Assembly: GCF_009689005.1 (NCBI RefSeq) | Contig: NZ_AP021879.1 | Coordinates: 2,542,001-2,606,000 of the forward strand | Direction of reading: 5' to 3' | DNA: 64,000 nt | Source of the DNA: Desulfosarcina ovata subsp. ovata | Lineage (GTDB): Bacteria; Desulfobacterota; Desulfobacteria; Desulfobacterales; Desulfosarcinaceae | Part shown: positions 1 through 64,000 of the stretch, piece after piece | Numbering within the stretch: the stretch's first letter is position 1 | Layout of the letters: each line of letters starts with the position of its first letter | The notes under the pieces: model-generated | What the model was told of the DNA's origin: nothing | The model's input: only the letters and a program-made list of their open reading frames with translations | Databases searched by the model: none | Translations under genes and position numbers: made by a program

Positions 1-1
1 C

Positions 2-1066
2 ACCGACAAACTGGAACGTGCCATGGCAGGAAAAAGTACCTATGTGGACTTCCGGATTGGCGAGACCTATTTCAATTTTTTTGCTGAAAGTGTCAGCGAT
101 GAAATGGAGCTGCTCTTCCAACTGCTCTACGCCCATATCATCGATCCCGGTTTCCGTGATGATGCCCTGGCCCTGGCCCGCGAGCGATTGCACCAGGATT
201 ACCAGTCGGCCAGCCGGTCCATCGAAGGCATGCTGAAAATCGAAGGCACCCGTTTTCTCGCCGGCGGCGACAGCCGTTTCGGCATGCCCTCCTCCTTTTC
301 AGCCATCAGGGCCATTGATCTGGCCGACATCCGCAACTGGATCATACCTCAGTTGAGCAGCGCTCCGCTGGAGTTGTCCATCGTCGGTGACATCGATGAA
401 GCGACCGTCATCGAATTGGCTCGCCGCTATCTGGGGGCGTTGCCGGCCAAAAGCGAATCCAACGTCACCATGAGAACCACCCTGCCCCATCTGCCCGCAG
501 GAAGCATCCGCAGGATCGCGGTCGATACCCAGATCCCCAAAGCCCTGGTGGTTTCAGCCTGGCAGACGGAGGATTTCTGGGACATCCACCGCACCCGACG
601 GCTTTCGGTCCTGGCCGACGTTTTTTCCGAACGCCTGCGGGAACGGATTCGTGAAAAGCTGGGTGCGTCCTATTCCCCCTATGCGTTCAACCGGGCCAGT
701 CGGGCCTATGACGGCTACGGCCTTTTCCAGGCGTATGTCAATGTGGCACCGGACCAGACGAGCGCCGTGCTCCAGGAAGTCAAGGCCATTGCCGCCGATC
801 TGGTTCGAAAGGGCGTCACCGAGGATGAACGGCTGCGCGCGATCGATCCGATGCTCACCTCCATCAAGCAGTACCGGCAGACCAACGGCTACTGGCTCAA
901 CAGTGTCATGACCGCATCCGGCCGATCGCCCCAGCAGTTTGCATGGGCCCGCAGTTTCGTGGACGACTTCCGGGCGATCACCGTCGACGAACTGTCCCGG
1001 CTGGCCACCACCTATCTGATCCCGGAGCGTGCCGCTGCGGTTGTCATCGCACCGAAGGCACCATAA
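2..1066 (+). CDS. M16-family zinc peptidase, C-terminal part (5' end outside window)
   Basis: The frame is open from base 2, so this is the 3' part of a longer gene; the ATG at 23 is internal. The visible 354 residues match the C-terminal half of insulinase/pitrilysin-type (M16) peptidases: a segment of the non-catalytic repeat followed by the R/Y-type motif REKLGASYSPYAF (about 654-692), which in the family contacts substrate across the clam-shell chamber. The zinc-binding HxxEH motif would lie upstream and is not visible. The protein is probably periplasmic or exported, as in other Gram-negative M16 proteins, but the signal region is missing. The gene converges on the DUF4340 gene, with a terminator hairpin between them. 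Family assignment is confident; substrate unknown. Confidence 0.85.
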   Translation, partial: TDKLERAMAGKSTYVDFRIGETYFNFFAESVSDEMELLFQLLYAHIIDPGFRDDALALARERLHQDYQSASRSIEGMLKIEGTRFLAGGDSRFGMPSSFSAIRAIDLADIRNWIIPQLSSAPLELSIVGDIDEATVIELARRYLGALPAKSESNVTMRTTLPHLPAGSIRRIAVDTQIPKALVVSAWQTEDFWDIHRTRRLSVLADVFSERLRERIREKLGASYSPYAFNRASRAYDGYGLFQAYVNVAPDQTSAVLQEVKAIAADLVRKGVTEDERLRAIDPMLTSIKQYRQTNGYWLNSVMTASGRSPQQFAWARSFVDDFRAITVDELSRLATTYLIPERAAAVVIAPKAP

Positions 1067-1075
1067 ACGTAATAC

Positions 1076-1110
1076 AAAAAAACGCGCCCCTGACCGGGAC
1101 GCGTTTTTTG
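1076..1110. terminator. Bidirectional intrinsic terminator between convergent genes
   Basis: An A-run plus CGCG arm and a CGCG plus T-run arm flank a short GC loop (AAAAAACGCG ... CGCGTTTTTT). The symmetry gives a U-tract on both strands, which fits its place between the convergent M16 and DUF4340 genes. Confidence 0.85.
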
Positions 1111-1136
1111 ATTTCAGGCGGACTTGTCGGATCGGG

Positions 1137-2291
1137 TCAGGACGTTTTCCCATCCTTTGACTCAACGCTTTTCAGCAGGGCTGCCGGATCGAAAATAAAG
1201 CTGTCGTACTGCCATTTCTTCACGGAAAAGATCCAGGGCCCCAGCTGGTCGTTGATCTGCTGGGCGGTCATCACCGCCGGGGGCTTTTGCGCTGCCGGCG
1301 TCTTCTCCCCGTCGGCCTTGTCGTCCACCGGCGCCGTTTCGCTGTCATCGGCGTCGGCGGCGACCGTATCCGCAGTTTCCGGAGTTTCGGGGGTTACGGG
1401 TAAGGCATCCGCCACCACGCGCAGGGTGTACGTCTCCTTGCCGTCGGAGCGGGGGAAAATGGTAATCTCACGGCCATCGAAAAGACGATAGACCAGGCGG
1501 TCCCCTTGCAAAGGGGCCTCCCCTTCAGCCCGCCGGACATCGGACAGGTTCAACGGGGCCAGGGCATCGAGCACCTGGTCGATCTTCGTCTGATCGACGG
1601 TTCTTCCCGCGGAAACGGGATCCATCTCGGCGGCCTTGTCCTTCTCCGGTCGGGTAAGGGTGTACACCGGCGCATCGGCACCCGCCGCATAAGCGGTCAC
1701 GGCGGCCACGCTGTCGGCCTTGATGTTCAGGATCTCATCGGCCAGCCACTCTTCCGGAGCGGTTTTCAGGAAACGGAAATCGCCGTCAACCAGGAACACC
1801 GTTTCCCCGTCGGCGAGCTTCAGGTACTGTCCGCCCGTACCGCCACCCTCGGCTGTGCGGGTCTGTCCCAAAATGACATCGGCGAGAATTTTTCCGTTGC
1901 CATCTTTCAGGGTGATGGCCGTGCCGTGCCCCTTCTCTGCTTTCTCCGATGGCGCCAGCAGGGAGAGACGCACCAGGCTCTCCGGTGTGGCGGTGAAACT
2001 GCGGCCGATCTTCAGTCGCGACAGTTTGACCACCGTGTCACGAAGTTCGCCAAAATCTGCCGGGTAGCCGCTGCGTTCTTCCACCTGCCAGACCGTATCG
2101 CCCATTTTCAAGGTGACTTGGTTGTCCGTATCGGCAATGATGACCGTCGCCACCTCATTGACCGGCAGATCGGCAAAAAGCTTGGCACCCATTTTGGTCT
2201 CACCGGCGGGTTTGTCCCCCAGTCGAATCGCCGCCAGGGCCACCAGCACCCCTGCGGCCACCAACAGTATCAGAAACGTTTTGCCTTTCAT
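1137..2291 (-). CDS. DUF4340-domain protein of a Gld-type ABC system
   Basis: 384 residues: an N-terminal membrane anchor (residues about 4-22) followed by a long soluble region of DUF4340 type, with the recurring pattern of short beta-rich repeats found in this family. A low-complexity Thr/Glu/Asp/Pro stretch (about residues 300-340) separates the last repeat from a conserved-looking C-terminal end with WIFSVKKWQYDSF. It starts three bases after the GldG-like gene stops, so it is the last gene of the ATPase-permease-GldG-DUF4340 operon. In many bacteria DUF4340 proteins travel with GldG-like proteins; the function is unknown, and most likely it is an extracytoplasmic partner of the exporter. 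Confidence 0.75.
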   Translation of the reverse strand: MKGKTFLILLVAAGVLVALAAIRLGDKPAGETKMGAKLFADLPVNEVATVIIADTDNQVTLKMGDTVWQVEERSGYPADFGELRDTVVKLSRLKIGRSFTATPESLVRLSLLAPSEKAEKGHGTAITLKDGNGKILADVILGQTRTAEGGGTGGQYLKLADGETVFLVDGDFRFLKTAPEEWLADEILNIKADSVAAVTAYAAGADAPVYTLTRPEKDKAAEMDPVSAGRTVDQTKIDQVLDALAPLNLSDVRRAEGEAPLQGDRLVYRLFDGREITIFPRSDGKETYTLRVVADALPVTPETPETADTVAADADDSETAPVDDKADGEKTPAAQKPPAVMTAQQINDQLGPWIFSVKKWQYDSFIFDPAALLKSVESKDGKTS

Positions 2292-2294
2292 CGA

Positions 2295-4166
2295 TTATGC
2301 CTTTCTCTTGCGCGTAATAGCGAAAATGATTCCACCCATGGCGATCAGAATCGGCACCAGGAAGATATTGATGAATTTGACCATCGTACCCAATTGCTCG
2401 ATCTCGGCACGCAGGTTGCGGCGCACGACCTTGAGTTCTTTGTTGATCTTGAGCTTCTCTTCCTGAAACCGGGCGATTTCCTGCTCCTGTTCCTCGCTCA
2501 GAATGGCCCGCTGGGAGGCATCTTTCTGCTGCTCCAGCATGTGCAGTTTCTCGTTGGTCGCCTCCACCTGGCGTTCCAGGGCCTGCTCCTGATCCAGCCA
2601 GCGGTCCTGGGCCTTGCGTTCCAAAGCCTGAACCCTCGTAAAGGGCCGCTCGAACGTCCCCCGCGAACGGATACCGATCAGGGCGGGATTCCCGGTAAGC
2701 ATCTCGCAGCTGTTGAGCATAAAGTTCAGGTTGTCGTTGAAGACGTTGGAAATGTTGAACCCCAGAAAATTCTGCTGGCTCAGGTAATAGCCGTCATAAA
2801 GCAGGTCGCTGTCGGCCACCACCACGACCACCGATGGGGATTTGCCGGTCTTCAGCACCGGTGCCCCGGGGTCGGTTTGGGGCGTTTCCTCAGCGGTTCC
2901 TTCCGGCGGGCCCGGCCGTCCGTCCGGAAAGGCCGTCTTGAAGGTACCGCTGATCCGCACCGCCAGGTTGCGCGCCGTTCCCGAGGGTTTGAATTGCCGC
3001 CGCAGGGCGGACACATCCTGGTTGTGGGAAAACGCGTCGACCAGCTCATTGTTGGGGCTGGAGTGGATCAGCGGTTCGATGGTGCAGGGCCCGTCCGGCA
3101 AGATGTCGATGGCGCCGCCCACCGGCAGGAGCATCGACTCCAGATTGGCGGTAATCAGATCGTCGCCATTGAATCCATCAGCCTGCACGGACAGCCACAT
3201 GGGGTTGTTTTCCACCTGGTTTTCGCGGTTGCGCAGGCGTGTGGCAAAGGTGTAGTCGGCAACCGCCTTGCCGGTGGGCATGCTGATGCCCCAGGCCTTG
3301 AACAATTTATCGGGGATGGAGCCCTCCGGCCCCATGCGCGGGTCATCCATCAGGGAAAGCGGATCGGCGAAGACGATGGCATTGCCGCCGCCCAAAATGT
3401 ACTGATCCACGGCAAAGGCCAGTTTATCTGACATGGTCTTGGGATGAAAGAGGATCAGCAGTTTGGCCGCCGGATCAATGGTGTCGGCAGCGGCCTGCAC
3501 CTGGATCAGGTCATAGGTCTTCTTCAGTTCCTGGATGAAAAACCAGGGCGCCTGCCCCTGCCGGGGACCGCCCATCATCATGTTCGGTGCACTGCCGAAA
3601 ACCGGCAGGCCGCTGAATACGGCGATCTTCATGCGCTCGGCGGTCTGCACGCGGGCGATCAGGCGGGTCAGGTCGTACTCCAGCCGCGTCTCCTGGGTGG
3701 GATCGATGAAGGGCATGGCCGCTTCCTGGTCTGCCGAAAGGGCCACCAGTCCCAGGTAAACCGGGTCACCGGAGGGCAGGCTGACGCCTTTCATCCCGTA
3801 TTTTATCGCCCACTCCTCCTCTTCGGAATCGGGTTTGGGGTCATAGATTTCAACCTTGATGCGTCCCTTGCCGTAGTGCTCGTATTCCGAGAGAAAATCA
3901 ATCACCCGCTGGGCAAACGTTTTGATGTGGGAAGGAACGGTGGGCACGTGTTTGCTGTAGAAGACCTTGATCACCACATCCTGGTCCATGTCGGCAAGGA
4001 TGGTCCGGGTGCCGTCGGAAAGGGAGTAGAGGTTGTCTTCCGTGGCATCCCAGCGCAAGGTGGTCCGGGCCAGGAGAGTGTTCACCAGCACCACGATGAG
4101 CAGTACCAGCACGGCACTGCCAGCCGAGAATGCGGTTTTGCGAATTCGTTTTTTTCCATCACTCAT
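2295..4166 (-). CDS. GldG-like ABC transporter accessory protein
   Basis: 623 residues with a TM helix near the N-terminus (about 13-33), a large extracytoplasmic domain of the ABC-type_uncharacterised/GldG family (includes IKVEIYDPKPD and a FADPLSL region), a coiled coil rich in Glu/Gln/Lys (about 520-600) and a final TM helix (about 598-618). This two-anchor layout is typical of GldG and IftA-like proteins. The start is supported by AAAGGAGG nine bases upstream. It overlaps nothing but sits 16 bases after the permease stop. The family name comes from Bacteroidetes gliding, but homologues in Desulfobacterota have no demonstrated link to gliding; substrate unknown. Confidence 0.8.
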   Translation of the reverse strand: MSDGKKRIRKTAFSAGSAVLVLLIVVLVNTLLARTTLRWDATEDNLYSLSDGTRTILADMDQDVVIKVFYSKHVPTVPSHIKTFAQRVIDFLSEYEHYGKGRIKVEIYDPKPDSEEEEWAIKYGMKGVSLPSGDPVYLGLVALSADQEAAMPFIDPTQETRLEYDLTRLIARVQTAERMKIAVFSGLPVFGSAPNMMMGGPRQGQAPWFFIQELKKTYDLIQVQAAADTIDPAAKLLILFHPKTMSDKLAFAVDQYILGGGNAIVFADPLSLMDDPRMGPEGSIPDKLFKAWGISMPTGKAVADYTFATRLRNRENQVENNPMWLSVQADGFNGDDLITANLESMLLPVGGAIDILPDGPCTIEPLIHSSPNNELVDAFSHNQDVSALRRQFKPSGTARNLAVRISGTFKTAFPDGRPGPPEGTAEETPQTDPGAPVLKTGKSPSVVVVVADSDLLYDGYYLSQQNFLGFNISNVFNDNLNFMLNSCEMLTGNPALIGIRSRGTFERPFTRVQALERKAQDRWLDQEQALERQVEATNEKLHMLEQQKDASQRAILSEEQEQEIARFQEEKLKINKELKVVRRNLRAEIEQLGTMVKFINIFLVPILIAMGGIIFAITRKRKA

Positions 4167-4181
4167 GGATCGAGGCCTCCT

Positions 4182-4937
4182 TTATGCCGATTCCCGGTTT
4201 TGCAGGATAACGCCGTTGACAAAGATCATGAAGACCATCACCGACAGGTAGTAGACCAGATCTCTCACATCCAGGACCCCCCGGGCAATGGAAGAGAAAT
4301 GGGAGAGCACACTGGTGGCGGAAACCAGATCGACCAGCCACAGCGGGGCCCACCCGGAAAGCATCGCGGTCACCGGGGCAAACCCGGCCAGGATGAGAAA
4401 CAGACAGGCCACCACGGCCAGGATGAAACTGACCACCTGACTGCGGGTCAGCGCCGACGTCATGCTGCCGACACTTAAAAACGTGCCGGCCATGAGAAAA
4501 GATCCCACATAGCCACAAAAAATCACCCCCAGATCCGGATTGCCCAGATAACAGACAGTCAGCACCAGGGGAAAAGTCAGCGCCAGGGCAATGCCGATAA
4601 AAATCCAGGCCGCCAGAAATTTTCCCAGGATCACTTCCGTAACGGTCACCGGCAGGGTGAGGAGCAGTTCGATGGTGCCCAGGCGCCGCTCCTCAGCCCA
4701 CAGGCGCATGGCCACGGCCGGGACCAAAAACATGAACAGCCAGGGATGCCACTGAAAAAATCCCTTGAGATCCGCCTGCCCGGCTTCAAAAAAGTTACTG
4801 ATGTAAAACGTGAAAAAACCGGTCAGCATCAGAAAGATAACGATAAAAACATAGGCCACCGGTGATCCGAAATATCCGCCCAGTTCGCGTTTTACGATCG
4901 TGCAGATGTGGTTAATCAAATTGCCGTTTGGTTGCAT
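4182..4937 (-). CDS. ABC-2 type permease, GldF-like
   Basis: 251 residues with about six hydrophobic helices, starting from a cytoplasmic segment (ICTIVKRELGGYFGSPVAYVF) that is characteristic of ABC-2 permeases of the GldF/NosY class. The conserved ERRLGTIELLLTLPVT element lies after the second helix. I place the start at 4937 because GGAG precedes it at good spacing; the ATG at 4949 is possible but lacks a ribosome site. It pairs with the ATPase upstream (5065-6003) and the GldG-like protein downstream. About 125 bases separate it from the ATPase gene, longer than the other gaps in the operon. Confidence 0.85.
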   Translation of the reverse strand: MQPNGNLINHICTIVKRELGGYFGSPVAYVFIVIFLMLTGFFTFYISNFFEAGQADLKGFFQWHPWLFMFLVPAVAMRLWAEERRLGTIELLLTLPVTVTEVILGKFLAAWIFIGIALALTFPLVLTVCYLGNPDLGVIFCGYVGSFLMAGTFLSVGSMTSALTRSQVVSFILAVVACLFLILAGFAPVTAMLSGWAPLWLVDLVSATSVLSHFSSIARGVLDVRDLVYYLSVMVFMIFVNGVILQNRESA

Positions 4938-5064
4938 GGGCCACTCCATCGGTTAACAGCGGTTACCGGCCGGTGAGATGTTCACGGTTGCCCTGAAGCA
5001 GGGTCGCGCCAATGAACCTCCGATGACCGGGTAGAAATACGGAACGAAGGCGAACCCTGCGCCT

Positions 5065-6003
5065 TTATCCGGTGGTGATATCGCGAAACACGTCATCCAG
5101 ACGCCCCTGTTCGACGAATATCGACGCAATTCGCAGGCCATCATCATCGCCGACGGCGGTAATGATCCGGTCGGCAATCGGCACGTCCGGATCGTCGGGA
5201 AAAATGCGCAGGGTGCAACGATCACCGTCGTGCGCCACCGCCGACACCGACGCCACACCGGCCATTTCCTCAAGACGCGCCTTGGCGGCATCGATCGCAT
5301 CGCCGGTCAGCGTCAGTGCCACCGACCCATGAAAGGCCGACCGGCGCCGCAATCCGTCGGGCGTGTCGTCGGCCACCACCTTGCCACCGGCGATGATGAT
5401 GGCCCGGTTGCATACCGTATCCACTTCGTCGAGAATATGGGTGGAGAAAATGATCACCTTGGAGGCACTCATTTCACGGATCATCAGGCGGACTTCATGT
5501 TTCTGGTTGGGATCGAGTCCGTCGGTGGGCTCATCAAGGATGAGGTATTCGGGATCATGCAGGATGCTCTGGGCAAAGCAGACGCGCTGCTTGTACCCTT
5601 TGGACAGGGTGCTCACCGACTGCTGACGGACCCCGCCCAAAAAACAGCGTTCGATGGTCTCGCCCACCCGCTGGCGCTTGTCGGCACCGGAAAACCCCCG
5701 GATCGCGGCACAAAAATCCAGGTACCGGCTGACCGTCATGTCCGGGTAGACCGGTGCATTTTCAGGCAGGTAGCCGATCTTACGGCGGGCAGCGATGGAG
5801 TCGGTCTGAATGTCGCTGCCACCGATGATCACCGTTCCGGCGGTGGGAGGAAAAAATCCGGTGATCATGCGCATCGTAGTGGACTTTCCAGCCCCGTTGG
5901 GGCCGAGAAATCCGAGAATTTCTCCCTTATCGGCGCTAAAGGAGATATCGTCCACCGCCAGGTGATGGCCGAACTGTTTGGTCAGATTTTTCACTTCAAT
6001 CAT
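5065..6003 (-). CDS. ABC transporter ATP-binding protein, GldA-like
   Basis: 312 residues. Walker A is GPNGAGKST (near residue 35), the signature is LSKGYKQRV, Walker B is YLILDEPTDGLDP, and the switch His is in FSTHILDEV. The C-terminal 90 residues form the extra domain often seen in ABC-2 exporter ATPases. The start at 6003 gives the usual MIEVKNLTKQFG N-terminus; an open frame extends upstream without a conserved sequence. First gene of the exporter operon 6003-1137. It energises the ABC-2 permease encoded at 4182-4937. Confidence 0.88.
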   Translation of the reverse strand: MIEVKNLTKQFGHHLAVDDISFSADKGEILGFLGPNGAGKSTTMRMITGFFPPTAGTVIIGGSDIQTDSIAARRKIGYLPENAPVYPDMTVSRYLDFCAAIRGFSGADKRQRVGETIERCFLGGVRQQSVSTLSKGYKQRVCFAQSILHDPEYLILDEPTDGLDPNQKHEVRLMIREMSASKVIIFSTHILDEVDTVCNRAIIIAGGKVVADDTPDGLRRRSAFHGSVALTLTGDAIDAAKARLEEMAGVASVSAVAHDGDRCTLRIFPDDPDVPIADRIITAVGDDDGLRIASIFVEQGRLDDVFRDITTG

Positions 6004-6358
6004 GGATATGCGAACTCCTTGGCCTATTGATGATCGTGAACAGATGCCTGCAGAAACAAATGGCAACACACCATCGCCTCGCTGATGGCGACTGCCCCAC
6101 AGGCTGCCGGCACCGAGCAACATGGTGTCCAACCGTTTGTTTTGAAAAATCGGATACATGTTTGCAGCCCCCCACGACGGGCAATCTCCACCCGTCCGAC
6201 AGATGACGGCTTGCAAAAACTGGTGAAAAATAATATTTCACCCCGATATGTCAAGTCTGTTGGTCTCTCCGGTCGACCATACCCGGCAATCCCTCGCTGA
6301 TGACGCTGTTGAGGTGGCCGACCGTTGTCGGAGAGGAGGCAGAGCAGCGGCTATCAGT

Positions 6359-6454
6359 ATTCAAGATAATGTTTTTGGCAAGGCCTTAAGGGAGGAAACT
6401 GTATCCAGCATACCGCAACGACCGATAACGCAGCCCAAAAACATTATCTTGAAT
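6359..6454. repeat. Mini-element with 20-bp perfect inverted ends
   Basis: ATTCAAGATAATGTTTTTGG at 6359-6378 recurs as its exact reverse complement at 6435-6454, with 56 bases between. It could be a MITE-like element or a large stem-loop. The arms are AT-rich while the interior is mixed. No direct flanking repeat is obvious and no second copy is seen in this window. Confidence 0.7.
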
Positions 6455-6532
6455 GCTATAAAACGGCGGCGCGTCGATGTTTGCACAAGTTGCTGCAAGC
6501 TCGTTCAACGGCCTGTTTTCAAGGATTTTTTC

Positions 6533-6566
6533 TTGACAAAAGGACCGACTGCCGATACTAAGTCGC
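6533..6566 (+). promoter_or_regulatory. Putative sigma70 promoter of the qrc operon
   Basis: TTGACA at 6533-6538 is a perfect -35 box. The -10 is less clear: GATACT (15-bp spacer) or TACTAA (17-bp spacer). It would give a leader of about 200 bases before qrcA. Confidence 0.5.
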
Positions 6567-6774
6567 AAGCTTCACCTCCCGTGTTTTTTCACCCATGGAC
6601 GGGATCGCATCCCGTTTGAAATTGATAAGCATGAAAGCATCGGTAACGAATCCGGCGTGTTCGCGAAAGAACCGCCTGGGCCATCGATTGATGCGGAAAC
6701 TGGTGCAGGGGTATTAAGTTTAATCGGTGATGGTTTCGCTACGAGGCCATCACACAGCGGTTGACGGAGATTCC

Positions 6775-7464
6775 ATGAGTACCTTAGACGAGAAGGCCAC
6801 AGAGGTGATGGATGATGATTCGGCGCATGCCAAGGGCGCAAACGAGTCCGGGGCCAGCGGATATATCATCCTGTTCTTCATCATCGGTTTCGCAGCCAGC
6901 ATGGTGTTGGGGTGGGTCGCTTTCCCCAAACTCCTCTACTCCCAAAAACAGCAGCCGTTCAGCTTCAACCACGCCATGCACGTTGCCGAAGTGAATAATG
7001 GCTGTGAGAGTTGTCATTTCTTCAGGGACGACGGCAGCTTTTCAGGGATTCCCAAACTGGCCCAGTGTACTGGTTGCCATGATGAGACCATGGGCGAGAG
7101 TGAAGCGGAAGCAACCTTCGTTGAGCAATATGTTTGGGAGGAACGCGAAGTGCCCTGGTATTCCTATTCCCGCCAGCCTGACTGTGTTTTCTTTTCCCAT
7201 GCCGCCCATGTGGTCGGCGCCAAAATGGATTGTGTCACCTGCCACGGCCACATCGGCGAATCGGAAAGCTCCCGCCCCTACGAATACAACCGCATCACCG
7301 GCTACAGCCGTGACATCTGGGGCAAAAACATCGCCGGTCTCAAGAAAAACAGCTGGGATCGCATGAAGATGGACGATTGTGCTCAATGCCACAAGGAGGC
7401 CGGTATTGTTCACACCTCCAGCGTTCAGACTAAGCGCGATGCCTGTTTTGTCTGCCATAAGTAA
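6775..7464 (+). CDS. qrcA: Qrc menaquinone reductase, multihaem cytochrome c subunit QrcA
   Basis: 229 residues with an N-terminal membrane anchor (about residues 27-48) and five visible CXXCH haem sites: CESCH, CTGCH, CVTCH, CAQCH and CFVCH. In Desulfovibrio vulgaris, Qrc accepts electrons from periplasmic hydrogenase or formate dehydrogenase via type I cytochrome c3 and reduces menaquinone; QrcA is the entry point for electrons. That complex is reported to hold six c haems, so one site may be non-canonical here. Start chosen at 6775, where CGGAGA precedes the ATG; an in-frame GTG at 6727 lacks a site. First gene of qrcABCD; the fixed gene order is what makes the call firm. Confidence 0.93.
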   Translation: MSTLDEKATEVMDDDSAHAKGANESGASGYIILFFIIGFAASMVLGWVAFPKLLYSQKQQPFSFNHAMHVAEVNNGCESCHFFRDDGSFSGIPKLAQCTGCHDETMGESEAEATFVEQYVWEEREVPWYSYSRQPDCVFFSHAAHVVGAKMDCVTCHGHIGESESSRPYEYNRITGYSRDIWGKNIAGLKKNSWDRMKMDDCAQCHKEAGIVHTSSVQTKRDACFVCHK

Positions 7465-7542
7465 GCGCGCTCGGACACGCACAGGCACGATCCGGTTAAC
7501 GATTGCAGCGTCTGCTTTGGATATAAGGTGAGGGAAAAATTC

Positions 7543-9711
7543 ATGAAAGTTGACAGAAGAAGTTTCTTATCGTTCGTCATCGGCGGCGCAGCGGGTACGG
7601 CCCTGTCGCCATTGCCGTGGAAACTGATGGATGACTCTTCCATCTGGTCGCAGATGTGGCCCTGGACACCGGTGCCACCAGACGGTGAGGTGGTTTACGA
7701 GGATTCCACCTGCTCCCTGTGCCCGGGCGGATGCGGCATTACCGTGCGAAAGATCGACAACCGCGCCGTGAAAATCGAAGGCAAGCCAGGCCATCCCGTC
7801 AATGACGGCGGGATTTGTATCCTGGGACTCTCCGGGCTCCAAATGCTTTACGGACCGACCCGCATCAAAGCCCCCATGAAACGGATGGGCGAACGGGGCG
7901 CGGGAAAGTGGCAGAAGATCTCATGGGACGAGGCCCTGGGAATGCTGACCGAAAAGCTCACCGCCATTCGCGAACGCGAGGAGGCCCATACCGTGGCCGC
8001 CATCGCCGGATCGGATCAGGGCACGGTTCCCGCGCTCCTGGCACGTTTCATGGCCGCCTTTGGATCGCCCAATTTCATCCGCACCCCCTCTTATCAGGAT
8101 ACGGACGAGCTGGCCGTGGGCACCCTTTTCGGTGAGGCCGGACGGACCGGTTTCGACCTGGAAAACGCCGATTACATTCTTAGCTTCGGCAGCGGCATCG
8201 CCGACGGCTGGGGCTCCCCCGTGCGCATGATCAAGGCCTGCAGCCTCTGGAAAGAAAAACGCGTCCCCGTGGTTCAGGTGGATCCGCGCCTCTCCAACAG
8301 TGCCGCCAAAGCCACCCGCTGGGTGCCGATCACCCCGGGCACCGAGGCCGATCTGGCCCTGGGCATCGCCGCCGTGATGATCGCCAAGAACCTGGTCGGC
8401 AGCGGCGCGGTTTCCGGACTGGGCGGCATAAAAAACACGCTCTTGACCGACTACGCACCGGAGAAGGTCTCCCTGTCCACCGGTGTCAGCGTCGAAGCCA
8501 TCGTCGAGATCGCCAAAGACTTCGCCCGCGCCAACCGGCCCCTGGCCCTTTGCGGACGGGGCAAGGCCCAGAGTCCGGAAAGCCTGCGGGAAACCGCAGC
8601 CGTTTACCTGCTCAACGGTCTGACCGGTAACGTCAACCAGGAAGGCGGGATGTGGGCCATTGCCCCGGCCGACTATATCCAGTGGCCCGAGGTGGCCCGC
8701 GACAAAGCGGCCTCCGCCGGATTGCGCCAACCCCGTTTCGACGGTGCCGGCAGTGGTCAATACGCCAATGCGCGCCATCTGCTCCAGCGTCTGCCCGACG
8801 GGCTCAACGGCAACGGGCCCTATCCGATCCAGGTGTTGATGGTCGCCGATGCCAACCCCTGCCACAGCCTGCACGATGCCGCCGCATTCAAGGCGGCCCT
8901 GGATAAAATTCCCTTTATCGTCAGCTTTTCGTCGTTCAACGACGAAACCGCGGCCATGGCCGACCTGCTGCTGCCCGATCATGTCTACCTGGAACGCTAC
9001 GCCGACGTTCCCGTGGCCGCCGGCCTGCCCAGCCAGACCATCGGGTTGAGCAAACCGGTGGTTTCGCCCCAGTTCAACACCCGGCACCTGGGCGAAACCC
9101 TGATCAATCTGGCTCAGGCCGTCGGCGGCAGCGTGGCCGAATCCTTCCCGTGGAAAAACTACGAAACCTGCCTGCAGGAAACCCTGGCCGACAAATGGGA
9201 TGTCCTCATGCAAAAAGGCGTCTGGGTCGACGATGACTTCGCCACTGCGGGCAGTTCGTTACAAATGGCCGCCCTGGATACGCCGGCCGTCGAGATCGAA
9301 GGCGATGCGGGAACCTTTCCACTGTTGCTGATGCCTTACGACTCCATACGAATTTCCAGCGGATACATCGGGGATACCCCCTTCATGATTAAAACGGTGG
9401 CTGACACCGTGATTAAAGGCAAAGACGGTTTCGTTGAGATCAACCCCCAGACCGCCGGTGAAATGGGTTTGAGTGAAGGCGACCTGGCCACGCTGACCAC
9501 CCCCCGCGGGGAGGCGCCGGTGCGCGTCCACCTCTTCGAGGGAATCAAACCCGGCGTGATCGCCATGGCCAAGGGGCTGGGGCACACCGCCTACGACGGC
9601 TTCCTGGCAGACAAGGGGATCAACGTCAACGAACTCATCGGCCCTGTTGAGGATCCGTCATCCGGCCTCGATGCCGCCTGGGGAATCCGGGCCAAGCTGG
9701 CCAAAGCCTAA
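7543..9711 (+). CDS. qrcB: Qrc complex, molybdopterin-oxidoreductase-family subunit QrcB
   Basis: 722 residues. The N-terminus is a Tat signal (DRRSFLSFVIGG), so the protein is exported folded to the periplasm. A Cys cluster CSLCPGGCG plus a later Cys (GGICILG) fits the N-terminal [4Fe-4S] site of the family. The rest matches the molybdopterin-dinucleotide-binding oxidoreductases, including the C-terminal barrel domain (INPQTAGEMGLSEGD). The D. vulgaris homologue belongs to this family but binds no molybdenum, so a catalytic role at a pterin should not be assumed. ATG 7543 has AAGGTGAGGG upstream; GTG 7528 is the alternative. Lies 78 bases after qrcA. Confidence 0.93.
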   Translation: MKVDRRSFLSFVIGGAAGTALSPLPWKLMDDSSIWSQMWPWTPVPPDGEVVYEDSTCSLCPGGCGITVRKIDNRAVKIEGKPGHPVNDGGICILGLSGLQMLYGPTRIKAPMKRMGERGAGKWQKISWDEALGMLTEKLTAIREREEAHTVAAIAGSDQGTVPALLARFMAAFGSPNFIRTPSYQDTDELAVGTLFGEAGRTGFDLENADYILSFGSGIADGWGSPVRMIKACSLWKEKRVPVVQVDPRLSNSAAKATRWVPITPGTEADLALGIAAVMIAKNLVGSGAVSGLGGIKNTLLTDYAPEKVSLSTGVSVEAIVEIAKDFARANRPLALCGRGKAQSPESLRETAAVYLLNGLTGNVNQEGGMWAIAPADYIQWPEVARDKAASAGLRQPRFDGAGSGQYANARHLLQRLPDGLNGNGPYPIQVLMVADANPCHSLHDAAAFKAALDKIPFIVSFSSFNDETAAMADLLLPDHVYLERYADVPVAAGLPSQTIGLSKPVVSPQFNTRHLGETLINLAQAVGGSVAESFPWKNYETCLQETLADKWDVLMQKGVWVDDDFATAGSSLQMAALDTPAVEIEGDAGTFPLLLMPYDSIRISSGYIGDTPFMIKTVADTVIKGKDGFVEINPQTAGEMGLSEGDLATLTTPRGEAPVRVHLFEGIKPGVIAMAKGLGHTAYDGFLADKGINVNELIGPVEDPSSGLDAAWGIRAKLAKA

Positions 9712-9732
9712 CCAACCTGACGTGAGGTTCTG

Positions 9733-10560
9733 ATGAAACACGAGCAGAAACACAATCCGCCCATGAAGTACGGAATGGCCATTGATCTGGACAAGTGCAC
9801 CGGCTGCGGCGCCTGCATGGTGGCCTGCATGTCGGAAAACAATGTGCCGTTCAAAAAAGATGAGTCCAACAAGCTGGACAGCATCACCTGGATCCGCGTT
9901 TATAAATTGACCAACGGCAAATCCTTCCCGGATACGGAGATCTGCTATCTGCCGCGGCCCTGCCAGCATTGCGAAGGCCACGGCGGACACAGCCCCTGCG
10001 TGTCGGTCTGCCCGGCCACGGCCACCGACTACAGCCAAGAAACCGGTATCGTCAGCCAAATCTACACCCGTTGCTTTGGTTGTCGGTACTGCATGGCCGC
10101 CTGCCCTTACCATGCCCGTTACTTCAACTGGTGGGATCCGGTCTGGCCTGACGGGATGGAGAAATCCCTCAGCCCCAACGTTTCACCCCGTATGCGCGGG
10201 GTCGTTGAAAAATGCAGTTTCTGCTTCCACCGCTACCAGCAGGCCAAGAACAAGGCCTACCTCGACGGTGAACGCCGGGTTCCCGAAGAAGCCTACCAGA
10301 CGGCCTGCACCCAGGCCTGCCCGGCCGGGGCCATCGTATTCGGCGATCTCAACAACCCGACGCATAAGGTGCATCAGATCGTCAAGCCCGATCCGCACAA
10401 CGGCAACAAATCGAAAAATCCGCGTGCCTTCCGGCTTCTGGAGCGGCTGGGCACCAACACCAAGGTGTACTATCTTTCCAGTCGGGAATGGGTCCGGCGG
10501 GCCGGGGACAACTATCTGGAACATGAGAAAACCGGACAGGTCTCCAAGCCGCACCATTAA
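9733..10560 (+). CDS. qrcC: Qrc complex, iron-sulfur subunit QrcC
   Basis: 275 residues of the DmsB/NrfC ferredoxin type. Four Cys groups are visible: CTGCGACMVAC near residue 20, CQHC with later CVSVCP, CFGCRYCMAACP, and CSFC with later CTQACP. That supports up to four iron-sulfur clusters wiring QrcA/QrcB to the membrane subunit. There is no signal peptide; in this family the subunit is co-exported with its Tat-bearing partner QrcB. GTGAGG precedes the start, and the gene follows qrcB by 21 bases. Confidence 0.93.
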   Translation: MKHEQKHNPPMKYGMAIDLDKCTGCGACMVACMSENNVPFKKDESNKLDSITWIRVYKLTNGKSFPDTEICYLPRPCQHCEGHGGHSPCVSVCPATATDYSQETGIVSQIYTRCFGCRYCMAACPYHARYFNWWDPVWPDGMEKSLSPNVSPRMRGVVEKCSFCFHRYQQAKNKAYLDGERRVPEEAYQTACTQACPAGAIVFGDLNNPTHKVHQIVKPDPHNGNKSKNPRAFRLLERLGTNTKVYYLSSREWVRRAGDNYLEHEKTGQVSKPHH

Positions 10561-10632
10561 TAAAAAGCGCCTTTACGGTAAAGGCTTTTGTATAAAAACG
10601 GCAAACCGTACAGATCAAGGAGTACTTACCCT

Positions 10633-11931
10633 ATGGATTCTGCTTTAATACCCAAAGGAGTCAAACGTTGCCCGATGTGGCAGTTCCTTCTGGGACTGGG
10701 CATTGTGGGCGCTGTGCTCGCATGGGGCGTTTATGCCATGTTGCTCTGCTGGTTCAAGGGATTGAATCAGACCAACATGAACGACTACTACGGATTCGCC
10801 CTGTGGATCTGGGCTGACCTGGCCGTCATCGCCGTGGGCGGCGGCGCTTTTTTCAGCGGTCTGCTCAAGTACATCATCGGCAAGGACGAGCTCAAGAACA
10901 TCATCAACTATGCCGTGCTGATCGGTTTCATCTGCTACAGTTCGGCCCTGTTGATCCTGGCCATCGACGTCGGCCAGCCCCTCCGGAGCTGGTTTATTTT
11001 CTGGCACGCCAACGTCCACTCCATGCTCACCGAGGTGGCTTTCTGTCTCTCCTGTTACTTCTCGGTGCTGACCATCGAGTACATTCCGCTGATCCTGGAA
11101 AACCGCCAGATCGACAAGGTGCCGTTTTTCCACAACCTTGGCCACAACATGCACGAAACCATGGCGGTCTTCGCAGCCACCGGCGCATTCCTCTCCTTCT
11201 TCCACCAGGGCTCCCTGGGTGGCGTCGCCGGTGTACTCTTCGGCCGTCCCTTCTCCTTCCGCGAAGGACTGCTCATCTGGCCGTGGACCTTCTTCCTCTT
11301 TACCTGGTCCGCCGCCGCTTACGGCCCCTGTTTCACCCTGTTGATCACCTGGATCACCGAGAAGGTGACCCGCAAGAAACTGGTCAAGGACAACGTGGTC
11401 GAGCTGCTGGCCAAGATTTCCGGCTGGATGATCTTCACCTACACCATCGCCAAAATCTGCGACACCACCCGCTGGGCCAACATCACCGCCCCGGGTCTGG
11501 GCCAGACCCTGGCCGACTTCTACACCGGGACCGCCTTTTACGGCTACTGGATCCTGTTCGCCGAAGTCGTGCTCGGCGGCTTGGTGCCGGCCATCATCCT
11601 GATCAGCGCGCCGCTACGCAAGAACCCCGTCTGGCGGGTAACGGCGATCATTTTGGCTGTTTTGGGCGTCTCCCTGAACCGCTGGGTGATGGTCCTCCAG
11701 GTCATGGCCGCGCCGGTCATGACCTTCGACCAGTGGATCCTGTACTACCCCAGCTGGCAGGAAGTCGCCACCACGATCCTGCCCGTGGCCTACGGCATCA
11801 TCCTGATCATGATCTCCTACCGCTACCTGCCGATTTTCCCCCAGGAAGCGGAATTGAACCCCATTGACGATGAACCGGAGGTCGAGGCCGTAGCCGACGC
11901 CCCCGCTGACCTTGAACCGGCGAAAGCCTAG
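10633..11931 (+). CDS. qrcD: Qrc complex, NrfD-like membrane subunit QrcD
   Basis: 432 residues with about ten predicted membrane helices of the NrfD/PsrC family; it holds the menaquinone site in Qrc and lacks cofactors. The start at 10633 is preceded by AAGGAG at about 10 bases; an ATG at 10588 would add a polar, non-conserved leader. Helices run from WQFLLGLGIVGAVLAW to VATTILPVAYGIILIMI, followed by an acidic C-terminal tail rich in Glu, Ala and Pro. Fourth gene of the operon, followed at 22 bases by a small membrane protein gene. Confidence 0.93.
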   Translation: MDSALIPKGVKRCPMWQFLLGLGIVGAVLAWGVYAMLLCWFKGLNQTNMNDYYGFALWIWADLAVIAVGGGAFFSGLLKYIIGKDELKNIINYAVLIGFICYSSALLILAIDVGQPLRSWFIFWHANVHSMLTEVAFCLSCYFSVLTIEYIPLILENRQIDKVPFFHNLGHNMHETMAVFAATGAFLSFFHQGSLGGVAGVLFGRPFSFREGLLIWPWTFFLFTWSAAAYGPCFTLLITWITEKVTRKKLVKDNVVELLAKISGWMIFTYTIAKICDTTRWANITAPGLGQTLADFYTGTAFYGYWILFAEVVLGGLVPAIILISAPLRKNPVWRVTAIILAVLGVSLNRWVMVLQVMAAPVMTFDQWILYYPSWQEVATTILPVAYGIILIMISYRYLPIFPQEAELNPIDDEPEVEAVADAPADLEPAKA

Positions 11932-11952
11932 CCCTCAAAAGGAGAAGATGAC

Positions 11953-12114
11953 ATGTTTCCTTTCAGTTTTGAATGGATCTGGGACGCCGGCCACATGGTC
12001 TTTCACGGCGGTCTCTGGTACGCCCTGAATATCATCGGCATCGGCATAACCTACTGCGTGATCAAGGCCGTTGTCGATACGGTCAAAGGCAAAGGCAGCC
12101 ACGGCCACCACTAA
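11953..12114 (+). CDS. 53-aa single-span membrane protein at the end of the qrc operon
   Basis: ATG at 11953 with AAAAGGAGAAG upstream; TAA at 12112-12114. The protein begins MFPFSFEWIWDAGHMVFHGG, has one hydrophobic helix (about residues 21-40, LWYALNIIGIGITYCVIKAV) and ends in a short basic/His tail (KGKGSHGHH). It lies 22 bases after qrcD and before the operon terminator, so it is surely cotranscribed. I do not recognise the family. It may be a small accessory or assembly subunit of Qrc; four subunits are described in D. vulgaris. Confidence 0.75.
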   Translation: MFPFSFEWIWDAGHMVFHGGLWYALNIIGIGITYCVIKAVVDTVKGKGSHGHH

Positions 12115-12137
12115 AAACCTGCACCCATCGTATAAAC

Positions 12138-12185
12138 AACAAAACGCTTTCGCGGATTGCGGTCCGTAGAAGCGTTTTGTTTTAT
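12138..12185 (+). terminator. Intrinsic terminator of the qrc operon
   Basis: AACAAAACGCTT (12138-12149) pairs with AAGCGTTTTGTT (12170-12181), followed by TTTAT. It ends the qrcABCD transcript 24 bases after the small membrane protein gene. Confidence 0.85.
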
Positions 12186-12194
12186 AGGTGATTA

Positions 12195-12510
12195 GGATCG
12201 GGGGCACTGGTTCAGTTCAATAGGTAATTTAGCTAAGGGGGTACAATTTTTCATTTTAATAACAGATAGTTATATTCAATATGACTGGTTTTTCAAGCCT
12301 GCTATAACATATTGATATTATTGGATCACCTATTGAACTGAACCAGTGCCGGATCGGGAATTTTATTAATTAAACGAAATTGCTTGTTCTTGCGCCCGTC
12401 TTCCGCGTTGCATCAACGGCCACATACTCCCGGTATGCAACCCTTGATGCGCCTTGAAGACGAACACAAGCCCGGCGCAATTACGTTCAATTAATTTCAT
12501 CCCCGATCCT
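12195..12510. repeat. 160-bp palindromic element, copy A, interrupted by a MITE
   Basis: Same element as at 22042-22202. The body (12351-12510) runs from GGATCGGGAATTTTATTAAT to CATCCCCGATCCT. Inverted matches nest inwards: GGATCGGG/CCCGATCC at the ends, AATTAAACG/CGTTCAATT, CGTCTTC/GAAGACG, and GCATCAA/TTGATGC near the centre. The left end was split by the MITE at 12203-12350, which duplicated GGATCGGG. Without the MITE the sequence matches copy B closely. It behaves like a MITE or REP-type palindromic unit. Confidence 0.85.
12203..12350. mobile_element. 148-bp MITE with 23-bp terminal inverted repeats and 8-bp target duplication
   Basis: The left end (12203-12225, beginning GGCACTGGTTCAGTTC) is the exact reverse complement of the right end (12328-12350). 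The element is flanked by GGATCGGG at 12195-12202 and 12351-12358, an 8-bp target duplication. The interior is AT-rich and non-coding. The first seven bases, GGCACTG, match the tip of IS26-type (IS6 family) ends, and that family makes 8-bp duplications, but the remaining bases differ, so the parent transposase is undetermined. It inserted into palindromic element A. Confidence 0.9.
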
Positions 12511-12588
12511 TAGCCGTTTAGGTGGCAGGCTGAAGGGCAGGTCGAATGCGGCCGGTCAAAACATCCCGATTTCCCATCCATGCCCCCC

Positions 12589-12661
12589 GGTAGGAGCTGG
12601 CAGCGCCTGCGACCATCAAATCAACCGCATTTCATCTTCGCGGCCATGGGCCGCTCCTACA
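12589..12661. repeat. Pair of inverted REP-like sequences (BIME-like)
   Basis: GTAGGAGC at 12590 and GCTCCTAC at 12653-12660 face each other. The right half reads TCGCGGCCATGGGCCGCTCC, which resembles the REP units common in pseudomonads and other proteobacteria. No RAYT transposase gene is seen in the window. The rest of 12511-12848 holds nothing else I recognise. Confidence 0.5.
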
Positions 12662-12848
12662 GGCACCGGAAGCAATTTGTTTCCACGGTCAGCCGTATTT
12701 CGTCAATGCACGATGTCGCCGGCAGCATTGTGCAAAATTCATTGCCGGAATCACATAAGTATGCCAACGTATCCCTGGATTCTCCAGGCAAATGAAGCAC
12801 CATGCACTGCAACCGCAGCTCCGCATTGATGTGAAAGGAGTCATTCAA

Positions 12849-14081
12849 ATGGCGCCCTCTTCTTCCGGACACGACGAGACCCGGCAGATTAACCGGATTG
12901 CAGCATACGCATTCCTGCTGAACCTCGCCCTTGCCGTCATGAAAATCGTGCTGGCCTATTTATCGGGAAGCCTCGCCATTATCGCCAGCGCCATTGATTC
13001 GGCAACCGATTCCGTGGCCTCGCTGCTGATTTATGCCGGGGTCAAGCTCTCCACGAAAAAAACGCGCAAGTTTCCATTGGGCCTGTACAAACTCGAAAAC
13101 CTGGCCTCGGTGCTCATTGCGATTTTCATCTTCATTGCCGGATACGAAATCATCCGTGAAATTTTCACCGCCGGCGGTGGTATCCCGCACATCCGGATTC
13201 CCGACATTGTCCTGCTTGCCGCCGGCAGCCTGGCCACTCTCGCTTTCGGGCAGTACGCCATTGCGGTGGGACGCAAAACCGAGTCGCCGACATTGGTTGC
13301 CGAGGGGCGTCACCGCCAGGTGGATTTTCTCTCCTCCATGGTGGTTCTGATTTCGGTGGTTTCCAGCTATCTGAACATACATATCAACGTATCCGGGTTA
13401 ACCATCGATCAGTTGGGCGCAGCACTGATTCTGCTCTTTATTGTCCGCGCAGGCTGGGAACTGCTTTTCGATGGCATGCGCGTACTGCTCGATGCAACCA
13501 TCGACTTTCCGACAATGGACAAAATTCGTAAGATTATCCGCAATGAACCGCTGGTGGTCGGCATCAACTCACTGATCGGCAGAAATGCCGGCCGGTTCCG
13601 GTTTATCCAGGCCACCATTACCGTAGACACGAAAGATCTGAATAAAGCCCACCAAATCAGTGAGGATATCGAAAAGAAAATCCGGCAACAGGTGACGCAC
13701 ATCGAAAAAGTGATCATTCACTATGAGCCTCGCGAACGCACCCATGACCGGATTGCGCTGCCTCTCGAAAACCGCAAGGGCCTGATCAGCGGCCACTTCG
13801 GCGAGGCCCCCTACTTCAGCATTGTATCTGTCCGTAGAAGCGACAATACCATCCAGGAACAGACGCTGATTGAAAATCCCTATCGGCAGGTCGGCACCGC
13901 AAAAGGCATTCGCGTTGCGGAATGGCTGGTTGCGCAGGGCATCGAACAGATTGGCATAAAAGAGGATATCTCCCTCAAGGGGCCGGGATATGTGCTCTCC
14001 AGCGCCGGCGTGGAAATTCACATCCTGTCTGTCGACCATTTGGGTGAAGCGATTCTGGAAATCATCCAGAATTCCTCGTAA
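12849..14081 (+). CDS. Cation diffusion facilitator fused to a NifX/NifB-type cofactor-binding domain
   Basis: 410 residues. Residues about 15-200 form the six-helix CDF transporter, with metal-site motifs DSATD in helix 2 and HRQVD in helix 5. A cytoplasmic CDF domain follows (about 210-300, ending VIIHYEP). The last 110 residues (from RIALPLENRKGLISGHFGEAP) match the dinitrogenase iron-molybdenum cofactor-type domain: SGHFGEAPYF, then GIRVAEWLVAQGIEQI. The transporter half should export Fe2+, Zn2+ or a similar ion by proton exchange; the appended domain may sense or hold a metal species. AAAGGAG precedes ATG 12849; the upstream ATG at 12792 lacks a site. No clear operon partner. Confidence 0.88.
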   Translation: MAPSSSGHDETRQINRIAAYAFLLNLALAVMKIVLAYLSGSLAIIASAIDSATDSVASLLIYAGVKLSTKKTRKFPLGLYKLENLASVLIAIFIFIAGYEIIREIFTAGGGIPHIRIPDIVLLAAGSLATLAFGQYAIAVGRKTESPTLVAEGRHRQVDFLSSMVVLISVVSSYLNIHINVSGLTIDQLGAALILLFIVRAGWELLFDGMRVLLDATIDFPTMDKIRKIIRNEPLVVGINSLIGRNAGRFRFIQATITVDTKDLNKAHQISEDIEKKIRQQVTHIEKVIIHYEPRERTHDRIALPLENRKGLISGHFGEAPYFSIVSVRRSDNTIQEQTLIENPYRQVGTAKGIRVAEWLVAQGIEQIGIKEDISLKGPGYVLSSAGVEIHILSVDHLGEAILEIIQNSS

Positions 14082-14477
14082 ATCTGCCTCACCGTTGTTG
14101 CAACATTGAGGTAAAGCAGCCGATGACATCTCCTTGTCCTGCCTGTTGCCCGTTCTTTCCTGAAAGCAGTTGCCCGCAGCCTGCTTTTATGCAAACCTGT
14201 CAGTAACGGCCGGCAACCCATTCCCTGTAAATTTCTGAGAACGACCGCACCGTGGCGGCACTGGCCGGCAAAGTGCCGGGCCTTGGAAAATGATAATACA
14301 TCCAAATTCGGTTGCTCTGATCGGGCCCGCAAAAACGGTTGCCGTGAATAGGGTTTTGTGTCTATTTTGCGTCCCATGGTGTCTATAGCTTGGCGATGCC
14401 GTCAAGTGCAGCCAATAATCAATATCGCCGGTACCCTTTGAAGCGGGCGCGACGGCGAATCAGAAAAGGCCAATCCA
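14082..14477. other. Intergenic region between CDF gene and murA
   Basis: About 395 bases with no convincing gene, RNA or repeat. I see no strong terminator after the CDF gene and no near-consensus promoter for murA. Confidence 0.5.
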
Positions 14478-15755
14478 ATGACCGACCAAGAGTTTATTCA
14501 AATTCAGGGCGGCCGCCCCTTGAGCGGCAGTGTCTGCGTCCAGGGATCCAAAAATGCCATTTTGCCCATGCTGGCCGCCTCCCTGCTTCCCGAAAGCGGA
14601 TGCAGCGTAATCCGCAATGTGCCTCCGCTTAACGACATTCTGGTGGCCTTTGAACTCATGCGCCACGTGGGCGCCCAGGTGGACTACTTCCCCGGTGAAA
14701 AGGTGGTTTGTGTGGATGCCACCCACCTGACCCGCTCAGACCTGCCGGAATCGCTCACCTGCCGCCTGCGGGCATCGGTACTGTTCATCCCGCCCCTGCT
14801 TAAACGACTGGGCGAGGTCCGCCTGCCCAGCGTGGGCGGCTGCCCGCTGGGAAGCCGCAACCTCAACTACCACTACCGGGGGTTTGCCCGCCTGGGAGCC
14901 ACCATCACCAGCGGGGATGCGTTTGTCATCAGCGGTGAGGATTTCAACGGCACCTCTCTCTATCTTGATTTTCCCAGCCACACCGGCACGGAAAACCTGA
15001 TGATGGCCGCCGGTTTCTCCAAGGGGGTCTCGGTTATCGAAAATGCCGGCGCTGATCCGGAAATCTACGATTTCGCCAAATTCCTGATCAAAATGGGCGC
15101 AACGATCCACGGTCTGGGTACGCGCACGTTAACGGTGGAGGGCGTCACGGCTCTGAACCCCATCGACTACTACGCCATGAACGACCGCCTGGACGCCGGC
15201 CTGTTCATGATGGCCGCCGGTATTGCCGGAGGAAAGGTCTCCATCATCGGCGTGGTCCCCGAGGATCTTCGGCTGCTGATCGAAAAAATGGTGCAGATGG
15301 GCGTCGAAATCCGCGTCAACGGGCATGTGCTGGATGTCGAATCACCGGGCCGGAACCTGAAACCGGTTAACGTGCTCACCTGCCCCTACCCCGGATTTGC
15401 CACCGATTTCCAGCCGGCCATCATGGCCCTCTCGTGCATTGCCGACGGCCAAAGCTACATCCGCGAACGCATTTTCGACAAGCGCTTCAGCCAGGTGGCC
15501 GAGTTGCGCAAACTGGGTGCCGATATCGAGTTGGTCGAAGACGACGGCCTGGCCATCGTCAACGGCCCCACCACCTTCCGGGGGGCGGACACCCGTCCGG
15601 ACAACATTCGGGCGGCATCGTGCATCCTGCTGGCCGGGCTGGCCTGCCCGGAAACCACCACCATCGGCAATGTCTACCAGATCGGCCGCGGTCATTTCGA
15701 CATTGAAAACCGATTTCAACAGATCGGTGCGCGGGTGACACGCAAAACCCGATAG
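14478..15755 (+). CDS. murA: UDP-N-acetylglucosamine 1-carboxyvinyltransferase (MurA-type)
   Basis: 425 residues, the normal MurA length. It transfers enolpyruvate from PEP to UDP-GlcNAc, the first committed step of peptidoglycan synthesis, in the cytoplasm. Visible motifs: QGSKNAILP (substrate Lys-Asn), LRAS (Arg), the loop GGCPLGSR with the catalytic Cys and Arg, FATDFQP (catalytic Asp), RIFDKRF and NIRAAS. The loop after the Cys reads GSRNLNYH rather than the usual GARPVDLH, so it could be a second, diverged MurA paralogue; all catalytic positions are kept. Stands alone between the CDF gene and thiC. Confidence 0.88.
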   Translation: MTDQEFIQIQGGRPLSGSVCVQGSKNAILPMLAASLLPESGCSVIRNVPPLNDILVAFELMRHVGAQVDYFPGEKVVCVDATHLTRSDLPESLTCRLRASVLFIPPLLKRLGEVRLPSVGGCPLGSRNLNYHYRGFARLGATITSGDAFVISGEDFNGTSLYLDFPSHTGTENLMMAAGFSKGVSVIENAGADPEIYDFAKFLIKMGATIHGLGTRTLTVEGVTALNPIDYYAMNDRLDAGLFMMAAGIAGGKVSIIGVVPEDLRLLIEKMVQMGVEIRVNGHVLDVESPGRNLKPVNVLTCPYPGFATDFQPAIMALSCIADGQSYIRERIFDKRFSQVAELRKLGADIELVEDDGLAIVNGPTTFRGADTRPDNIRAASCILLAGLACPETTTIGNVYQIGRGHFDIENRFQQIGARVTRKTR

Positions 15756-15764
15756 CGATGGGTC

Positions 15765-15870
15765 ACAAATGTCAAATGTCCAATAAAAAATGCCAAATGG
15801 TGGTATTCTATCTATTTTAAAATCGATTTCATCCTTCATTTGACATTTGGGCGTTGGCATTTGGCATTTT
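15765..15870. repeat. Dispersed inverted-repeat element, copy 1
   Basis: Overlapping inverted pairs: AAATGTCAAATG (15768-15779) with CATTTGACATTT (15837-15848), and AAATGCCAAATG (15788-15799) with CATTTGGCATTT (15859-15870). A second copy lies in reverse orientation at 25210-25312; both share TGAAGGATGAAATCGATT and CCACCATT. Non-coding, MITE-like. Confidence 0.75.
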
Positions 15871-15954
15871 CCCACTTTCGGGAATGGTGCGTGTTCAGGA
15901 ACGGCCGGTTTTTGATTTTGCTTGCGATTGCCCTGGCTTCGCCACAATCTTTTA

Positions 15955-15984
15955 TTGACTTTGTCAGCCCGCAGGCATTATAGA
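15955..15984 (+). promoter_or_regulatory. Putative sigma70 promoter for thiC
   Basis: TTGACT at 15955-15960 and TATAGA at 15979-15984 with an 18-bp spacer. Transcription would start near 15991, just before the TPP aptamer. Confidence 0.65.
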
Positions 15985-16008
15985 CAGTTTGTTAATACTT
16001 TTTTTGCT

Positions 16009-16094
16009 GGGGGGGTCCCGCAGACGGGGCTGAGATGGCGCAGCAGCGCCGACCCTTTGAACCTGATGCAGATCATACTGCCGTAGGGAAGCGC
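16009..16094 (+). promoter_or_regulatory. TPP riboswitch (THI element) upstream of thiC
   Basis: The aptamer core is clear: a G-rich P1 strand, ACGGGGCTGAGA, then GACCCTTTGAACCTGATGCA and CGTAGGGAAGC. These match the conserved CUGAGA and ACCUGA elements of TPP riboswitches. Downstream, GGCGGGCC and GGTCCGCC can pair, and the ribosome site of thiC lies in the palindrome GGGGATCCCC next to the ATG, so control could be by terminator formation or by hiding the start. It should reduce thiC expression when thiamine pyrophosphate is high. Confidence 0.93.
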
Positions 16095-16212
16095 GACAAG
16101 AAAATCGTTTTCGCACCTTTCTTTGTCAGGCTTGTCTTTCGGGCGGGCCTTTTTTATTGGTCCGCCGCCGTGCCCCCCTTTTTTATTGAACCCGCTGAAC
16201 AAGGGGATCCCC

Positions 16213-17517
16213 ATGCACTACACCACCCAAATGGATGCCGCCCGCAAAGGCATCGTGACCGACCCGATGCGAATCGTTGCCCGGAAAGAGAAAATGGATG
16301 CCGAGGCCCTGCGCGAATCGATCGCCGCCGGCAAGGTAATCATCCCGGCCAACAAAAACCACACGAATCTCGATCCGGAGGGCGTCGGCCAGGGGCTGCG
16401 CACCAAAATCAACGTCAATCTGGGTATCTCCAAGGACTGCTGCAACGTGGACCTGGAGATGGACAAGGTCCGCCTGGCCCTGGATCTCAAGGCCGAGGCG
16501 ATCATGGATCTTTCGTGTTACGGCAAGACACGCGAGTTCCGGCGCAAGCTGGTGGCCCTGTCGCCGGCCATGATCGGTACCGTGCCCATCTACGATGCGG
16601 TGGGGTTTTACGAGAAAAACATCAAGGACCTGACCGTGGACGAGATTTTCGAAGTGGTCGAGCGCCACTGCGAGGACGGCGTCGATTTTCTCACCATCCA
16701 CGCCGGCCTCAACCGCCAGACCGCCGAGAAGATCAACAGCCGCAATCGTATCACCAACATCGTCTCCCGGGGGGGCAGCCTTATGTTCACTTGGATGCAG
16801 ATGAATGACCGGGAGAACCCCTTTTACGAGTATTTCGACCGCCTGCTGGAAATCTGCCAGCACTTTGGCGTCAGTCTGAGCCTGGGCGACGGCTGCCGCC
16901 CCGGCTGTCTCAACGACGCCACCGACGCCTGCCAGGTGGAGGAGCTGATCACCCTGGGCGAGCTGACTTTGCGGGCTTGGGAGAAAAACGTCCAGGTAAT
17001 GATCGAGGGACCGGGGCATATGGCCATGGGCGAAATCAAAGGCAACATGATGATGGAAAAACGCCTTTGCCACGGCGCCCCCTTCTACGTGCTGGGCCCC
17101 GTCGTCACCGATGTGGCGCCGGGCTACGATCATATCACCAGCGCCATCGGCGGAGCCATTGCCGCTGCCAATGGCGCCGATTTTCTCTGCTACGTCACCC
17201 CGGCCGAGCACCTGCGACTGCCCGACCGGGATGACATGAAGGAAGGCATCATCGCCACGCGCATCGCCGCTCATGCCGCCGACATCGCCAAGGGCATTCC
17301 CGGCGCCCGTGACTGGGACAATGCCATGTCCCGGGCCCGGGCGGCCCTGGACTGGGAAACGATGCTGGACCTTGCCATGGACCCGGAAAAGCCCCGTCGC
17401 TATCGCGAAAGCTCAACCCCCGAACATGAAGACAGTTGCACCATGTGTGGCAAAATGTGCGCCGTACGGAACATGAACCGGGTGCTGTCGGGGAAGGATA
17501 TTCAACTGAACGACTGA
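16213..17517 (+). CDS. thiC: Phosphomethylpyrimidine synthase ThiC, short form
   Basis: 434 residues, the short form typical of anaerobes and archaea. A radical SAM enzyme that rearranges aminoimidazole ribotide to HMP phosphate for thiamine. The core is well conserved ([56 protein letters not shown]). The C-terminal cluster motif is CTMCGKMC, spacing CX2CX3C, one residue shorter than the CX2CX4C of long ThiC proteins. The paralogue BzaF (5-hydroxybenzimidazole synthase) is the main alternative; the TPP riboswitch upstream favours ThiC. AAGGGG precedes the start. Confidence 0.92.
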
Positions 17518-17539
17518 TGAACCCGCAAAAGGAATAAAT

Positions 17540-18286
17540 ATGTTTAATCAGCTTAAATCATCATTTATCGAGATCGCCCATGAAAGCGGACTGATGGAAA
17601 CCGAAGTTAATATTACAGCCAGACAATTGACCCCCAGAGAGGCCATTGGTGAAACGGAAAGAAAAGATTTCCCTCTTTTGCAAGGGAAGGAAAGTTTGAT
17701 GCAGGCTGAATTTAAAGGTGCAATTGGTCAGGCTTTCACAGATATCCCAATGAATTTTAAAGGAAAGATTAAAGATATAGTTGAGATTAAGCTGAGTAAT
17801 AACGGAGAACGTGCTCTTTTCATTTCAGCCCTAAATGCTGTTATGCGGCACCTTGAAAAGGCAGATAAAACTATTCACTGTAAAAATAAAGAACCTGAAA
17901 TGTGTGCAAAGGAAATTGCTAAAAGTGTTATTAATAAATACGGAATTAAAAGTAATATTGGTATCATAGGATTTCAGCCCGCAATTATTGATAACTTTTC
18001 AAAAATTGTTTCACCTGGAAAAGTAAAGGTTACAGACCTGGATAAAGATAACATTGGCAAAAAAAAGTACGGGATTTCTATTTGGGATGGAAAAACAATG
18101 GAGGAAGAAATTTTTAAAACCAGTGATGTTCTTCTCGCAACAGGTTCCACAATTGTTAATAATTGCCTGGAAAGACTAACTATATATGCTGAGAAATATA
18201 ATAAACCCATATATTTTTATGGTACAACGATTGCCGGGCCTGCGATTATTTTAAATCTAAAAAGATTATGTTTCAATGCTTCATAA
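17540..18286 (+). CDS. DUF4213/DUF364-type protein, AT-rich
   Basis: 248 residues. The C-terminal half (about 130-245) resembles DUF364, a putative metal-chelation domain, with the SDVLLATGSTIVNNCLERL and PIYFYGTTIAGPA segments; the N-terminal half fits DUF4213. It lies 22 bases after thiC, with AAAAGGAATAAAT before the ATG, so it could be cotranscribed and sit under the riboswitch. The base composition is markedly AT-richer than its neighbours (many AAA, ATT and TTT codons), which suggests recent transfer. Function unknown; DUF364 proteins are often near metal or cofactor genes. Confidence 0.65.
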   Translation: MFNQLKSSFIEIAHESGLMETEVNITARQLTPREAIGETERKDFPLLQGKESLMQAEFKGAIGQAFTDIPMNFKGKIKDIVEIKLSNNGERALFISALNAVMRHLEKADKTIHCKNKEPEMCAKEIAKSVINKYGIKSNIGIIGFQPAIIDNFSKIVSPGKVKVTDLDKDNIGKKKYGISIWDGKTMEEEIFKTSDVLLATGSTIVNNCLERLTIYAEKYNKPIYFYGTTIAGPAIILNLKRLCFNAS

Positions 18287-18385
18287 TATAATTTGACTGC
18301 CTTGGGAAATATTTAAAATCATAGAATATGATCGGGGATGCCGCGACCGCTTCCTTGGACATGTTGGTTGCCGGCTCGATTTGCA

Positions 18386-19306
18386 TCATACAAAAAGATC
18401 CGTGCTCAGGTAGCGCTCGCCGGTGCTCGGCAGTATCGTAACGATGCGTTTGCCTTCATTCTCCGCACGGGCCGCCACCTGAAGGGCCGCCCACACGGCT
18501 GCCCCCGAGGAGATACCGCACAGGATGCCTTCGCGGGCCGCCAGTTCCCTGGCTGTTTCAAACGCCTTTTTGTCAGGCACCGTGACGACTTCGTCGATAA
18601 TGCTGCGATCCAGCACCTGAGGGACGAACCCCGCGCCGATGCCCTGAATCTTGTGGGGCCCCTTCTCACCACCGGAAAGCACCGGCGACGCGGCCGGCTC
18701 GACCGCCACACAACGAAAGCCCGGCTTCTTTTCCTTGAGATAGCCGCCCACGCCGGTAATCGTGCCCCCGGTCCCCACACCGGCCACCAGGATATCCACG
18801 TCGCCGGCCGTGTCGTTCCAGATCTCCACGGCAGTGGTCTCCCGGTGGATGTGCGGATTGGCCGGGTTCTCGAACTGGTTGGGCATGAACGCACCGGGAT
18901 TTTCGGCCACGATGGCAGCGGCTTTTTCGATGGCCCCGGCCATGCCTGACGGCCCTGGCGTCAGCACCAGCTCGGCACCCAGATGGCGCAGCAGCTTCTG
19001 ACGCTCCACACTCATGGTTTCCGGCATGGTCAGACACAGCCGATATCCCCGGGCAGCACAGATAAAGGCCAGGCCGATACCGGTATTACCGGATGTCGGC
19101 TCGACGATCAGGGTATCCGCCGTGATCCGCCCCTGGGATTCGGCATCGTCGATCATGGCCGCGGCAATGCGGTCCTTGACACTGCCCAGGGGGTTGAAAA
19201 ATTCCAGTTTGGTGATGATTTCAGCGGACAGGTTGGCACCGATCCGGTTTAAACGGACCAGTGGGGTGCTGCCGATGGTGGTGGCAATGGCCTGATGGAT
19301 GGTCAT
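18386..19306 (-). CDS. cysK: Cysteine synthase (O-acetylserine sulfhydrylase)
   Basis: 306 residues of the fold-type II PLP family. It makes cysteine from O-acetylserine and sulfide in the cytoplasm. The PLP lysine is in NPLGSVKDR, the substrate loop is [10 protein letters not shown], and the phosphate-binding loop is [19 protein letters not shown] sits seven bases before ATG 19306; the longer open frame upstream is not conserved. It follows the serine acetyltransferase gene by 57 bases, so the two steps of cysteine synthesis form one operon. Confidence 0.93.
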
Positions 19307-19363
19307 GGGATACTCCTTTGGCGTACGTTTTACGGCTGCAACGGGGATGGCCGTAGCGGCCAA

Positions 19364-20347
19364 TCAACCGGCCTTGCGACGGGCTTCCTTGATGATCAAC
19401 CGGGGGGTCTCCAGCATTACGGTTGTGTCGGGAGGAATCGACTCGGTCAGCCAGACATTGCCGCCCACCACCGAACGGGCGCCGATCACCGTGTCCCCAC
19501 CCAGGATCGTGGCCCCGGAGTAGACGATCACGTCATCTTCGATGGTCGGGTGGCGTTTCTTGCCGCGCAGCCGTTCACCGGCATCCTTGGGCAGGGACAG
19601 GGCACCCAGGGTCACCCCCTGGTAGATGCGCACGTTATTTCCGATCCGGGTGGTCTCGCCAATCACCACGCCGGTGCCGTGGTCGATGACGAACCGCCCC
19701 CCAATGGTGGCGCCGGGGTGGATATCGATACCGGTAATGCTGTGGGCGTGCTCGCTCATGATCCGGGGCAGCATGGGCACGCCCAGTTCAAACAGCCGGT
19801 GGGCCACCCGATGCACACTGATGGCATAGACACCCGGGTAGCTGAAAATAATCTCATCATGGCTTTTGGCCGCCGGATCGCCCTCGAAGGCCGCCCGCAC
19901 GTCCTGGGCCAGCACCTGCCGGATGTTGGGGATGGCATCCATCAACGCCAGGGCAATGTCATGCCCCTGATCCTCGCACCCACTGCACGACTGGTTGAAA
20001 CGCAGACAGTCGTGGCGGATGTTGTGGGTGATCAGGTCGGCCAGAAGGTCGTACAGCTTAGAAACGGTCTGGCCCAAACTGTAGCGCAGGTTCACCGTAT
20101 CGAGCTTCTCACGGCTGAAATATCCCGGGAAAAGCAGTTCGCGAAACATATCGATGATGTCGGTGGCGAACCCCTCGGCCGGAATGGGCTCGCTGTCAAT
20201 ATGCGTGTAACAGGGGCTGCTTTCGGCGTGATCGATGATGCGTTCGGCGACCGTGGACAGTCGGTCACGCGCCTGGATTCGGCACTCGTTTTCGGACCGG
20301 CAGATATCATGCATGGGTTGACTCTCGCTTTCATCATGGGTCTTCAT
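19364..20347 (-). CDS. cysE: Serine O-acetyltransferase
   Basis: 327 residues. The N-terminal helical domain is followed by left-handed beta-helix hexapeptide repeats (DIHPGATIGGRFVIDHGTG, VRIYQGVTLG, GATILGGDTVIGARSVVGGNVWL). The long N-terminal part resembles the EpsC/CysE-like acetyltransferases of anaerobes rather than E. coli CysE. It supplies O-acetylserine to the CysK encoded next. The start is uncertain: 20347 has AGGG upstream, 20314 is also possible. The cysteine feedback site normally in the C-terminal tail cannot be judged from sequence alone. Confidence 0.88.
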   Translation of the reverse strand: MKTHDESESQPMHDICRSENECRIQARDRLSTVAERIIDHAESSPCYTHIDSEPIPAEGFATDIIDMFRELLFPGYFSREKLDTVNLRYSLGQTVSKLYDLLADLITHNIRHDCLRFNQSCSGCEDQGHDIALALMDAIPNIRQVLAQDVRAAFEGDPAAKSHDEIIFSYPGVYAISVHRVAHRLFELGVPMLPRIMSEHAHSITGIDIHPGATIGGRFVIDHGTGVVIGETTRIGNNVRIYQGVTLGALSLPKDAGERLRGKKRHPTIEDDVIVYSGATILGGDTVIGARSVVGGNVWLTESIPPDTTVMLETPRLIIKEARRKAG

Positions 20348-20435
20348 AAATGGTTTCCCTAGTGTAACCATCAAGAAAAGGTTGTCAAAACCCGCAGGCG
20401 CGTAAAAATCCCTGATCTCCAATCCGGTCGAAAAA

Positions 20436-20465
20436 TTGACAAGCCGGAACGATTCTGGTTTGATA
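20436..20465 (+). promoter_or_regulatory. Putative promoter of the 113-aa gene
   Basis: TTGACA at 20436-20441 with TTTGAT (17-bp spacer) or TTGATA (18-bp spacer). It lies in the divergent gap between cysE and the gene at 20518. Confidence 0.45.
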
Positions 20466-20517
20466 TGCGCAAAACATCAATCAAGCGGTACCGTAACCCC
20501 ATAAGGACAATACTTCC

Positions 20518-20859
20518 ATGACTGGATTGGACGACCTCAAAATTGCCGTCTTGAGTGAAGAAGACCTCGCAACCATCCGAACCCTGGAAAAAAAACTGGG
20601 ACCCAATATCCGCCTGGTGGCCGTAGAAAGCAAAAGCGTACTCTATGCTCTGGAGGCCAAGATGGCCCCCAATGAATGGCAGCGGGTGGACACGGTTTAC
20701 TCGGAAATCAAGAACATCAAAGCCTACTACAACGAGCTTGACACCGCCAAGGAGGCCAAGGGCTGGCTCAAGGGTTTTCTGATCAACAACAACCTCTCCC
20801 CCAAACCCAAAAAGCGCCCTATCCGGGTTCGCGAGGTGGTGAATACGGAGTCGGAATAA
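20518..20859 (+). CDS. Hypothetical protein, 113 aa
   Basis: Real gene by position, an AAGGA ribosome site and coding-like composition, but I do not recognise the family. It is a soluble, highly charged helical protein (EEDLATIRTLEKKLGPNIRLVAVESK near residues 14-40, then WQRVDTVYSEIKNIKAYYN), ending in a basic tail with PKPKKRPIRVRE. No Cys, signal or membrane segment. Divergent from cysE and convergent with the Lrp-type regulator, which starts its stop codon 19 bases away. Possibly a small regulatory or nucleic-acid-associated protein, but that is speculation. Confidence 0.65.
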   Translation: MTGLDDLKIAVLSEEDLATIRTLEKKLGPNIRLVAVESKSVLYALEAKMAPNEWQRVDTVYSEIKNIKAYYNELDTAKEAKGWLKGFLINNNLSPKPKKRPIRVREVVNTESE

Positions 20860-20877
20860 AAATGGAACATAACCGGA

Positions 20878-21339
20878 TCATTCCAGCGGCAGCCGTCCTC
20901 CCTTATCCACCGATGTCGACAGTACGATGGCCGTACGGGTCTGACCATAGGGGCTGAAACGGGCCACCACGGTTTCCAGGTCGGCCACATCGCCGACCCG
21001 AACCTGGATGAGAAAGGATGCGTTGCCGCTGATGTGATGGCAGGCCAGGACCTCGGACAGGCCGGCAGCGACTTTCTGGACCGCCGGATAGTGCCGGGCG
21101 TCGGTGGTCAGCTGGATGAACGCCGTCACCGCACGGCCCAGAACAGCCGGATCGATGTGCGCATGATATCCCCGGATGACGCCCGCCTCCTCCATCTTTT
21201 TCACCCGTTCGGTCACGGCGGGCGATGAAAGCCCCACCCGTTTACCCAGCCGGCTGAAGGAAATGCGCGCGTTTTCCTGCAGTGCGGCAAGGATCTTGCG
21301 GCCGATCCCGTCCAGCATTTTTTCAATCAGACGGTCCAT
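20878..21339 (-). CDS. Lrp/AsnC-family transcriptional regulator
   Basis: 153 residues: an N-terminal HTH (DGIGRKILAALQENARISFSRLGKRVGLSSPAVTERVKKMEE) and a C-terminal RAM/AsnC ligand domain (AVTAFIQLTTDARHY). It probably binds an amino acid effector and acts as an octamer or tetramer. The start is ambiguous among several in-frame ATGs; 21339 has AAGGA at about 10 bases and gives the usual N-terminal length. It is divergent from the LysE-type exporter gene 94 bases away, a common arrangement in which the Lrp protein controls amino acid export. Confidence 0.88.
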   Translation of the reverse strand: MDRLIEKMLDGIGRKILAALQENARISFSRLGKRVGLSSPAVTERVKKMEEAGVIRGYHAHIDPAVLGRAVTAFIQLTTDARHYPAVQKVAAGLSEVLACHHISGNASFLIQVRVGDVADLETVVARFSPYGQTRTAIVLSTSVDKGGRLPLE

Positions 21340-21432
21340 GGCCTCCATTTCCTTGTTTTTTAAGGTTCCGCCCCCTGAAAACCGTTGTTTGCCCATGGCA
21401 CCGGTCACCCGATCCGGGATACAGTGGCCGCC

Positions 21433-22065
21433 ATGAACCTCTCATTTTTCATCAAGGGACTGATTTTCGGTCTTTCCATCGCCGCACCGGTGGGGCCCAT
21501 CGGCATCCTGTGCATCCGCCGAAGCCTGGCCGGCGGCTGGCAGGCCGGTCTGCTCACCGGCATGGGGGCGGCCACGGCCGACGCCGTTTACGGTTGCATG
21601 GCCGCTTTCGGACTGGCCGGCGTCACCGGCGTTCTCGTGGGGCAGCAACTCTGGATTCAACTGATCGGCGGCCTGTTTCTCTGCTGGCTGGGCCTGCGCA
21701 TCCTCCTCAGCCACGGCACGACTCCAGCGGCGGCCAAGGCACCCGGCAGCACCGCCGGCTATCTCTCGGCCCTTTTGCTCACCCTGACCAACCCCATGAC
21801 GATCCTCTCCTTTGCCGCTGTCTTCGCCGGCATGGGCCTGGGCCTTAACAGTGCCGGCCCCACGACCGCAGCATGGCTGGTGGCCGGTGTCTTCTCCGGC
21901 TCCATGGCCTGGTGGGTCATCCTGGCATCGATCAGCGGCCGTTTGCGTGACGGCATCAGCTCCGCGGTCATGGGCTGGATCAACCGGATTTCCGGCCTGG
22001 TCCTGACCGCTTTCGGCCTGGTGGCGATCGCCGGCCGATTAAGGATCGGGAATTTTATTAATTAA
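21433..22065 (+). CDS. LysE/RhtB-family amino acid exporter
   Basis: 210 residues with about six membrane helices. The start has the family hallmark APVGPIGILCIRRSLAGG, and LTLTNPMTILSFAAVFAGMG is the conserved second motif. It should export an amino acid, perhaps under the divergent Lrp-type regulator. The last seven codons and the stop come from palindromic element B (22042-22202), so the native C-terminus has been replaced by RIGNFIN; the helices look complete, and the protein is likely still functional. Confidence 0.88.
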   Translation: MNLSFFIKGLIFGLSIAAPVGPIGILCIRRSLAGGWQAGLLTGMGAATADAVYGCMAAFGLAGVTGVLVGQQLWIQLIGGLFLCWLGLRILLSHGTTPAAAKAPGSTAGYLSALLLTLTNPMTILSFAAVFAGMGLGLNSAGPTTAAWLVAGVFSGSMAWWVILASISGRLRDGISSAVMGWINRISGLVLTAFGLVAIAGRLRIGNFIN

Positions 22066-22202
22066 ACGAAATTGCTTGTTCTTGCGCCCGTCTTCCGCGT
22101 TGCATCAACGGCCACATACTCCCGGTATGCAACCGTTGATGCGCCTTGAAGACGAACACAAGCCCGGCGCAATTACGTTCAATTAATTTCATCCCCGATC
22201 CT
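22042..22202. repeat. 160-bp palindromic element, copy B
   Basis: Near-identical to copy A at 12351-12510. Terminal AGGATCGGG/CCCGATCCT, inner CGTCTTC/GAAGACG, and a perfect central pair GCATCAACGG/CCGTTGATGC (copy A has one mismatch there). It fills the whole gap between the convergent LysE and radical SAM genes: it supplies the stop of LysE and ends at the stop codon of the radical SAM gene. As RNA it folds into one long hairpin on either strand, so it may act as a bidirectional terminator. Confidence 0.88.
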
Positions 22203-23820
22203 AAGCGGCTGAAACCGGCCCGTCCTGCAATCCTTCCAAAAAGTGTTGGCAAAGCCGGGTCGACACCCGGTGACGATATACCGTCCCATCGGCATCGATG
22301 CCCCGGATCGCCCCGTCGTGCAGAAAGGCGGCCAGCAGTTTCCGCCCCAGGGCCTGCCGATCCAATCTGGGATCCACCCGCGCATCGATTGGCGACGCTG
22401 GCGGGACCGGAATATCAGCGGCGAGCAGCGCTTTAATGAAATTGAGTATCCGGCCCAGCCGCAGCAGAGTCACCGAATCGGTACGCGAGGTGCGCTGTTC
22501 GATGGGCAGGGCCGTGGCGCGCATGGCGGCAAAAGTATCCGGCAGAAGTCCGAGGTCATTACAGAGCCGGTAATCGACACTGCCCGGCGCCGGATAAAAC
22601 ACCGACACCCCGGCCAGTACCGGCCGACGCGCCAGGAAGAGCAAATCATCCACGGAGGTCAGGGGATCCTGGTCCGGCGCGCCGACGATGATGTATCCGA
22701 CGGCCGAAAGCCCCTCTCGGCGGCCGTACTGCAGGGCCCGGTCAAAGGCAGCGCGAACGTCGGGCCGATGGAAACGCCGCAGCTGCTCACGGTCGGCACT
22801 GCCCAGGGAGAGATTCAGGGCCGTAAAACCCACCGTTTTCATGGCCTGGACCACGGTCTCATCGAGGCTGGGAGGAAACAGGCCGTTCATGGCGCGCAGC
22901 TCCGGCCGATGATCACCGAAAATGTTGCCGATCCCCGCCATCAGCTCGAGAAACCAGGCGCGGTCCATGGTCAGGTTCTCATCCTCGAAATCGATGAACC
23001 CCACCCGGCGACCGGTGCTGGCGGCCCGGATCTCCGCCAGCACGGCAGGTACCAAGCGTTTGCGAAACCCCATCCACGAGTGCACACTGGTGGCGCAGTA
23101 GCTGCACGCCAGCGGGCATCCGCGGCCGGCTGTGACCACCAGGCTGTCCAGACCGTGACGCTGGTAGAACTTGCGCCGGATCAGATCGAACGCCGGTACG
23201 GGCATCCGGTCCGGCTCAGCGACCAGGGTTGGTGCGTTCACGGTAAGCGAACCGTCTGGATGGCGATAGCAGATTCCCGGCACGCCATCCAGGGATGCAC
23301 CGGCGCGCAGGGCCTCGGCCAGGGCCGGCAGGGCCGTCTCCCCTTCCCCGCGGATCACCAGATCCACGGACGGCTCGGCCAGCACCGTTTCGGGCAGGGC
23401 CGTGGGATGGTGGCCGCCCATCACCACCGTGCAGCCGGGCAGATTGGCCTTGACCGTTCGGGCCACGGCCAGGGCCATGTCGCTGTATGCGGTAAACAGG
23501 GATGCGATGCCGACCAGAAACGCGCCCGAGGATTTGACCTGGCGCCCGATATGCTCGAGACTGTACCCGAAGTGGCGGTAGTGGTGAAACAGGGCCATGG
23601 GGCTACGGTCCGCGCGTCCGTAGAAGGGACCGAGATGCGCCAGGCTATCCGGTGGGGACACAACCCGGGACTTGGCGGTGGCCATGGCGTCCAGGATGGC
23701 CACCGAAAAGCCTTTTTGCGTTGCAGCGGCGGCGATACAGGCCAGACCGTATGGAATCGTGCGTTTGGCGGTGCGGTAATAGTCCGCCATGGGCGGTTGG
23801 ATCAGGAGAATATCGACCAT
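22201..23820 (-). CDS. B12-binding-domain radical SAM protein
   Basis: 539 residues. The N-terminal half (about 1-180) is a cobalamin-binding Rossmann domain of the type in B12-dependent radical SAM enzymes (IQPPMADYYRTAKRTIPYGLA, CTVVMGGHHPTALPE, VDLVIRGEGE). The radical SAM cluster motif is CPLACSYC near residue 240, CX3CX2C. The C-terminal 150 residues are less typical. These enzymes methylate or rearrange unactivated carbon or phosphorus centres; the substrate cannot be inferred. Follows the response regulator gene by 47 bases on the same strand and may share its transcript. Confidence 0.85.
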   Translation of the reverse strand: MVDILLIQPPMADYYRTAKRTIPYGLACIAAAATQKGFSVAILDAMATAKSRVVSPPDSLAHLGPFYGRADRSPMALFHHYRHFGYSLEHIGRQVKSSGAFLVGIASLFTAYSDMALAVARTVKANLPGCTVVMGGHHPTALPETVLAEPSVDLVIRGEGETALPALAEALRAGASLDGVPGICYRHPDGSLTVNAPTLVAEPDRMPVPAFDLIRRKFYQRHGLDSLVVTAGRGCPLACSYCATSVHSWMGFRKRLVPAVLAEIRAASTGRRVGFIDFEDENLTMDRAWFLELMAGIGNIFGDHRPELRAMNGLFPPSLDETVVQAMKTVGFTALNLSLGSADREQLRRFHRPDVRAAFDRALQYGRREGLSAVGYIIVGAPDQDPLTSVDDLLFLARRPVLAGVSVFYPAPGSVDYRLCNDLGLLPDTFAAMRATALPIEQRTSRTDSVTLLRLGRILNFIKALLAADIPVPPASPIDARVDPRLDRQALGRKLLAAFLHDGAIRGIDADGTVYRHRVSTRLCQHFLEGLQDGPVSAA

Positions 23821-23867
23821 GGCGGCAAACGGAAAATCCTATGAAAAATAATACCCGGGCCCGGGCA

Positions 23868-25016
23868 TCAGCCCATCTGCGAAATCTTACCGAAAGTACG
23901 GATCTCCTCCGGCAAATCGTCAGGGCCGATGATGTTTTCGACCCCCATGGCAAAGGCGCGCTCGATGACATTTTGCAGCTGAATCAGGTTGCCCGGCCAG
24001 TGGTACTCGAGCAGGATATCCATGGCGGGAGGCGTCACCGCGTAAATCCGTGTTTTGGCCGCCGGCGGGTCGTTGAAAAGAAAATGGTTGATCAGCAGCG
24101 GGATATCTTCCCTGCGTTCCCGAAGGGGGGGCAGTTTGATGAAAACGGCATTGAACAGATCGAGCAGGTCCTTTTTCATGGCGCCACTGGCGATCACTTC
24201 ATCCAGTTCCCGGCTGGTCCCGGCAATCAGCCGCGGCCGCTGGGCTATATCACCGGTCCAGTCCCCCAACAGCACCAGCATGCGTTCACGCACACCGGCT
24301 GACAGGGTGGCGATTTCGTCCAGATACAGGGTCCCGCCATTGACGGAGGAGAGCATATCGGCAAGGTAGCGGTCGATCTCCTCCTGGGTGGAAGTCCCCT
24401 TACCCAGGCTACTGCAATTGATCGGTACGAAGGAACCTTCCTTGCGGTTGCTGTTCTCATGAATGGTCAGGGCGGCGAGTTCCTTCCCCGTGCCGCTTTC
24501 CCCATGAACCAGAACCATGGGGTTGTCGATACTGATGGTGTCGATCACCTCGTAGATCTCACGCATTTTGGGACACAGGCCGATCATCTTGCCATACTGG
24601 TGTCGCTCACGGGCAATTTTACGAATCAGTTGGGCCTTGTCCTTGATCTTGCGCTCTTCGCTGATCCGGTCGATGATCATGCGCAGGTGATCCAGTTTGA
24701 ACGGTTTCTGCAGGTAGTCGTAGCTTCCGAACTTCATTGCCTGAATGGCCGATTCCATGGATCCGTACCCGGTCACGATGATCACTTCCGTCTGGGGCCG
24801 GTATTTCTTGATGGCCACGAGGAGTTCCAGGCCGTTGAATTCGGGCATTTTGTAGTCGGTAAAGACGATGTCGATCTGTTTGTCCTTGACAATCCCGACG
24901 GCATCAACACCATTGTCCACAGTGGTCACATCGTAGCCTTTGATCGTCAGATACTGCTCGACCATGGCCAATATGTCCCGGTCATCATCAACAAAAAGGA
25001 TTCGGATATCAGACAT
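23868..25016 (-). CDS. Response regulator with AAA+ domain lacking GAFTGA and DNA-binding regions
   Basis: 382 residues. The receiver domain (1-120) has DDD, the phospho-acceptor Asp in FTDYKMPE and Lys in LQKPF. The AAA+ domain has Walker A GESGTGKE and Walker B GGTLYLDEIA, with the R-rich LRERREDIPL. However, between NCSSL and the Walker B strand the GAFTGA loop that contacts sigma54 is absent, replaced by GKGTSTQEEIDRYLADML, and there is no Fis-type HTH at the C-terminus. It therefore looks like an NtrC relative that no longer activates sigma54 promoters; it may act through protein partners. No histidine kinase gene is adjacent. Confidence 0.88.
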   Translation of the reverse strand: MSDIRILFVDDDRDILAMVEQYLTIKGYDVTTVDNGVDAVGIVKDKQIDIVFTDYKMPEFNGLELLVAIKKYRPQTEVIIVTGYGSMESAIQAMKFGSYDYLQKPFKLDHLRMIIDRISEERKIKDKAQLIRKIARERHQYGKMIGLCPKMREIYEVIDTISIDNPMVLVHGESGTGKELAALTIHENSNRKEGSFVPINCSSLGKGTSTQEEIDRYLADMLSSVNGGTLYLDEIATLSAGVRERMLVLLGDWTGDIAQRPRLIAGTSRELDEVIASGAMKKDLLDLFNAVFIKLPPLRERREDIPLLINHFLFNDPPAAKTRIYAVTPPAMDILLEYHWPGNLIQLQNVIERAFAMGVENIIGPDDLPEEIRTFGKISQMG

Positions 25017-25209
25017 GCTTATCTCCGCAGGTGTTCAGGAAGAATGGACTCGGTACGATAGATGGGTATCTATATAGTAAACCCGGCTAAAAAGATCAAA
25101 TAACAAATTCGTCATCTCTCCCATTGCCAGCGGGGCCATGGCCAGGGGAACCCCATTGGAAAGGATTCCGCTTAACAAATTTATCGGCGACGCTTGTTTT
25201 CGGACGGAT

Positions 25210-25312
25210 GAATGCCAAACGCAAAAATCTAAATGTCAATTGAAGGATGAAATCGATTAAATTGAACAGAAATCCACCATTCGGCATTTGTCATTGAGAA
25301 TTTGACATTCAA
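25210..25312. repeat. Dispersed inverted-repeat element, copy 2
   Basis: Reverse-orientation copy of the element at 15765-15870. Shared blocks include AAATGTCAA, TGAAGGATGAAATCGATT, CCACCATT and ATTTGACATT. Divergence between the two copies is noticeable, so they are not recent duplicates. Confidence 0.7.
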
Positions 25313-25400
25313 AGGCGTTGCGCTTGGACGGGGAAAGAAATGCGGAGAAACCAAATGCGGTCACCCTGGGTCCCAGGGTGATCGCATGTAACTCAGGTTT

Positions 25401-25578
25401 ATCGAAATCGGGATCGAAATCGGAATCGACGATGTATATTGGAATCACTGGTTGACAAAAGGGCAATAGACGGTTCCCGGTTTTCCAGTTTCCCATGTCG
25501 ATAGACATCCAGTCTGCATGTCTCCGTCCCATTTCTTTTTCGATTTCGATAGCGATCCCGATTTCGATTTCGATTTGG
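25401..25578. repeat. Inverted pair of GATTTC simple repeats
   Basis: ATCGAAATCGGGATCGAAAT at 25401 and complementary CGATTTCGATAGCGATCCCG plus further GATTTC units at 25541-25578 can fold back across about 100 bases. Low-complexity repeats that look like slippage expansion. Confidence 0.65.
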
Positions 25579-25757
25579 ATCATAGTAACGATCCGTACGC
25601 GATCACCCTGTAGGGCACGTCACATACCAAGGTTACATGCGATTGCCCTGCCCTGGGTTCACGGCCGGATTGACTTTGCCGCCGGCCATCTCTATAGTTG
25701 AGGAGAAGGTCCGGGTCACGGCTGATGAATCGATCCAAGGGGGGGTAAGGAGGTGAA

Positions 25758-26237
25758 TTGGTTTTTTCAATACTGATGGTCTGCACCGGCAATATCTGCC
25801 GCAGCCCCATGGCAGAGGGGCTGCTCAGGCATCGGTTGCCGGAATGGTTGAAAGAAAAGGTTGGTATCCGGTCGGCCGGCACCCAAGGCCTGCACGGCAA
25901 CCGGGCACAACCGGAAGCGGTTATGGCGGCCGCCGCCCATGGGGCCGATATCAGCGCACACCGGGCCAGCATGCTGGACACGGCCATGATCAAATCCGCC
26001 GATCTGGTGTTGGCCATGGAAAAATATCACCTGGACAGAATCAACAGCCTCTTTATTTTTCGCTGCAAGCACGCCCGTCTGCTCGGCACCTTTGCACCGG
26101 ACTGGACGGACCCGGAAATCGACGACCCCTATGGCCTCTCCTATGCCGCCTACGAAGCCACTGCCCGACGGATCCTGGCGTGCCTCCCCGATCTGATTGC
26201 CTACGTCGAGCGGCAGGTGGAACTGAAGGAATCGTGA
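25758..26237 (+). CDS. Low-molecular-weight protein tyrosine/arginine phosphatase family
   Basis: 159 residues. The P-loop CTGNICRS (CX5R) lies right at the N-terminus and the general-acid loop is DPEIDDPYG, both diagnostic of the LMW phosphatases. Cytoplasmic. The start is probably TTG 25758, with AAGGAGGTG immediately upstream; the ATG at 25776 would cut the first beta-strand. It overlaps the next gene by three bases (GTGA), so the two are coupled. Members act on phosphotyrosine or phosphoarginine in kinase/exopolysaccharide regulation; the substrate is not known here. Confidence 0.88.
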   Translation: MVFSILMVCTGNICRSPMAEGLLRHRLPEWLKEKVGIRSAGTQGLHGNRAQPEAVMAAAAHGADISAHRASMLDTAMIKSADLVLAMEKYHLDRINSLFIFRCKHARLLGTFAPDWTDPEIDDPYGLSYAAYEATARRILACLPDLIAYVERQVELKES

Positions 26238-26530
26238 GCACGCTCAAGGGAACCATCCGCCAGCAGATCATCGACCTTTTAACCCTGGAAACCATGACGG
26301 CGCAGGAACTCTCACAAACCGTGCGCGTGGCCGAAAAAGATGTCTACCGGCATCTCACCCATATCGAAAAGAGCGTCGCCGGCCAGGGCCGCAAACTCTC
26401 GGTAACGCCCTGTCGCTGCCTGGCATGCGGGTTTACCTTTTCCCAGCGCCGCCGGCTGACCCGGCCCGGGCGCTGCCCACGCTGCCGGCAGAGCCGTATC
26501 GACCATCTGCTGTTCAGGATTGTGGAATAA
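26234..26530 (+). CDS. Small HTH plus zinc-ribbon protein, putative regulator
   Basis: 98 residues starting at a GTG that overlaps the phosphatase stop (GTGA). Residues about 5-50 look like a winged or ArsR-like HTH (IRQQIIDLLTLETMTAQEL, VAEKDVYRHLTHIEKSV). The C-terminal half has a Cys array CRCLACGF and CPRC, a likely zinc ribbon. Proteins with this layout are annotated as transcriptional regulators in other Desulfobacterota and archaea. Translational coupling suggests a joint function with the phosphatase. No target site is evident. Confidence 0.78.
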   Translation: MSTLKGTIRQQIIDLLTLETMTAQELSQTVRVAEKDVYRHLTHIEKSVAGQGRKLSVTPCRCLACGFTFSQRRRLTRPGRCPRCRQSRIDHLLFRIVE

Positions 26531-26597
26531 GAGTCGCGGTACGACATTCGGCGATCCTGCAGAGAAAATCGGTGCAAACCAGACAGGAGCTGTACGG

Positions 26598-27371
26598 ATG
26601 CATCAACCGTCGATCACCCACCTGTTTATCATCACCGGGACCACCCGCGGACTCGGCCGGGCACTGGCTGTTGACGCACGAAATCGCCCGGGCAGCATAG
26701 TGGTTGGGCTTTCCCGGAGTCTCCCGTTTATCGCCGGCAACCAGCAGAATATCCGTGTCGATCTCAACGACATCGATGCCATCGGCCCGGCATTCAAGCG
26801 GATTGCCATCGACCCGAGCCAACGCGATGGTCTGACGCATACCGTGCTGATCAACAATGCCGGCGTGCTTGATCCCATCGGTCCCATTGGCGACTGCGAC
26901 GATCGCCAGTTGGCCGAGAACATCCGGGTTAACCTGACGGCGCCGTTGATTCTTTCCCGCCATTTTTTCCAGTTCAGCAAGACCCTGCCCGGCCGCAAGT
27001 GGATCATCAACATCACCTCGGGGGCCAGCCAGGTCCCTTACGAAGGATGGTCCGCCTACGGTGCTGCCAAAGCCGGGATGGACATGGCGACCCGGGCCAT
27101 AGCCCTTGAATTTGACCGCATCGACCCGGCATTCGCAGCCTGTGCGGTGGCACCGGGAACCGTGGATACCGACATGCAGGCCAGCATCCGCCGATGCCGC
27201 AGCGATCAGTTTGCCCGGGTGGACAAATTTCTCAAGTTGAAAGCCAGCGGTGAGTTGGCTTTGCCGGAGCGTGTCGCGGCCAGCCTGATCCGGCTGCTGA
27301 TGGACGGCCGGCTTGAAAACGGCGGTCGGTATGACCTGAGAGCGGTCGGCCCCCAGGCATCACCACCCTGA
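26598..27371 (+). CDS. Short-chain dehydrogenase/reductase, sepiapterin reductase-like
   Basis: 257 residues. The NADP-binding motif is TGTTRGLGRA, NNAG lies in LINNAGVLDP, and the catalytic Ser-Tyr-Lys set is in NITSGAS and YGAAKAGMD. The closest architecture by motif is the sepiapterin reductase/YueD-like group that reduces diketones or pterin side chains. Start chosen at 26598 (MHQPSITHLFIITG); upstream residues are not conserved. It sits between the zinc-ribbon regulator and a DUF3786 gene on the same strand, 35 bases from the latter. Substrate unknown. Confidence 0.85.
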   Translation: MHQPSITHLFIITGTTRGLGRALAVDARNRPGSIVVGLSRSLPFIAGNQQNIRVDLNDIDAIGPAFKRIAIDPSQRDGLTHTVLINNAGVLDPIGPIGDCDDRQLAENIRVNLTAPLILSRHFFQFSKTLPGRKWIINITSGASQVPYEGWSAYGAAKAGMDMATRAIALEFDRIDPAFAACAVAPGTVDTDMQASIRRCRSDQFARVDKFLKLKASGELALPERVAASLIRLLMDGRLENGGRYDLRAVGPQASPP

Positions 27372-27406
27372 CCGTATGAAGCGAAATAACGATTGAGGAG
27401 ACCGAT

Positions 27407-28324
27407 ATGGCCACTGGCGCCTGCGGCATCGATTGTGACGTTTGCCAACTCAACCTGCTGGGTCATTGCAGTACCTGCGGACCTGGAAGAAGCGACCTGG
27501 CAACGGAAAAAAGTGCCGCCCAAACGCGGCGTTTCGGCCATCCCTGTGCAATCCTCGAATGTGCCCGGCTCAACCATATCGATTATTGCCCCAGGGATTG
27601 CCCGGGCTTTCCCTGCGACAATTTTACCGCATCGCAGTATCCCTATGGCAAGGGGTTTCTGGAGATGCAGCAGCGACGCCGCAACCAGGGACCACCGGCC
27701 GTTGATCCCTCGCGCCGGCCGATCCAGATTTCCGCCGATCTATGGGAGCAACTGCGCCGGCGGGATATGCCCACGGTTGCCAACTTCACCCTGACCGACA
27801 TCGATCCTGCGTCCGGGCAAATCTGCTTTCGTTTTCTGAACCGGGATATTCTCGTGGACACCCACAAAAAATGTCTGCGGGGAAAGGCCCAACAAGGTTG
27901 GGAAAAAATTTCGGTCGTGCTGCTGGAGTTGACCGTGCTGGAATATTTTGCCCTTGTGGACCGTCTTTTTCCAATGGGTCGGGAAATGGTGGGCCCCGAC
28001 GACCTGGCCGGCGCCCATTATTTCAGGGAGCGCGGCCGGCTCAACACCGCCGCGCTGCTGGCCCGTTACGGTGACGATCCCAACGGTTTTGCCGCCGTGG
28101 GACGCCACCTGGGCGGCAAGCCCGAAAAAATGGCCGATGTGGCCTTTCAGCTCACCCCGTTTCCGCGAATACCGCTTTACTACCTGCTCTGGCTGGGAAG
28201 CCGGGAATTCCCCCCGCGAATTTCGATTCTTTTCGACCGCTCCATCGAACGGGCGCTCTCCTCACCGGCGATCTGGAGCCTGGTGACACTGTGCAATTAC
28301 TATCTGATCAAAGGATTTGAATAA
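27407..28324 (+). CDS. DUF3795/DUF3786-type Cys-rich protein
   Basis: 305 residues. The N-terminal 75 residues carry a Cys-rich set (CGIDCDVCQLN, CSTC, CAILEC, CPRDCPGFPC) that fits DUF3795-like zinc or iron-sulfur binding. The rest (about 110-305) matches DUF3786, a family in anaerobic bacteria often found with corrinoid or iron-sulfur proteins (LVDTHKKCLRGK, PFPRIPLYYLLW). Function unknown. TTGAGGAGACCGAT precedes the start. Last plus-strand gene of this block; the next gene is convergent, eight bases away. Confidence 0.78.
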   Translation: MATGACGIDCDVCQLNLLGHCSTCGPGRSDLATEKSAAQTRRFGHPCAILECARLNHIDYCPRDCPGFPCDNFTASQYPYGKGFLEMQQRRRNQGPPAVDPSRRPIQISADLWEQLRRRDMPTVANFTLTDIDPASGQICFRFLNRDILVDTHKKCLRGKAQQGWEKISVVLLELTVLEYFALVDRLFPMGREMVGPDDLAGAHYFRERGRLNTAALLARYGDDPNGFAAVGRHLGGKPEKMADVAFQLTPFPRIPLYYLLWLGSREFPPRISILFDRSIERALSSPAIWSLVTLCNYYLIKGFE

Positions 28325-28331
28325 AAACGGA

Positions 28332-29906
28332 TCATATCGTCAGTGTCTCGCCAATCCGCGGCACCATAGCCGCGTAGCCTTCACTTCTGAGCTGTTCGGC
28401 AAAGGCTAGGCTCTGATCCTCTTCGCCATGCACCACGGCGATCCGTTTGATCTTCAGGCCGGATTGTTTGAGAAAACGAAGCATCTCGTTGCGATCGCCA
28501 TGGGCGGAAAATCCACCGATTTTGACCACGTGGGCCTTCAGCGGGTACTCCTTGTTGAGAATTTTGACGATGGGCGGCTCGCCGCTGCGCCCCGCTTTTT
28601 CGTAAGCGGTGCCCAACTCAAGGATCCGGCGGCCCAGAGTATGGTTGGCCATGTACCCCACGATGAGAACGGTGTTTTTGGGATTGTGGATTTTGTAACG
28701 CAGGTGGTGCAGGATACGTCCGGCTTCACACATGCCTGAAGCGGAAATGACAATGTGGGGGGATTCCTCGCGCATCAGAGCCATGGAGGCCTCGACACTT
28801 TCCACAAATTGCACCTGCCGGAAAGAGAAGGGATTTTTGCCCTGCTGCAGGAACTGCTCGTGGGCCTCGCGGTCGTATACTTCCGGATGTTCACCGAACA
28901 CCTTGGTGATGTTGGTGGCCAGGGGCGAATCCACATAGACCGGCTTGCGCGGCACCTCACCGCTGTCATACAACTCGTGGATCACGTAGAGCAGTTCCTG
29001 GGTGCGGCCATAGGCAAATGAAGGAATCAGCACGCTGCCCCCCCGATCAAAGGTCTCGTTGAGGGCCTGTTTGAGCCGCGGCCGCAAATCGACGACCGGT
29101 TCATGATCCCGATTGCCGTAAGTGCTCTCCAAAACCAGAAGATCCACGTCGCTGCCCGCAGAATCGAACCGGCTGGCCGGATCGCGCAGGATCGGTTTTC
29201 CGTAACGGCCGATATCACCCGAAAAACAGACCGTACGGGGATTGCCGTTGACCTCGCTGCGGATCATGGCAATCGCCGATCCAAGGATATGGCCGGCTTC
29301 ATACAATGTGCAGGTGGTTTTTTTCCCGATGGTCACCGGACTGCGATAGGGGATCCCTTCAAAAAATGTCAAGGCCTCCTCGGCATCGGTGATCGTATAG
29401 AGGGGTTCGACGCCTTGAAGGTGAAATCGTTTGATGTAGCTTCCGATCACATCGGCATTGAGCCCGTGCTTGTTCTTTTTAAGCAGATTTTTGATCTCCT
29501 TGAGATCCCGTTTGCTCGTCTTGCCGTCTTCGCCGGGACGCATCTGGGAAAGCGCCGAACGGACGGTTTTATAGTTCAGATACCCGGCATCACTTTCCTG
29601 GATGTGGGCTGAATCGGGCAGCAGATAAGCGCTGGCATCGGCAGTGGCGCGGGTGCAGTAGACCCTGCCGGTAAATCCATTGCGGGTGATCAGTGGAATA
29701 CGGCCGGAATGGTCGATATGGGCGTGGGACAGGACCATATTGGTGAGAATTCCCGGATCAAAGGGCAGCACCCGGTTTTTCTCGGCAGCAGCCTTGCGCC
29801 GCCCCTGAAACATGCCGCAATCCAGCAAAATCCGGTCATGGTCCGTACACAAAAGATGCATCGACCCGGTCACTTCCCTTACCGCCCCGTAAAACGTGAT
29901 GTGCAT
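28332..29906 (-). CDS. Metallo-beta-lactamase/beta-CASP ribonuclease
   Basis: 524 residues. The MBL zinc motif SHAHIDHSGRIP, beta-CASP motifs (LVLESTYGNRDHE, VLIPSFAYGRTQELL, ISASGMCEAGRILHH) and a C-terminal RMMBL segment (SAHGDRNEMLRFL) identify the CPSF73-like RNA-processing group. Likely an endo- or exoribonuclease in the cytoplasm. The start is 29906 (MHITFYGAVREVTG) with AAAGGA upstream; the open frame extends 210 bases further without conserved sequence. Convergent with the DUF3786 gene. Family sure, RNA target unknown. Confidence 0.9.
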   Translation of the reverse strand: MHITFYGAVREVTGSMHLLCTDHDRILLDCGMFQGRRKAAAEKNRVLPFDPGILTNMVLSHAHIDHSGRIPLITRNGFTGRVYCTRATADASAYLLPDSAHIQESDAGYLNYKTVRSALSQMRPGEDGKTSKRDLKEIKNLLKKNKHGLNADVIGSYIKRFHLQGVEPLYTITDAEEALTFFEGIPYRSPVTIGKKTTCTLYEAGHILGSAIAMIRSEVNGNPRTVCFSGDIGRYGKPILRDPASRFDSAGSDVDLLVLESTYGNRDHEPVVDLRPRLKQALNETFDRGGSVLIPSFAYGRTQELLYVIHELYDSGEVPRKPVYVDSPLATNITKVFGEHPEVYDREAHEQFLQQGKNPFSFRQVQFVESVEASMALMREESPHIVISASGMCEAGRILHHLRYKIHNPKNTVLIVGYMANHTLGRRILELGTAYEKAGRSGEPPIVKILNKEYPLKAHVVKIGGFSAHGDRNEMLRFLKQSGLKIKRIAVVHGEEDQSLAFAEQLRSEGYAAMVPRIGETLTI

Positions 29907-30045
29907 GGCCGCCTGTCCTTTCTCGATTTCTGCGTGGATATCATCTGCGTCAACGAAGACAACTATCGGCCATTGGAAGGGAAAAAACAAGCGCCAAAAG
30001 GCGTCCGGCGGTCCGGATGGCCGATATCGAAGCGATATGGACAAA

Positions 30046-30186
30046 AAGCAAGTACCATGAAAGGTTCCCGTTTCCGCAAAGGTGGGTGGAGGGTGCCGCC
30101 ATGGCCCTTTTGGCATACGTTCAGAAGGTATATTTGAATGACACCCCGATCAGGTAATAAAATTCAGGCAGGTAATCGTCGTTTGG
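30046..30186 (-). pseudogene. 3' remnant of a TonB-dependent receptor gene with its terminator
   Basis: Read on the minus strand, 30186-30121 encodes DDYLPEFYYLIGVSFKYTF then a stop, nearly the same as the last residues of the receptor gene at 42463 (DDYLPEFNYLIGVSFKYTF). The homology continues through the stop into the terminator hairpin (TACCATGAAAGGTTCCCG and GGGTGCCGCCATGGCC versus the copy at 42391-42451). Upstream, similarity ends near 30186, 27 bases before the stop of the GntR gene. The rest of the receptor gene is gone, so the corrinoid operon abuts the scar of a deletion or insertion. Confidence 0.85.
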
Positions 30187-30212
30187 TTGGGGCTGCCCCT
30201 ATTGGGCAATCC

Positions 30213-30932
30213 TCATAAGGCTGATTTATCATGATGATAACCGGAGTGCGCTTTCAGAGGGCCGTATGACGGAAGCATACTCACCTTGCCGTAACCAATA
30301 CATTTCCCACTTTGATCAATAAAGCGCCTGGTTACAACGAGCAACGGCACCTTCTTTTCACATCTTAAGATGTTGGCGGTCTCATCATCCGGGAGTTCTG
30401 CCGTTATTTCCATTTTTGTATAAAAAGCGAACGGCGCAGATTTCGCCGCTGCAATCTCCGGGAAAACGGCATAATTCAGCTCAGTTTCAATGATGGGGGT
30501 ACCTTTATCGTACGGAAGATATTTGACGTCAAAAGCTAGGGGCTGTTTATCTTGTTTAATAACACGGCAGATTTTAATCGCTTTATTTGGCGCCGTAAAA
30601 TTCAACGCCTTTTGAACTTCCGGGTCAGGGATGATCACTGTGACATTCTTGTAGGCAATATCATGGGCGCGGCCTTCCTCATTGAAAACAAGGGTAAACA
30701 CGTCGTGTTCAGGCTCAGAAACAAAGTAACCCTTACCCGGCCACGAATAAATAAAACCGCCCTGTTCCAATATCCGCAAACTTTTTCTTATGGTTACGCG
30801 GCTTGTATTATAGGATTGGGCCAAAGTGTTTTCACTGGGTAATATATCCGATGGGTTGATCTCACCCTTAACAATCATCTTCTTTATGTCGTTAGCAACA
30901 CTTTGGTAAACGGGTTGGCCACTGCTATTCAT
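30213..30932 (-). CDS. GntR-family (HutC/UTRA) transcriptional regulator
   Basis: 239 residues. A winged HTH of GntR type fills the N-terminus (GEINPSDILPSENTLAQSYNTSRVTIRKSLRILEQGG) and a UTRA effector domain follows. It is the last gene of the corrinoid methyltransferase operon and overlaps the preceding corrinoid gene by eight bases. The obvious targets are the two ACTTGTTAATACAAGT palindromes at the operon promoter (40211 and 40501). The effector is probably the methylated substrate or a derivative. ATG 30947 is an alternative start. Confidence 0.88.
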   Translation of the reverse strand: MNSSGQPVYQSVANDIKKMIVKGEINPSDILPSENTLAQSYNTSRVTIRKSLRILEQGGFIYSWPGKGYFVSEPEHDVFTLVFNEEGRAHDIAYKNVTVIIPDPEVQKALNFTAPNKAIKICRVIKQDKQPLAFDVKYLPYDKGTPIIETELNYAVFPEIAAAKSAPFAFYTKMEITAELPDDETANILRCEKKVPLLVVTRRFIDQSGKCIGYGKVSMLPSYGPLKAHSGYHHDKSAL

Positions 30933-31575
30933 TATGTTTTCTTTCATCCATTATTTTCTTACAAAGCTGCATGTTCTCAATCGGCTGCCCGCCATAATAG
31001 TCAGCGCCAATGTCCTGGCTTGTGGTACGATCTATACAGCCGCCGCCAACAATGACAACAAATGAGTTGCGCAAAGAAAGCCTCGTAAGTTTATCGATCG
31101 TTTGCTCCATTCTTTCAACGACGAAGCTCATCAGACCACATAGCATGACAATATCGGGGTGGTATTTTTCTATTGCCTCAATAAAAATTTCTGTACTGAC
31201 ATCAACGCCAAGGTCAATCACTTCAAATCCCCCGGTTTCCAACGTCTGGCAGACAATATCTTTGCCAATATCGTGAATATCCCCCTCCATAACACCGATA
31301 AGAATCCGGCCAAGCGGTAAGTTTCGTTTTTTTAAGGTCACGGACGGCGGAAAAAGGGAAATGGCTTTGCGAAACAGGGTCCCGGCCACAATCAGATCTG
31401 CGATAAAATATTCCCCTTGTTCAAATAGTTTACCAACCTCACCCATTCCTTTTTGCAGCCATTCCATAATCATCCAGCGATCAGAGTCGGATGCGAGGAG
31501 ATCTTCCATGCATGAAAAAAGCTCATCCTCCTCCAATTCTTTCATGGCTTTGATTAACGTCTCCCGTTTGTCCAT
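30925..31575 (-). CDS. Corrinoid protein A (B12-binding methyl carrier)
   Basis: 216 residues: an N-terminal helical cap domain (about 1-90) and a Rossmann B12 domain with GDIHDIGKD, the DXHXXG motif whose His ligates cobalt. It carries a methyl group between a substrate methyltransferase and a pterin methyltransferase, in the cytoplasm. The start at 31575 has AAGGAGACC upstream. The cap is diverged from the second corrinoid protein (38725-39360), so the two are probably not simple duplicates; they may serve different methyltransferases in the same operon. Confidence 0.9.
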   Translation of the reverse strand: MDKRETLIKAMKELEEDELFSCMEDLLASDSDRWMIMEWLQKGMGEVGKLFEQGEYFIADLIVAGTLFRKAISLFPPSVTLKKRNLPLGRILIGVMEGDIHDIGKDIVCQTLETGGFEVIDLGVDVSTEIFIEAIEKYHPDIVMLCGLMSFVVERMEQTIDKLTRLSLRNSFVVIVGGGCIDRTTSQDIGADYYGGQPIENMQLCKKIMDERKHNE

Positions 31576-31642
31576 CGTTTTGGTCTCCTTACCACGATGA
31601 TTTTGTTCCAAGGGGGCTACGTACGGATTTATCCCCATGAAA

Positions 31643-33475
31643 TTATATGACTTTTGCATCGGCGCGTTCCGTATGGATGAATTGCATTTCCTCTAAATAG
31701 ATTCTATTGAAATCCGGATGCAAGTTCAATTCCTGATGTACGGCATTTTTCTGTATTTTCCGGCATTTTTGGGAAATCGCCTTGTCCAGTAAAAACAACT
31801 GTACCCCGGTGCCGGCCCCATTGCCGATCGAATGTACGGCAACCGTTTTGCATTGGGGCAATAGCCCGATAAATTGCGCGTTTTTGATATCCAAGTAATT
31901 TCCAAACGCGCCGGCCAAGCATATTTCACCGACTTCTTCTATCGATATCCCGTAAGTGCTGGTGAGAATACGACATCCGGCGGCAATGGCACCCTTCGCC
32001 TTCTGTATTTCCCTGGCGTCCAATTGTGTAAAATAAACAGCCGCATGATTTCCGTTTTCTTCCGGAAATGCCAATATAAACGCGTTCACTTCATGATCGG
32101 CCACATGTACCCTGGCCAGGCGGCATGAGAGATTATCTTTGCCGTATTCGTTTTCGTAGGCTTCCTCAGTCAGCATCCGACCCCGGGCATTGATGACGCC
32201 ATTTTTGAGCAGTTCCGCATAAATATCTATAATACCGCTGCCACATATCCCGATCGCCGGTGCATCGTCAATGATATCAAGCAGAATATTTTTATTCTCA
32301 TCTATATGAAAATGCTGAATGGCGCCCGCCGAAGCCCTCATGCCGCAGGCAAGCCCGGCACCTTCCAACGCAGGTCCGCATGCGGTCGAAGTGACCATGT
32401 ATCGTTTGGCGGAACCACAGGCAATCTCCCCGTTGGTTCCAAGGTCGAACATCAGTCGTACCTTATCATCGTCAGGGAGACTGACCAGAACGCTCATTGT
32501 ATCCGCCCCCACAAAAGCACCCATCAGCGGTAGAAACGTTACCACCGCTTCCGGGTGGATATGCAGGCCGGCCTCTCTTCCGCTGACCTCTATAAAATCA
32601 TGACTCATTGAAACGAACGGTACCATGCCCAGGCTTTCCGGATATAAACCGAGGAAAAGGTGCTGCATAGTGGAATTACCGCACAATACTGCCTGGTATA
32701 TATGGTTAAGAGCAACACCATCCTTGACAGATTGATTGAGCAAATCGTTGATCGTATCGACAATTTGCCGGCGAAGCACGTTGACCCCTTGCTCCTGCCG
32801 GTGATTCACGCAGTAATGAATCCTTGTAATGACGTCCGCGCCCAACGCCGTTTGTTGATTGAGCGCCGAGTACGTGCCGACCAATGTAAAATTGGTCATA
32901 TCGTATAGGTAGCATACTACCGTCGTGGTGCCGATATCAATGGCGACGCCGTAAATATGTATATTCGCCTCATCGATCACGGCGTCGATAATTTTATTCC
33001 TATAGGTTACAAGCGTATAAGTAAGATCAGGATTTTCCAGCCGGGTCAAATGGGAAAGCTGCTTAAGGGCCGGATAGGTAATTGTCAATTGATATTTTTC
33101 CAAGAGTTTCGCGGCAAAAGAAGAACAATAGCCAGGCTCAAAATCCGATTTCGTCAAACGCAGATAAGACAGGTCAGGATTGATACGGCAATCGAGCCTG
33201 GTATTCACTGTCAATATCTTCACTTTTCTGTTTGCGGGATTGACGATGCGCTGCACGATTATGTCATCAACAACCGGATACTGACAGGACAATACGGTTT
33301 TCGGCTGGTCGGCGTCAATGATTTCTACCACACATTTTCCGCAAGTCCCCTTCCCGCCGCAAACCATATCCTGCGGATATCCTGCAAGAGAACATATCTC
33401 CGAAAGCAGCATCCCCTTTTCCGCCTTAAAAACATGATTATCGAAAACAAAATTTACATTGACCGTTTCTTGCAT
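31643..33475 (-). CDS. Corrinoid activation protein (2Fe-2S ferredoxin plus ASKHA, RamA-like)
   Basis: 610 residues. The N-terminal ferredoxin-like domain has CGGKGTCGKC with a later LSC, giving four Cys for a [2Fe-2S] cluster. The C-terminal region is the DUF4445/ASKHA reductive activator domain (VAIDIGTTTVVCYL, MFDLGTNGEIACG, IGICGSGIIDI, ACGPALEGA). Such proteins use ATP to reduce inactive cob(II)alamin in the methyl carrier to cob(I)alamin. It lies between the hydantoinase-like gene and corrinoid protein A. Start 33475 has GAGGCGAG upstream; 33517 is the alternative. The 33-base gap to the preceding gene supports one operon. Confidence 0.92.
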   Translation of the reverse strand: MQETVNVNFVFDNHVFKAEKGMLLSEICSLAGYPQDMVCGGKGTCGKCVVEIIDADQPKTVLSCQYPVVDDIIVQRIVNPANRKVKILTVNTRLDCRINPDLSYLRLTKSDFEPGYCSSFAAKLLEKYQLTITYPALKQLSHLTRLENPDLTYTLVTYRNKIIDAVIDEANIHIYGVAIDIGTTTVVCYLYDMTNFTLVGTYSALNQQTALGADVITRIHYCVNHRQEQGVNVLRRQIVDTINDLLNQSVKDGVALNHIYQAVLCGNSTMQHLFLGLYPESLGMVPFVSMSHDFIEVSGREAGLHIHPEAVVTFLPLMGAFVGADTMSVLVSLPDDDKVRLMFDLGTNGEIACGSAKRYMVTSTACGPALEGAGLACGMRASAGAIQHFHIDENKNILLDIIDDAPAIGICGSGIIDIYAELLKNGVINARGRMLTEEAYENEYGKDNLSCRLARVHVADHEVNAFILAFPEENGNHAAVYFTQLDAREIQKAKGAIAAGCRILTSTYGISIEEVGEICLAGAFGNYLDIKNAQFIGLLPQCKTVAVHSIGNGAGTGVQLFLLDKAISQKCRKIQKNAVHQELNLHPDFNRIYLEEMQFIHTERADAKVI

Positions 33476-33527
33476 GTCTCGCCTCATCCATAATACCGAA
33501 TAGGTTCCCGGTGACACGTTATATATT

Positions 33528-35516
33528 TCAGGAAATCATATCTAAAATACTGCACCTTGCCGTCGCGCAGAAAACACTTTGCAGGCTGGAAACAAACGGA
33601 ATCGCTTCTAAATTTTTCTTTTCCACGGTTACCACCGGATGAACACCGCCCCGCTTATAAAACTCTTTCAGCACGCCCTTCCTGGCTGCTTTTGACGCAA
33701 CTGCTTCGGCATCCGTTAGCGTTGTGCAGACCTCAATTTTTTCACCTGAGACACAGGAAACCTCATAAGGTTGAGAAGAACCTCGGATTTCCACCTCACA
33801 TTTGGCCAAAATTTCCCCAAGTATTGCACCGACGGCATTGCCAACTTGCGCATTCGGCGGTACAAGGCAGGAAACATCGAAGTAATCCGCCACTCTCGGA
33901 ATAAAGATCCCGGCGGGTGCGCCAATACCGACAAGGGAAAAATCGGAATTGAATTTTAGATGAAGATATCGGTTGCTTTTACCTGCGGAAAAATCCAATA
34001 AGCGGTCAATCTCCGCGGAATCAGCAATAGCAAAAAGCGAGGGTTCGGCGGTTATCAGTTTTTTGACAGCCAGCTTATACAGTTTCTGAGCGATCATTTC
34101 ATAGATCATCGCGCAAAACGATTCCCCATCGCAGCCACATCTGTCCGCATAAAACCGCACGGCTTTCTCCGCTGTTGCCCTATCTCCGGAGATAAAATCT
34201 CCACGCACATGCATGATGTCCGTAGGTGTTAAAGCGCTCTTTCGGACATAACCGTTGGTTTCCAGATAGCCAAGGCCAAGATCCACAGACGCATGCCCAA
34301 ATCGTTTTCTTAATGCGCCCAGGCTCTGGGGGCAATCCTTCAACAGTTGAATCGTGCCTTGCTCTGTTTCGTTTAAGGCCGAACCAGCCGCTGCCCCCGG
34401 TTCCTTATGCAAACAATAAAAAACCAGATCTTCCATAGGATGGGCCCCATGATCGACATCCAATGCCGCAAAATATTCTTTGACGGCAGGATACCGCCCG
34501 ACCATCATGGAAAGCGGCCAAACCCGGCCTTCGCCCCAATGAATGCCATTTTTAAGGTCTGCCACGATTTCCGTATCACCACCGAGCAAGGCGGTACTAA
34601 TATCGATGGCTTTCGTGGAAGTCTGAAACGCATCAATCCGGGCGCCCGTTTCACAAATGCGCACGGCACCATTTTCCACGATCGACACATCACTGGTGGT
34701 TCCGCCGATATCAATGACCACGGCGTTTTGCATCGCAGGTAAGAGCGCAACTGCTCCCAAAACACTGGCCGCCGGCCCTGAAAGCAAGGTTTGCACCGGC
34801 TTTTGCCTGGCATATTCCTCGCTCATGACCGTGCCGTCCCCCCGCACGATACAGATCTGGGGATACATCCCCCTGCGCGCCAGGCTCTGCTTTACACTAT
34901 CCATGAATTCTGCAAAAACAGGAGAGAGTTGCGCATTTAAATAAGCATTGACGGCGCGACAAAGATAATTCAGTTCCGAAGAGAGCTCGCAACCGCAAAC
35001 AATGGGTTTATCGCAAAGATCGAAGAGTATTTTTTTGGCGGTCATTTCCAAAATAGTATTCTTCATTCCCCATTTGGAAACAATGGCAAAGCAATCAAAT
35101 CCTTTTTGCCATTGCATCATATGCCGTTCAAATTCAGGCCAATCGGGCTCTTCGCAGAGGTTTCCGCTCATATCAAGACCACCCTTGGCAAAAAATGTAT
35201 CCGGAGCGGTATCCAAACCGACGGACCGGCCATATGCCTGCAAATCCTTGTCCGTCGAACCAAACAAGATGAGTCCGCAGCGGCGAAACTTTTTCTCGAC
35301 ACAAGCATTCGTCGCCAAGGTCGTGGAAAGAGAAAGCAATGCAATATTTCCGCCCTTGTTCGGATGCAGGTCAGTCAATAAGCGATCGATACATATCCGT
35401 AAATCTTCATGTGTGGTTGGCGTTTTGGCGGTCTTAAGCATCTCCTTTTTATCAATATCGATCAGTACGCCATCCGTGTAGGTTCCACCGGTATCTATTC
35501 CAATTGCCATCCTCAT
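33528..35516 (-). CDS. Hydantoinase/oxoprolinase-family protein in a corrinoid operon
   Basis: 662 residues. The N-terminus has the ASKHA-type ATP site (AIGIDTGGTYTDGVLIDIDK), and NAVVIDIGGTTSDVSIVENG is the second phosphate loop. These define the HyuA/5-oxoprolinase A family. Members include hydantoinases, oxoprolinases and acetophenone carboxylase subunits, normally acting with an HyuB partner that is absent here. In corrinoid methyltransferase operons such proteins may act as an ATP-dependent accessory or second activator, but this is an inference. The true start may be TTG 35522, ATG 35516 or ATG 35510; none has a strong site. Confidence 0.82.
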   Translation of the reverse strand: MRMAIGIDTGGTYTDGVLIDIDKKEMLKTAKTPTTHEDLRICIDRLLTDLHPNKGGNIALLSLSTTLATNACVEKKFRRCGLILFGSTDKDLQAYGRSVGLDTAPDTFFAKGGLDMSGNLCEEPDWPEFERHMMQWQKGFDCFAIVSKWGMKNTILEMTAKKILFDLCDKPIVCGCELSSELNYLCRAVNAYLNAQLSPVFAEFMDSVKQSLARRGMYPQICIVRGDGTVMSEEYARQKPVQTLLSGPAASVLGAVALLPAMQNAVVIDIGGTTSDVSIVENGAVRICETGARIDAFQTSTKAIDISTALLGGDTEIVADLKNGIHWGEGRVWPLSMMVGRYPAVKEYFAALDVDHGAHPMEDLVFYCLHKEPGAAAGSALNETEQGTIQLLKDCPQSLGALRKRFGHASVDLGLGYLETNGYVRKSALTPTDIMHVRGDFISGDRATAEKAVRFYADRCGCDGESFCAMIYEMIAQKLYKLAVKKLITAEPSLFAIADSAEIDRLLDFSAGKSNRYLHLKFNSDFSLVGIGAPAGIFIPRVADYFDVSCLVPPNAQVGNAVGAILGEILAKCEVEIRGSSQPYEVSCVSGEKIEVCTTLTDAEAVASKAARKGVLKEFYKRGGVHPVVTVEKKNLEAIPFVSSLQSVFCATARCSILDMIS

Positions 35517-35544
35517 AGCCAAATTATTTTCCTACGCAAGCAAG

Positions 35545-35579
35545 CAGCGCTTTATTCGGCGATACCGAATAAAGCGCTG
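35545..35579. promoter_or_regulatory. 15-bp perfect intercistronic hairpin
   Basis: CAGCGCTTTATTCGG (35545-35559) pairs exactly with CCGAATAAAGCGCTG (35565-35579) around a five-base loop. It lies between the 50-aa gene and the hydantoinase-like gene. The minus-strand transcript has no U-tract after it, so it is more likely a processing or stability stem, or a partial terminator that sets ratios in the operon. Confidence 0.8.
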
Positions 35580-35602
35580 GTTTTCATCATTTCCAGACAA
35601 GA

Positions 35603-35755
35603 TCAAACGCTGAATTCAATAATTGCCACGAGGACAAACTTGATCAGGTAATTCAGCTTTTCCTCATCGGTAGTTCCCGGTGGGCAGTAATCCATGTATT
35701 TCATGATTTCCTTAACGGAATCAAAACTCTCAACCGTCTGATATTTATCTTCCAT
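35603..35755 (-). CDS. 50-aa acidic protein between UroD-family and hydantoinase-like genes
   Basis: Minus-strand ATG at 35755 preceded by GAGGAGGTG, an excellent ribosome site, ending in TGA at 35603. The predicted protein starts MEDKYQTVESFDSVKEIMKYMD and has a single Cys (YCPPGTTDEEKLN), followed by a hydrophobic helix (LIKFVLVAIIEFSV). It starts 17 bases after the stop of the UroD-family gene. I do not know the family. Location, strong site and codon use argue that it is translated; it could be a small subunit of the methyltransferase complex. Confidence 0.75.
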   Translation of the reverse strand: MEDKYQTVESFDSVKEIMKYMDYCPPGTTDEEKLNYLIKFVLVAIIEFSV

Positions 35756-35772
35756 TGATAACACCTCCTCGC

Positions 35773-36316
35773 TTACAGCCAATATTGAGACGCAAATTCG
35801 GCGACGGCCTTCACGTTCTCAGATTTGGCATCGTTGGGATACGAGCACATTTTATTTTCGGAAAGGATAAAGCCACCTTCCTGGCCAAGGGTATCGATCG
35901 CTCTCTTCGCCATTTCCACGCATTCCTGCGGAGTCCCACGGCTCATGACCGCATTTTGGAGGCCACCGCAAAGCGTAATCGTCTTATTTCTCTTCCGCAC
36001 TTCATAAATGTCATCCAGTTCAACCTGAAGGGCAACAACACCGCGCGGCACTTCGTCGAAAAAGTCAGCAAAGCGGAGCCAATTGCCTTCTGAGAAAACA
36101 AACAGTTGTTTACCGGTTTCTACAAAGGTATCGATGTATTTTTTGAAAGCCGGCCAATAAATATCAGCAAATTGTTTTTCACTGAGAACCGTATGGGCCA
36201 GCATCAAACTGAATTCATCAAAAGGCTTTTCCATATCATAGCCACGCGGCAAAGAGCGGAGTTTTTCATTGACAGGCTCGAGGATCACTTCATCAATGGC
36301 CAAGCAAACTTCTTTT
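35773..36316 (-). pseudogene. UroD-family methyltransferase, C-terminal part (split by IS)
   Basis: 180 codons that continue the frame of 38075-38700. The sequence from KEVCLAIDEVILEPVNEKL to the natural stop has the conserved LAHTVLSEKQFADIYWP, EGNWLRFADFF and LCGGLQNAVMSRGTPQECVE segments of the MtaA/UroD superfamily. It lost its start when the IS110-type element inserted at 36316/36317. It might still be translated from a fortuitous start, but the active site is split. Confidence 0.88.
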
Positions 36317-36440
36317 AGACAATATGGTTGAACGTTAACCAAGACGGCAATAAAAAGGCCTGCCAAACCTTGAAAACGTGGGTTATAGTGAGCGGTCCGT
36401 AAAAAACCTAACTACAGAGCCAAAATCAAGGAGGCAGGCC

Positions 36441-37559
36441 ATGAACAAGATAGTAAAGTATGTTGGTTTAGATGTCCACAAAGATTCGATTACCATTGCT
36501 ATCGCCGATGAAGGACGTGACGGAAACGTTCGAGTGTATGGAAAAATCAGCAACGACCTGGGGCAGATTGATAACGTCATGCGAAAACTGATTTCACAAA
36601 ACGCCGAATTGCATTGTGTTTATGAAGCAGGTCCATGCGGATATCCAATCTACAGGCATTTAACAAGCAAGGGAATCGATTGCGTTGTCGTTGCTCCGGC
36701 GCTGATCCCCAAAAAAACCGGTGATCGGGTTAAAAACGATCGCCGAGATGCAACCCACCTGGCGACGCTCCACCGTTCCGGAGAACTGACGCCGGTGTAT
36801 GTCCCCGATCAGGCCGATGAAGCACTTCGTGACCTGGTACGTGCACGAAAAGACATCCAAATATCGCTCCGCAAAGTCAAACAACAGATCAATGCCTTTT
36901 TATTGCGACAAGGGATCAATTATCCAGGTAAAAGCAAATGGAGTAAAGCGCATTTAAATTGGCTGGCGGATCTGAAGATGCCGCATCCGGCCCAGCACAT
37001 TGCCCTTACCGAATACCTGGACGCCATGGGAGACCATGAGGCCCGCGTTAAGCGCATCGAAAAAGCGATTGAGCAATGTTGCCAAACCAGTCGATTGCTT
37101 CCGGTTATCGAGGCTCTGCAAGCGCTCAGGGGGATTTCTTTGCTCAGCGCGGTGACCGTCGTCGCTGAACTGGGGGATCTGAGCCGTTTCGATACGCCGG
37201 CACAGCTGATGGCCTATTTGGGTCTGATCCCATCGGAGCATTCAAGCGGTGGCACCATCAAAAAAGGCCCCATTACCAAAACCGGCAATACCCATGCCCG
37301 CAGGACGTTGATCGAATCGGCTCAGGCCTATCGTATGCCGGCCCGGAAAAGTAAGGCGATCCGTAAACGCCAGGAAGGCTTGCCGGACGATGTTTTGGAT
37401 ATTGCCTGGAATGCACAGCTACGACTATGCCACCGCTACCGCAGGTTGATTGCAAAGGGCAAAAACCATAACGTGGTCATCACCGCGATTGCACGCGAGT
37501 TGGCCGGTTTCATCTGGGCCATTGCCCGGGCTGTTCCAATCGTGGCCGCTGAAAGATGA
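36441..37559 (+). CDS. IS110-family transposase (DEDD plus Tnp20)
   Basis: 372 residues. The N-terminal RuvC-like DEDD domain shows GLDVHKDS, the Glu in YEAGPCGYPIYR and KNDRRDATHLA; the C-terminal transposase_20 domain has ALRGISLLSAVTVVAELGDL and FDTPAQLMAYLGLIPSEHSSG followed by ITKTGNTHARR, including the conserved Ser. Members of this family recombine without target duplication and are guided by an RNA encoded in the element. AAGGAGG precedes ATG 36441. Full length for the family and probably active. Confidence 0.93.
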   Translation: MNKIVKYVGLDVHKDSITIAIADEGRDGNVRVYGKISNDLGQIDNVMRKLISQNAELHCVYEAGPCGYPIYRHLTSKGIDCVVVAPALIPKKTGDRVKNDRRDATHLATLHRSGELTPVYVPDQADEALRDLVRARKDIQISLRKVKQQINAFLLRQGINYPGKSKWSKAHLNWLADLKMPHPAQHIALTEYLDAMGDHEARVKRIEKAIEQCCQTSRLLPVIEALQALRGISLLSAVTVVAELGDLSRFDTPAQLMAYLGLIPSEHSSGGTIKKGPITKTGNTHARRTLIESAQAYRMPARKSKAIRKRQEGLPDDVLDIAWNAQLRLCHRYRRLIAKGKNHNVVITAIARELAGFIWAIARAVPIVAAER

Positions 37560-37567
37560 TTTGTTAT

Positions 37568-37652
37568 AGCGTGGAAACCCAGGCCTATCAAGGCCAAGCC
37601 CTAAAGGGTGCTCCCTAAGGTCGCAGCCTTGACAGCCCTGACTTTCCACGCT
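37568..37652 (+). ncRNA. Stem-loop downstream of the IS110 transposase
   Basis: AGCGTGGAAA (37568-37577) pairs exactly with TTTCCACGCT (37643-37652). Inside, TCAAGGC (37588-37594) pairs with GCCTTGA (37626-37632). It begins nine bases after the transposase stop, so it could be a transcript-end structure or the 5' domain of the element's guide RNA. Confidence 0.6.
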
Positions 37653-37810
37653 GGGTGGGAATTAGCGACGGCGAGAGAAGCGCGACTGTTGCTCCGGCTC
37701 AAGAAGCTGGATAAGTACTTCTCTATAATCGATGATGCAAATAGAAAAAGAACTTATTGATTTTAAAAATGCTCAAGAAAGGATCGGCTTTATCAAAGAA
37801 CAAATATAGC

Positions 37811-38011
37811 CATCGAGCTTTTGGATAGGGGCGCGGTCGCGGTTTGGAGAACCCTCGAAAAAGCTATCGGAATAGGCCTTCAGGCCGAAACTCCCGTCTT
37901 TAGACCGAGGCAGCTCCACGACGAAGCCTAGTCAGGCGGTATCCAATCCGCGAATATCAGAGTGCTCTACCGTCGTTATTGCAGACCCCGCCTCTATCCA
38001 AACGCTCGATG
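37811..38011 (+). ncRNA. Candidate guide (seek/bridge) RNA of the IS110-type element
   Basis: A long stem closes a 155-base domain: CATCGAG (37811-37817) with CTCGATG (38005-38011), and TTTGGATAGGGGCG (37820-37833) with CGCCTCTATCCAAA (37989-38002, one G-U). IS1111-type elements encode their guide RNA downstream of the transposase, the same place. Two loop sequences resemble the element-target junctions: TCTTTAGAC (37897-37905) versus TCTTTTAGAC at the left junction (36311), and ATATCAG (37954-37960), identical to the right junction (38073-38079). Structure is seen; the guide role is inferred. No promoter was identified. Confidence 0.6.
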
Positions 38012-38074
38012 AAAATTATTGGCCCAAGTTTTTTGGGTATGGATAGGTTTTTCTCTTGACAAGTGTTCAACCAT

Positions 38075-38700
38075 ATCAGTTTTTGGGGATTTCTGCGCAA
38101 ATCAAGAGACACGCCCTTAATCCCTCGGAAGAAAAGATACATAACCTCGAAACCGACTACGTTAGGCGTCCAGCCACAATAGCAGCCGTATTTGCCTCTG
38201 GCAAGATCATGTACGAGCCAGTCGCGAACATCGAACAATTCCTGCAGGGATTTAGCCGCTTGGGCATACTGTTCGGGGGTATATTTTTTAGCATTCGGAA
38301 ATTTTTTGAACTGACCGATTTCCCATAAGGCTTTAAGGAAATTTTCCTTCATGGCATCGAGATGTTCCGCCTCAAAACAATATTTGTCATCGCAATTGAA
38401 TTTTTCTTTGCCAAGATCATCATACCAGGAGTCGCCCAATGTATTGACCAGCGGGAAAGGATTTCTTACACCGGAGTCAACAACGGCGTCCACTTTATAC
38501 TTTGAGAAAAAAAGATCCATGGCAATCTTGACTTTTTCATAATCATGGCACACTTCAGATACCGTATACCCGGCATCGGTCCATCTCCACGTCCAAATGT
38601 TCGCATAATATGGAATACGCGCCGGTTTTTTAAAAGCAATGGTATCCCTGAACAGCTTACATCTTTCCAGATATAACGCTTCTGCTTGTTTTTTATCCAT
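38075..38700 (-). pseudogene. UroD-family (MtaA/MtvB-like) methyltransferase, N-terminal part (split by IS)
   Basis: About 208 codons of a UroD-superfamily protein, from MDKKQAEALYLERCKLF to RRNPQKLI, after which the frame runs into the IS and ends at 37957. AAGGAGTGG precedes the start. Together with 36316-35773 it would make 389 residues. In methylotrophic systems such proteins transfer methyl groups to or from a corrinoid protein, and zinc is normally bound through a His/Cys set in the C-terminal half, now disconnected. It is the third gene of the operon, after corrinoid protein B. Unless the element excises, the operon lacks this enzyme. Confidence 0.88.
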
Positions 38701-38724
38701 TGTTTTTCCACTCCTTTCTTAAAA

Positions 38725-39360
38725 TTAGACCCAGCTCTGGCAGGTATTGATGCCTTGCTGTGGACTATGGGCCCAAGCATCGGCACCGATATAGCTGCAG
38801 ATTGCTTCGTTCACAGGATTGCCGCCGATCAAAATCTTGACCTGATCGCGCATGCCGTTTTCCTTAAAGGCGGCAACGGTCTTTTCCATGGATTCCACCG
38901 CAAGCGTAAGGCAACTGCTCAGAGCAATGATCTTGATACCCTGTTCTTTTGCCGTCTTGACAATTTCTTCGGGTTTAACATCAATTCCAAGATCGACCAC
39001 TTCAAACCCGGCGGCAACCATCATTGCCTTGACAATATTCTTGCCAATGTCATGCAGATCTCCTTCAACGGTACAAATTAACAGTTTGCCTTTCTTCGTA
39101 GTGCTGTTCGGACCAACAAGCGCATCTCTTAGGATTTCGACGGATTCGGTCATCAATTCACCCGCATAGATTAAATCGCTAACAAAATATTCCCCGCTCT
39201 CATAGAGTTTACCAATGACATCCATGCCCTCGCGCAAAGCATCCATTGCTTTAGGGGCATCCTTTCCACCGTCTTTCATGACATCCTTGAGAATTGCATA
39301 CAGCTCTTCTTCTTTCAAATCGCCCATTACCTCTTTGAGTCTTTTTTGGTCAAGCATCAT
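38725..39360 (-). CDS. Corrinoid protein B (B12-binding methyl carrier)
   Basis: 211 residues: cap domain (1-85), then a B12 Rossmann domain with VEGDLHDIGKN (DXHXXG), and the C-terminal GGNPVNEAICSYIGADAWAHS typical of MtaC/MttC-type carriers. The ATG at 39360 overlaps the stop of the pterin methyltransferase (ATGA), so the two proteins are translationally coupled. AAGGAGGGG lies just upstream. It is probably the direct partner of that methyltransferase and of the UroD-family enzyme encoded next. Confidence 0.93.
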   Translation of the reverse strand: MMLDQKRLKEVMGDLKEEELYAILKDVMKDGGKDAPKAMDALREGMDVIGKLYESGEYFVSDLIYAGELMTESVEILRDALVGPNSTTKKGKLLICTVEGDLHDIGKNIVKAMMVAAGFEVVDLGIDVKPEEIVKTAKEQGIKIIALSSCLTLAVESMEKTVAAFKENGMRDQVKILIGGNPVNEAICSYIGADAWAHSPQQGINTCQSWV

Positions 39361-40181
39361 TTCCCCTCCTTTTTTATTTTTTTGATGGAACCAATACGGC
39401 CGGTGCGACATGCATTATTGTATTTTCTGCAATGTTTGTCTTTATCAAGCAAAGCTTCTGCTGCCAAAAGAGTCCCATACAGATCGCGATTCAACGGATC
39501 GAGAATACCCGTATCAAGTCCTACCGAAAGAGCTAGCGTGAGGAAATTCTGGTTAATGAGTTTCCGAACCGGCAAGCCATAAGAAATATTGGAAAGGCCA
39601 GCAGCGATTTTCACGGTAGGATATACGGTTTTAATACGTGTGACAGCTTCCATAAAAATCATCATTGCCTTACTTACCGTGGCAAGAGACATTACCAATG
39701 GATCGATATGGAGGCGCTCTGGGCTGATATCATAACCGGCAGCCTTATCGATCAATTCGGAAGCAATATGTACTCTGGTATCCGCATCGGCGGGAATGCC
39801 ATCATTATTGCAAGTTAGCGCGATAACTTGCCAATCTGTATTTTGCAGCAACGGAAATAATATGTCGCATTTATTGCCTTCATCGGAAACTGAATTTATA
39901 ATGCCCGCCTGGCTGATCCGCGGAAATACTCTTTTAATCATATTGGGATCGGGACTATCGATACAAATCGGGGTATCGGTTGTGCCCTGAACAATATCGA
40001 TCAGCCAACAAAGCGCATCATATTCTTCGGTAGGTTTGGTGCCGGCACAAATATCCAAATAATTGATACCCGCATCGACTTGCTTCAACGCGAGATCGCG
40101 AACAAAATCAGCATCTCTTTTTTGAATTGCCTCAGCAACAGAAGGTATTGCCCCATTGATTTTTTCGCCAATAATAAACAT
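39357..40181 (-). CDS. Pterin-binding methyltransferase (MtvA/AcsE-like)
   Basis: 274 residues of the pterin-binding TIM-barrel family: IGEKINGAIP at the N-terminus, DICAGT, ICIDSPDPNMI and NSVSDEGNK in the pterin pocket, and AAGLSNISYGLP later. Such enzymes move a methyl group between tetrahydrofolate and a corrinoid protein, which in a sulfate reducer feeds the oxidative Wood-Ljungdahl pathway. First gene of the operon, followed directly by corrinoid protein B. AGGGAAAGGG lies upstream of the start. A tandem, decayed copy of its first third lies at 40282-40500. Confidence 0.92.
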   Translation of the reverse strand: MFIIGEKINGAIPSVAEAIQKRDADFVRDLALKQVDAGINYLDICAGTKPTEEYDALCWLIDIVQGTTDTPICIDSPDPNMIKRVFPRISQAGIINSVSDEGNKCDILFPLLQNTDWQVIALTCNNDGIPADADTRVHIASELIDKAAGYDISPERLHIDPLVMSLATVSKAMMIFMEAVTRIKTVYPTVKIAAGLSNISYGLPVRKLINQNFLTLALSVGLDTGILDPLNRDLYGTLLAAEALLDKDKHCRKYNNACRTGRIGSIKKIKKEGK

Positions 40182-40210
40182 TTCTTCGCCCTTTCCCTCT
40201 ATAAGAGTTT

Positions 40211-40253
40211 ACTTGTTAATACAAGTATACACCGAAATTATTTCTTTTGTCAA
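40211..40253 (-). promoter_or_regulatory. Promoter and overlapping palindromic operator of the corrinoid operon
   Basis: On the minus strand TTGACA (40253-40248) and TATACT (40229-40224) are separated by 18 bases, a near-consensus sigma70 promoter. The palindrome ACTTGTTAATACAAGT (40211-40226) overlaps the -10 box and the start point. The position fits a repressor site; the GntR/UTRA protein at the end of the operon is the likely binder. Confidence 0.8.
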
Positions 40254-40281
40254 CATCCCACTCAAGATGAATTGAATTAGG

Positions 40282-40500
40282 ATCAGGGCTATCGATACGA
40301 ATCGGGGTCTCGGTTGCACCCTGAGAAAGATCAATCAGCCAACCAAATACATCATATTCCGCGGTAGATTTCGTAACGGAGCAGATATCCAGACAATCGC
40401 CCCTCCCGCATTGACTTGCCTCAACAGCTCTTTTTTGAATTGCCTCAGCAACAGAAGGCTTTACTCGAATGATTGTTTCGATCCCTCTCTACGAGAGTTA
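40282..40500 (-). pseudogene. Decayed duplicate of the pterin methyltransferase 5' end
   Basis: The sequence aligns with 39946-40200 of the intact gene: shared blocks are ATCGGGGT, the CATCATATTC area, and TCTTTTTTGAATTGCCTCAG followed by CAACAGAAGG. The start-codon region and several internal segments are deleted or shifted, so no frame remains. With the promoter copy at 40501 it forms a tandem repeat of roughly 285-330 bases next to the intact operon start. Confidence 0.85.
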
Positions 40501-40541
40501 ACTTGTTAATACAAGTATACATCGAATTTATTTCTTGTCAA
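40501..40541 (-). promoter_or_regulatory. Second copy of promoter and operator
   Basis: The same ACTTGTTAATACAAGT palindrome lies at 40501-40516, with TATACT (40519-40514) and TTGACA (40541-40536) at a 16-bp spacing on the minus strand. It drives only the decayed gene copy, reading on into the true promoter region. It would provide a second binding site for the regulator and a longer leader. The stretch 40567-40802 holds nothing I recognise. Confidence 0.75.
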
Positions 40542-40802
40542 TATCCCATTTGAGATAAATTGAATAGGGAAGAGAAAAGGGTTTAGGCTGGCGCCATCTG
40601 GCCCACCGCCAATGGCAACGTCGCGGCCAGACAGATTCAAAATCACGGGGGAACGATCAGATGGGCACGATCCCCAGAATCAGCTAACGGTGCAGGCAAC
40701 CGAATTCAACCGGCCGGCTTTGACCGTTCAAAACGCGGCTGGAGATTGACTTCCATTTTGTCGGCCGTCAGAATAGTAAGGTTGCCGGAAATAAATCGGT
40801 TA

Positions 40803-42023
40803 CTATTTCTCTATTTCAACGCCCAGCGCCCGGGCCCGGGCCACCCATCGCTTGCGCGCCAGGGCGCGCATATCTTCTACCGTATCCCGCTCGTCAACAA
40901 TTTCCATGCCCATCAGGGTCTCAACCAGATCTTCAAGGGTCACGATCCCTTCGGTGCCGCCGTATTCGTCTACAACGAGGGCGATATGCTGCCGGTCCTT
41001 GAGAAACGTCTCCAGCAGAATGGACGGCCGCAAGGTTTCCGGAACGGCCAGAATGTCGCGTCTCGCCGACAACAGTGGTTCCTCGCCGCGTCCTTTGGCA
41101 CTGAGCACCAGGACATCGTCCTTAAGCACAAAGCCGCTAACATCATCGATGTCCTTGCGGTAAATCGGAAATCTGGAAAACGGTGATTTTGCCATCCGAT
41201 CGGTGGCCACAGCCATGGCCATGGTGTCGGGAAATGCGGAAATAACGGTACGCGGGGTCATGATATCGGCGATGTTAAGGGAGTCGAAGCGAAACAGATT
41301 GCGGATGATCCGGGACTCCTTGTTTTGCAGCTGGCCGGTTTGTTCACCGACCCGAACCATGGCGAGGAACTCCTCACGGCTGAACACATGAACCGGATTG
41401 TCTCCCGCCACCAGTCGTGTCAGCCGCTCCGATATCCACACTATTGGATAAAGCAAAACAATCATGCCACGCACGAAAAGGGCGACCATCCCGGCCAGTT
41501 TCGTCCAGTACACGGCACCGATGGTTTTGGGAATGATCTCGGAGAGAAAAAGAATCATGAGGGTCATCACGGCAGAGAACAGTCCGAACCAAGCGCTGCC
41601 GAAAACGGTGGTTGCCTTGGCACCGGCCCCGATGGCCCCGACCGTATGAGCGATGGTGTTGAGGGTCAAAATGGCAGCCAGGGACTGATCCACGTTGTCC
41701 TGTTTCAACCGCTTCAAAAGGGTGGCCCGGTCAGGACGCCTGAGTTTCAAACTCTCGATATAGGCCGGTGTAACACTGAGCAGGACCGCTTCGGCCACAG
41801 AGCAGAGAAACGATACCCCCAGCGCCAGTGAAACATAGGCGATCAAAAGCAGCGTATCAGCGTTGGTTGGCGGGGCGACCGTCCCATCCGATCCCACAGG
41901 TACGGCCATAGCGGGCGACACCAACAGGATCACCGGCACAATGGCACATACGGCCCACATCAGGCTTCCTGCCAGTATGGCCATCCGTCCACCACCGGTG
42001 CGGGACTGTGGATCATCGCTCAT
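40803..42023 (-). CDS. CNNM/CBS-domain protein (HlyC/CorC family)
   Basis: 406 residues. An N-terminal hydrophobic segment is followed by the CNNM (DUF21) transmembrane domain (FLCSVAEAVLLSVTPAYIESL, IGAGAKATT, FLSEIIPKTIGAVYW) and two CBS domains (IMTPRTVISAFPDT; HIALVVDEYGGTEGIVTLEDLVETL). The usual C-terminal CorC/HlyC domain is missing: the protein stops about 30 residues after the second CBS domain. Relatives are linked to Mg2+ or Co2+ efflux. Stands alone on the minus strand; base composition is GC-rich like the core genome, unlike the corrinoid operon next to it. Confidence 0.87.
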   Translation of the reverse strand: MSDDPQSRTGGGRMAILAGSLMWAVCAIVPVILLVSPAMAVPVGSDGTVAPPTNADTLLLIAYVSLALGVSFLCSVAEAVLLSVTPAYIESLKLRRPDRATLLKRLKQDNVDQSLAAILTLNTIAHTVGAIGAGAKATTVFGSAWFGLFSAVMTLMILFLSEIIPKTIGAVYWTKLAGMVALFVRGMIVLLYPIVWISERLTRLVAGDNPVHVFSREEFLAMVRVGEQTGQLQNKESRIIRNLFRFDSLNIADIMTPRTVISAFPDTMAMAVATDRMAKSPFSRFPIYRKDIDDVSGFVLKDDVLVLSAKGRGEEPLLSARRDILAVPETLRPSILLETFLKDRQHIALVVDEYGGTEGIVTLEDLVETLMGMEIVDERDTVEDMRALARKRWVARARALGVEIEK

Positions 42024-42047
42024 TTCAGCTCCATTTCCGAAAATGCG

Positions 42048-42257
42048 TCAGTAGCCCAGATCCGCCTTTCTGAATTCGCGGTTGGACGATTCGCCCGGTA
42101 CTCGTTTCAGGATGTCACCCCCCGTCACCGGATCATCGGTTTTCAAGATAAATTCAAAAAGATCGTTCGTTTTTTCCTCAAAGAATCTTTCAGCAGCTGT
42201 GGTCCCATCCCGTCTCCTGATATAATAGTTGTGTATGACTGTAAATGCTTTTAATTG
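42048..42257 (-). pseudogene. C-terminal remnant of an IS transposase
   Basis: The minus-strand frame reads LKAFTVIHNYYIRRRDGTTA, then AERFFEEKTNDLFEFIL and on to a stop at 42048. The DGTTAAERFF block and the preceding HNY(F/Y)IRR pattern are typical of the C-terminal end of a group of bacterial transposases. An in-frame stop directly upstream (42258-42260) leaves no start, so it is a fossil. I cannot place it in an IS family with certainty. Confidence 0.6.
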
Positions 42258-42390
42258 TCATATTAACCTGGGCAACCCAGCACCTCAGGCTTGATCGGGG
42301 AACATGGTTGTTTTTTGCAAAATACTGATTGAACCGGAACCATTGATGGGAAAGGATGTTAGGGACATCTGACGCCAATGGACAAAAAAC

Positions 42391-42452
42391 AAGGGCCATG
42401 AAAGGTTCCCGTTTTTAGTAAATGCGGATGTAGGGAACCGCCATGGCCCTTT
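42391..42452 (-). terminator. Terminator of the TonB-receptor transcript
   Basis: AAGGGCCATG (42391-42400) pairs with CATGGCCCTT (42442-42451), and inside GGTTCCC (42404-42410) pairs with GGGAACC (42433-42439). On the minus strand it is followed by TTGTTTTTTG. It lies 11 bases after the receptor stop. A degenerate copy follows the receptor remnant at 30046-30186. Confidence 0.85.
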
Positions 42453-42462
42453 TCGCGCGTGG

Positions 42463-44499
42463 TTAGAAGGTATATTTAAACGACACGCCAATCAAATAAT
42501 TGAATTCAGGAAGGTAATCGTCGATATCCGTTGTAGAACGGTCGTTGAAAATATTGAAAAACTCCCCTTTAACCTCGATCATTTTATTGAACAGAAAGGC
42601 GATGGATGCCGTATGATACCAGTAATCGCCCACTTCCTCGGTTACGGTTGTCCGCCCCCAACTGCTGCTGGTCCACGATCCGCGATAGCGGGCCGCATAG
42701 GAACCGTAAGTTCGACAACAGTCGGCAACCGGCAGGTTGAAGCGCAGGCCGATGGCAGCACTGTTGCGGGGATACCCGTCTAAGATCGCATTCGTGTTGT
42801 TGTCCCGGGTTTCGTTGTAGTTGTAATTGATAAATGGGGTCAGTCCGCTCGAGATGTCGTAGGAGAGTTCGACGTCCACCCCCTTGATCTCCACCTCATC
42901 CACATTTTCCGGTTGCATGATCTGGCCGCCATCGTTGAGCGGATCATCATAACGCACGCTGGTGATAAAATCGTCGGCCTTGGAAAAATAGGGCGTCACC
43001 CGGACAAAGAAGGCGTCATCAAACAGGCGTTGTTCGACCGATGCCTGGTAGGCCCACACGGTTTCAGCATCAAGATCCGGGTTTCCCTGGTACACGATAA
43101 ACGAAGAGATTGACCACGGCACGGAATAGAGCTGGCTCAGGGAGGGAGCTTTGAAGCCCTTTCCGGCGGAAAGCTTGATATTACCGCCGGGGATATAGTT
43201 CCAGCGGATGGCGGCCTTGGGTGAAAATTCGTTTCCATAGGAATCGTAATCGTCAAATCGCCCGCCGAGAACCAGTTCCAGGGTATCGAAAAAAGTACCG
43301 TCCCACTGGGCGTAAAACGAATACTGAGTCTCATCCTCGTCCGTCACATCTCCTTCCCTGCCCTGAACATCGAGTATCGCTCCCGTGTCCGCATCCACTA
43401 TTTTCTTTTCTACGGAGAAATAGGAGATCTCGGCCCCCAGGGTCAGAATCTGCTGGTCGGCAAAGGTCCAGCTGGTATTGAGATCGCCATGGTAGCGGTC
43501 CGCCACGGTGTCGTTCAAGGATTCCTTGTACACAAAGTTGGGAATGGTGGCGTATCCCGTGTTGATCCAGTTGATCGTTTCCAGGGTTTCGCCGGAATAG
43601 TTGTGCTCGGACCGCAGCCAGTCCGCCTGGGCCTTGAGGATCCACCGATCCGACAGGAAGCTTTCCAGTTGCGCGTTCACGTACGGGTGCTTGATATCCT
43701 GATGGCAATAGACACCCAGATTGTCGCCCACGCCGTATTGGGTCTCGCCATCCACGGTACCACCGGAAATCGCGATGTTGGTCTTGTCACCAAGGGTACC
43801 GGTGAGCTTGGCGTGAAAACGGTCGTGATCATAATCCCGGTTTTCCGTATCGACGCCTTTATCTTCGTAAAGCATGTAGTTGTCCACTTCCTTATGATCG
43901 TAAAAAATTCCCAATGAAAAATTTCCGAAATTCAGGCCGGCGTCCAGCCCATAATCGTAGCGATCAAAGTTGCCCGCATCACCCCAGGGTTGAATGTAGT
44001 TTTGACCGCCACCGTCCTTGGTGATGATGTTGATGATGCCGCCCCCTGCCGAGGAGCCGTAAAGCGCCGAATAGGGACCCCGAAGCACCTCGATCCGATC
44101 CACGGCCCGCACCGGCAGGGTAGTCAAATAGGCGTAATCGGTAAAGGGCGTGTTGACCTTCTGGCCATCCATGAGGACCAGGGTGTGCCCTGCCGATCCC
44201 AGTCCGCTGATGGTCATGGATTGGGGCGTCACCAGTCCGACCCCCTGCGGTTCGTTGACATAGACGCCGGGAAGGTTGGCGAGAAGGTCGCCGACGGTCC
44301 GGGCCGGGGTCTGCTGAATCTCCTCCTGGCTGATAACCGTGACCACGGCCGGTACCTTTTCTAGGTCTTTTTCGGTTTTGGTGGCGGTCACGATCACGGG
44401 CTCCAATTTGGTCGGCTCGCTGGTGGCATGGACGCGCGGCGCCCCGAAACAAGACAGCGACAACACGAAGACCGGTACAAAAATCCATTTCTGCTTCAT
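42463..44499 (-). CDS. TonB-dependent outer-membrane receptor (BtuB-like)
   Basis: 678 residues. A signal peptide (MKQKWIFVPVFVLSLSCFGAPRVHA) is followed by a TonB box-like start of the mature protein (LEPVIVTATKTE), a plug domain (about residues 45-160, with VDRIEVLRGPYSALYGSSAGGGIINIITK) and a 22-strand barrel ending in FKYTF. The C-terminal aromatic residue is typical of outer-membrane proteins. It should import a cobalamin-, haem- or metal-chelate-sized ligand with TonB energy. It is the last gene of the minus-strand arm of the chelatase locus and ends at a strong terminator. AAAGGGGATTGAAG precedes the start. Confidence 0.9.
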   Translation of the reverse strand: MKQKWIFVPVFVLSLSCFGAPRVHATSEPTKLEPVIVTATKTEKDLEKVPAVVTVISQEEIQQTPARTVGDLLANLPGVYVNEPQGVGLVTPQSMTISGLGSAGHTLVLMDGQKVNTPFTDYAYLTTLPVRAVDRIEVLRGPYSALYGSSAGGGIINIITKDGGGQNYIQPWGDAGNFDRYDYGLDAGLNFGNFSLGIFYDHKEVDNYMLYEDKGVDTENRDYDHDRFHAKLTGTLGDKTNIAISGGTVDGETQYGVGDNLGVYCHQDIKHPYVNAQLESFLSDRWILKAQADWLRSEHNYSGETLETINWINTGYATIPNFVYKESLNDTVADRYHGDLNTSWTFADQQILTLGAEISYFSVEKKIVDADTGAILDVQGREGDVTDEDETQYSFYAQWDGTFFDTLELVLGGRFDDYDSYGNEFSPKAAIRWNYIPGGNIKLSAGKGFKAPSLSQLYSVPWSISSFIVYQGNPDLDAETVWAYQASVEQRLFDDAFFVRVTPYFSKADDFITSVRYDDPLNDGGQIMQPENVDEVEIKGVDVELSYDISSGLTPFINYNYNETRDNNTNAILDGYPRNSAAIGLRFNLPVADCCRTYGSYAARYRGSWTSSSWGRTTVTEEVGDYWYHTASIAFLFNKMIEVKGEFFNIFNDRSTTDIDDYLPEFNYLIGVSFKYTF

Positions 44500-44611
44500 C
44501 TTCAATCCCCTTTTCTGGTTGGTCATGGGCCGTTTTTCATCCGATGGCCTTCGCTGCCGACGTGGCCCGGTCCTTTCGATAAGTTTGTTTTCCTTTTTCT
44601 AAAATGGCGCT

Positions 44612-45973
44612 TCATGCGCCTTTTGTCTGCATCTGCAACCTCACCCGCCGGTGGGCCAGGGCGTCTGCCACGCGCTGATCGTGGGTGGCGACCAGTGCCG
44701 CGCCACCGCCTTCGATGTGCCGGGAAAGTCTTGCCAGCACCAGCGCCAGGCTCCGATCGTCAAGGCCTACCGACGGTTCGTCAAGCAACATCAGTTTCGG
44801 CCGGCGGGCGCAGGCGGCAGCGATGGTAACGCGCCGCTTTTGTCCCATGGAGAGGGAGCGAGGGTGCCGGTCGGCCAAAGCCAACAGGTCCAGGTCGCGC
44901 ATTTCACGATCGGCCGCCGCCCATCCGTTTGACTGGGCAGCCACCTCATCCGTCACGGTGGTCAGGTAAAGCTGATGGTCAGGCTGCTGGAAAATATAGG
45001 CCGCCTGTTCGGCGATCCGGGCGGGGGGCTCTTTGGAAGGGTCCAGCGCACAGGTCCGAACGGTGCCTTGCGAGGGTTTCAGCAGTCCCATGGCCAGGCG
45101 GAAGAGGGTCGTCTTCCCGCATCCGTTGTTTCCCAATAGCGCCACACTCTCGCCGGCACGCACCGCAAAGGATAGGCCGGTGAACAGTTGCCGCGAATCC
45201 CCCGGCCAGGCAAAAGCGACATCGTCAAAGGCCAGCAGGGTTTCGCCGGCCGATCCTTCCGGCATGACCGCAAAGCGCGAAACCGATTCCGGTGCGTCGT
45301 CCCAGCGGCCACCGGTCATGTACAATTCCGTCGAGGCCACGGAACGGAGCATGTCCCGGCGGTGCTCGAAGACCAGCACCGTACGGCCGGATTGGGCGAT
45401 TTCCGTCAGAATCGCAAGCAGCCGTCGTTGGGCCTGCCGGTCGAGAAAAGCCAATGGTTCGTCCAGGACCAGTACGCGCTGATCCAGGGCCAGAAGGGCG
45501 GCCATCAGCACCCGTTGGCGTTCACCGGACGAAAGCGTCACGATTTTTCGATGCCGCAAATGGGCCGCCTCGACACGATCCAGCGCCCCTTGAATCAGGG
45601 CGTCCATGCGGTCCGGCTCGACGGCGAAGTTTTCCAGACCAAAGGCGATCTCGTCATCGACCTTTTCCGTGAAGGTCATGAACTCGACGTTCTGGAGGAG
45701 AAGCCCCAGATCCCGGGCCGTCTCCCGGACCGCCCGCCGGTCCGGACGCTGGCCGCAAACGTTCAAATCCCCATCCAGCGAACCGGCAATCAAATGAGGA
45801 ATGGCGCCGCACAAGGCCATCCCCAGTGTCGATTTGCCGCATCCCGTGGGCCCCGATATGAGAGCGATCTCACCGGGCCCCACATCCAGATCCAGGCCGG
45901 CCAAGGCATCTTCGCCGCGGCCCGGGTATCGGAACCGCATGCGCGAAGCCCGGATCAAGGCCGCCCTCCCCAT
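44612..45973 (-). CDS. ECF transporter, fused double ATPase (A component)
   Basis: 453 residues with two ABC domains in one chain: the first has Walker A GPTGCGKST, signature LSSGERQRV and Walker B VLVLDEPLAFLD; the second has GNNGCGKTT, LSMGQKRRV and LMLLDEPSVGLDD. ECF A1 and A2 are usually separate; the fused form resembles YkoD-like proteins. It energises the T and S components encoded just upstream. Its start overlaps the stop of the T-component gene by 19 bases. Confidence 0.88.
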   Translation of the reverse strand: MGRAALIRASRMRFRYPGRGEDALAGLDLDVGPGEIALISGPTGCGKSTLGMALCGAIPHLIAGSLDGDLNVCGQRPDRRAVRETARDLGLLLQNVEFMTFTEKVDDEIAFGLENFAVEPDRMDALIQGALDRVEAAHLRHRKIVTLSSGERQRVLMAALLALDQRVLVLDEPLAFLDRQAQRRLLAILTEIAQSGRTVLVFEHRRDMLRSVASTELYMTGGRWDDAPESVSRFAVMPEGSAGETLLAFDDVAFAWPGDSRQLFTGLSFAVRAGESVALLGNNGCGKTTLFRLAMGLLKPSQGTVRTCALDPSKEPPARIAEQAAYIFQQPDHQLYLTTVTDEVAAQSNGWAAADREMRDLDLLALADRHPRSLSMGQKRRVTIAAACARRPKLMLLDEPSVGLDDRSLALVLARLSRHIEGGGAALVATHDQRVADALAHRRVRLQMQTKGA

Positions 45974-46662
45974 TGAATGCCCGCCGCCAGCAGGCAGACG
46001 ACGGCCGCAAGGGCCAAATAGACGGCGTCACCGCGCTTAAACCGGGGCAGCGCATAGCAGGAGCGCCTGGCACCGGGATTAAACCCACGGATTTCAAGGG
46101 CCAAAGCGATCTTGTCACTGTACTCAACCACGGCAAAGGCAAGGGGAACCATCGATCCGCGGTAAAAACGCATCCAGACGCCACCCATGCGCCTGCCCCG
46201 AAGAAGCGCCGCCTGCCGCATCTCCCTGACCTCGGCGGCCATGACCGGAAAAAACCGCCAGACCAGGAGCAGGGAAACAATCAGTCCCGGGGGCAAATGA
46301 ACCCGGGTCAGGGCACGGACCATCTCCTGGGGCGCGGTGGTTGCCGCCATGACCGGAACCGCAGCCATGAAAACCGCAAGGCGCAGGCAATAGGCCAAGG
46401 CATGGGCATGATCATCGCTGGCCGAGAAATTCAAGGCGGCAAAAATGGTAAAAAAGATCAGCAGGCCCAGCCATCGACGAGCGGAAATGCGCACGCCGGC
46501 CATACCGGCAACGCAAAGGAGAAACGCCAGGAGGATAAACAGCGCCACCGGGTCCACCAGGATAAGCGCATACACGGTCACGCCCATCCCCACCGCCATC
46601 TTGGAAAACGGATGCAGGCGATGGACGGCGGTCTCTCGGGCCGATGGGAATGCGCCGATCAC
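45955..46662 (-). CDS. ECF transporter T component (CbiQ/EcfT family)
   Basis: 235 residues with about five or six membrane helices and the paired coupling motifs typical of EcfT (ALLRGRRMGG and ALEIRGFNPG), which bind the two ATPase domains. The N-terminus is short and the first helix begins near residue 20. It connects the substrate-binding S subunit (46666-47307) with the fused ATPase. It starts three bases after the S gene stops. Substrate specificity lies in the S subunit, so it is not defined here. Confidence 0.85.
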   Translation of the reverse strand: MIGAFPSARETAVHRLHPFSKMAVGMGVTVYALILVDPVALFILLAFLLCVAGMAGVRISARRWLGLLIFFTIFAALNFSASDDHAHALAYCLRLAVFMAAVPVMAATTAPQEMVRALTRVHLPPGLIVSLLLVWRFFPVMAAEVREMRQAALLRGRRMGGVWMRFYRGSMVPLAFAVVEYSDKIALALEIRGFNPGARRSCYALPRFKRGDAVYLALAAVVCLLAAGIQWGGRP

Positions 46663-46665
46663 CGG

Positions 46666-47307
46666 TCACTTTTCCAGGCGCAGCTTTCCCGCCATGGAAA
46701 GCTCTTTGGCCACCTTGAGACCGGCCATTGCTCCGGCAAGGCTGGTACAGAAAATTGCTGCCTCGGCGACGATAAAGACCCACCAGGCGATCCCGGAATA
46801 GCGGTCGGGCAAGAAGAAAAAGGAGAGGAGCATGGCGGCCGGAAACATCCCCATTTCGTACAGCACCGCACCGGCCACCGGGGCGATTTTTCCCCTGTAT
46901 CCGCGAAACAGCAGGCTGCAGACGACTTCCCCGAAAAGCCCGCCGCAAAGCACGAACCCGAAAATGATCGGCGATACCATCAGGCAGATCAGGGAGTAGA
47001 TGCCGGTAATCAGGATCAGCGATCCCGGCCGGCGCAGCCGCGCCAGCCCGATGACCACGAAAAAAGAGCCGAAAAGGCCGTTGACCGCATTGGCCAGCCC
47101 GGGAATGCGCAGGGGCAAGGTGAAGGGGATGACCACACTGGCCACCACCAGCAGTGCGGCGGCGATCATGGCGGCGAACACGTATTCGCGGGTCTCCCAA
47201 TAGGTCTTCCGGGACGTGGGTTTCACTGCCGATAGAGCGCCCGGCCCGGATGGCGCGGCTGCCGGCGGACTGCCGGCCGGCTCGGTCAAAGCGGTTGCAT
47301 CTCTCAC
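46666..47307 (-). CDS. ECF transporter S component
   Basis: 213 residues. After about 35 Pro/Ala-rich residues come five or six helices (YVFAAMIAAALLVVASVVIPF, LFGSFFVVIGLARL, GSLILITGIYSLICLMVSPI, VLYEMGMFPAAMLLSFFFL, GIAWWVFIVAEAAIFC). The GTG start overlaps the CobN stop as GTGA, so the two are coupled. The S subunit determines substrate. The family resembles the MptD-like or general ECF S group; context suggests a metal, tetrapyrrole precursor or vitamin. The long extension upstream of the GTG is the CobN gene in another frame. Confidence 0.82.
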   Translation of the reverse strand: MRDATALTEPAGSPPAAAPSGPGALSAVKPTSRKTYWETREYVFAAMIAAALLVVASVVIPFTLPLRIPGLANAVNGLFGSFFVVIGLARLRRPGSLILITGIYSLICLMVSPIIFGFVLCGGLFGEVVCSLLFRGYRGKIAPVAGAVLYEMGMFPAAMLLSFFFLPDRYSGIAWWVFIVAEAAIFCTSLAGAMAGLKVAKELSMAGKLRLEK

Positions 47308-50300
47308 GGCTCCATCCTTTCTTCGATCATGCCTTCGAGTTCCATGTAGCGATCCATGAGCAGTTGTTTTTCCGTTTCCGTGGGATTCCAATAGTCCCGC
47401 TTTTCCGCCTCCAGCAGGCGTTTGATCATCGACTCCACGGCAAACCGGTTGTTTGCACACATGCGGGCGAACATCTCAGAATCGGCGATGTAACGCTCGG
47501 TCACCTTGGACCAGATCCAGTTTTCCACGGCGTGGGTGGTGGCGGCGAAACCGATCAGGTATTCCACACGGTCGCTGATCTTCTGGGCACCGTGATAATC
47601 GTGGGCCAGCAGTCCGTCGATCCATCGGGGATTGAGCAGACGGGACCGGATCCCCCGGTTCAGGGACTCGCCCACGGTCTCGGTAAGCAGGATCTCCTTG
47701 GTGGTATCGGTGATCAGCATGGCAGGCGCCCGGCCTTTCACCGATTCAACGGTCCGGGAGAGGCCGCCGAAGAATTCGTAGTAGTGGTCCAGATCCATGA
47801 TCTCGTATTCGTGGGTATCCCGGACCTGGCTGACCAGATCCACGCTGGCGAGACGATGCCGGTAGGCATCCAGGCAGCGCTGGCCATGCAGGTTATCCGC
47901 ATAGAGATGACTCATCGTGGCCGTGAAAAGATCGCTGATCTCCGTTTCGCTGGTCCAGGCCCCGGTTTCGATCAGTCCGGTGGTCCGCGTGCCGTACTCT
48001 CCCGGCCTGGGCCCGAACACCCGGCCGCGGGCAATCCGGTCCAGCTGTTCCGGAGCGACCGAACCCTCCAGCCGCGCCTTCATGGCCCGGGTGTTTTTGC
48101 GGACGAAATTCTTGTCCTCGGACTCGTCCAGTTCCGCCACCAGGTCCACGGCGCGGTTGATCATGGACAGGACCGTGGGGAACATATCGCGAAAAAACCC
48201 GCAGATCTGCACCATGCAGTCCACCCGGGGACGCCCCAGTTCCTCGAGGGGCACCGCTTCGAGCTTTTTGTAGTAGGGGTTGGAATCGTGGCGTACTCGG
48301 ACCCCAAGATAGGCCAGAATCTGCCCTACGGTCTCTCCCCGGGTTTTGGTGGTTTCGAATCCCCAGAGGATCACCGCCGTACTGTCCGGGTAGGCACCGT
48401 TCAAGGCGTAATAATGGGCCAGGGTGTTGTCGGCGATTTCCCACCCCCGCCGGCAGGCCTCTTCCGAAGGCACCAGCCGGGGATCGAACTGGTACGAATT
48501 GCGACCGGTCGGAAGTACTTCCGGCGTGCGCAGGGGGTCGCCGCCCAGGCCGGGCGCGATATATTTTCCGGAAAGACCGGCCAGGAAATTCTCAATCTCC
48601 AAATCCCCGCCGAGGTTTTTGGCGGCGGTGATGGCCTGTAAAACGGCGCTGCGTTCGGGCTCTGTCCCGGGCAGGCAGTCGTCTTTGCATGCCGCTTCGA
48701 CGATGGTACGGACGTTGGCATCGATCTTCTCGAGGGCACGGGGATCGACGGCATTGCCGGCCTTTCCCGGGCGGAGCAGATCCTCATAGGAAAGGCCTTG
48801 TGCTTCGCAGAGCCGGCGGTGGAGGGAAGGCGTTCGGCCCCTGTCATAACGCAGAAAAAAGGTGGCGAAATCCAGCTGCCCGTTGGCATCGATTCCTTCG
48901 CCCAGGAGATGAAGCCCCTTGGGAATGATGGCGCGCTTCATCATCGAAATCTCTTCCTGAACCGACTCCACCGTTTCGCAGGCGAAGTTGAGTTGGGCCG
49001 CCTTCTGCATGACGCGTTCGGAGAGTCTTTCGGCGCGTGCCGGTTCCAGGGTGCGCGCCTCAATGGTTTCAGCGATGAGTTGGTCCAGGGACTCGTACTC
49101 GTCGTAAAGGCCGCCGGCCGTGAATGCCGGGGAGTTGTAATTGACCAGGACCCCCAGGCTGCGCCGTTTGGCAATGGTGGCCTCGGACGCATTGACCACA
49201 TGGTAGAAGTAAAGGTGCGGCACGTTCCCCAGAAGGGATGAGGGAAAGCAGCGGCCGCTCATGCCCGTCTCCTTGCCCTTGAGAAATTCAAGGGTGCCGT
49301 GGGTACCGACGTGGACGACGCAATCCGGCCGCCAGTGTTCTTCCAGCCAGCGGTAGAAAGCCACATACTGGTGGTGGGGCGGCAGGGTCTTGTCGTGACT
49401 GATCTTGTCCGGGTCGGCATGGTACCCGCGCGCCGGCTGCAGACCCACCAGCAGATTGCCGAATTCGACCGCCGGGATCAGCAAGCGGTCATCTTCGCAC
49501 ATGATTTCGCCGGGCGGCGGCCCCCATTGGGGGGCGATCTCGTCGCCGGCCGGCAGGGTTTCCAGCAGGCCTTGGTACTGGTTGACGCTCACCATCCGGC
49601 CGTGCTTGAACGACTCCCGCACGTCTCCCCAGCGGGCCAGATTGACCAGTTGGCGGGAAAGGAAATACTCGTGCAAGCCTTGCTTCTCCGGCACGCCCGA
49701 CACGCTATAGCCACGCTCGGCCATGATACCGAATAGCTTTTTCAAGCTGGCGAACGTGTCAATATAGGCGGCATTGCCCAGGTTGTCCTCACCCGGCGGA
49801 TTGTCGTAGACAATGAAAGCGACCCGCTTTTCGCTGTTGCGTTTGCGGGAAAGGGCCGTCCATTTCCCGATCCGGCCGGCCATGTGGGCGATGCGGCCCT
49901 GAATGGGAACCACCTTTTTCACCGCCCCCTCAATTTCCGGATGAGATTGTTCCACGAGGCCGCAGGAGGGCAGCGGTTCGATCATTCCGTCGGTTTCGGG
50001 CAGGATCACCGTCGTCAACACCTCGATGGGCGACAGGCCCTGAACGGATTCGCGCCAGGCATCGATTTCCCGGCCAAACATGGGGACCCCGGAAAACACG
50101 GGCACACCCAGTTCTTTCAGGAGCGCCACGGCTTGATCCGGGGCGGCGTCGGTAAATGTGTTCAGGGAAAACCACTGCAAGTAGACCACGGCATCCACAA
50201 AAGGGGTCTGGTGATCGAAAAAATACTTTCGTATGGCCTGCATGTTGTCGGTAGCGGTGGAGAACACCGGCACGATGTTGGCCATCTGGTGCGATCTCAA

Positions 50301-51065
50301 CCACTGCGCCAGCGCCCGCGCGGGAACCACACTTTGCGAAAAATGCATCCCCCCGTAAAACAAAAGACCGACGGTGGGAAGGTCGGGGTTCCAATCAATG
50401 GACGCGACGTAGGCATCCAAATCATCGTGAGTGAATCCGGACAGCGGGTCGTAGATGCCGCAATCCGGGTATTCCCGGGGGACCGGCGGTTTGGCAATCT
50501 TGAACCCGGCATATTCCCGCCCGGCGAAGGCCAGCATGTTCTTGATGTTTTCCCCGCCCCCATGTTGCCAGTAACGCATCATGCGGGCCCAGTTGCGGGC
50601 GTGGCGGAGCTTGCCGAAGGGAAAAAGAGTTCCGCCTTTCTCGATCCAATCCATCATTCGCCGTGCGGAGCGAAGATTGAACGATTTCCCCGGACGCGAC
50701 CCCTTCCCTTTCTTCCCGGCGCGGGCCATCGCCTGCCGCATGGAAAACGATCCCAGTCGTACCAGTGACATGCATTCCGGCGAGCCACCCACCAGAAGCG
50801 CCACGGGTGTTTTCGTTTGCGCCAATGCGCCGGCGGCCACGCCCAATGCTTTTCCACCACCCCGGATATCCAGGAAAACCATGGACGCGGATATCAGTGC
50901 CGACCGGACGGCATCTGGAGAAATGGCCTCTTCTTCGATATCATGGGTTGAGAACAGACGGGCGGAAAACAGTTTGCCATGCACCTGGTAAAAGCGTTCC
51001 ACGCCTTCCAGCAGGGACTCGGTCAAGGAGGCGTTGATAATAAAGGTGAATCCGGGTCTGTTCAT
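47304..51065 (-). CDS. CobN-like chelatase, copy 1
   Basis: 1253 residues of the CobN/BchH/ChlH family of large class I chelatase subunits. The core motif HVGTHGTLEFLKGKE (coding 49318-49281) carries the His and Glu residues near the metal site, and LPPHHQYVAFYRW and YYLSRQ-like blocks precede it. In aerobic cobalamin synthesis CobN acts with CobS/CobT; related proteins insert Mg2+, Co2+ or Ni2+, and HmuS-type homologues in Bacteroidetes remove iron from haem. No signal peptide is visible. It heads an operon with ECF S, T and A and a TonB receptor. Start 51065 has AGGA upstream. Confidence 0.9.
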   Translation of the reverse strand: MNRPGFTFIINASLTESLLEGVERFYQVHGKLFSARLFSTHDIEEEAISPDAVRSALISASMVFLDIRGGGKALGVAAGALAQTKTPVALLVGGSPECMSLVRLGSFSMRQAMARAGKKGKGSRPGKSFNLRSARRMMDWIEKGGTLFPFGKLRHARNWARMMRYWQHGGGENIKNMLAFAGREYAGFKIAKPPVPREYPDCGIYDPLSGFTHDDLDAYVASIDWNPDLPTVGLLFYGGMHFSQSVVPARALAQWLRSHQMANIVPVFSTATDNMQAIRKYFFDHQTPFVDAVVYLQWFSLNTFTDAAPDQAVALLKELGVPVFSGVPMFGREIDAWRESVQGLSPIEVLTTVILPETDGMIEPLPSCGLVEQSHPEIEGAVKKVVPIQGRIAHMAGRIGKWTALSRKRNSEKRVAFIVYDNPPGEDNLGNAAYIDTFASLKKLFGIMAERGYSVSGVPEKQGLHEYFLSRQLVNLARWGDVRESFKHGRMVSVNQYQGLLETLPAGDEIAPQWGPPPGEIMCEDDRLLIPAVEFGNLLVGLQPARGYHADPDKISHDKTLPPHHQYVAFYRWLEEHWRPDCVVHVGTHGTLEFLKGKETGMSGRCFPSSLLGNVPHLYFYHVVNASEATIAKRRSLGVLVNYNSPAFTAGGLYDEYESLDQLIAETIEARTLEPARAERLSERVMQKAAQLNFACETVESVQEEISMMKRAIIPKGLHLLGEGIDANGQLDFATFFLRYDRGRTPSLHRRLCEAQGLSYEDLLRPGKAGNAVDPRALEKIDANVRTIVEAACKDDCLPGTEPERSAVLQAITAAKNLGGDLEIENFLAGLSGKYIAPGLGGDPLRTPEVLPTGRNSYQFDPRLVPSEEACRRGWEIADNTLAHYYALNGAYPDSTAVILWGFETTKTRGETVGQILAYLGVRVRHDSNPYYKKLEAVPLEELGRPRVDCMVQICGFFRDMFPTVLSMINRAVDLVAELDESEDKNFVRKNTRAMKARLEGSVAPEQLDRIARGRVFGPRPGEYGTRTTGLIETGAWTSETEISDLFTATMSHLYADNLHGQRCLDAYRHRLASVDLVSQVRDTHEYEIMDLDHYYEFFGGLSRTVESVKGRAPAMLITDTTKEILLTETVGESLNRGIRSRLLNPRWIDGLLAHDYHGAQKISDRVEYLIGFAATTHAVENWIWSKVTERYIADSEMFARMCANNRFAVESMIKRLLEAEKRDYWNPTETEKQLLMDRYMELEGMIEERMEP

Positions 51066-51082
51066 ACCGGTCCTGAAAAAAG

Positions 51083-51137
51083 AAACAGCCATGCAGCGGC
51101 CCTTTGTCCAAAGGGGCATTCGCCTTCATGGCTGTTT
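51083..51137 (-). promoter_or_regulatory. Terminator-like hairpin in the CobN leader (candidate attenuator)
   Basis: On the leader transcript CATGGCTGTTT's complement AAACAGCCATG (51127-51137 with 51083-51093) forms an 11-bp stem, with an inner CCCTTT/AAAGGG pair (51100-51105, 51110-51115). CTTTTTT follows it 16 bases before the start codon of copy 1. A terminator directly before the gene implies conditional readthrough. No known riboswitch aptamer matches. Confidence 0.65.
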
Positions 51138-51199
51138 GGTTTGATTTGTATTTTTGGGTCGATCAAAAACAGAAATGGCCTTCATGACCAATCAGACTG

Positions 51200-51229
51200 C
51201 CTATAGCAAAGTGGTGCCGGTCACGTCAA
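51200..51229 (-). promoter_or_regulatory. Putative sigma70 promoter of CobN copy 1 operon
   Basis: On the minus strand TTGACG (51229-51224) and TATAGG (51205-51200) are 18 bases apart. Transcription would start near 51193, giving a leader of about 127 bases that contains the hairpin. Confidence 0.55.
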
Positions 51230-51380
51230 GATTATATGCCCAATAAAACGCCTTGACTTCTCAACCGGACTGCATTACTGAACGGATCACGCAAGGCGGC
51301 TGAAGTCGACCTGATGATTCGATAATTTACTATAGAAGCTGTTTCGGTTCGAACGCCCTTACGGTTTTAATCGGATAGGA

Positions 51381-51443
51381 AACAAAAGGCCACGAAGGTC
51401 TCTATTCCCGACAGGGGAAAGAGCGTTCGTGGCCTTTTTGTTT
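51381..51443. terminator. Intrinsic terminator hairpin in the divergent region
   Basis: CAAAAGGCCACGAA (51383-51396) pairs with TTCGTGGCCTTTTTG (51426-51440), with T-rich sequence on both sides. It resembles the receptor terminators at 42391 and 30046 in layout (CCATG/CCACG stem, CCC/GGG inner pair). It is likely the terminator of a vanished TonB-receptor gene. A further short inverted pair GCGACAT/ATGTCGC is at 51495-51514. Confidence 0.7.
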
Positions 51444-51590
51444 GCTTATCGGCCTTCTTTTTTTGGTGAAATAGGCAAGTGAAAAATAGTTGGGTGGCGA
51501 CATCCTCCGGAGAGGGGAAATGTCGCTTTGCGTGTTGCGTGCGGTCTCGGCAGCAGTGGATGTGGATGAGCTGGAAGTACGTACTGTGGC

Positions 51591-52052
51591 GTGGGAGTTT
51601 CTATTGAGTATCATGACAATATCGACGAAGCCACGATGAAGGGCATTGAATCGGAATTCTCTCTCGATCTCGCCGAAAACCACCGCATCTCAGCCACGCT
51701 GACCTATATGGAGGCGACCAACGATGAAACGGGCGATCGCTTGGAGAGAAGTCCGCACTGGCTGGGGTCCATTGCCTATACCTACGATCAGTCGTTCGAT
51801 CGTTTCCGCTTCTGGACGACCCTCAGGGGCCGTGGCCAGGATGATATCTATATCGGCGAATACAGCGTGGATGAACCCCGCGAAGTGTCCGGTTTTTTTG
51901 TCTGGGATCTCTCCCTGGGTTTGGATATCGGAACGCATGTGAGTCTGTTCGCCAATGGAACCAATCTGTTCGATTCGGATTACCGCGAGTTCACCTATAC
52001 GCGCTATCAGCCCGGCCGGGTGTTCCTGATTGGCTGTGAATTCAAAATATAG
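51591..52052 (+). pseudogene. 5'-truncated TonB-dependent receptor (C-terminal barrel only)
   Basis: About 154 codons of barrel strands (GIESEFSLDLAENHRISATL, RLERSPHWLGSIAYTYDQSF, VSLFANGTNLFDSDYREFTY), ending in a family-type FKI terminus at 52052. There is no signal peptide, plug or upstream strands; the frame meets a stop near 51567. It ends nine bases before the second CobN gene, so a full receptor gene once headed the plus-strand operon. The sequence differs from the receptor at 42463. Confidence 0.88.
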
Positions 52053-52060
52053 GTGCAGCG

Positions 52061-55000
52061 ATGGAGAAAATCGCCGAGACTGGAAGCAACCAAATAAAAA
52101 TCGGCATATTGCTGGCGCCCTTCGGGCCGGCACGGGGAATCATGGCCCTCACCTATGGCCGGGCCGTGGAGCAGTTGAAAGAGACCGGCCTGGCCCTCGA
52201 GGTGCGTATCGACAACATGGCCGGTGCCGATCAAACCGCCGTGGACCCGGATCCCGCGTTCATCGAGTGGCTTGATGACGATGCCGACATGGTCCTGGCG
52301 CACGTTCCGGCGGCCTACGATGCCGTCTTCACCCAATTGCAGGCGCTTCATCAGAAAACCGGCAAGCCCGTGATCCCCTTGAGCCCGGAGTGCGCGTCCA
52401 TTGCCGGGGGGATCGACCGGCAAACCGTTAAGACCCTGTGGGCCTATCATGGCAACGGCGGGATGACCAATGTGCGCAATCTGCTGCGCTTTGCGATCCA
52501 TGTCAGCGGGTTGGGCCCGGATGACACGCCGCCGCCCCCCGAGGAGATGCCCCTTTGCGGGATCTATCATCCGGAGAGCCTTGAAAGCTTTGACAGTCTG
52601 GACGCCTACCGCCAGTGGCGGCCCCCGAAAGCGGGCGCGCCCACGGTGGGTCTTTTTTTTCCCCGCTCCTACTGGATCGATAATGCCCTGGCCGTATTCG
52701 ATGCGTTGATCGGAAAACTGGAAGCAGATGGCGTGAATGTCATTGCCGTGTTCAACGACAAGTTCAAAAGCGGCGGGGATGACGCGGTCATCGAGAAGTT
52801 CTTCATCGCGGACGGCACGGCCTGTGTGGACGCCGTGATTTATCAGGCCTACTTCTTCTTGAAATCGAGCCGCGAGAAAGACGGCGCCGGCATCCACCAG
52901 GAGGCGTCAAAAATCCTGGAACGGTTGAACGTGCCGGCCCTTTTAATGATCAATAGTTTGCAGACCCAGGCGGAATACGAGCAGAGCGCCGAGGGGCTCA
53001 CCATCCCCCAGTCCATCATCACCGTGGCCCTGCCCGAGTTCAACGGCATCGGCCAGCCGGTGCTGGTGGGGGTGTCCGAAGCCCATATCGACCCGACCAC
53101 CGGTGCCAAGGTCATGCGGCCGATCCCCTTGGACGCCCAGATCAGCTACCTGGTCAGGCGGGTGCGCAAGTGGTGCGCCCTGCGGGAAAAACCCAACTCC
53201 CGGAAGAAGATCGCCATCATCCTGCACAACTCGCCCTGCCGCAGCGGCGTGGAGGCGACCGTGGGCGCCGGTTTCGGTCTGGACACCCTGGAAAGCGTGG
53301 CTCTGTTGCTGCAGCGCATGCAGCGCGAAGGCTACGAGCTGGACTGGGTCCCCGAAAGCGGCAGGGAATTGATCGAAACCATCCTCGAGAAAAAGGCCAT
53401 CAGCGAGTTTCGCTGGACGCCCCTTTCCGAGATCATTCAGAAAGGCGGTGCCGCCGGGTTTGTGCCCTTGTCGCGCTACGGGCAGTGGCTGGAAGAACTG
53501 CCCGAGTCCTCACGATCAACGCTGTTTCAAGGATGGGGCAACCCCTTTGAGACCGACATAGAAGAGCTGGAAGACCTCCAGCGATCGAGCCTGGCCCTGC
53601 ATGATGGCTGCATCACCATCCCGGGGCTGATGCTGGGCAATGTTTTCATCGGTCTGCAGCCCAAACGGGGGTGCGCCGGCGCACGCTGTGACGGCAGTGT
53701 GTGCAAGATTCTCCACGACCCGGAAGTGCCGCCGCCGCACCAATACCTGGCCTTTTACAAATGGATCGAAAAGGATTTCGGTGCCGATGCCATGCTCCAT
53801 GTGGGCACCCACGGCAATATCGAACTGCTGCCGGGCAAGTCCGTGGGCCTGTCGCCGGCCTGCTTTTCCCACTTTGCCGTAGGCTCGCTGCCCCACCTGT
53901 ACATCTACGTGGTCAGCAACCCCATGGAAGGCTCCATTGCCAAGCGGCGTGGCCTGGCGGTGATCGTGGATCATCTCCACCCGGTCATGGCCACGGTCAA
54001 GCTCTACGGTCCCCTGGAAGATCTGGAAGATCCCCTGGAAGAGTATGCGCGGGCCAGGGCCGCCCATGAAAGGGGACGTCTCAAGGAACTGGAAACCATC
54101 ATCAGCGAAAAGGCCCAACAGGCAGCCATCGTTAAAACCGCCGGGCAGTTCGATGATTTCCACGCCTTTGTGGACTACCTGCACGGCCAGATGACCATGC
54201 TTCGCGAAACCATGTTCCGGGACGGGCTGCACACCCTGGGCCAGCCGCCGGTTGATGACCAGTTGATCAGCATGCTGGCCTCGATCCTGCGCTTCGATCA
54301 GGGGCAGGTGCCCTCGATGCGGCGCTGGATCATCGAGTCGCTGGGACTGGATTGGGACAAGGTGCTGAAAACGCCCGAACGGGTCGATCCGCGTCTGGAC
54401 CGCACCCACGCCCGCCTCCTGGAACTGGCCGACGATGCGGCCCAACAGATCATTGGGGACGCGCTGCAACATTATCCGGACCAAAGCGATTCGATCGTCT
54501 CCTCGGCGGTTCAAACCGTTCAGGCGCTTTACGGCATCGACGTGTCAACCATGCCGGCCGATCGAACACAGGCGCTGATGGATATCGTTGAATTCGGCAT
54601 GGGGCTGGTCCCGGCCATCGCGCAGACCACAGACGAGATCGACAATCTCATTCGTGGATTAAGCGGTGAGTTCATTCCGCCGGGGGCGTCGGGCGCCCTG
54701 GCCAGGGGCAAGGTGGAAACCCTGCCCACGGGCAGGAACTTCTTTTCCATCGATCCGTTCAAGATCCCCACGCCGGCCGCCTGGAACGTGGGCATCCGGC
54801 TGACGGAGACCTTCTTCCACAAATATCTGCACGAACACGGCGACTACCCGGAATCCATCGGTTTCGTCTTCCGCTTCTTCGATATCTTTCGTGCCGACGG
54901 CGAACAGCTGGCCCAGATGCTGTACACCCTGGGCGTCAAGCCGGTTTGGGACGGCAGCCGGATTACCCGGCTGGAGGTGATTCCCCTGGAAACGCTCCAG

Positions 55001-55999
55001 CGACCCCGGGTCGACATCACCGTGCAACTCTCCAACATGCTCAGGGACGGCTGCCCGCGCGCCTTTGAACTGGTGGACGAGGCGGTCCAGCTGGTGGCCG
55101 ACCTGGACGAGCCGCCGGAGAAGAACTTCGTCCGAAAGCACGTCCGGCAGCGACTACAGGAAATGGCCCCCCAGGACGATCTCAAGGCCCAAAAGCGCAT
55201 GGCCACGTTCCGCGTCTTCACGGCGGCCCCCGGCGTGTACGACTATGGCGCCAATACGGCCGTGGCCGCGTCGGCCTGGGAGACCGAAGACGACCTGGCC
55301 GATATTTTCATCGACACCTGCCACTATGCCTACGGCAAGGGCAGCTTCGGCGTGGCGGCCAAGCAGACGTTCACCGCCAATCTGAAGCACGTCAGCGTCA
55401 CCTATGACAAGTGGGATTCGGATGAATACGATATCCTGGAATGCTGCCACATCTTCGGCAGCCACGGCGGTTTCACCCAGGCCGTCAAAACCGTGTCCGG
55501 CAAAGAGGTCGACGTCTATTTCGGCGACACCCATGATCCGGATCGACCCCGCATCCGCGACATGGCCGATGAACTGGACCGCGTCGCGCGCACGCGTCTG
55601 TTGAATCCCGCGTGGGTCGAGAGCAAAAAACAGCACGGGTACAAGGGTGCCACGGTCATGGCGGACCGCATCTACCACATCTACGGGTGGCAGGCCACCA
55701 CCCGGCTGGTGGGCAACTGGGTGTTCGACGACATCGCCCGGACGTTCGCCCTGGATGAGGAAATGCGACGCTGGTTCGAGGCCAACAACCCGTACGCCCT
55801 GGAGAGCATCACCCGCCGTTTGATCGAGGCCGAACAACGATCGTTATGGCAGGCCGATCCAGAGCTGTTGGAGCAGCTCAGGGAAGTTTTCCTGGAGGTG
55901 GAAGGCTGGATGGAAGATCGCATGGAAGATGTCACCAGCGATTTTCAGGGCAGCGATATCGATATTGTCAAGATCGATCAATACAAAGTGGCCAGGTAA
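52061..55999 (+). CDS. CobN-like chelatase, copy 2
   Basis: 1312 residues of the CobN/BchH/ChlH family, with the motif HVGTHGNIELLPGKSVGLS near residue 580. It has its own N-terminal region with CGIYHPESLES-like and LRFAIHVSGLG blocks, and shares family landmarks with copy 1 (TGRNFFSIDPFKIP, PEKNFVRKHVRQ, LLNPAWVESKKQHGYKGATV) but is clearly diverged, so it may act on another metal or tetrapyrrole. Head of the plus-strand operon with an importer and ChlID. AGGTG precedes the start; the TAA stop overlaps the next ATG. Confidence 0.92.
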   Translation: MEKIAETGSNQIKIGILLAPFGPARGIMALTYGRAVEQLKETGLALEVRIDNMAGADQTAVDPDPAFIEWLDDDADMVLAHVPAAYDAVFTQLQALHQKTGKPVIPLSPECASIAGGIDRQTVKTLWAYHGNGGMTNVRNLLRFAIHVSGLGPDDTPPPPEEMPLCGIYHPESLESFDSLDAYRQWRPPKAGAPTVGLFFPRSYWIDNALAVFDALIGKLEADGVNVIAVFNDKFKSGGDDAVIEKFFIADGTACVDAVIYQAYFFLKSSREKDGAGIHQEASKILERLNVPALLMINSLQTQAEYEQSAEGLTIPQSIITVALPEFNGIGQPVLVGVSEAHIDPTTGAKVMRPIPLDAQISYLVRRVRKWCALREKPNSRKKIAIILHNSPCRSGVEATVGAGFGLDTLESVALLLQRMQREGYELDWVPESGRELIETILEKKAISEFRWTPLSEIIQKGGAAGFVPLSRYGQWLEELPESSRSTLFQGWGNPFETDIEELEDLQRSSLALHDGCITIPGLMLGNVFIGLQPKRGCAGARCDGSVCKILHDPEVPPPHQYLAFYKWIEKDFGADAMLHVGTHGNIELLPGKSVGLSPACFSHFAVGSLPHLYIYVVSNPMEGSIAKRRGLAVIVDHLHPVMATVKLYGPLEDLEDPLEEYARARAAHERGRLKELETIISEKAQQAAIVKTAGQFDDFHAFVDYLHGQMTMLRETMFRDGLHTLGQPPVDDQLISMLASILRFDQGQVPSMRRWIIESLGLDWDKVLKTPERVDPRLDRTHARLLELADDAAQQIIGDALQHYPDQSDSIVSSAVQTVQALYGIDVSTMPADRTQALMDIVEFGMGLVPAIAQTTDEIDNLIRGLSGEFIPPGASGALARGKVETLPTGRNFFSIDPFKIPTPAAWNVGIRLTETFFHKYLHEHGDYPESIGFVFRFFDIFRADGEQLAQMLYTLGVKPVWDGSRITRLEVIPLETLQRPRVDITVQLSNMLRDGCPRAFELVDEAVQLVADLDEPPEKNFVRKHVRQRLQEMAPQDDLKAQKRMATFRVFTAAPGVYDYGANTAVAASAWETEDDLADIFIDTCHYAYGKGSFGVAAKQTFTANLKHVSVTYDKWDSDEYDILECCHIFGSHGGFTQAVKTVSGKEVDVYFGDTHDPDRPRIRDMADELDRVARTRLLNPAWVESKKQHGYKGATVMADRIYHIYGWQATTRLVGNWVFDDIARTFALDEEMRRWFEANNPYALESITRRLIEAEQRSLWQADPELLEQLREVFLEVEGWMEDRMEDVTSDFQGSDIDIVKIDQYKVAR

Positions 56000-56955
56000 T
56001 GGGACCCTATATTCTCAAACGCATGGGTGCCATGGGCATGGTGCTTTTCGTGGTTTCGGTGTTTACCTTTTTTCTCATCCACATGGCCCCTGGCGATCCG
56101 CGCATCATGATGGCCATGTCCCGCTTCGGCAACGACATTACCCCCGAGCAGATCGAATGGATCGGCAAGGAGATGGGACTGTCGGCGCCCGTTCATGTTC
56201 AGTATGTCATCTGGCTGGGCCACCTCTTCTCCGGTGATCTGGGCAATTCCATCCGCAGCGACCAGAGCGTCGTCTCGGAGCTGTTGAACCGCCTGCCGGC
56301 CACGCTGACGCTGGGCCTGAGCGGATTTGCCATCTCCCTTCTCATCGCCCTGCCCCTGGGCATCGTGGCGGCCATCAAGCAGAATTCCATGGTGGATCAT
56401 GCGGTGATGGTGGGAAGCATTGTGTTCATCTCCATTCCCGGATTCTGGCTGGCCCTGCTGCTGATCCTGCTCTTTTCGGTCAACTGGGGTCTTTTGCCGG
56501 TCTGCGGCCAGGGCACGGCGGCCCACATGGTGCTGCCGGTCACCGTTCTGGCCCTGGGCATGGCCGCCACCACCACCCGCCTGACCCGGACCTGCATGCT
56601 CGAAGTGCTGCGTCAGGACTACATACTGGCCGCCCGGGGCAAGGGACTGCCCGAGAAGTCGGTCATCTGGCGGCATGCCCTGAGAAATGCCATGGTTCCC
56701 ATCGCCACTTACAGCGGCATCAAGCTGGCGCGCACCTTTCAGGTGGCGGTGATCGTGGAAACGGTCTTCGCCTGGGAAGGGATCGGCAAGTTGATGGTGG
56801 ATTCCTGTTTCGCCAGGGATTTTCCCATGATCCAGGGATGCGTGCTGCTGGTCGGCGCGGTTTTTGTTCTCACCAACTTTGCCGTGGACATGCTGTACCT
56901 GTACCTGAATCCCCGAATCCGGTTGCTGTCGGAAAAACAAGGGAGTCCTGCCTGA
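55999..56955 (+). CDS. Dpp/Nik-type ABC permease, first subunit
   Basis: 318 residues with six helices. It has the family N-terminus YILKRMGAMGMVLFVVSVFTFFLIHMAPGDP and the cytoplasmic loop YILAARGKGLPEKSVIWRHALRNAMVP, which docks onto the ATPases. The ATG overlaps the CobN stop (TAATG). Family members import peptides, nickel, or opine-type metal chelates. With the second permease, the two ATPases and the binding protein below it makes a complete importer. Confidence 0.9.
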   Translation: MGPYILKRMGAMGMVLFVVSVFTFFLIHMAPGDPRIMMAMSRFGNDITPEQIEWIGKEMGLSAPVHVQYVIWLGHLFSGDLGNSIRSDQSVVSELLNRLPATLTLGLSGFAISLLIALPLGIVAAIKQNSMVDHAVMVGSIVFISIPGFWLALLLILLFSVNWGLLPVCGQGTAAHMVLPVTVLALGMAATTTRLTRTCMLEVLRQDYILAARGKGLPEKSVIWRHALRNAMVPIATYSGIKLARTFQVAVIVETVFAWEGIGKLMVDSCFARDFPMIQGCVLLVGAVFVLTNFAVDMLYLYLNPRIRLLSEKQGSPA

Positions 56956-57824
56956 TGATCAGAGCGGTAATCGACGACAGGAAGGCCAGGATCGGCCTGG
57001 TTATCCTGGTGGTCCTGACTGTAGCGGCGCTATTTGCCCCGCTGCTGGCCCCCCAGGATCCCTATGCGCAGCATATCGACCGGCGCCTTCAAGGGCCGTC
57101 AGCCGATTTTCCGCTGGGCACCGACTATCTGGGACGCTGCGTATTGAGCCGGATTATCTTCGGCAGCCGCATCTCCCTTCAGATCGCCGCGCTCATCGTG
57201 GGCATTCAGGTGGCCTTGGGACTGGGCCTGGGGGCGCTGGCCGGCTATTTCGGCGGCCTGGCGGACGGATTGATCATGCGTCTGGTGGACGTGATGATGG
57301 CCCTGCCCTCCCTGGCCCTGGCCCTGGTGCTGGCCGGCATCATGGGACCGGGCCCGGCCGGGATCACGGCGGCCCTGTGCATCACGGGCTGGTCCGAATA
57401 CGCCCGCATCGTCCGCGGCGATATTCTGGCGCTCAAGGAAAAAGAGTTCATCAAAAGCGCCCGGGCGTTCGGTTTTTCCGACCTCTACATTCTGCGGCGT
57501 CACGTGATCCCCAATATCCTCGCCCCGGTCATCGTGCTGGCCACCCTGTCGACCGGGTTCGTGATTCTGCTGGTGGCGGCCTTCGGTTTCCTTGGTTTGG
57601 GCTCCCAGCCCCCGCTGGCCGATTGGGGGGTGATGCTGAGCGAGGGCCGGGCCTATATGCGCAGCGCCCCCCACCTGACCGTTTTCCCCGGGCTGGCGGT
57701 CATGGCGGCCACGTTTGGATTCAACCTGTTGGGCGATGCCCTGAGGGATGCCATGGATCCGCGATTCAAGATCAACTTTTTTTCCAGGAGCCTGTATGCG
57801 GTTAATCGACATTCAGAATCTTGA
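56955..57824 (+). CDS. Dpp/Nik-type ABC permease, second subunit
   Basis: 289 residues with about six helices and the DppC/NikC pattern: DPYAQHIDRRLQGPSADFPLGTDYLGRC after the first helix, ALPSLALALVLAGIMG and the loop FIKSARAFGFSDLYILRRHVIPN. The start overlaps the previous stop (TGATG). The order permease-permease-ATPase-ATPase-binding protein is unusual only in having the binding protein last. Confidence 0.9.
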   Translation: MIRAVIDDRKARIGLVILVVLTVAALFAPLLAPQDPYAQHIDRRLQGPSADFPLGTDYLGRCVLSRIIFGSRISLQIAALIVGIQVALGLGLGALAGYFGGLADGLIMRLVDVMMALPSLALALVLAGIMGPGPAGITAALCITGWSEYARIVRGDILALKEKEFIKSARAFGFSDLYILRRHVIPNILAPVIVLATLSTGFVILLVAAFGFLGLGSQPPLADWGVMLSEGRAYMRSAPHLTVFPGLAVMAATFGFNLLGDALRDAMDPRFKINFFSRSLYAVNRHSES

Positions 57825-58617
57825 AACCCGCTTCGATACGGAAAATGGTCCGGTAGCCGCCGTAAACGGCGTCAGCCTGAGCGTCGATCGCGGCTGCCGG
57901 CACGCCGTGATCGGCCAGAGCGGTGCGGGCAAATCCATCCTGGCCTTGTCGATCCTGCGCCTTTTGCCGGATAACGCCCGGATCCGCGGCGAGGTATTTT
58001 TCAAGGGCCGGGAGCTGTTATCCTGCTCGATGGAGGCCATGCGCGAAATCCGGGGCAAGGCCATCATGATGATTTTCCAGAACCCTTTGGCCACCTTGAA
58101 TCCGGTGTTGGATCTGGGCACCCAGCTGTGCGAGATTCCCATGTGCCATGAAGGCGTCACCTACGCGCAGGCCAGGCAACGGGCGCTCGAGGCCTTGACC
58201 CTCTGCGAGCTGCCCGATCCCGAGCGGGTGATGCAATCCTACCCGTTCCAGCTCAGTGGCGGCATGTTGCAGCGCGTCGCCATCGCCATGGGCATCATCT
58301 GCCGCCCCGACCTGTTGATTGCCGACGAACCGTTCAAGGGGCTCGACGCCCGGCTTCAACAACAGGTCGGCGCCACCCTCTACCGGATCTGCCAGACCTT
58401 TTCGATTACCTTGCTCCTGATCACCCATAACCTCAAAATCGCCCACAGCCTTTGCGATCGGGTATCGGTCATGGTCGGCGGCCGCATCGTCGAGACCGCC
58501 GCCACCGAGTCGTTTTTCGCTTGCCCGGATCACGCCTATTCAAAACGCCTGGTCGAGGCGTACGATCTGTTCTCATCAGCGATCGAAAGCGCCCCGGAAA
58601 GGCGGTGCGCCCCATGA
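57796..58617 (+). CDS. Dpp/Nik-type ABC importer ATPase 1
   Basis: 273 residues. Walker A is GQSGAGKSI, the signature is LSGGMLQRV, Walker B is LLIADEPFKGLD, and the switch His is in LLITHNLK. Walker B reads FKGLD where most family members have TTALD, a modest substitution. The short C-terminus lacks the extended zinc or iron-sulfur region of DppD proteins. It overlaps the permease by 29 bases. It pairs with the second ATPase to drive import. Confidence 0.88.
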   Translation: MRLIDIQNLETRFDTENGPVAAVNGVSLSVDRGCRHAVIGQSGAGKSILALSILRLLPDNARIRGEVFFKGRELLSCSMEAMREIRGKAIMMIFQNPLATLNPVLDLGTQLCEIPMCHEGVTYAQARQRALEALTLCELPDPERVMQSYPFQLSGGMLQRVAIAMGIICRPDLLIADEPFKGLDARLQQQVGATLYRICQTFSITLLLITHNLKIAHSLCDRVSVMVGGRIVETAATESFFACPDHAYSKRLVEAYDLFSSAIESAPERRCAP

Positions 58618-59393
58618 TAAACGTGCGCCACCTGAGCAAGCATTATACGTCGGGCATCGTGAACAAACGTCTCACCCGGGCCGTGGACGGGGTAAACCTG
58701 TCGGTTCCCAAGGGCAGCGTCTTTGGACTGACCGGCGAGAGCGGATGCGGAAAGACCACCCTGGCCATGCTGATCCTGCGGCTGGTCGAGCCCACCGCAG
58801 GGTCCATCACGATCGACGGCAAGGATATCACCCGCCTGGGCAAACGCGCCCTCAACCGGCTGCGGCCCGATTATCAGATCATCTGGCAGAACCCGGACAC
58901 CTCGCTGAGCCCGCGCCTCCCATTGAAGGACAGCATCATGGAGCCGCTGCGCTATTACGCCAGGGTCAGGCGCAAGGATGAAGCGGCGATCCTCTCGCGC
59001 TGCTGCAAGATGGCCGAATTGCCCGAGTCCCTGCTCGGCCGCTATCCCCACGAAGTCAGCGGCGGAGAGAACCAGCGGGCGGTAATCACCCGCCTGTTGA
59101 CCCTGCGTCCCACGCTGCTGATCGCCGATGAACCCACATCCTCCCTGGATGTTCTGGTTCAGGCGCAGATTCTCGAACTGCTCAAACGGATCCAGAAACA
59201 ACTGGCCTTTACCATGCTCTTTATTTCCCACGACCTTCAGGCCATTGGCTTCATGTGTGATCGGGTGGCGGTAATGAGAAATGGTAAGATCATCGAAAGC
59301 GGCGCCTGCGGCCAGGTGCTTTCGGCGCCCCGTACCCCCTACTGCCGTGAACTTGTCGATAATGCGTTTCGCCCCTGGAGATTTGCATCATGA
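58614..59393 (+). CDS. Dpp/Nik-type ABC importer ATPase 2
   Basis: 259 residues. Walker A GESGCGKTT, signature VSGGENQRAVI, Walker B LLIADEPTSSLDV and FISHDLQAI. The start overlaps the preceding stop (ATGA), and the gene overlaps the binding protein gene the same way. Standard DppF/NikE layout. Confidence 0.9.
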   Translation: MINVRHLSKHYTSGIVNKRLTRAVDGVNLSVPKGSVFGLTGESGCGKTTLAMLILRLVEPTAGSITIDGKDITRLGKRALNRLRPDYQIIWQNPDTSLSPRLPLKDSIMEPLRYYARVRRKDEAAILSRCCKMAELPESLLGRYPHEVSGGENQRAVITRLLTLRPTLLIADEPTSSLDVLVQAQILELLKRIQKQLAFTMLFISHDLQAIGFMCDRVAVMRNGKIIESGACGQVLSAPRTPYCRELVDNAFRPWRFAS

Positions 59394-61066
59394 ACAAAAC
59401 CGTCATCATGGTTACTGCCGGAATTTTATTTGCTATGGCGCTGACCGCCTGCAGCAAGACCGAGTCAAAGGATTCGCCCGCCGAACTGGTAATCGGCGTC
59501 AGCCAGGATTTTCGCACCACCGATGTCTTCTCCCACAAGGGATTCAACTGCCTGGTTTTCCAGACCCTGGTCAAGACCGGCGCGGAGGGGACCATAGAGC
59601 CGCTGCTGGCCGATTCCTGGGAAGTCAACGAGGACGGCACGAGCTATACGTTCCACCTGAACAAAAAGGCGGTCTTTTCGGATGGCACACCGGTGACGGC
59701 CCGGCAGGTAAAAACATCGTTTTTGTATAAGCAAACCAAAAAACGCAAGCGGGGGTCGGGCCGTCCTGCCGGTGCCGGATCCGGTGGACCGCCGCCGGCC
59801 AAACCGGAAGGCGCCGGGCCGCCCCCCGGCAAGGGCGATGAAGGACTCAACAAGGAATACGGCGTGTTCGACAACCAGCGCTACCATCTGCCGCAGTGGT
59901 TTGCCTTCAGGTCCATGGATGAGATCGACGATCACACCCTGCGCTTCAACCTCTCCCGGCCATACACCCTGTTCTTAAGCGAGTTGGCCACCACCCACAT
60001 GTATCCGGTGCTCAAGGCCGACGATACGGAGCCGGTCACGGGATACATCGGTACCGGGCCGTATAGAATCGAGGTCTTCAAACGGACGCAATATATGACC
60101 CTGGTGAGAAATGAGCATTTCTGGCAGGGAAAACCGGCCATCGACAGGATCCGGCTCAAGGTCATTCCGGATGCCGAAACGCGCGCCATCGCCCTTGAGG
60201 CCGGCGAGATCCATATGACCGGGTACGACCATTTCGACAAAATTCCCAACGAATCCGTCCTTCGCCTGCGGGCGTTGCCCAACGTGACGACCCATCGCAT
60301 GACCAGCATGGATCATCCATCGATCAGTTACATCGCCATCAATTACAAAAGGCCCCCTTTCACGGACAAGGATATCCGCCAGGCCATTTGCCTGGCCATC
60401 GACCGGAATCCCCTGGACCAGGTGATGTCCGAAACCGGGCGAACCACCCACGGCCCGTTCCCCAAGGATCATCCCGACTGTGCGCCGGATATCGACCCTG
60501 CCCCTTTCGATCCCGGAAAGGCCCGCCAGTTGCTGGCCACCGCCGGATGGGCGGACAGCGACCAGGACGGTATTCTCGAGAAAGACGGGCAGCGCCTTGC
60601 CATTGCCTTGTGCTTCAATTCGTTCGACCCCCAGTACAAAACCGTGGCCGAAATCGTTCAGGCCCAGCTCAAGGCCGTGGGTATTGAATTGAAGCTGCAG
60701 ATGATGGAGCTGGGCGCGCACATCACGGTCATGCGCGACGGCACCTATGATTTGGCCTTGTGGCCCATGATGCGCTATCACATGTTTTTCTACACCGGTC
60801 ATCCATCGTGGCTCAACGTGTACAACAGCCCGGACCTGGACGAGGCGTTCACCGCTTACCTGCATGACGGCGACGCGCCGCTGCGGCTTCAGGCACTCGC
60901 CCGAACCCAACAACTCATCGTGGGGAGCCGGGCATTTCCCCTTTTCTTCGAGCGATACGATGTGGTGGCCTGGAACCATGCGTATTTGAAAGATTTCGAA
61001 CCCCAGCCGCTGGGATGGGACCTGTCCATGGGGATCTGGAAGGCGACCATAGGAAGAAAACCATGA
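59390..61066 (+). CDS. Family 5 extracellular solute-binding lipoprotein
   Basis: 558 residues. Lipoprotein signal with LTAC, lipid Cys at residue 21. The fold is of the DppA/NikA/OppA family ([46 protein letters not shown]). Residues about 116-151 form a basic Lys/Arg start followed by a Gly/Pro-rich stretch, an insertion without counterpart in typical NikA proteins. It captures the ligand in the periplasm for the importer. Met/His/Trp-rich segments ([17 protein letters not shown]) might contact a metal chelate; that is an inference. Coupled to the neighbours by ATGA overlaps. Confidence 0.9.
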
Positions 61067-63108
61067 CCCAACACACTCCCATCTATCCCTTCACCGCCAT
61101 CGTGGGCCAAACGCAATTGAAACAGGCCCTGATTTTAAATGCCATCAACCCGGCCATCGGCGGGGTGCTGATCCGCGGCGAGAAAGGCACGGCCAAGTCC
61201 ACGGCCGTGCGCGCCATAGCCGACCTGCTGCCTGAAATCCGCGTGGTGCGCGGCTGTCCCTTTGGCTGTGACCCGGACCGGTCAGAGGAGTGGTGCGACG
61301 TCTGCCGGGGCAGTGAGAAGACACGCAGGATCGACTGGCGCCGCATCCGTGTGGTGACCCTGCCCCTCAACGCTACCGAGGACCGCGTGGCCGGTGGGAT
61401 TGATTTCAACCAGGCGGTCAAAAGCGGCATGCGCTGTTTTTCTCCCGGCGTGCTGGCCATGGCCCACCGGGGCATCCTGTACGTGGACGAAGTCAACCTG
61501 CTCGACGACCATATCGTGGACGTGATCCTCGATGCGGCCGCATCGGGTCGCAACCGGGTGGAGCGTGAGGGCATCTCCATCGCCCATGCCTCGCGCTTCA
61601 TCCTGGTGGGCACGATGAACCCCGAGGAGGGCGAACTGCGTCCCCAGCTCCTGGACCGCTTCGGCCTGTGCGTAGAGACCGCCTCGGAAAAGGAGCCGGA
61701 CCTGCGCACCGAACTGATGCTGCGCCGGGAGGCCTTTGACCTCGATCCAACGGAATTCCAAATTCGCTACGAGAAGGACAACGCCGTGGTGGCCCGCCAG
61801 ATCGCGGCCGGGCGGGATCTGTTGCCCCAGGTGGTCCTGCCCCCGCACCTGCGCGGCCTGATCGCCGAAATCTGCACCGAAAACCATGTGGCCGGCCACC
61901 GGGCCGATCTGGTCATGGAACAGGCGTCCCGGGCCCTGGCCGCCCTGGGCGGCCGGCGTTCGGTCACCGTCGACGACATCCGCGGGGTATCGGCCCTGGC
62001 CCTTGTGCATCGCCGGCGCGATGTCGCGCCGCCGCCGCCCCCACCGCCACCCGAGCATGACCACGAACATGACCCGCCGCCGGAAAACGACCAGAACGAG
62101 GACCTGGAAAATCCTGAAGAGCCGCCTCAGGAAAACCAGCAGCAACCCCAGGAGGCCCAGGCCCCGCCCAGTGAGGAAAACGCGCCGCCCGAGCAGGACG
62201 AGGATAACGAGTCCGACGCGCAGCCTGAGGAGCAAAACCGGCCGGACAGCGTTATGGAGCAGATCTTCGATGTGGGCGAGACCTTCAAGGTGAAGAAATT
62301 CGCCTCACCCAAGGACCGGGTCTTCCGGCGCGGCTCGGGCCGGCGCTCACGCACCCGCATCGCCCAGAAGCAGGGCCGTTACGTGAAAAGCACCATGGAC
62401 CATAAATCCGGGGACATCGCCCTGGACGCCACCCTGCGGGCGGCGGCGCCCTATCAGCTGCGCCGCAAAAACGGCAATGGCGTTGGTCTGGCCGTCCACC
62501 TGAAGTCAGAGGATATTCGCGAGAAGATCCGTGAGAAACGGGTGGGCAACGTGCTGCTCTTTCTGGTGGATGCCAGCGGTTCCATGGGCGCGCGGGGTCG
62601 CATGACCGCCTCCAAGGGGGCCATCATGTCCCTGCTCCTGGATGCCTACCAGAAACGCGATCGCATCGCCATGGTCTCCTTCCGCAAGGACCAGGCCGTG
62701 GTCAACCTGCCGCCCACCACCTCCATCGAACTGGCCGCCACCCTGCTCAAGGATATGCCCGTGGGCGGCCGCACCCCCCTTTCGGCCGGTCTGGCCAAGT
62801 CCTATGAAGTGCTGCGCAACATCCTCCTGCGGGAACCCACGGCCCGGCCGATCGTGATCATGATCACCGACGGCAAGTCCAACATGGCCCTGGGGGAGGC
62901 CAAACCGCTGGATGAAGCCGTGCTGCTGGCCGAGCGCCTGGCCAGCGATGCCCGCATCCGCTTCATCGTGGTGGACACCGAAAGCCGCGGGCTGATCCGC
63001 TTCGGTATGGCCCGCAAACTGGCCGGCGCCATGGATGCCGACTATTTCCAGATCGAAGACCTCAAAGCCGACACCCTGATCAACATTGCCAAGGAGAGCG
63101 TTCAATGA
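61063..63108 (+). CDS. Fused magnesium-chelatase-type ChlI-ChlD subunit
   Basis: 681 residues. The first 330 residues are a ChlI AAA+ domain (Walker [10 protein letters not shown], Walker [15 protein letters not shown]). A Pro/Glu/Gln-rich acidic linker (about 335-405) leads to a ChlD-type von Willebrand A domain with the metal-ion-dependent adhesion site [10 protein letters not shown] and later GGRTPLS and [11 protein letters not shown]-driven remodelling by this motor powers metal insertion by the large CobN/ChlH subunit. A four-Cys set (CPFGCDP, CDVC) in the AAA domain might bind zinc. Coupled by ATGA to both neighbours. Confidence 0.92.
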
Positions 63109-64000
63109 AAACCCAACCGATTTACCCGTTTACCGCCATCGTCGGTCAGGAGAAGATGAAGCTGGCCCTGATCCTCAATATCATCAACCCGACGCTCTCC
63201 GGCGTGCTGATCCGCGGAGAGAAAGGCACGGCCAAATCCACGGCCGTGCGTGCCCTGGCCCGCATCCTGCCGGCGATCCCGGTGGTCCGGGACTGCCCGT
63301 TTCAACTTCCCGAAGGTGAGGCCGACGGCGTCTGCCGGGAGTGCTCGCGTATCGACTGCAGCCGGGCCATATTGAACAGCGAGCCCGTGGACATCCACAC
63401 GCGCGGCATTCGGGTGGTGGAACTGCCCGTGGGCGCCACCGAGGATCGCGTGGTGGGCACCATGGATTTGGAGCATGCCCTGAAAAAAGGAGAAAAACAG
63501 GTCGAACCGGGCATTCTGGCCGCTGCCCACCGGGGCATTCTTTACGTGGACGAGGTCAACCTGCTGGATGATCACGTGGTGGACGTACTTCTCGACTCGG
63601 CTGCCATGGGGGTCAACACCATCGAACGCGAAGGGGTGAGTTTCTCCCATCCGGCCCGCTTTACCCTGGTGGGCACCATGAACCCGGAGGAGGGCGAACT
63701 GCGGCCCCAACTGCTGGACCGCTTCGGCCTGTGCGTGCATATTGAAGGCATCCAGGATGCCGAAGACCGGGTGGCCATCATGGAACGTCGGGCCGCTTTT
63801 GACGAGGATCCAGAGTCGTTTTGCACCGCCTGGGAGGCCGAATCGAAAGTCGTGGTCGAACGCATCGAGCGCGCCATTGCCCTCTATCCCAAGGTGACCA
63901 TCGCCCGCGATCTGCTCTTCACCATTGCCCAGTGCTGCCTGGACGTCGGCGTGGACGGCCACCGGGGAGACATCATCATCCTCAAGACGGCCAAGACCCT
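63105..64000 (+). CDS. Second ChlI-type AAA+ chelatase subunit (3' end outside window)
   Basis: At least 298 residues, starting at ATG 63105, which overlaps the ChlID stop (ATGA), and open to the window edge. It has Walker [10 protein letters not shown], Walker [15 protein letters not shown] and [16 protein letters not shown], and also Cys residues (CPF, CREC, C) like those of the first subunit. It is a paralogue of the ChlI part of the preceding gene. Whether it continues into a ChlD part cannot be seen. Two motors for one CobN might mean that each serves one of the two chelatases. Confidence 0.88.

Follow-up and report, generated by a model that had tools for sequence, protein, structure and literature searches.

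The locus at positions 12192–12512 of the window (the whole stretch of 64,000 nucleotides that was analysed, from contig NZ_AP021879.1 of Desulfosarcina ovata subsp. ovata) is a real nested insertion, in which an IS1-type MITE lies within a palindromic, MITE-like element. The nesting is ordinary in kind, and both elements are of known kinds. The unexpected and interesting part of the locus is a conserved IHF-type site on one side of the MITE. The locus pairs a MITE with its parent for an IS1-type element beyond the classical hosts, and puts two mobile families of one IS-rich genome in temporal order. How a host DNA-bending protein may help a MITE that has kept only the ends of its parent can also be tested on it.

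Structure of the nested insertion

The locus is laid out as TTA-GGATCGGG-148 bp-GGATCGGG-remaining palindrome-TTA (Table 1). The initial annotation had described a 148-bp element with perfect 23-bp ends between two copies of GGATCGGG, and the coordinates bear this out. When the left GGATCGGG was joined to positions 12359–12509, a sequence of 159 bp was obtained that differed by 1 base from the uninterrupted element at 22043–22201. Removal of the insert along with one GGATCGGG thus restores a near-identical palindrome, which supports the annotated nesting inside the left end of a palindromic repeat. The intact copy had also been taken for the pre-insertion state, correctly so, except that it starts at 22043; position 22042, given as its start, is the last base of the TAA flank.

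The MITE entered 8 bases inside the end of the palindrome, and those 8 bases were duplicated. Since the outer TTA repeat sits outside the left GGATCGGG, this copy of GGATCGGG is the palindrome's own end. The palindrome is the older element and the MITE insertion the later event, because the palindrome's own TTA duplication flanks the whole structure from outside.

Table 1. Positions (window coordinates) of the two elements and their parts.
Feature	Position	Strand	Remarks
Left TTA of the 3-bp target duplication flanking the outer palindrome	12192–12194	.	Direct repeat with 12510–12512; most other copies have TAA/TAA or TTA/TTA
Palindromic MITE-like element, split after base 8; 159 bp once the insert is removed	12195–12509	+	1-base difference from 22043–22201; at least 54 genome copies
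GGATCGGG, end of the palindromic element and left copy of the inner MITE's 8-bp target duplication	12195–12202	+	
Non-coding MITE, 148 bp, 34% G+C	12203–12350	+	Six full-length genome copies; stops in each of the six frames
Left 23-bp terminal inverted repeat of the MITE, GGCACTGGTTCAGTTCAATAGGT	12203–12225	+	
Perfect IHF consensus TATCAATATGTTA, starting 34 bases from the right end of the MITE	12305–12317	-	Position common to related elements
Right 23-bp terminal inverted repeat of the MITE, exact complement of the left	12328–12350	-	
GGATCGGG, right 8-bp target duplication of the inner MITE	12351–12358	+	
Right TTA of the 3-bp target duplication flanking the outer palindrome	12510–12512	.	
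Uninterrupted palindromic element, TAA on both flanks	22043–22201	+	

Copies of the MITE in the genome

The full-length MITE is present in six copies in the 7.63-Mb genome, the window copy included, with 82–100% identity to the window copy; three of the six are 100% identical. Among the five copies outside the window, the 8-bp flanking repeats matched at 8/8 positions in two and at 7/8 in one, and were lacking in two. Perfect repeats are therefore carried by the window MITE and two others, and the call of a MITE with target duplication is confirmed. When the genome was scanned with the 23-bp end, allowing up to 3 mismatches, 28 matches were obtained, against 0 for the reversed control pattern. 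These matches, and the five further full-length copies, show that the MITE is not a chance arrangement.

The element is short and non-coding, with stops in all frames and perfect inverted terminal repeats, and its ends are shared with an autonomous element of the same genome. No Rfam match was found at the 148-bp MITE or at the palindromic element.

The probable parent insertion sequence

The genome search with the 23-bp end, which the initial annotation had proposed as a check, turned up a full-length parent insertion sequence of 1174 bp. Six such insertion sequences were recovered as pairs of 23-bp ends 1174 bp apart; their ends differ from those of the MITE by 1–3 bases. Each has a transposase frame of 335 amino acids, intact in five of the six. 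Perfect 8-bp repeats flank three copies, and the other half have no flanking repeats. Terminal repeats of about 20 bp with duplications of 8–9 bp, as in the IS1 family, are thus found in the 1174-bp element (8/8 in 3 of 6 copies).

The best NCBIfam match of the parent transposase was NF033558 (transpos_IS1), over residues 8–194, with an E value of 5e-17 and a score of 62 bits, short of the curated cut-off of 100; Pfam gave weak zinc-ribbon and integrase-core matches only. We take the C-terminal stretch HVEANNAAMRRKCSAYRRKTNTYAK to resemble the IS1 signature. The closest plasmid homologue, from Thiodictyon, is 59.6% identical, is annotated as an IS1 family transposase, and sits in a 1163-bp element whose ends are GGCACTGGTTCAGTTT and whose 8-bp repeat is ACCGCAGC. 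Judged by its sequence matches, the parent transposase is probably IS1-type, and not IS6, with a score below the curated cut-off of the IS1 model.

The ends had been likened in the initial annotation to the IS6-family tip, and this did not hold. A reading of the MITE as an IS6 (IS26) family member that arrived through replicative IS6-type transposition is extremely improbable. Its first seven bases, GGCACTG, and the 8-bp duplications are IS6-like, and MITEs assigned to the IS6 family, 227 and 336 bp long, are on record (PMC7986276). However, the genomic element with the same 23-bp ends encodes a transposase that matches the IS1 model and has no IS6-type domain in Pfam or NCBIfam, and the homologue with the same ends is annotated as IS1. 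We therefore reject the IS6 assignment; the shared start and duplication length are superficial.

Like the long single-frame members of the IS1 family, the 1174-bp element (not the MITE) has an NCBIfam IS1 match, one frame in about 1.2 kb and 8-bp duplications. It differs from the family in scoring below the IS1 cut-off, and from classical IS1 in that a search near its ends gave no IHF consensus.

Proposed mobilization of the MITE

The transposase of the 1174-bp IS1-family element in the same genome very probably mobilized the MITE in trans. This proposal is drawn from the common terminal repeats, the same 8-bp duplication length, and the presence of several copies, three of them identical. 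The IS1-type transposase would bind the 23-bp ends and join them to a staggered cut in the target, and repair of the gaps would give the 8-bp repeat. IHF or an IHF-like protein may bend the MITE at bases 34–46 from one end, and so help the assembly or orientation of the complex. The outer palindrome arrived earlier, by a transposition of its own that duplicates TAA or TTA. Several observations count against mobilization by the resident element: many genomes contain the MITE with no detected insertion sequence, the transposase stays under the cut-off of the IS1 model, and flanking repeats are missing at half of the insertion sequence copies and at two of the six MITE copies.

The MITE and the 1174-bp element have only the terminal repeats in common. 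Origin of the MITE by simple internal deletion from the resident insertion sequence was therefore ruled out. The same fact would fit a MITE that is the relic of another, now absent IS1-family element and that the resident one moves poorly or never; so would the 45 bases at MITE positions 104–148, which are 80–91% conserved across several genera and missing from the insertion sequence. Nevertheless, the three identical MITEs and the perfect duplications indicate recent movement, and the sole intact matching transposase found is the resident one. We regard such an absent parent as unlikely, and favour mobilization by the resident transposase.

Distribution beyond this genome

The MITE family is, by sequence matches, present in other Desulfobacterales. 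The 23-bp end was found in 32 stretches of named genomes, which by their titles belong to Desulfobacterales, unclassified Deltaproteobacteria and one Desulfobulbaceae. Many of these ends bound MITEs of 136–148 bp, several with perfect 8-bp repeats; others adjoin transposases 58–92% identical to that of the parent, in other Desulfobacterales.

When 291 genomes of Desulfobacterales were compared, a MITE-type match was present in 26 (some of the matches are short and perhaps not MITEs) and the transposase in 9. Both occurred together in four genomes besides the one studied here (hypergeometric P 0.0024, for 291 genomes that are not independent). Since some matches are short and related genomes are not independent, we treat this co-occurrence as supporting evidence only.

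A conserved IHF-type site on one side of the MITE

A perfect match to the IHF consensus, WATCAANNNNTTR, starts exactly 34 bases from one end in each of the 23 elements of 139–148 bp that formed the first set. A 294-bp element also has the consensus at this distance, and it was missing there in two longer relatives (187 and 197 bp). Of five elements fetched later, four had it at position 34; the fifth, a 137-bp element with divergent ends, did not. When 14 MITE sequences less than 95% alike were aligned, the first eight specified columns of the site were invariant, the R column held A or G only, and the four N columns varied. Shuffling of the interior bases of the window MITE produced such a site somewhere in 2.2% of the trials. 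A second conserved block, AAnnAnnTGTTnT, occupies alignment columns 81–93, in the middle of the element.

From the consensus we infer that IHF would bind the MITE. IHF sites have been reported at both ends of IS1 (PMC11043490), and in vitro binding of IHF is on record for a Neisseria MITE (PMC2229807). Near the ends of the resident insertion sequence and of five related loci no such site was found, even when one mismatch was allowed. The genome has 14 matches to HU/IHF-type proteins, none of them above the IHF-alpha cut-off. The columns immediately before the site are likewise conserved in the MITE family, so the block around the site may be a transposase-binding element. Our most tentative proposal, which we hold to be possible but rather doubtful, is that the one-sided bending site, absent from the parent, maintains the MITE family across Desulfobacterales: by recruiting a host factor the MITE would outcompete its parent for the parent's own transposase.

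Comparison with known MITEs

Like the inner MITE, MITEAba12 of Acinetobacter (PMC6382973) is small, non-coding and AT-rich, its identity to its proposed parent is confined to the terminal repeats, it has the duplication length of that parent, and it has spread through many genomes of a family. It differs in its length (113 bp), 16-bp repeats, 9-bp duplications and parent (ISAba12). The Correia/NEMIS elements of Neisseria (PMC2229807) are of similar size (about 105–155 bp), and the site of their long form binds IHF in vitro; their ends and target are different, however, and the IHF site lies in a 50-bp segment of the long form only. QMITE2 of Coxiella (PMC10969869) shares repeats of 23–29 bp, duplications of 7–9 bp, and the role of a MITE as the target of another mobile element. 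In that case IS1111 entered via recognition of a palindrome in the MITE, whereas here one MITE lies in another and nothing points to targeting. Compared by its description (PMC10969869), Chunjie of Geobacter uraniireducens is likewise a family of MITEs whose copies, intact or partial, are numerous within a single genome, but it is longer (178–235 bp). In the searchable literature on MITEs in Desulfosarcina and sulfate reducers, no description of the MITE or the palindrome was found.

The outer palindromic element

A pattern spanning the centre of the palindrome gave the copy number listed in Table 1; on the assembled strand, 39 of the 54 copies point one way and 15 the other. Both ends were recognizable in 49 copies. 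In 46 of these the 3-bp flanks form an exact direct repeat: 42 were scored by script, correction of an end by eye added 3, and the window copy was added by leaving out its insert. The matching flanks are TAA/TAA or TTA/TTA, with CAA/CAA as the one exception. None of the 49 copies combined a TAA flank with a TTA flank. These direct flanks rule out that the palindrome is no more than an extended inverted repeat. The outer palindrome has the features of a MITE: inverted repeats at its termini, ends that are fixed, and a target duplication.

It is very unlikely that the palindrome is instead a REP-type or RNA-level element, RAYT-mobilized or terminator-like, and not a MITE. Its strong hairpin is what such an element would have (the 22043–22201 copy, folded as single-stranded RNA, gave -73.1 kcal/mol, z -8.7), as are the many copies and the fact that some relatives have the central part alone in common. 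Against it, direct TAA/TAA or TTA/TTA repeats flank nearly all copies, and the mixed TAA and TTA flanks expected from extension of the palindrome were never seen. Target duplication is, moreover, not known for REP/RAYT elements.

Some IS5-family and PIF/Harbinger-type elements typically duplicate a 3-bp TWA target. No autonomous parent of the palindrome was found at 30 of the 108 DDE_Tnp_1 loci or at six lone ends, and no DDE_Tnp_4 gene was found in the genome. It may be noted that 108 DDE_Tnp_1 matches in 7.6 Mb amount to a high insertion-sequence load.

Relatives of the palindrome show 72–88% identity within the genus, and looser ones occur within the family. Shortened copies of about 34–48 bp retain both ends. 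In the very short forms L193:501-534, L194:494-537 and L195:506-549 (genome positions 420500, 4194893 and 5453405, respectively), 34–44 bp are left with both ends kept, as if the body of the hairpin had been deleted. Palindromes with a similar centre and other ends (GGCGATT...AATCGCC) lie beside TAA in L180, L164, L138 and L139, the first two at genome positions 4884082 and 3217886. This suggests a larger set of palindromic elements with differing ends.

Surroundings of the locus

At 12133–12186 the sequence around AAAACGCTT/AAGCGTTTT forms an inverted repeat with a T-rich stretch behind it, and this resembles an intrinsic terminator. It comes after a short frame that itself lies downstream of genes for molybdopterin oxidoreductase, Fe-S and NrfD proteins. 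A TPP riboswitch lies at 15999–16106 (Rfam RF00059, 75.6 bits).

Follow-up and report, generated by a model that had tools for sequence, protein, structure and literature searches.

A probable family of transcription attenuators preceding nickel/cobalt uptake genes in Desulfosarcina ovata and many other bacteria

The two cobN loci and their leaders

The window, the whole 64,000-nt stretch of the Desulfosarcina ovata subsp. ovata genome analysed here, contains two copies of cobN on opposite strands. Copy 1, a member of the CobN/Mg-chelatase H family (PF02514, 1087.5 bits), is the first gene downstream of the leader under study and occupies 47304..51065 on the minus strand. Downstream of it on this strand lie genes for a CbiQ-like protein (45955-46662), a double ABC ATPase (44612-45973), and a TonB receptor (42463-44526). 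A weak model match on the opposite strand just past the TonB receptor gene (42391-42452, +; 20.2 bits) is probably the ordinary terminator of the TonB receptor operon. Copy 2 lies at 52061..55999 (+); behind it come genes for two permeases of the Opp/Nik type, a pair of ABC ATPases, an SBP_bac_5 protein, and a ChlI/VWA protein (55846-63108, +). CobN genes are expanded in this genome, with 19 matches that group into 14 loci, three of which are fragmentary (near 3199782, 6407351, and 6424872); the leader upstream of the fragment at 6424872 presumably resembles a cobalamin riboswitch.

The cobN copy 1 leader begins with a probable promoter at 51201..51229 (-), in which TTGACG (51229-51224) and CTATAG (51206-51201) are separated by 17 nt. 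A promoter here had been proposed in a first-pass annotation of the sequence; by eye it is plausible, but a simple promoter scan does not list the TTGACG/CTATAG pair. The gene is taken to start at the ATG at 51065, which is preceded by AGGA. The list of open reading frames also offers an in-frame ATG at 51119, within the hairpin described below; judged by the ribosome-binding sequence, 51065 appears to be the better of the two.

Upstream of the start codon lies a terminator hairpin (51083..51137, -), identified from the sequence, from folding (-27.3 kcal/mol), and with a covariance model. Its outer stem consists of 11 perfect pairs, AAACAGCCATG (51137-51127) with CATGGCTGTTT (51093-51083), and encloses a nested hairpin; on the minus strand the stem is followed by a C and then six U residues (51081-51076), read from the sequence as the U-tract (51076..51081). 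The nested 11-bp hairpin and U-tract of the first-pass annotation are therefore present in the sequence, at a distance from stem to start codon of 17 bases rather than the 16 first given. The leader also contains two small hairpins with similar loops. The first, P1 (UGGUC-AUGAA-GGCCA, 51176..51190, -; -4.7 kcal/mol), scores 11.0, equal to the counting threshold of 11, on a scale that, like the threshold, was devised for this analysis. The second, P2 (GCC-AUGAA-GGC, 51123..51133, -; -3.9 kcal/mol for 51121-51135), overlaps the 5' arm of the terminator.

Folding of the minus-strand leader is weak evidence if taken alone (z -2.25, with 3 of 200 shuffles equally good). A simple terminator scan does not pick up the 11-bp stem; on this strand it reports two 5-pair hairpins where 1.4 are expected, and P1 (51190-51176) is one of the two. 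Covariance model R2 scores the element at 41.9 bits (E 5.6e-10 in 226 kb), having been built from 90 elements that include this one. The reality of the hairpin is argued from the comparative evidence, that is, the genome-wide pattern counts given below and the R2 score, which is strong where the folding of the single leader is weak.

A twin terminator hairpin precedes the cobN copy 2 operon at 51384..51438 (+), with 51.8 bits to model R2 and a leader z of -6.86. It contains a P2 read from sequence and folding (GGCC-ACGAA-GGUC, 51388..51400, +), and upstream of it lies a probable P1 (CGGC-UGAA-GUCG, 51297..51308, +) whose score of 9.5 is under the counting threshold. The stretch from the twin element to cobN copy 2 includes, at 51591-52052 (+), what looks like a truncated TonB receptor gene, coding for a C-terminal part of the barrel (PF00593, profile 318-436). 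A third similar hairpin is found before another cobN locus of the same genome. The twin, the upstream P1, the overlap of P2 with the terminator, and the genome-wide regulon all go beyond the first-pass annotation.

Distribution of the element

The pattern GCCAYGAAGG-N(12-42)-CRTGGC has 16 matches in the genome, compared with one for the pattern read backwards; on visual inspection, 11 of these 16 resemble U-tract-bearing leader hairpins. A first covariance model, built from ten pattern-picked elements, matches 20 distinct places in the genome (E<=1; 30 rows, 10 of which are the same palindromes on the opposite strand) and is matched by 44 of 60 near genomes, the source genome included (E<=0.01). 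With a second model, 83 of 247 genomes of the phylum matched at E<=1e-4, again including the source genome; this model also matched 19 of 196 genomes in the class of G319, a genome that was itself chosen for having the element; G319 is Alkalibaculum sporogenes by its locus, and its class is taken to be Clostridia. The second model also matched 22 of 23 genomes from an exact-pattern scan, all chosen for having a pattern match. That scan, of named genomes, gave at least 119 stretches. Hosts among the matches listed (80 of at least 119) include Desulfosarcina cetonica, Desulfobacter vibrioformis, Thermovorax subterraneus, Carboxydocella thermautotrophica, and Extibacter muris; some matches, for example in Legionella and Brucella, are without P1 and by eye look coding-like.

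For comparison of the elements, 108 leaders were assembled: 20 from the source genome, 29 best-per-genome loci, and 59 of 60 stretches chosen among the matches listed (L119 was dropped because it overlaps L118 and L120). Several are orthologous, and 99 are left at 90% identity; 90 of these form alignment A4, from which L050, L052, L055, L118, L122, L129, L136, L151, and L152 were excluded. The first-pass proposal stands with respect to conservation, the absence of which would have spoken against it: the element recurs in many genomes. The cobN copy 1 attenuator is apparently one of a large, undescribed family, and no description of such a family was found in the open-licence PMC literature searched.

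The elements of the source genome are unevenly placed, with 8 of the 20 lying within about 90 kb (3020527-3111555) that also holds many metal-uptake genes. One element of this region precedes an HU-family gene.

The terminator and the competing P2 hairpin

The terminator stem is conserved as a structure. In the ten pattern-picked elements, columns 9-51 form CG in five and UA in five, with no mismatches even though the pattern permitted them. In the 90 aligned elements, 91.7% of the cells of the stem are paired and 65 cells carry two-sided changes, compared with 16.4 in shuffles (0 of 500 as high) and at most 19 in slid versions; these figures are biased in favour of the stem, since the model used to find the A4 elements already includes it. 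The first-pass claim that a terminator must be bypassed for expression thus gains support at the level of structure, from conservation across genomes and from compensating changes.

The conserved core of the element, GCC-AYGAA-GGY, can also fold on itself as P2. Because P2 overlaps the 5' arm of the terminator, only one of the two structures can exist at one time. The third pair of P2 (columns 5-15) is kept as GC, GU, or AU in 89 of 90 elements, the fourth pair is present in 49, and the fifth in 41. Support from covariation is mixed, in columns that double as terminator columns. Three of five measures lie above the shuffles, namely paired cells (0 of 500 shuffles as high), two-sided cells (2 of 500), and covariation score (0 of 500); the other two, the count of pairs changed on both sides and the count of pair types, are at shuffle level (457 and 117 of 500 as high). 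In the five elements that have A at column 5, T is found at both columns 15 and 55 (5/5), so that P2 and the terminator vary together there. By calculated folding energy P2 is weak, at a median of -4.0 kcal/mol, compared with about -27 kcal/mol for the full element, and the terminator is therefore likely to be the default state. An attenuator of the intrinsic-terminator type has a U-tract terminator before the start and an alternative structure that excludes it; both can be drawn here as structures, with mixed statistics for P2.

An upstream hairpin with a GAA loop

P1, which was not used in finding the elements, can be defined as a hairpin with a loop ending in GAA upstream of the terminator. 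It is present in 77 of 108 leaders at a score of at least 11; the remaining 31, for example L036 and L046, have no P1 over the threshold. When all 64 possible loop endings are compared, the median is 1 of 108 leaders and the best ending other than GAA reaches 5. Shuffled leaders give a mean of 1.8 and a maximum of 4, the reverse strand gives 1, and in the 130 nt 3' of the element such a hairpin is found in 7 of 108 cases. Of 67 further terminator-like hairpins in the same DNA, 2 have a P1, and one of these 2 sits at a family element. P1 also recurs in the sets found later: 15 of 19 elements in the class of G319, 16 of 28 in the phylum, and 14 of 29 in other groups (13 of 28 without L351, which duplicates the L324 element), while the best other loop ending reaches at most 3 in each set. 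For these counts a 29-nt match (L370) was excluded, and L320 and L347, which were read at the wrong position, were scored as misses.

The loop of P1 has 4-5 bases and is TGAA, AGAA, CGAA, ACGAA, or ATGAA in 68 of the 77 hairpins, and the closing pair is C-G in 57; the stem is free in sequence and 4 to 9 bp long. The distance from P1 to the modelled element ranges from 9 to 114 nt (median 37 nt). By these sequence comparisons P1 is a conserved structure.

Genes behind the element

First downstream ORFs were picked mechanically and were obtained for 106 of 108 loci in the first set and 64 of 76 in the later sets. The 106 ORFs include TonB plug (21), DUF4198, which we take to be NikK-like (19), DUF3842 (8), FecCD (7), DUF6802 (6), and Peripla_BP_2 (4), and more rarely SBP_bac_5, CobN, FmdE, and TrmO (2 each) and CbiM (1). 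Among the 64 ORFs are CbiM (13), ECF S components (9), TonB plug (7), SBP_bac_5 (6), methyltransferases (6), and two CobN, which are probably one because of a duplicate locus. LarE, which makes a nickel cofactor, is found above the curated NCBIfam cut-off in 3 of 10 proteins tested (L341, L342, and L355). The downstream genes are thus mostly for metal uptake (TonB receptors, DUF4198, CbiM, ECF S components, NikA-like proteins, and LarE), and some, such as the HU family, have no obvious metal role. NikK and NikMQO are described as nickel transport proteins in PMC545781 and PMC2667541. Gene content of the DUF4198, LarE, and NikMQO kind points to nickel rather than cobalt as the signal, with cobalt being possible.

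Comparison with known regulatory systems

At the gathering cut-off, the sole Rfam match in the whole window is a TPP riboswitch at 15999-16106 (+; 75.6 bits), with no match to a cobalamin or NiCo riboswitch. At relaxed cut-offs, nothing relevant was found in the cobN copy 1 leader (E<=5) or in eight related loci (E<=1); the chance matches were DnaX (52078-52100) and, in L031, a microRNA family. The first-pass impression that the leader resembles no known riboswitch is borne out by these searches. The NiCo riboswitch, whose model is included in Rfam 15 and was among those without a match, is like the element in being tied to nickel/cobalt genes and in using transcription attenuation; however, it serves metal efflux genes, whereas the element precedes uptake genes. 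Cobalamin riboswitches precede cobalt and CobN-type genes, a position that the element shares, but their covariance model gave no match in the window, the leader, or the eight related loci.

In delta-proteobacteria, genes for the uptake of nickel, nikMQO and nikK among them, are under the control of NikR (PMC545781). The element shares this kind of gene, but NikR acts at a DNA operator and the element is apparently an RNA attenuator. With up to 2 mismatches allowed, none of the 108 leaders has the NikR operator, GTGTTAC-N13/14-GTAACAC; when 4 are allowed there are 6 matches (8 in reversed orientation), compared with 16 in a backwards control. CsrA sites and phage boxB were also considered and were set aside on visual inspection.

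A model for regulation

It is reasonably probable, judging from the comparisons above, that this leader serves a nickel/cobalt-uptake regulon as a transcription attenuator, one that terminates by default and is opened by a factor acting on P1 and P2. Transcription would start near 51195 on the minus strand, and RNA polymerase would first make P1, the small hairpin with its (N)NGAA loop. The 5' arm of the terminator would come next and would transiently fold as P2, whose loop (AYGAA) matches that of P1. In the default course the terminator, being the stronger structure, would then displace P2, and transcription would end ahead of cobN. Under metal shortage, a factor acting in trans, most probably a protein that binds RNA as a dimer, would hold the GAA loops of P1 and P2, keeping P2 folded and blocking the terminator, so that cobN and the transporter genes are transcribed; with enough metal, the factor would release P1 and P2. 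The opposite sign, in which the factor departs at low metal, is an alternative. Conservation of the terminator and of P1, the possible competition from P2, and the metal-uptake context come directly from the sequence comparisons, and we infer from them the act of termination, the protein nature of the factor, antitermination, and a shortage of nickel (or cobalt) as the signal. As a structure, the attenuator is well supported by these comparisons.

DUF3842 is the best candidate partner of the element, because of co-occurrence. In the class of G319, DUF3842 is present in 18 of 19 genomes with the element and 51 of 177 without it (p 1.9e-8, kinship ignored; 17 of 18 when G319, picked for its element, is left out). 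For LarC, a nickel-cofactor protein taken as the control in this comparison, the counts are 12 of 19 versus 68 of 177 (p 0.049, kinship ignored). Among 60 near genomes the counts are 40 of 44 and 9 of 16 (p 0.005, kinship again ignored). In 32 genomes picked for the element or a pattern match, DUF3842 is found in 28 and is missing from G004, G307, G309, and G320. It also lies near the element, being within 2.2 kb in 7 of 18 genomes of the class of G319 that have both, and at 8 of 106 loci it is the first downstream gene.

The DUF3842 protein could be a sensor, a regulator, or a plain member of the regulon. A sharper form of the attenuator model, in which DUF3842 itself is both sensor and RNA-binding factor, agrees with this co-occurrence but is on the doubtful side. 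The AlphaFold2 model of DUF3842 (pLDDT 88.5) has a Rossmann-like, nucleotide-binding type of fold with a GGGIG loop. The best Foldseek match is an alcohol dehydrogenase (6c49, E 4.8e-4), and the best VIA-align 2 match is a lactate dehydrogenase (3pqe_C, Z 9.8, 122 residues, 3.7 A). Searches with sequence and predicted structure gave no significant RNA-binding relative, a result that speaks against no particular RNA-binding family; by sequence, ribosomal protein L1 is matched weakly and below significance (E 0.28). No paper on DUF3842 was found in the open-licence PMC literature. The four picked genomes that lack DUF3842 and the 51 in the class of G319 that have it with no detected element also argue against this form, as does the possibility that the protein is a nickel-handling target of the regulon. 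In its widest version, which we put forward tentatively, a metal- or nucleotide-sensing DUF3842 protein (or a partner) would bind the paired GAA-loop hairpins and thereby decide termination before nickel-uptake and nickel-cofactor genes, in leaders without a NikR operator, across sulfate reducers and their relatives, Clostridia, Nitrospira, and others.

Alternative explanations

Metal riboswitches exist, and the genes associated with the element, for metal uptake and synthesis of the nickel-pincer cofactor, would suit a direct riboswitch, with an aptamer made up of P1, the linker, and P2 that recognises Ni, Co, or a nickel cofactor with no protein. However, conserved sequence is scant outside the two short loops, P1 lies anywhere from 9 to 114 nt from the element, and its loop has 4 or 5 bases with the first base free. 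Two docking sites fit these properties better than one aptamer, and a direct riboswitch is unlikely.

The layout of the element is closest to that of the targets of ANTAR proteins (EutV, NasR, and AmiR), which, according to PMC3369931, consist of two small hairpins with like loops, the second over a terminator, joined by a variable linker. The element shares the dual hairpins (P1 in 77 of 108), the overlap with the terminator, and the variable linker, and the source genome has one ANTAR gene. ANTAR targets, however, have a six-base loop with A1 and G4, whereas the element has an (N)NGAA loop and precedes metal-uptake genes. Hairpins with an A1/G4 hexaloop occur at chance level, in 13 of 108 leaders (12.1 in shuffles), and two such hairpins in 0 of 108 (1.2 in shuffles). 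ANTAR genes do not track the element, being present in 31 of 44 genomes with it and 8 of 16 without it (p 0.22, kinship ignored). The element may work in the manner of an ANTAR target; that it is one, with unusual loops, is very improbable. Equally hard to credit is an ordinary, unregulated terminator or terminator-like repeat, which would explain the hairpin, the U-tract, and the dispersed copies, but not why P1 loops are kept while stems vary, why P1 is so rare at other nearby terminator-like hairpins, or why the element precedes the same kinds of genes in distant groups.

Implications of the attenuator model

The attenuator reading, in more general terms, is that a family of switches in front of nickel/cobalt uptake genes in many bacteria probably halts transcription until a factor binds two matching hairpins. 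According to PMC2667541, NikR is present in fewer than half of the organisms that have NikABCDE, and NikR-independent control has been proposed; for control of that kind over nickel uptake, the element offers a concrete candidate. The question is directly testable, given that the shape of the RNA is defined, that this genome has about 20 sites, and that a candidate partner can be named. If the model is true, many poorly annotated genes for TonB receptors, DUF4198, FecCD, and CobN-like proteins would become metal-uptake genes.

In several groups the element precedes a gene for a class I methyltransferase (L313, L323, L325, L329, L330, and L337). At two of these loci, L330 and L337 (the places of L248 and L184), translations read by eye show the methyltransferase followed by a Nik/Opp-type transporter. 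The element-linked methyltransferase genes possibly belong to a nickel-chelator pathway.
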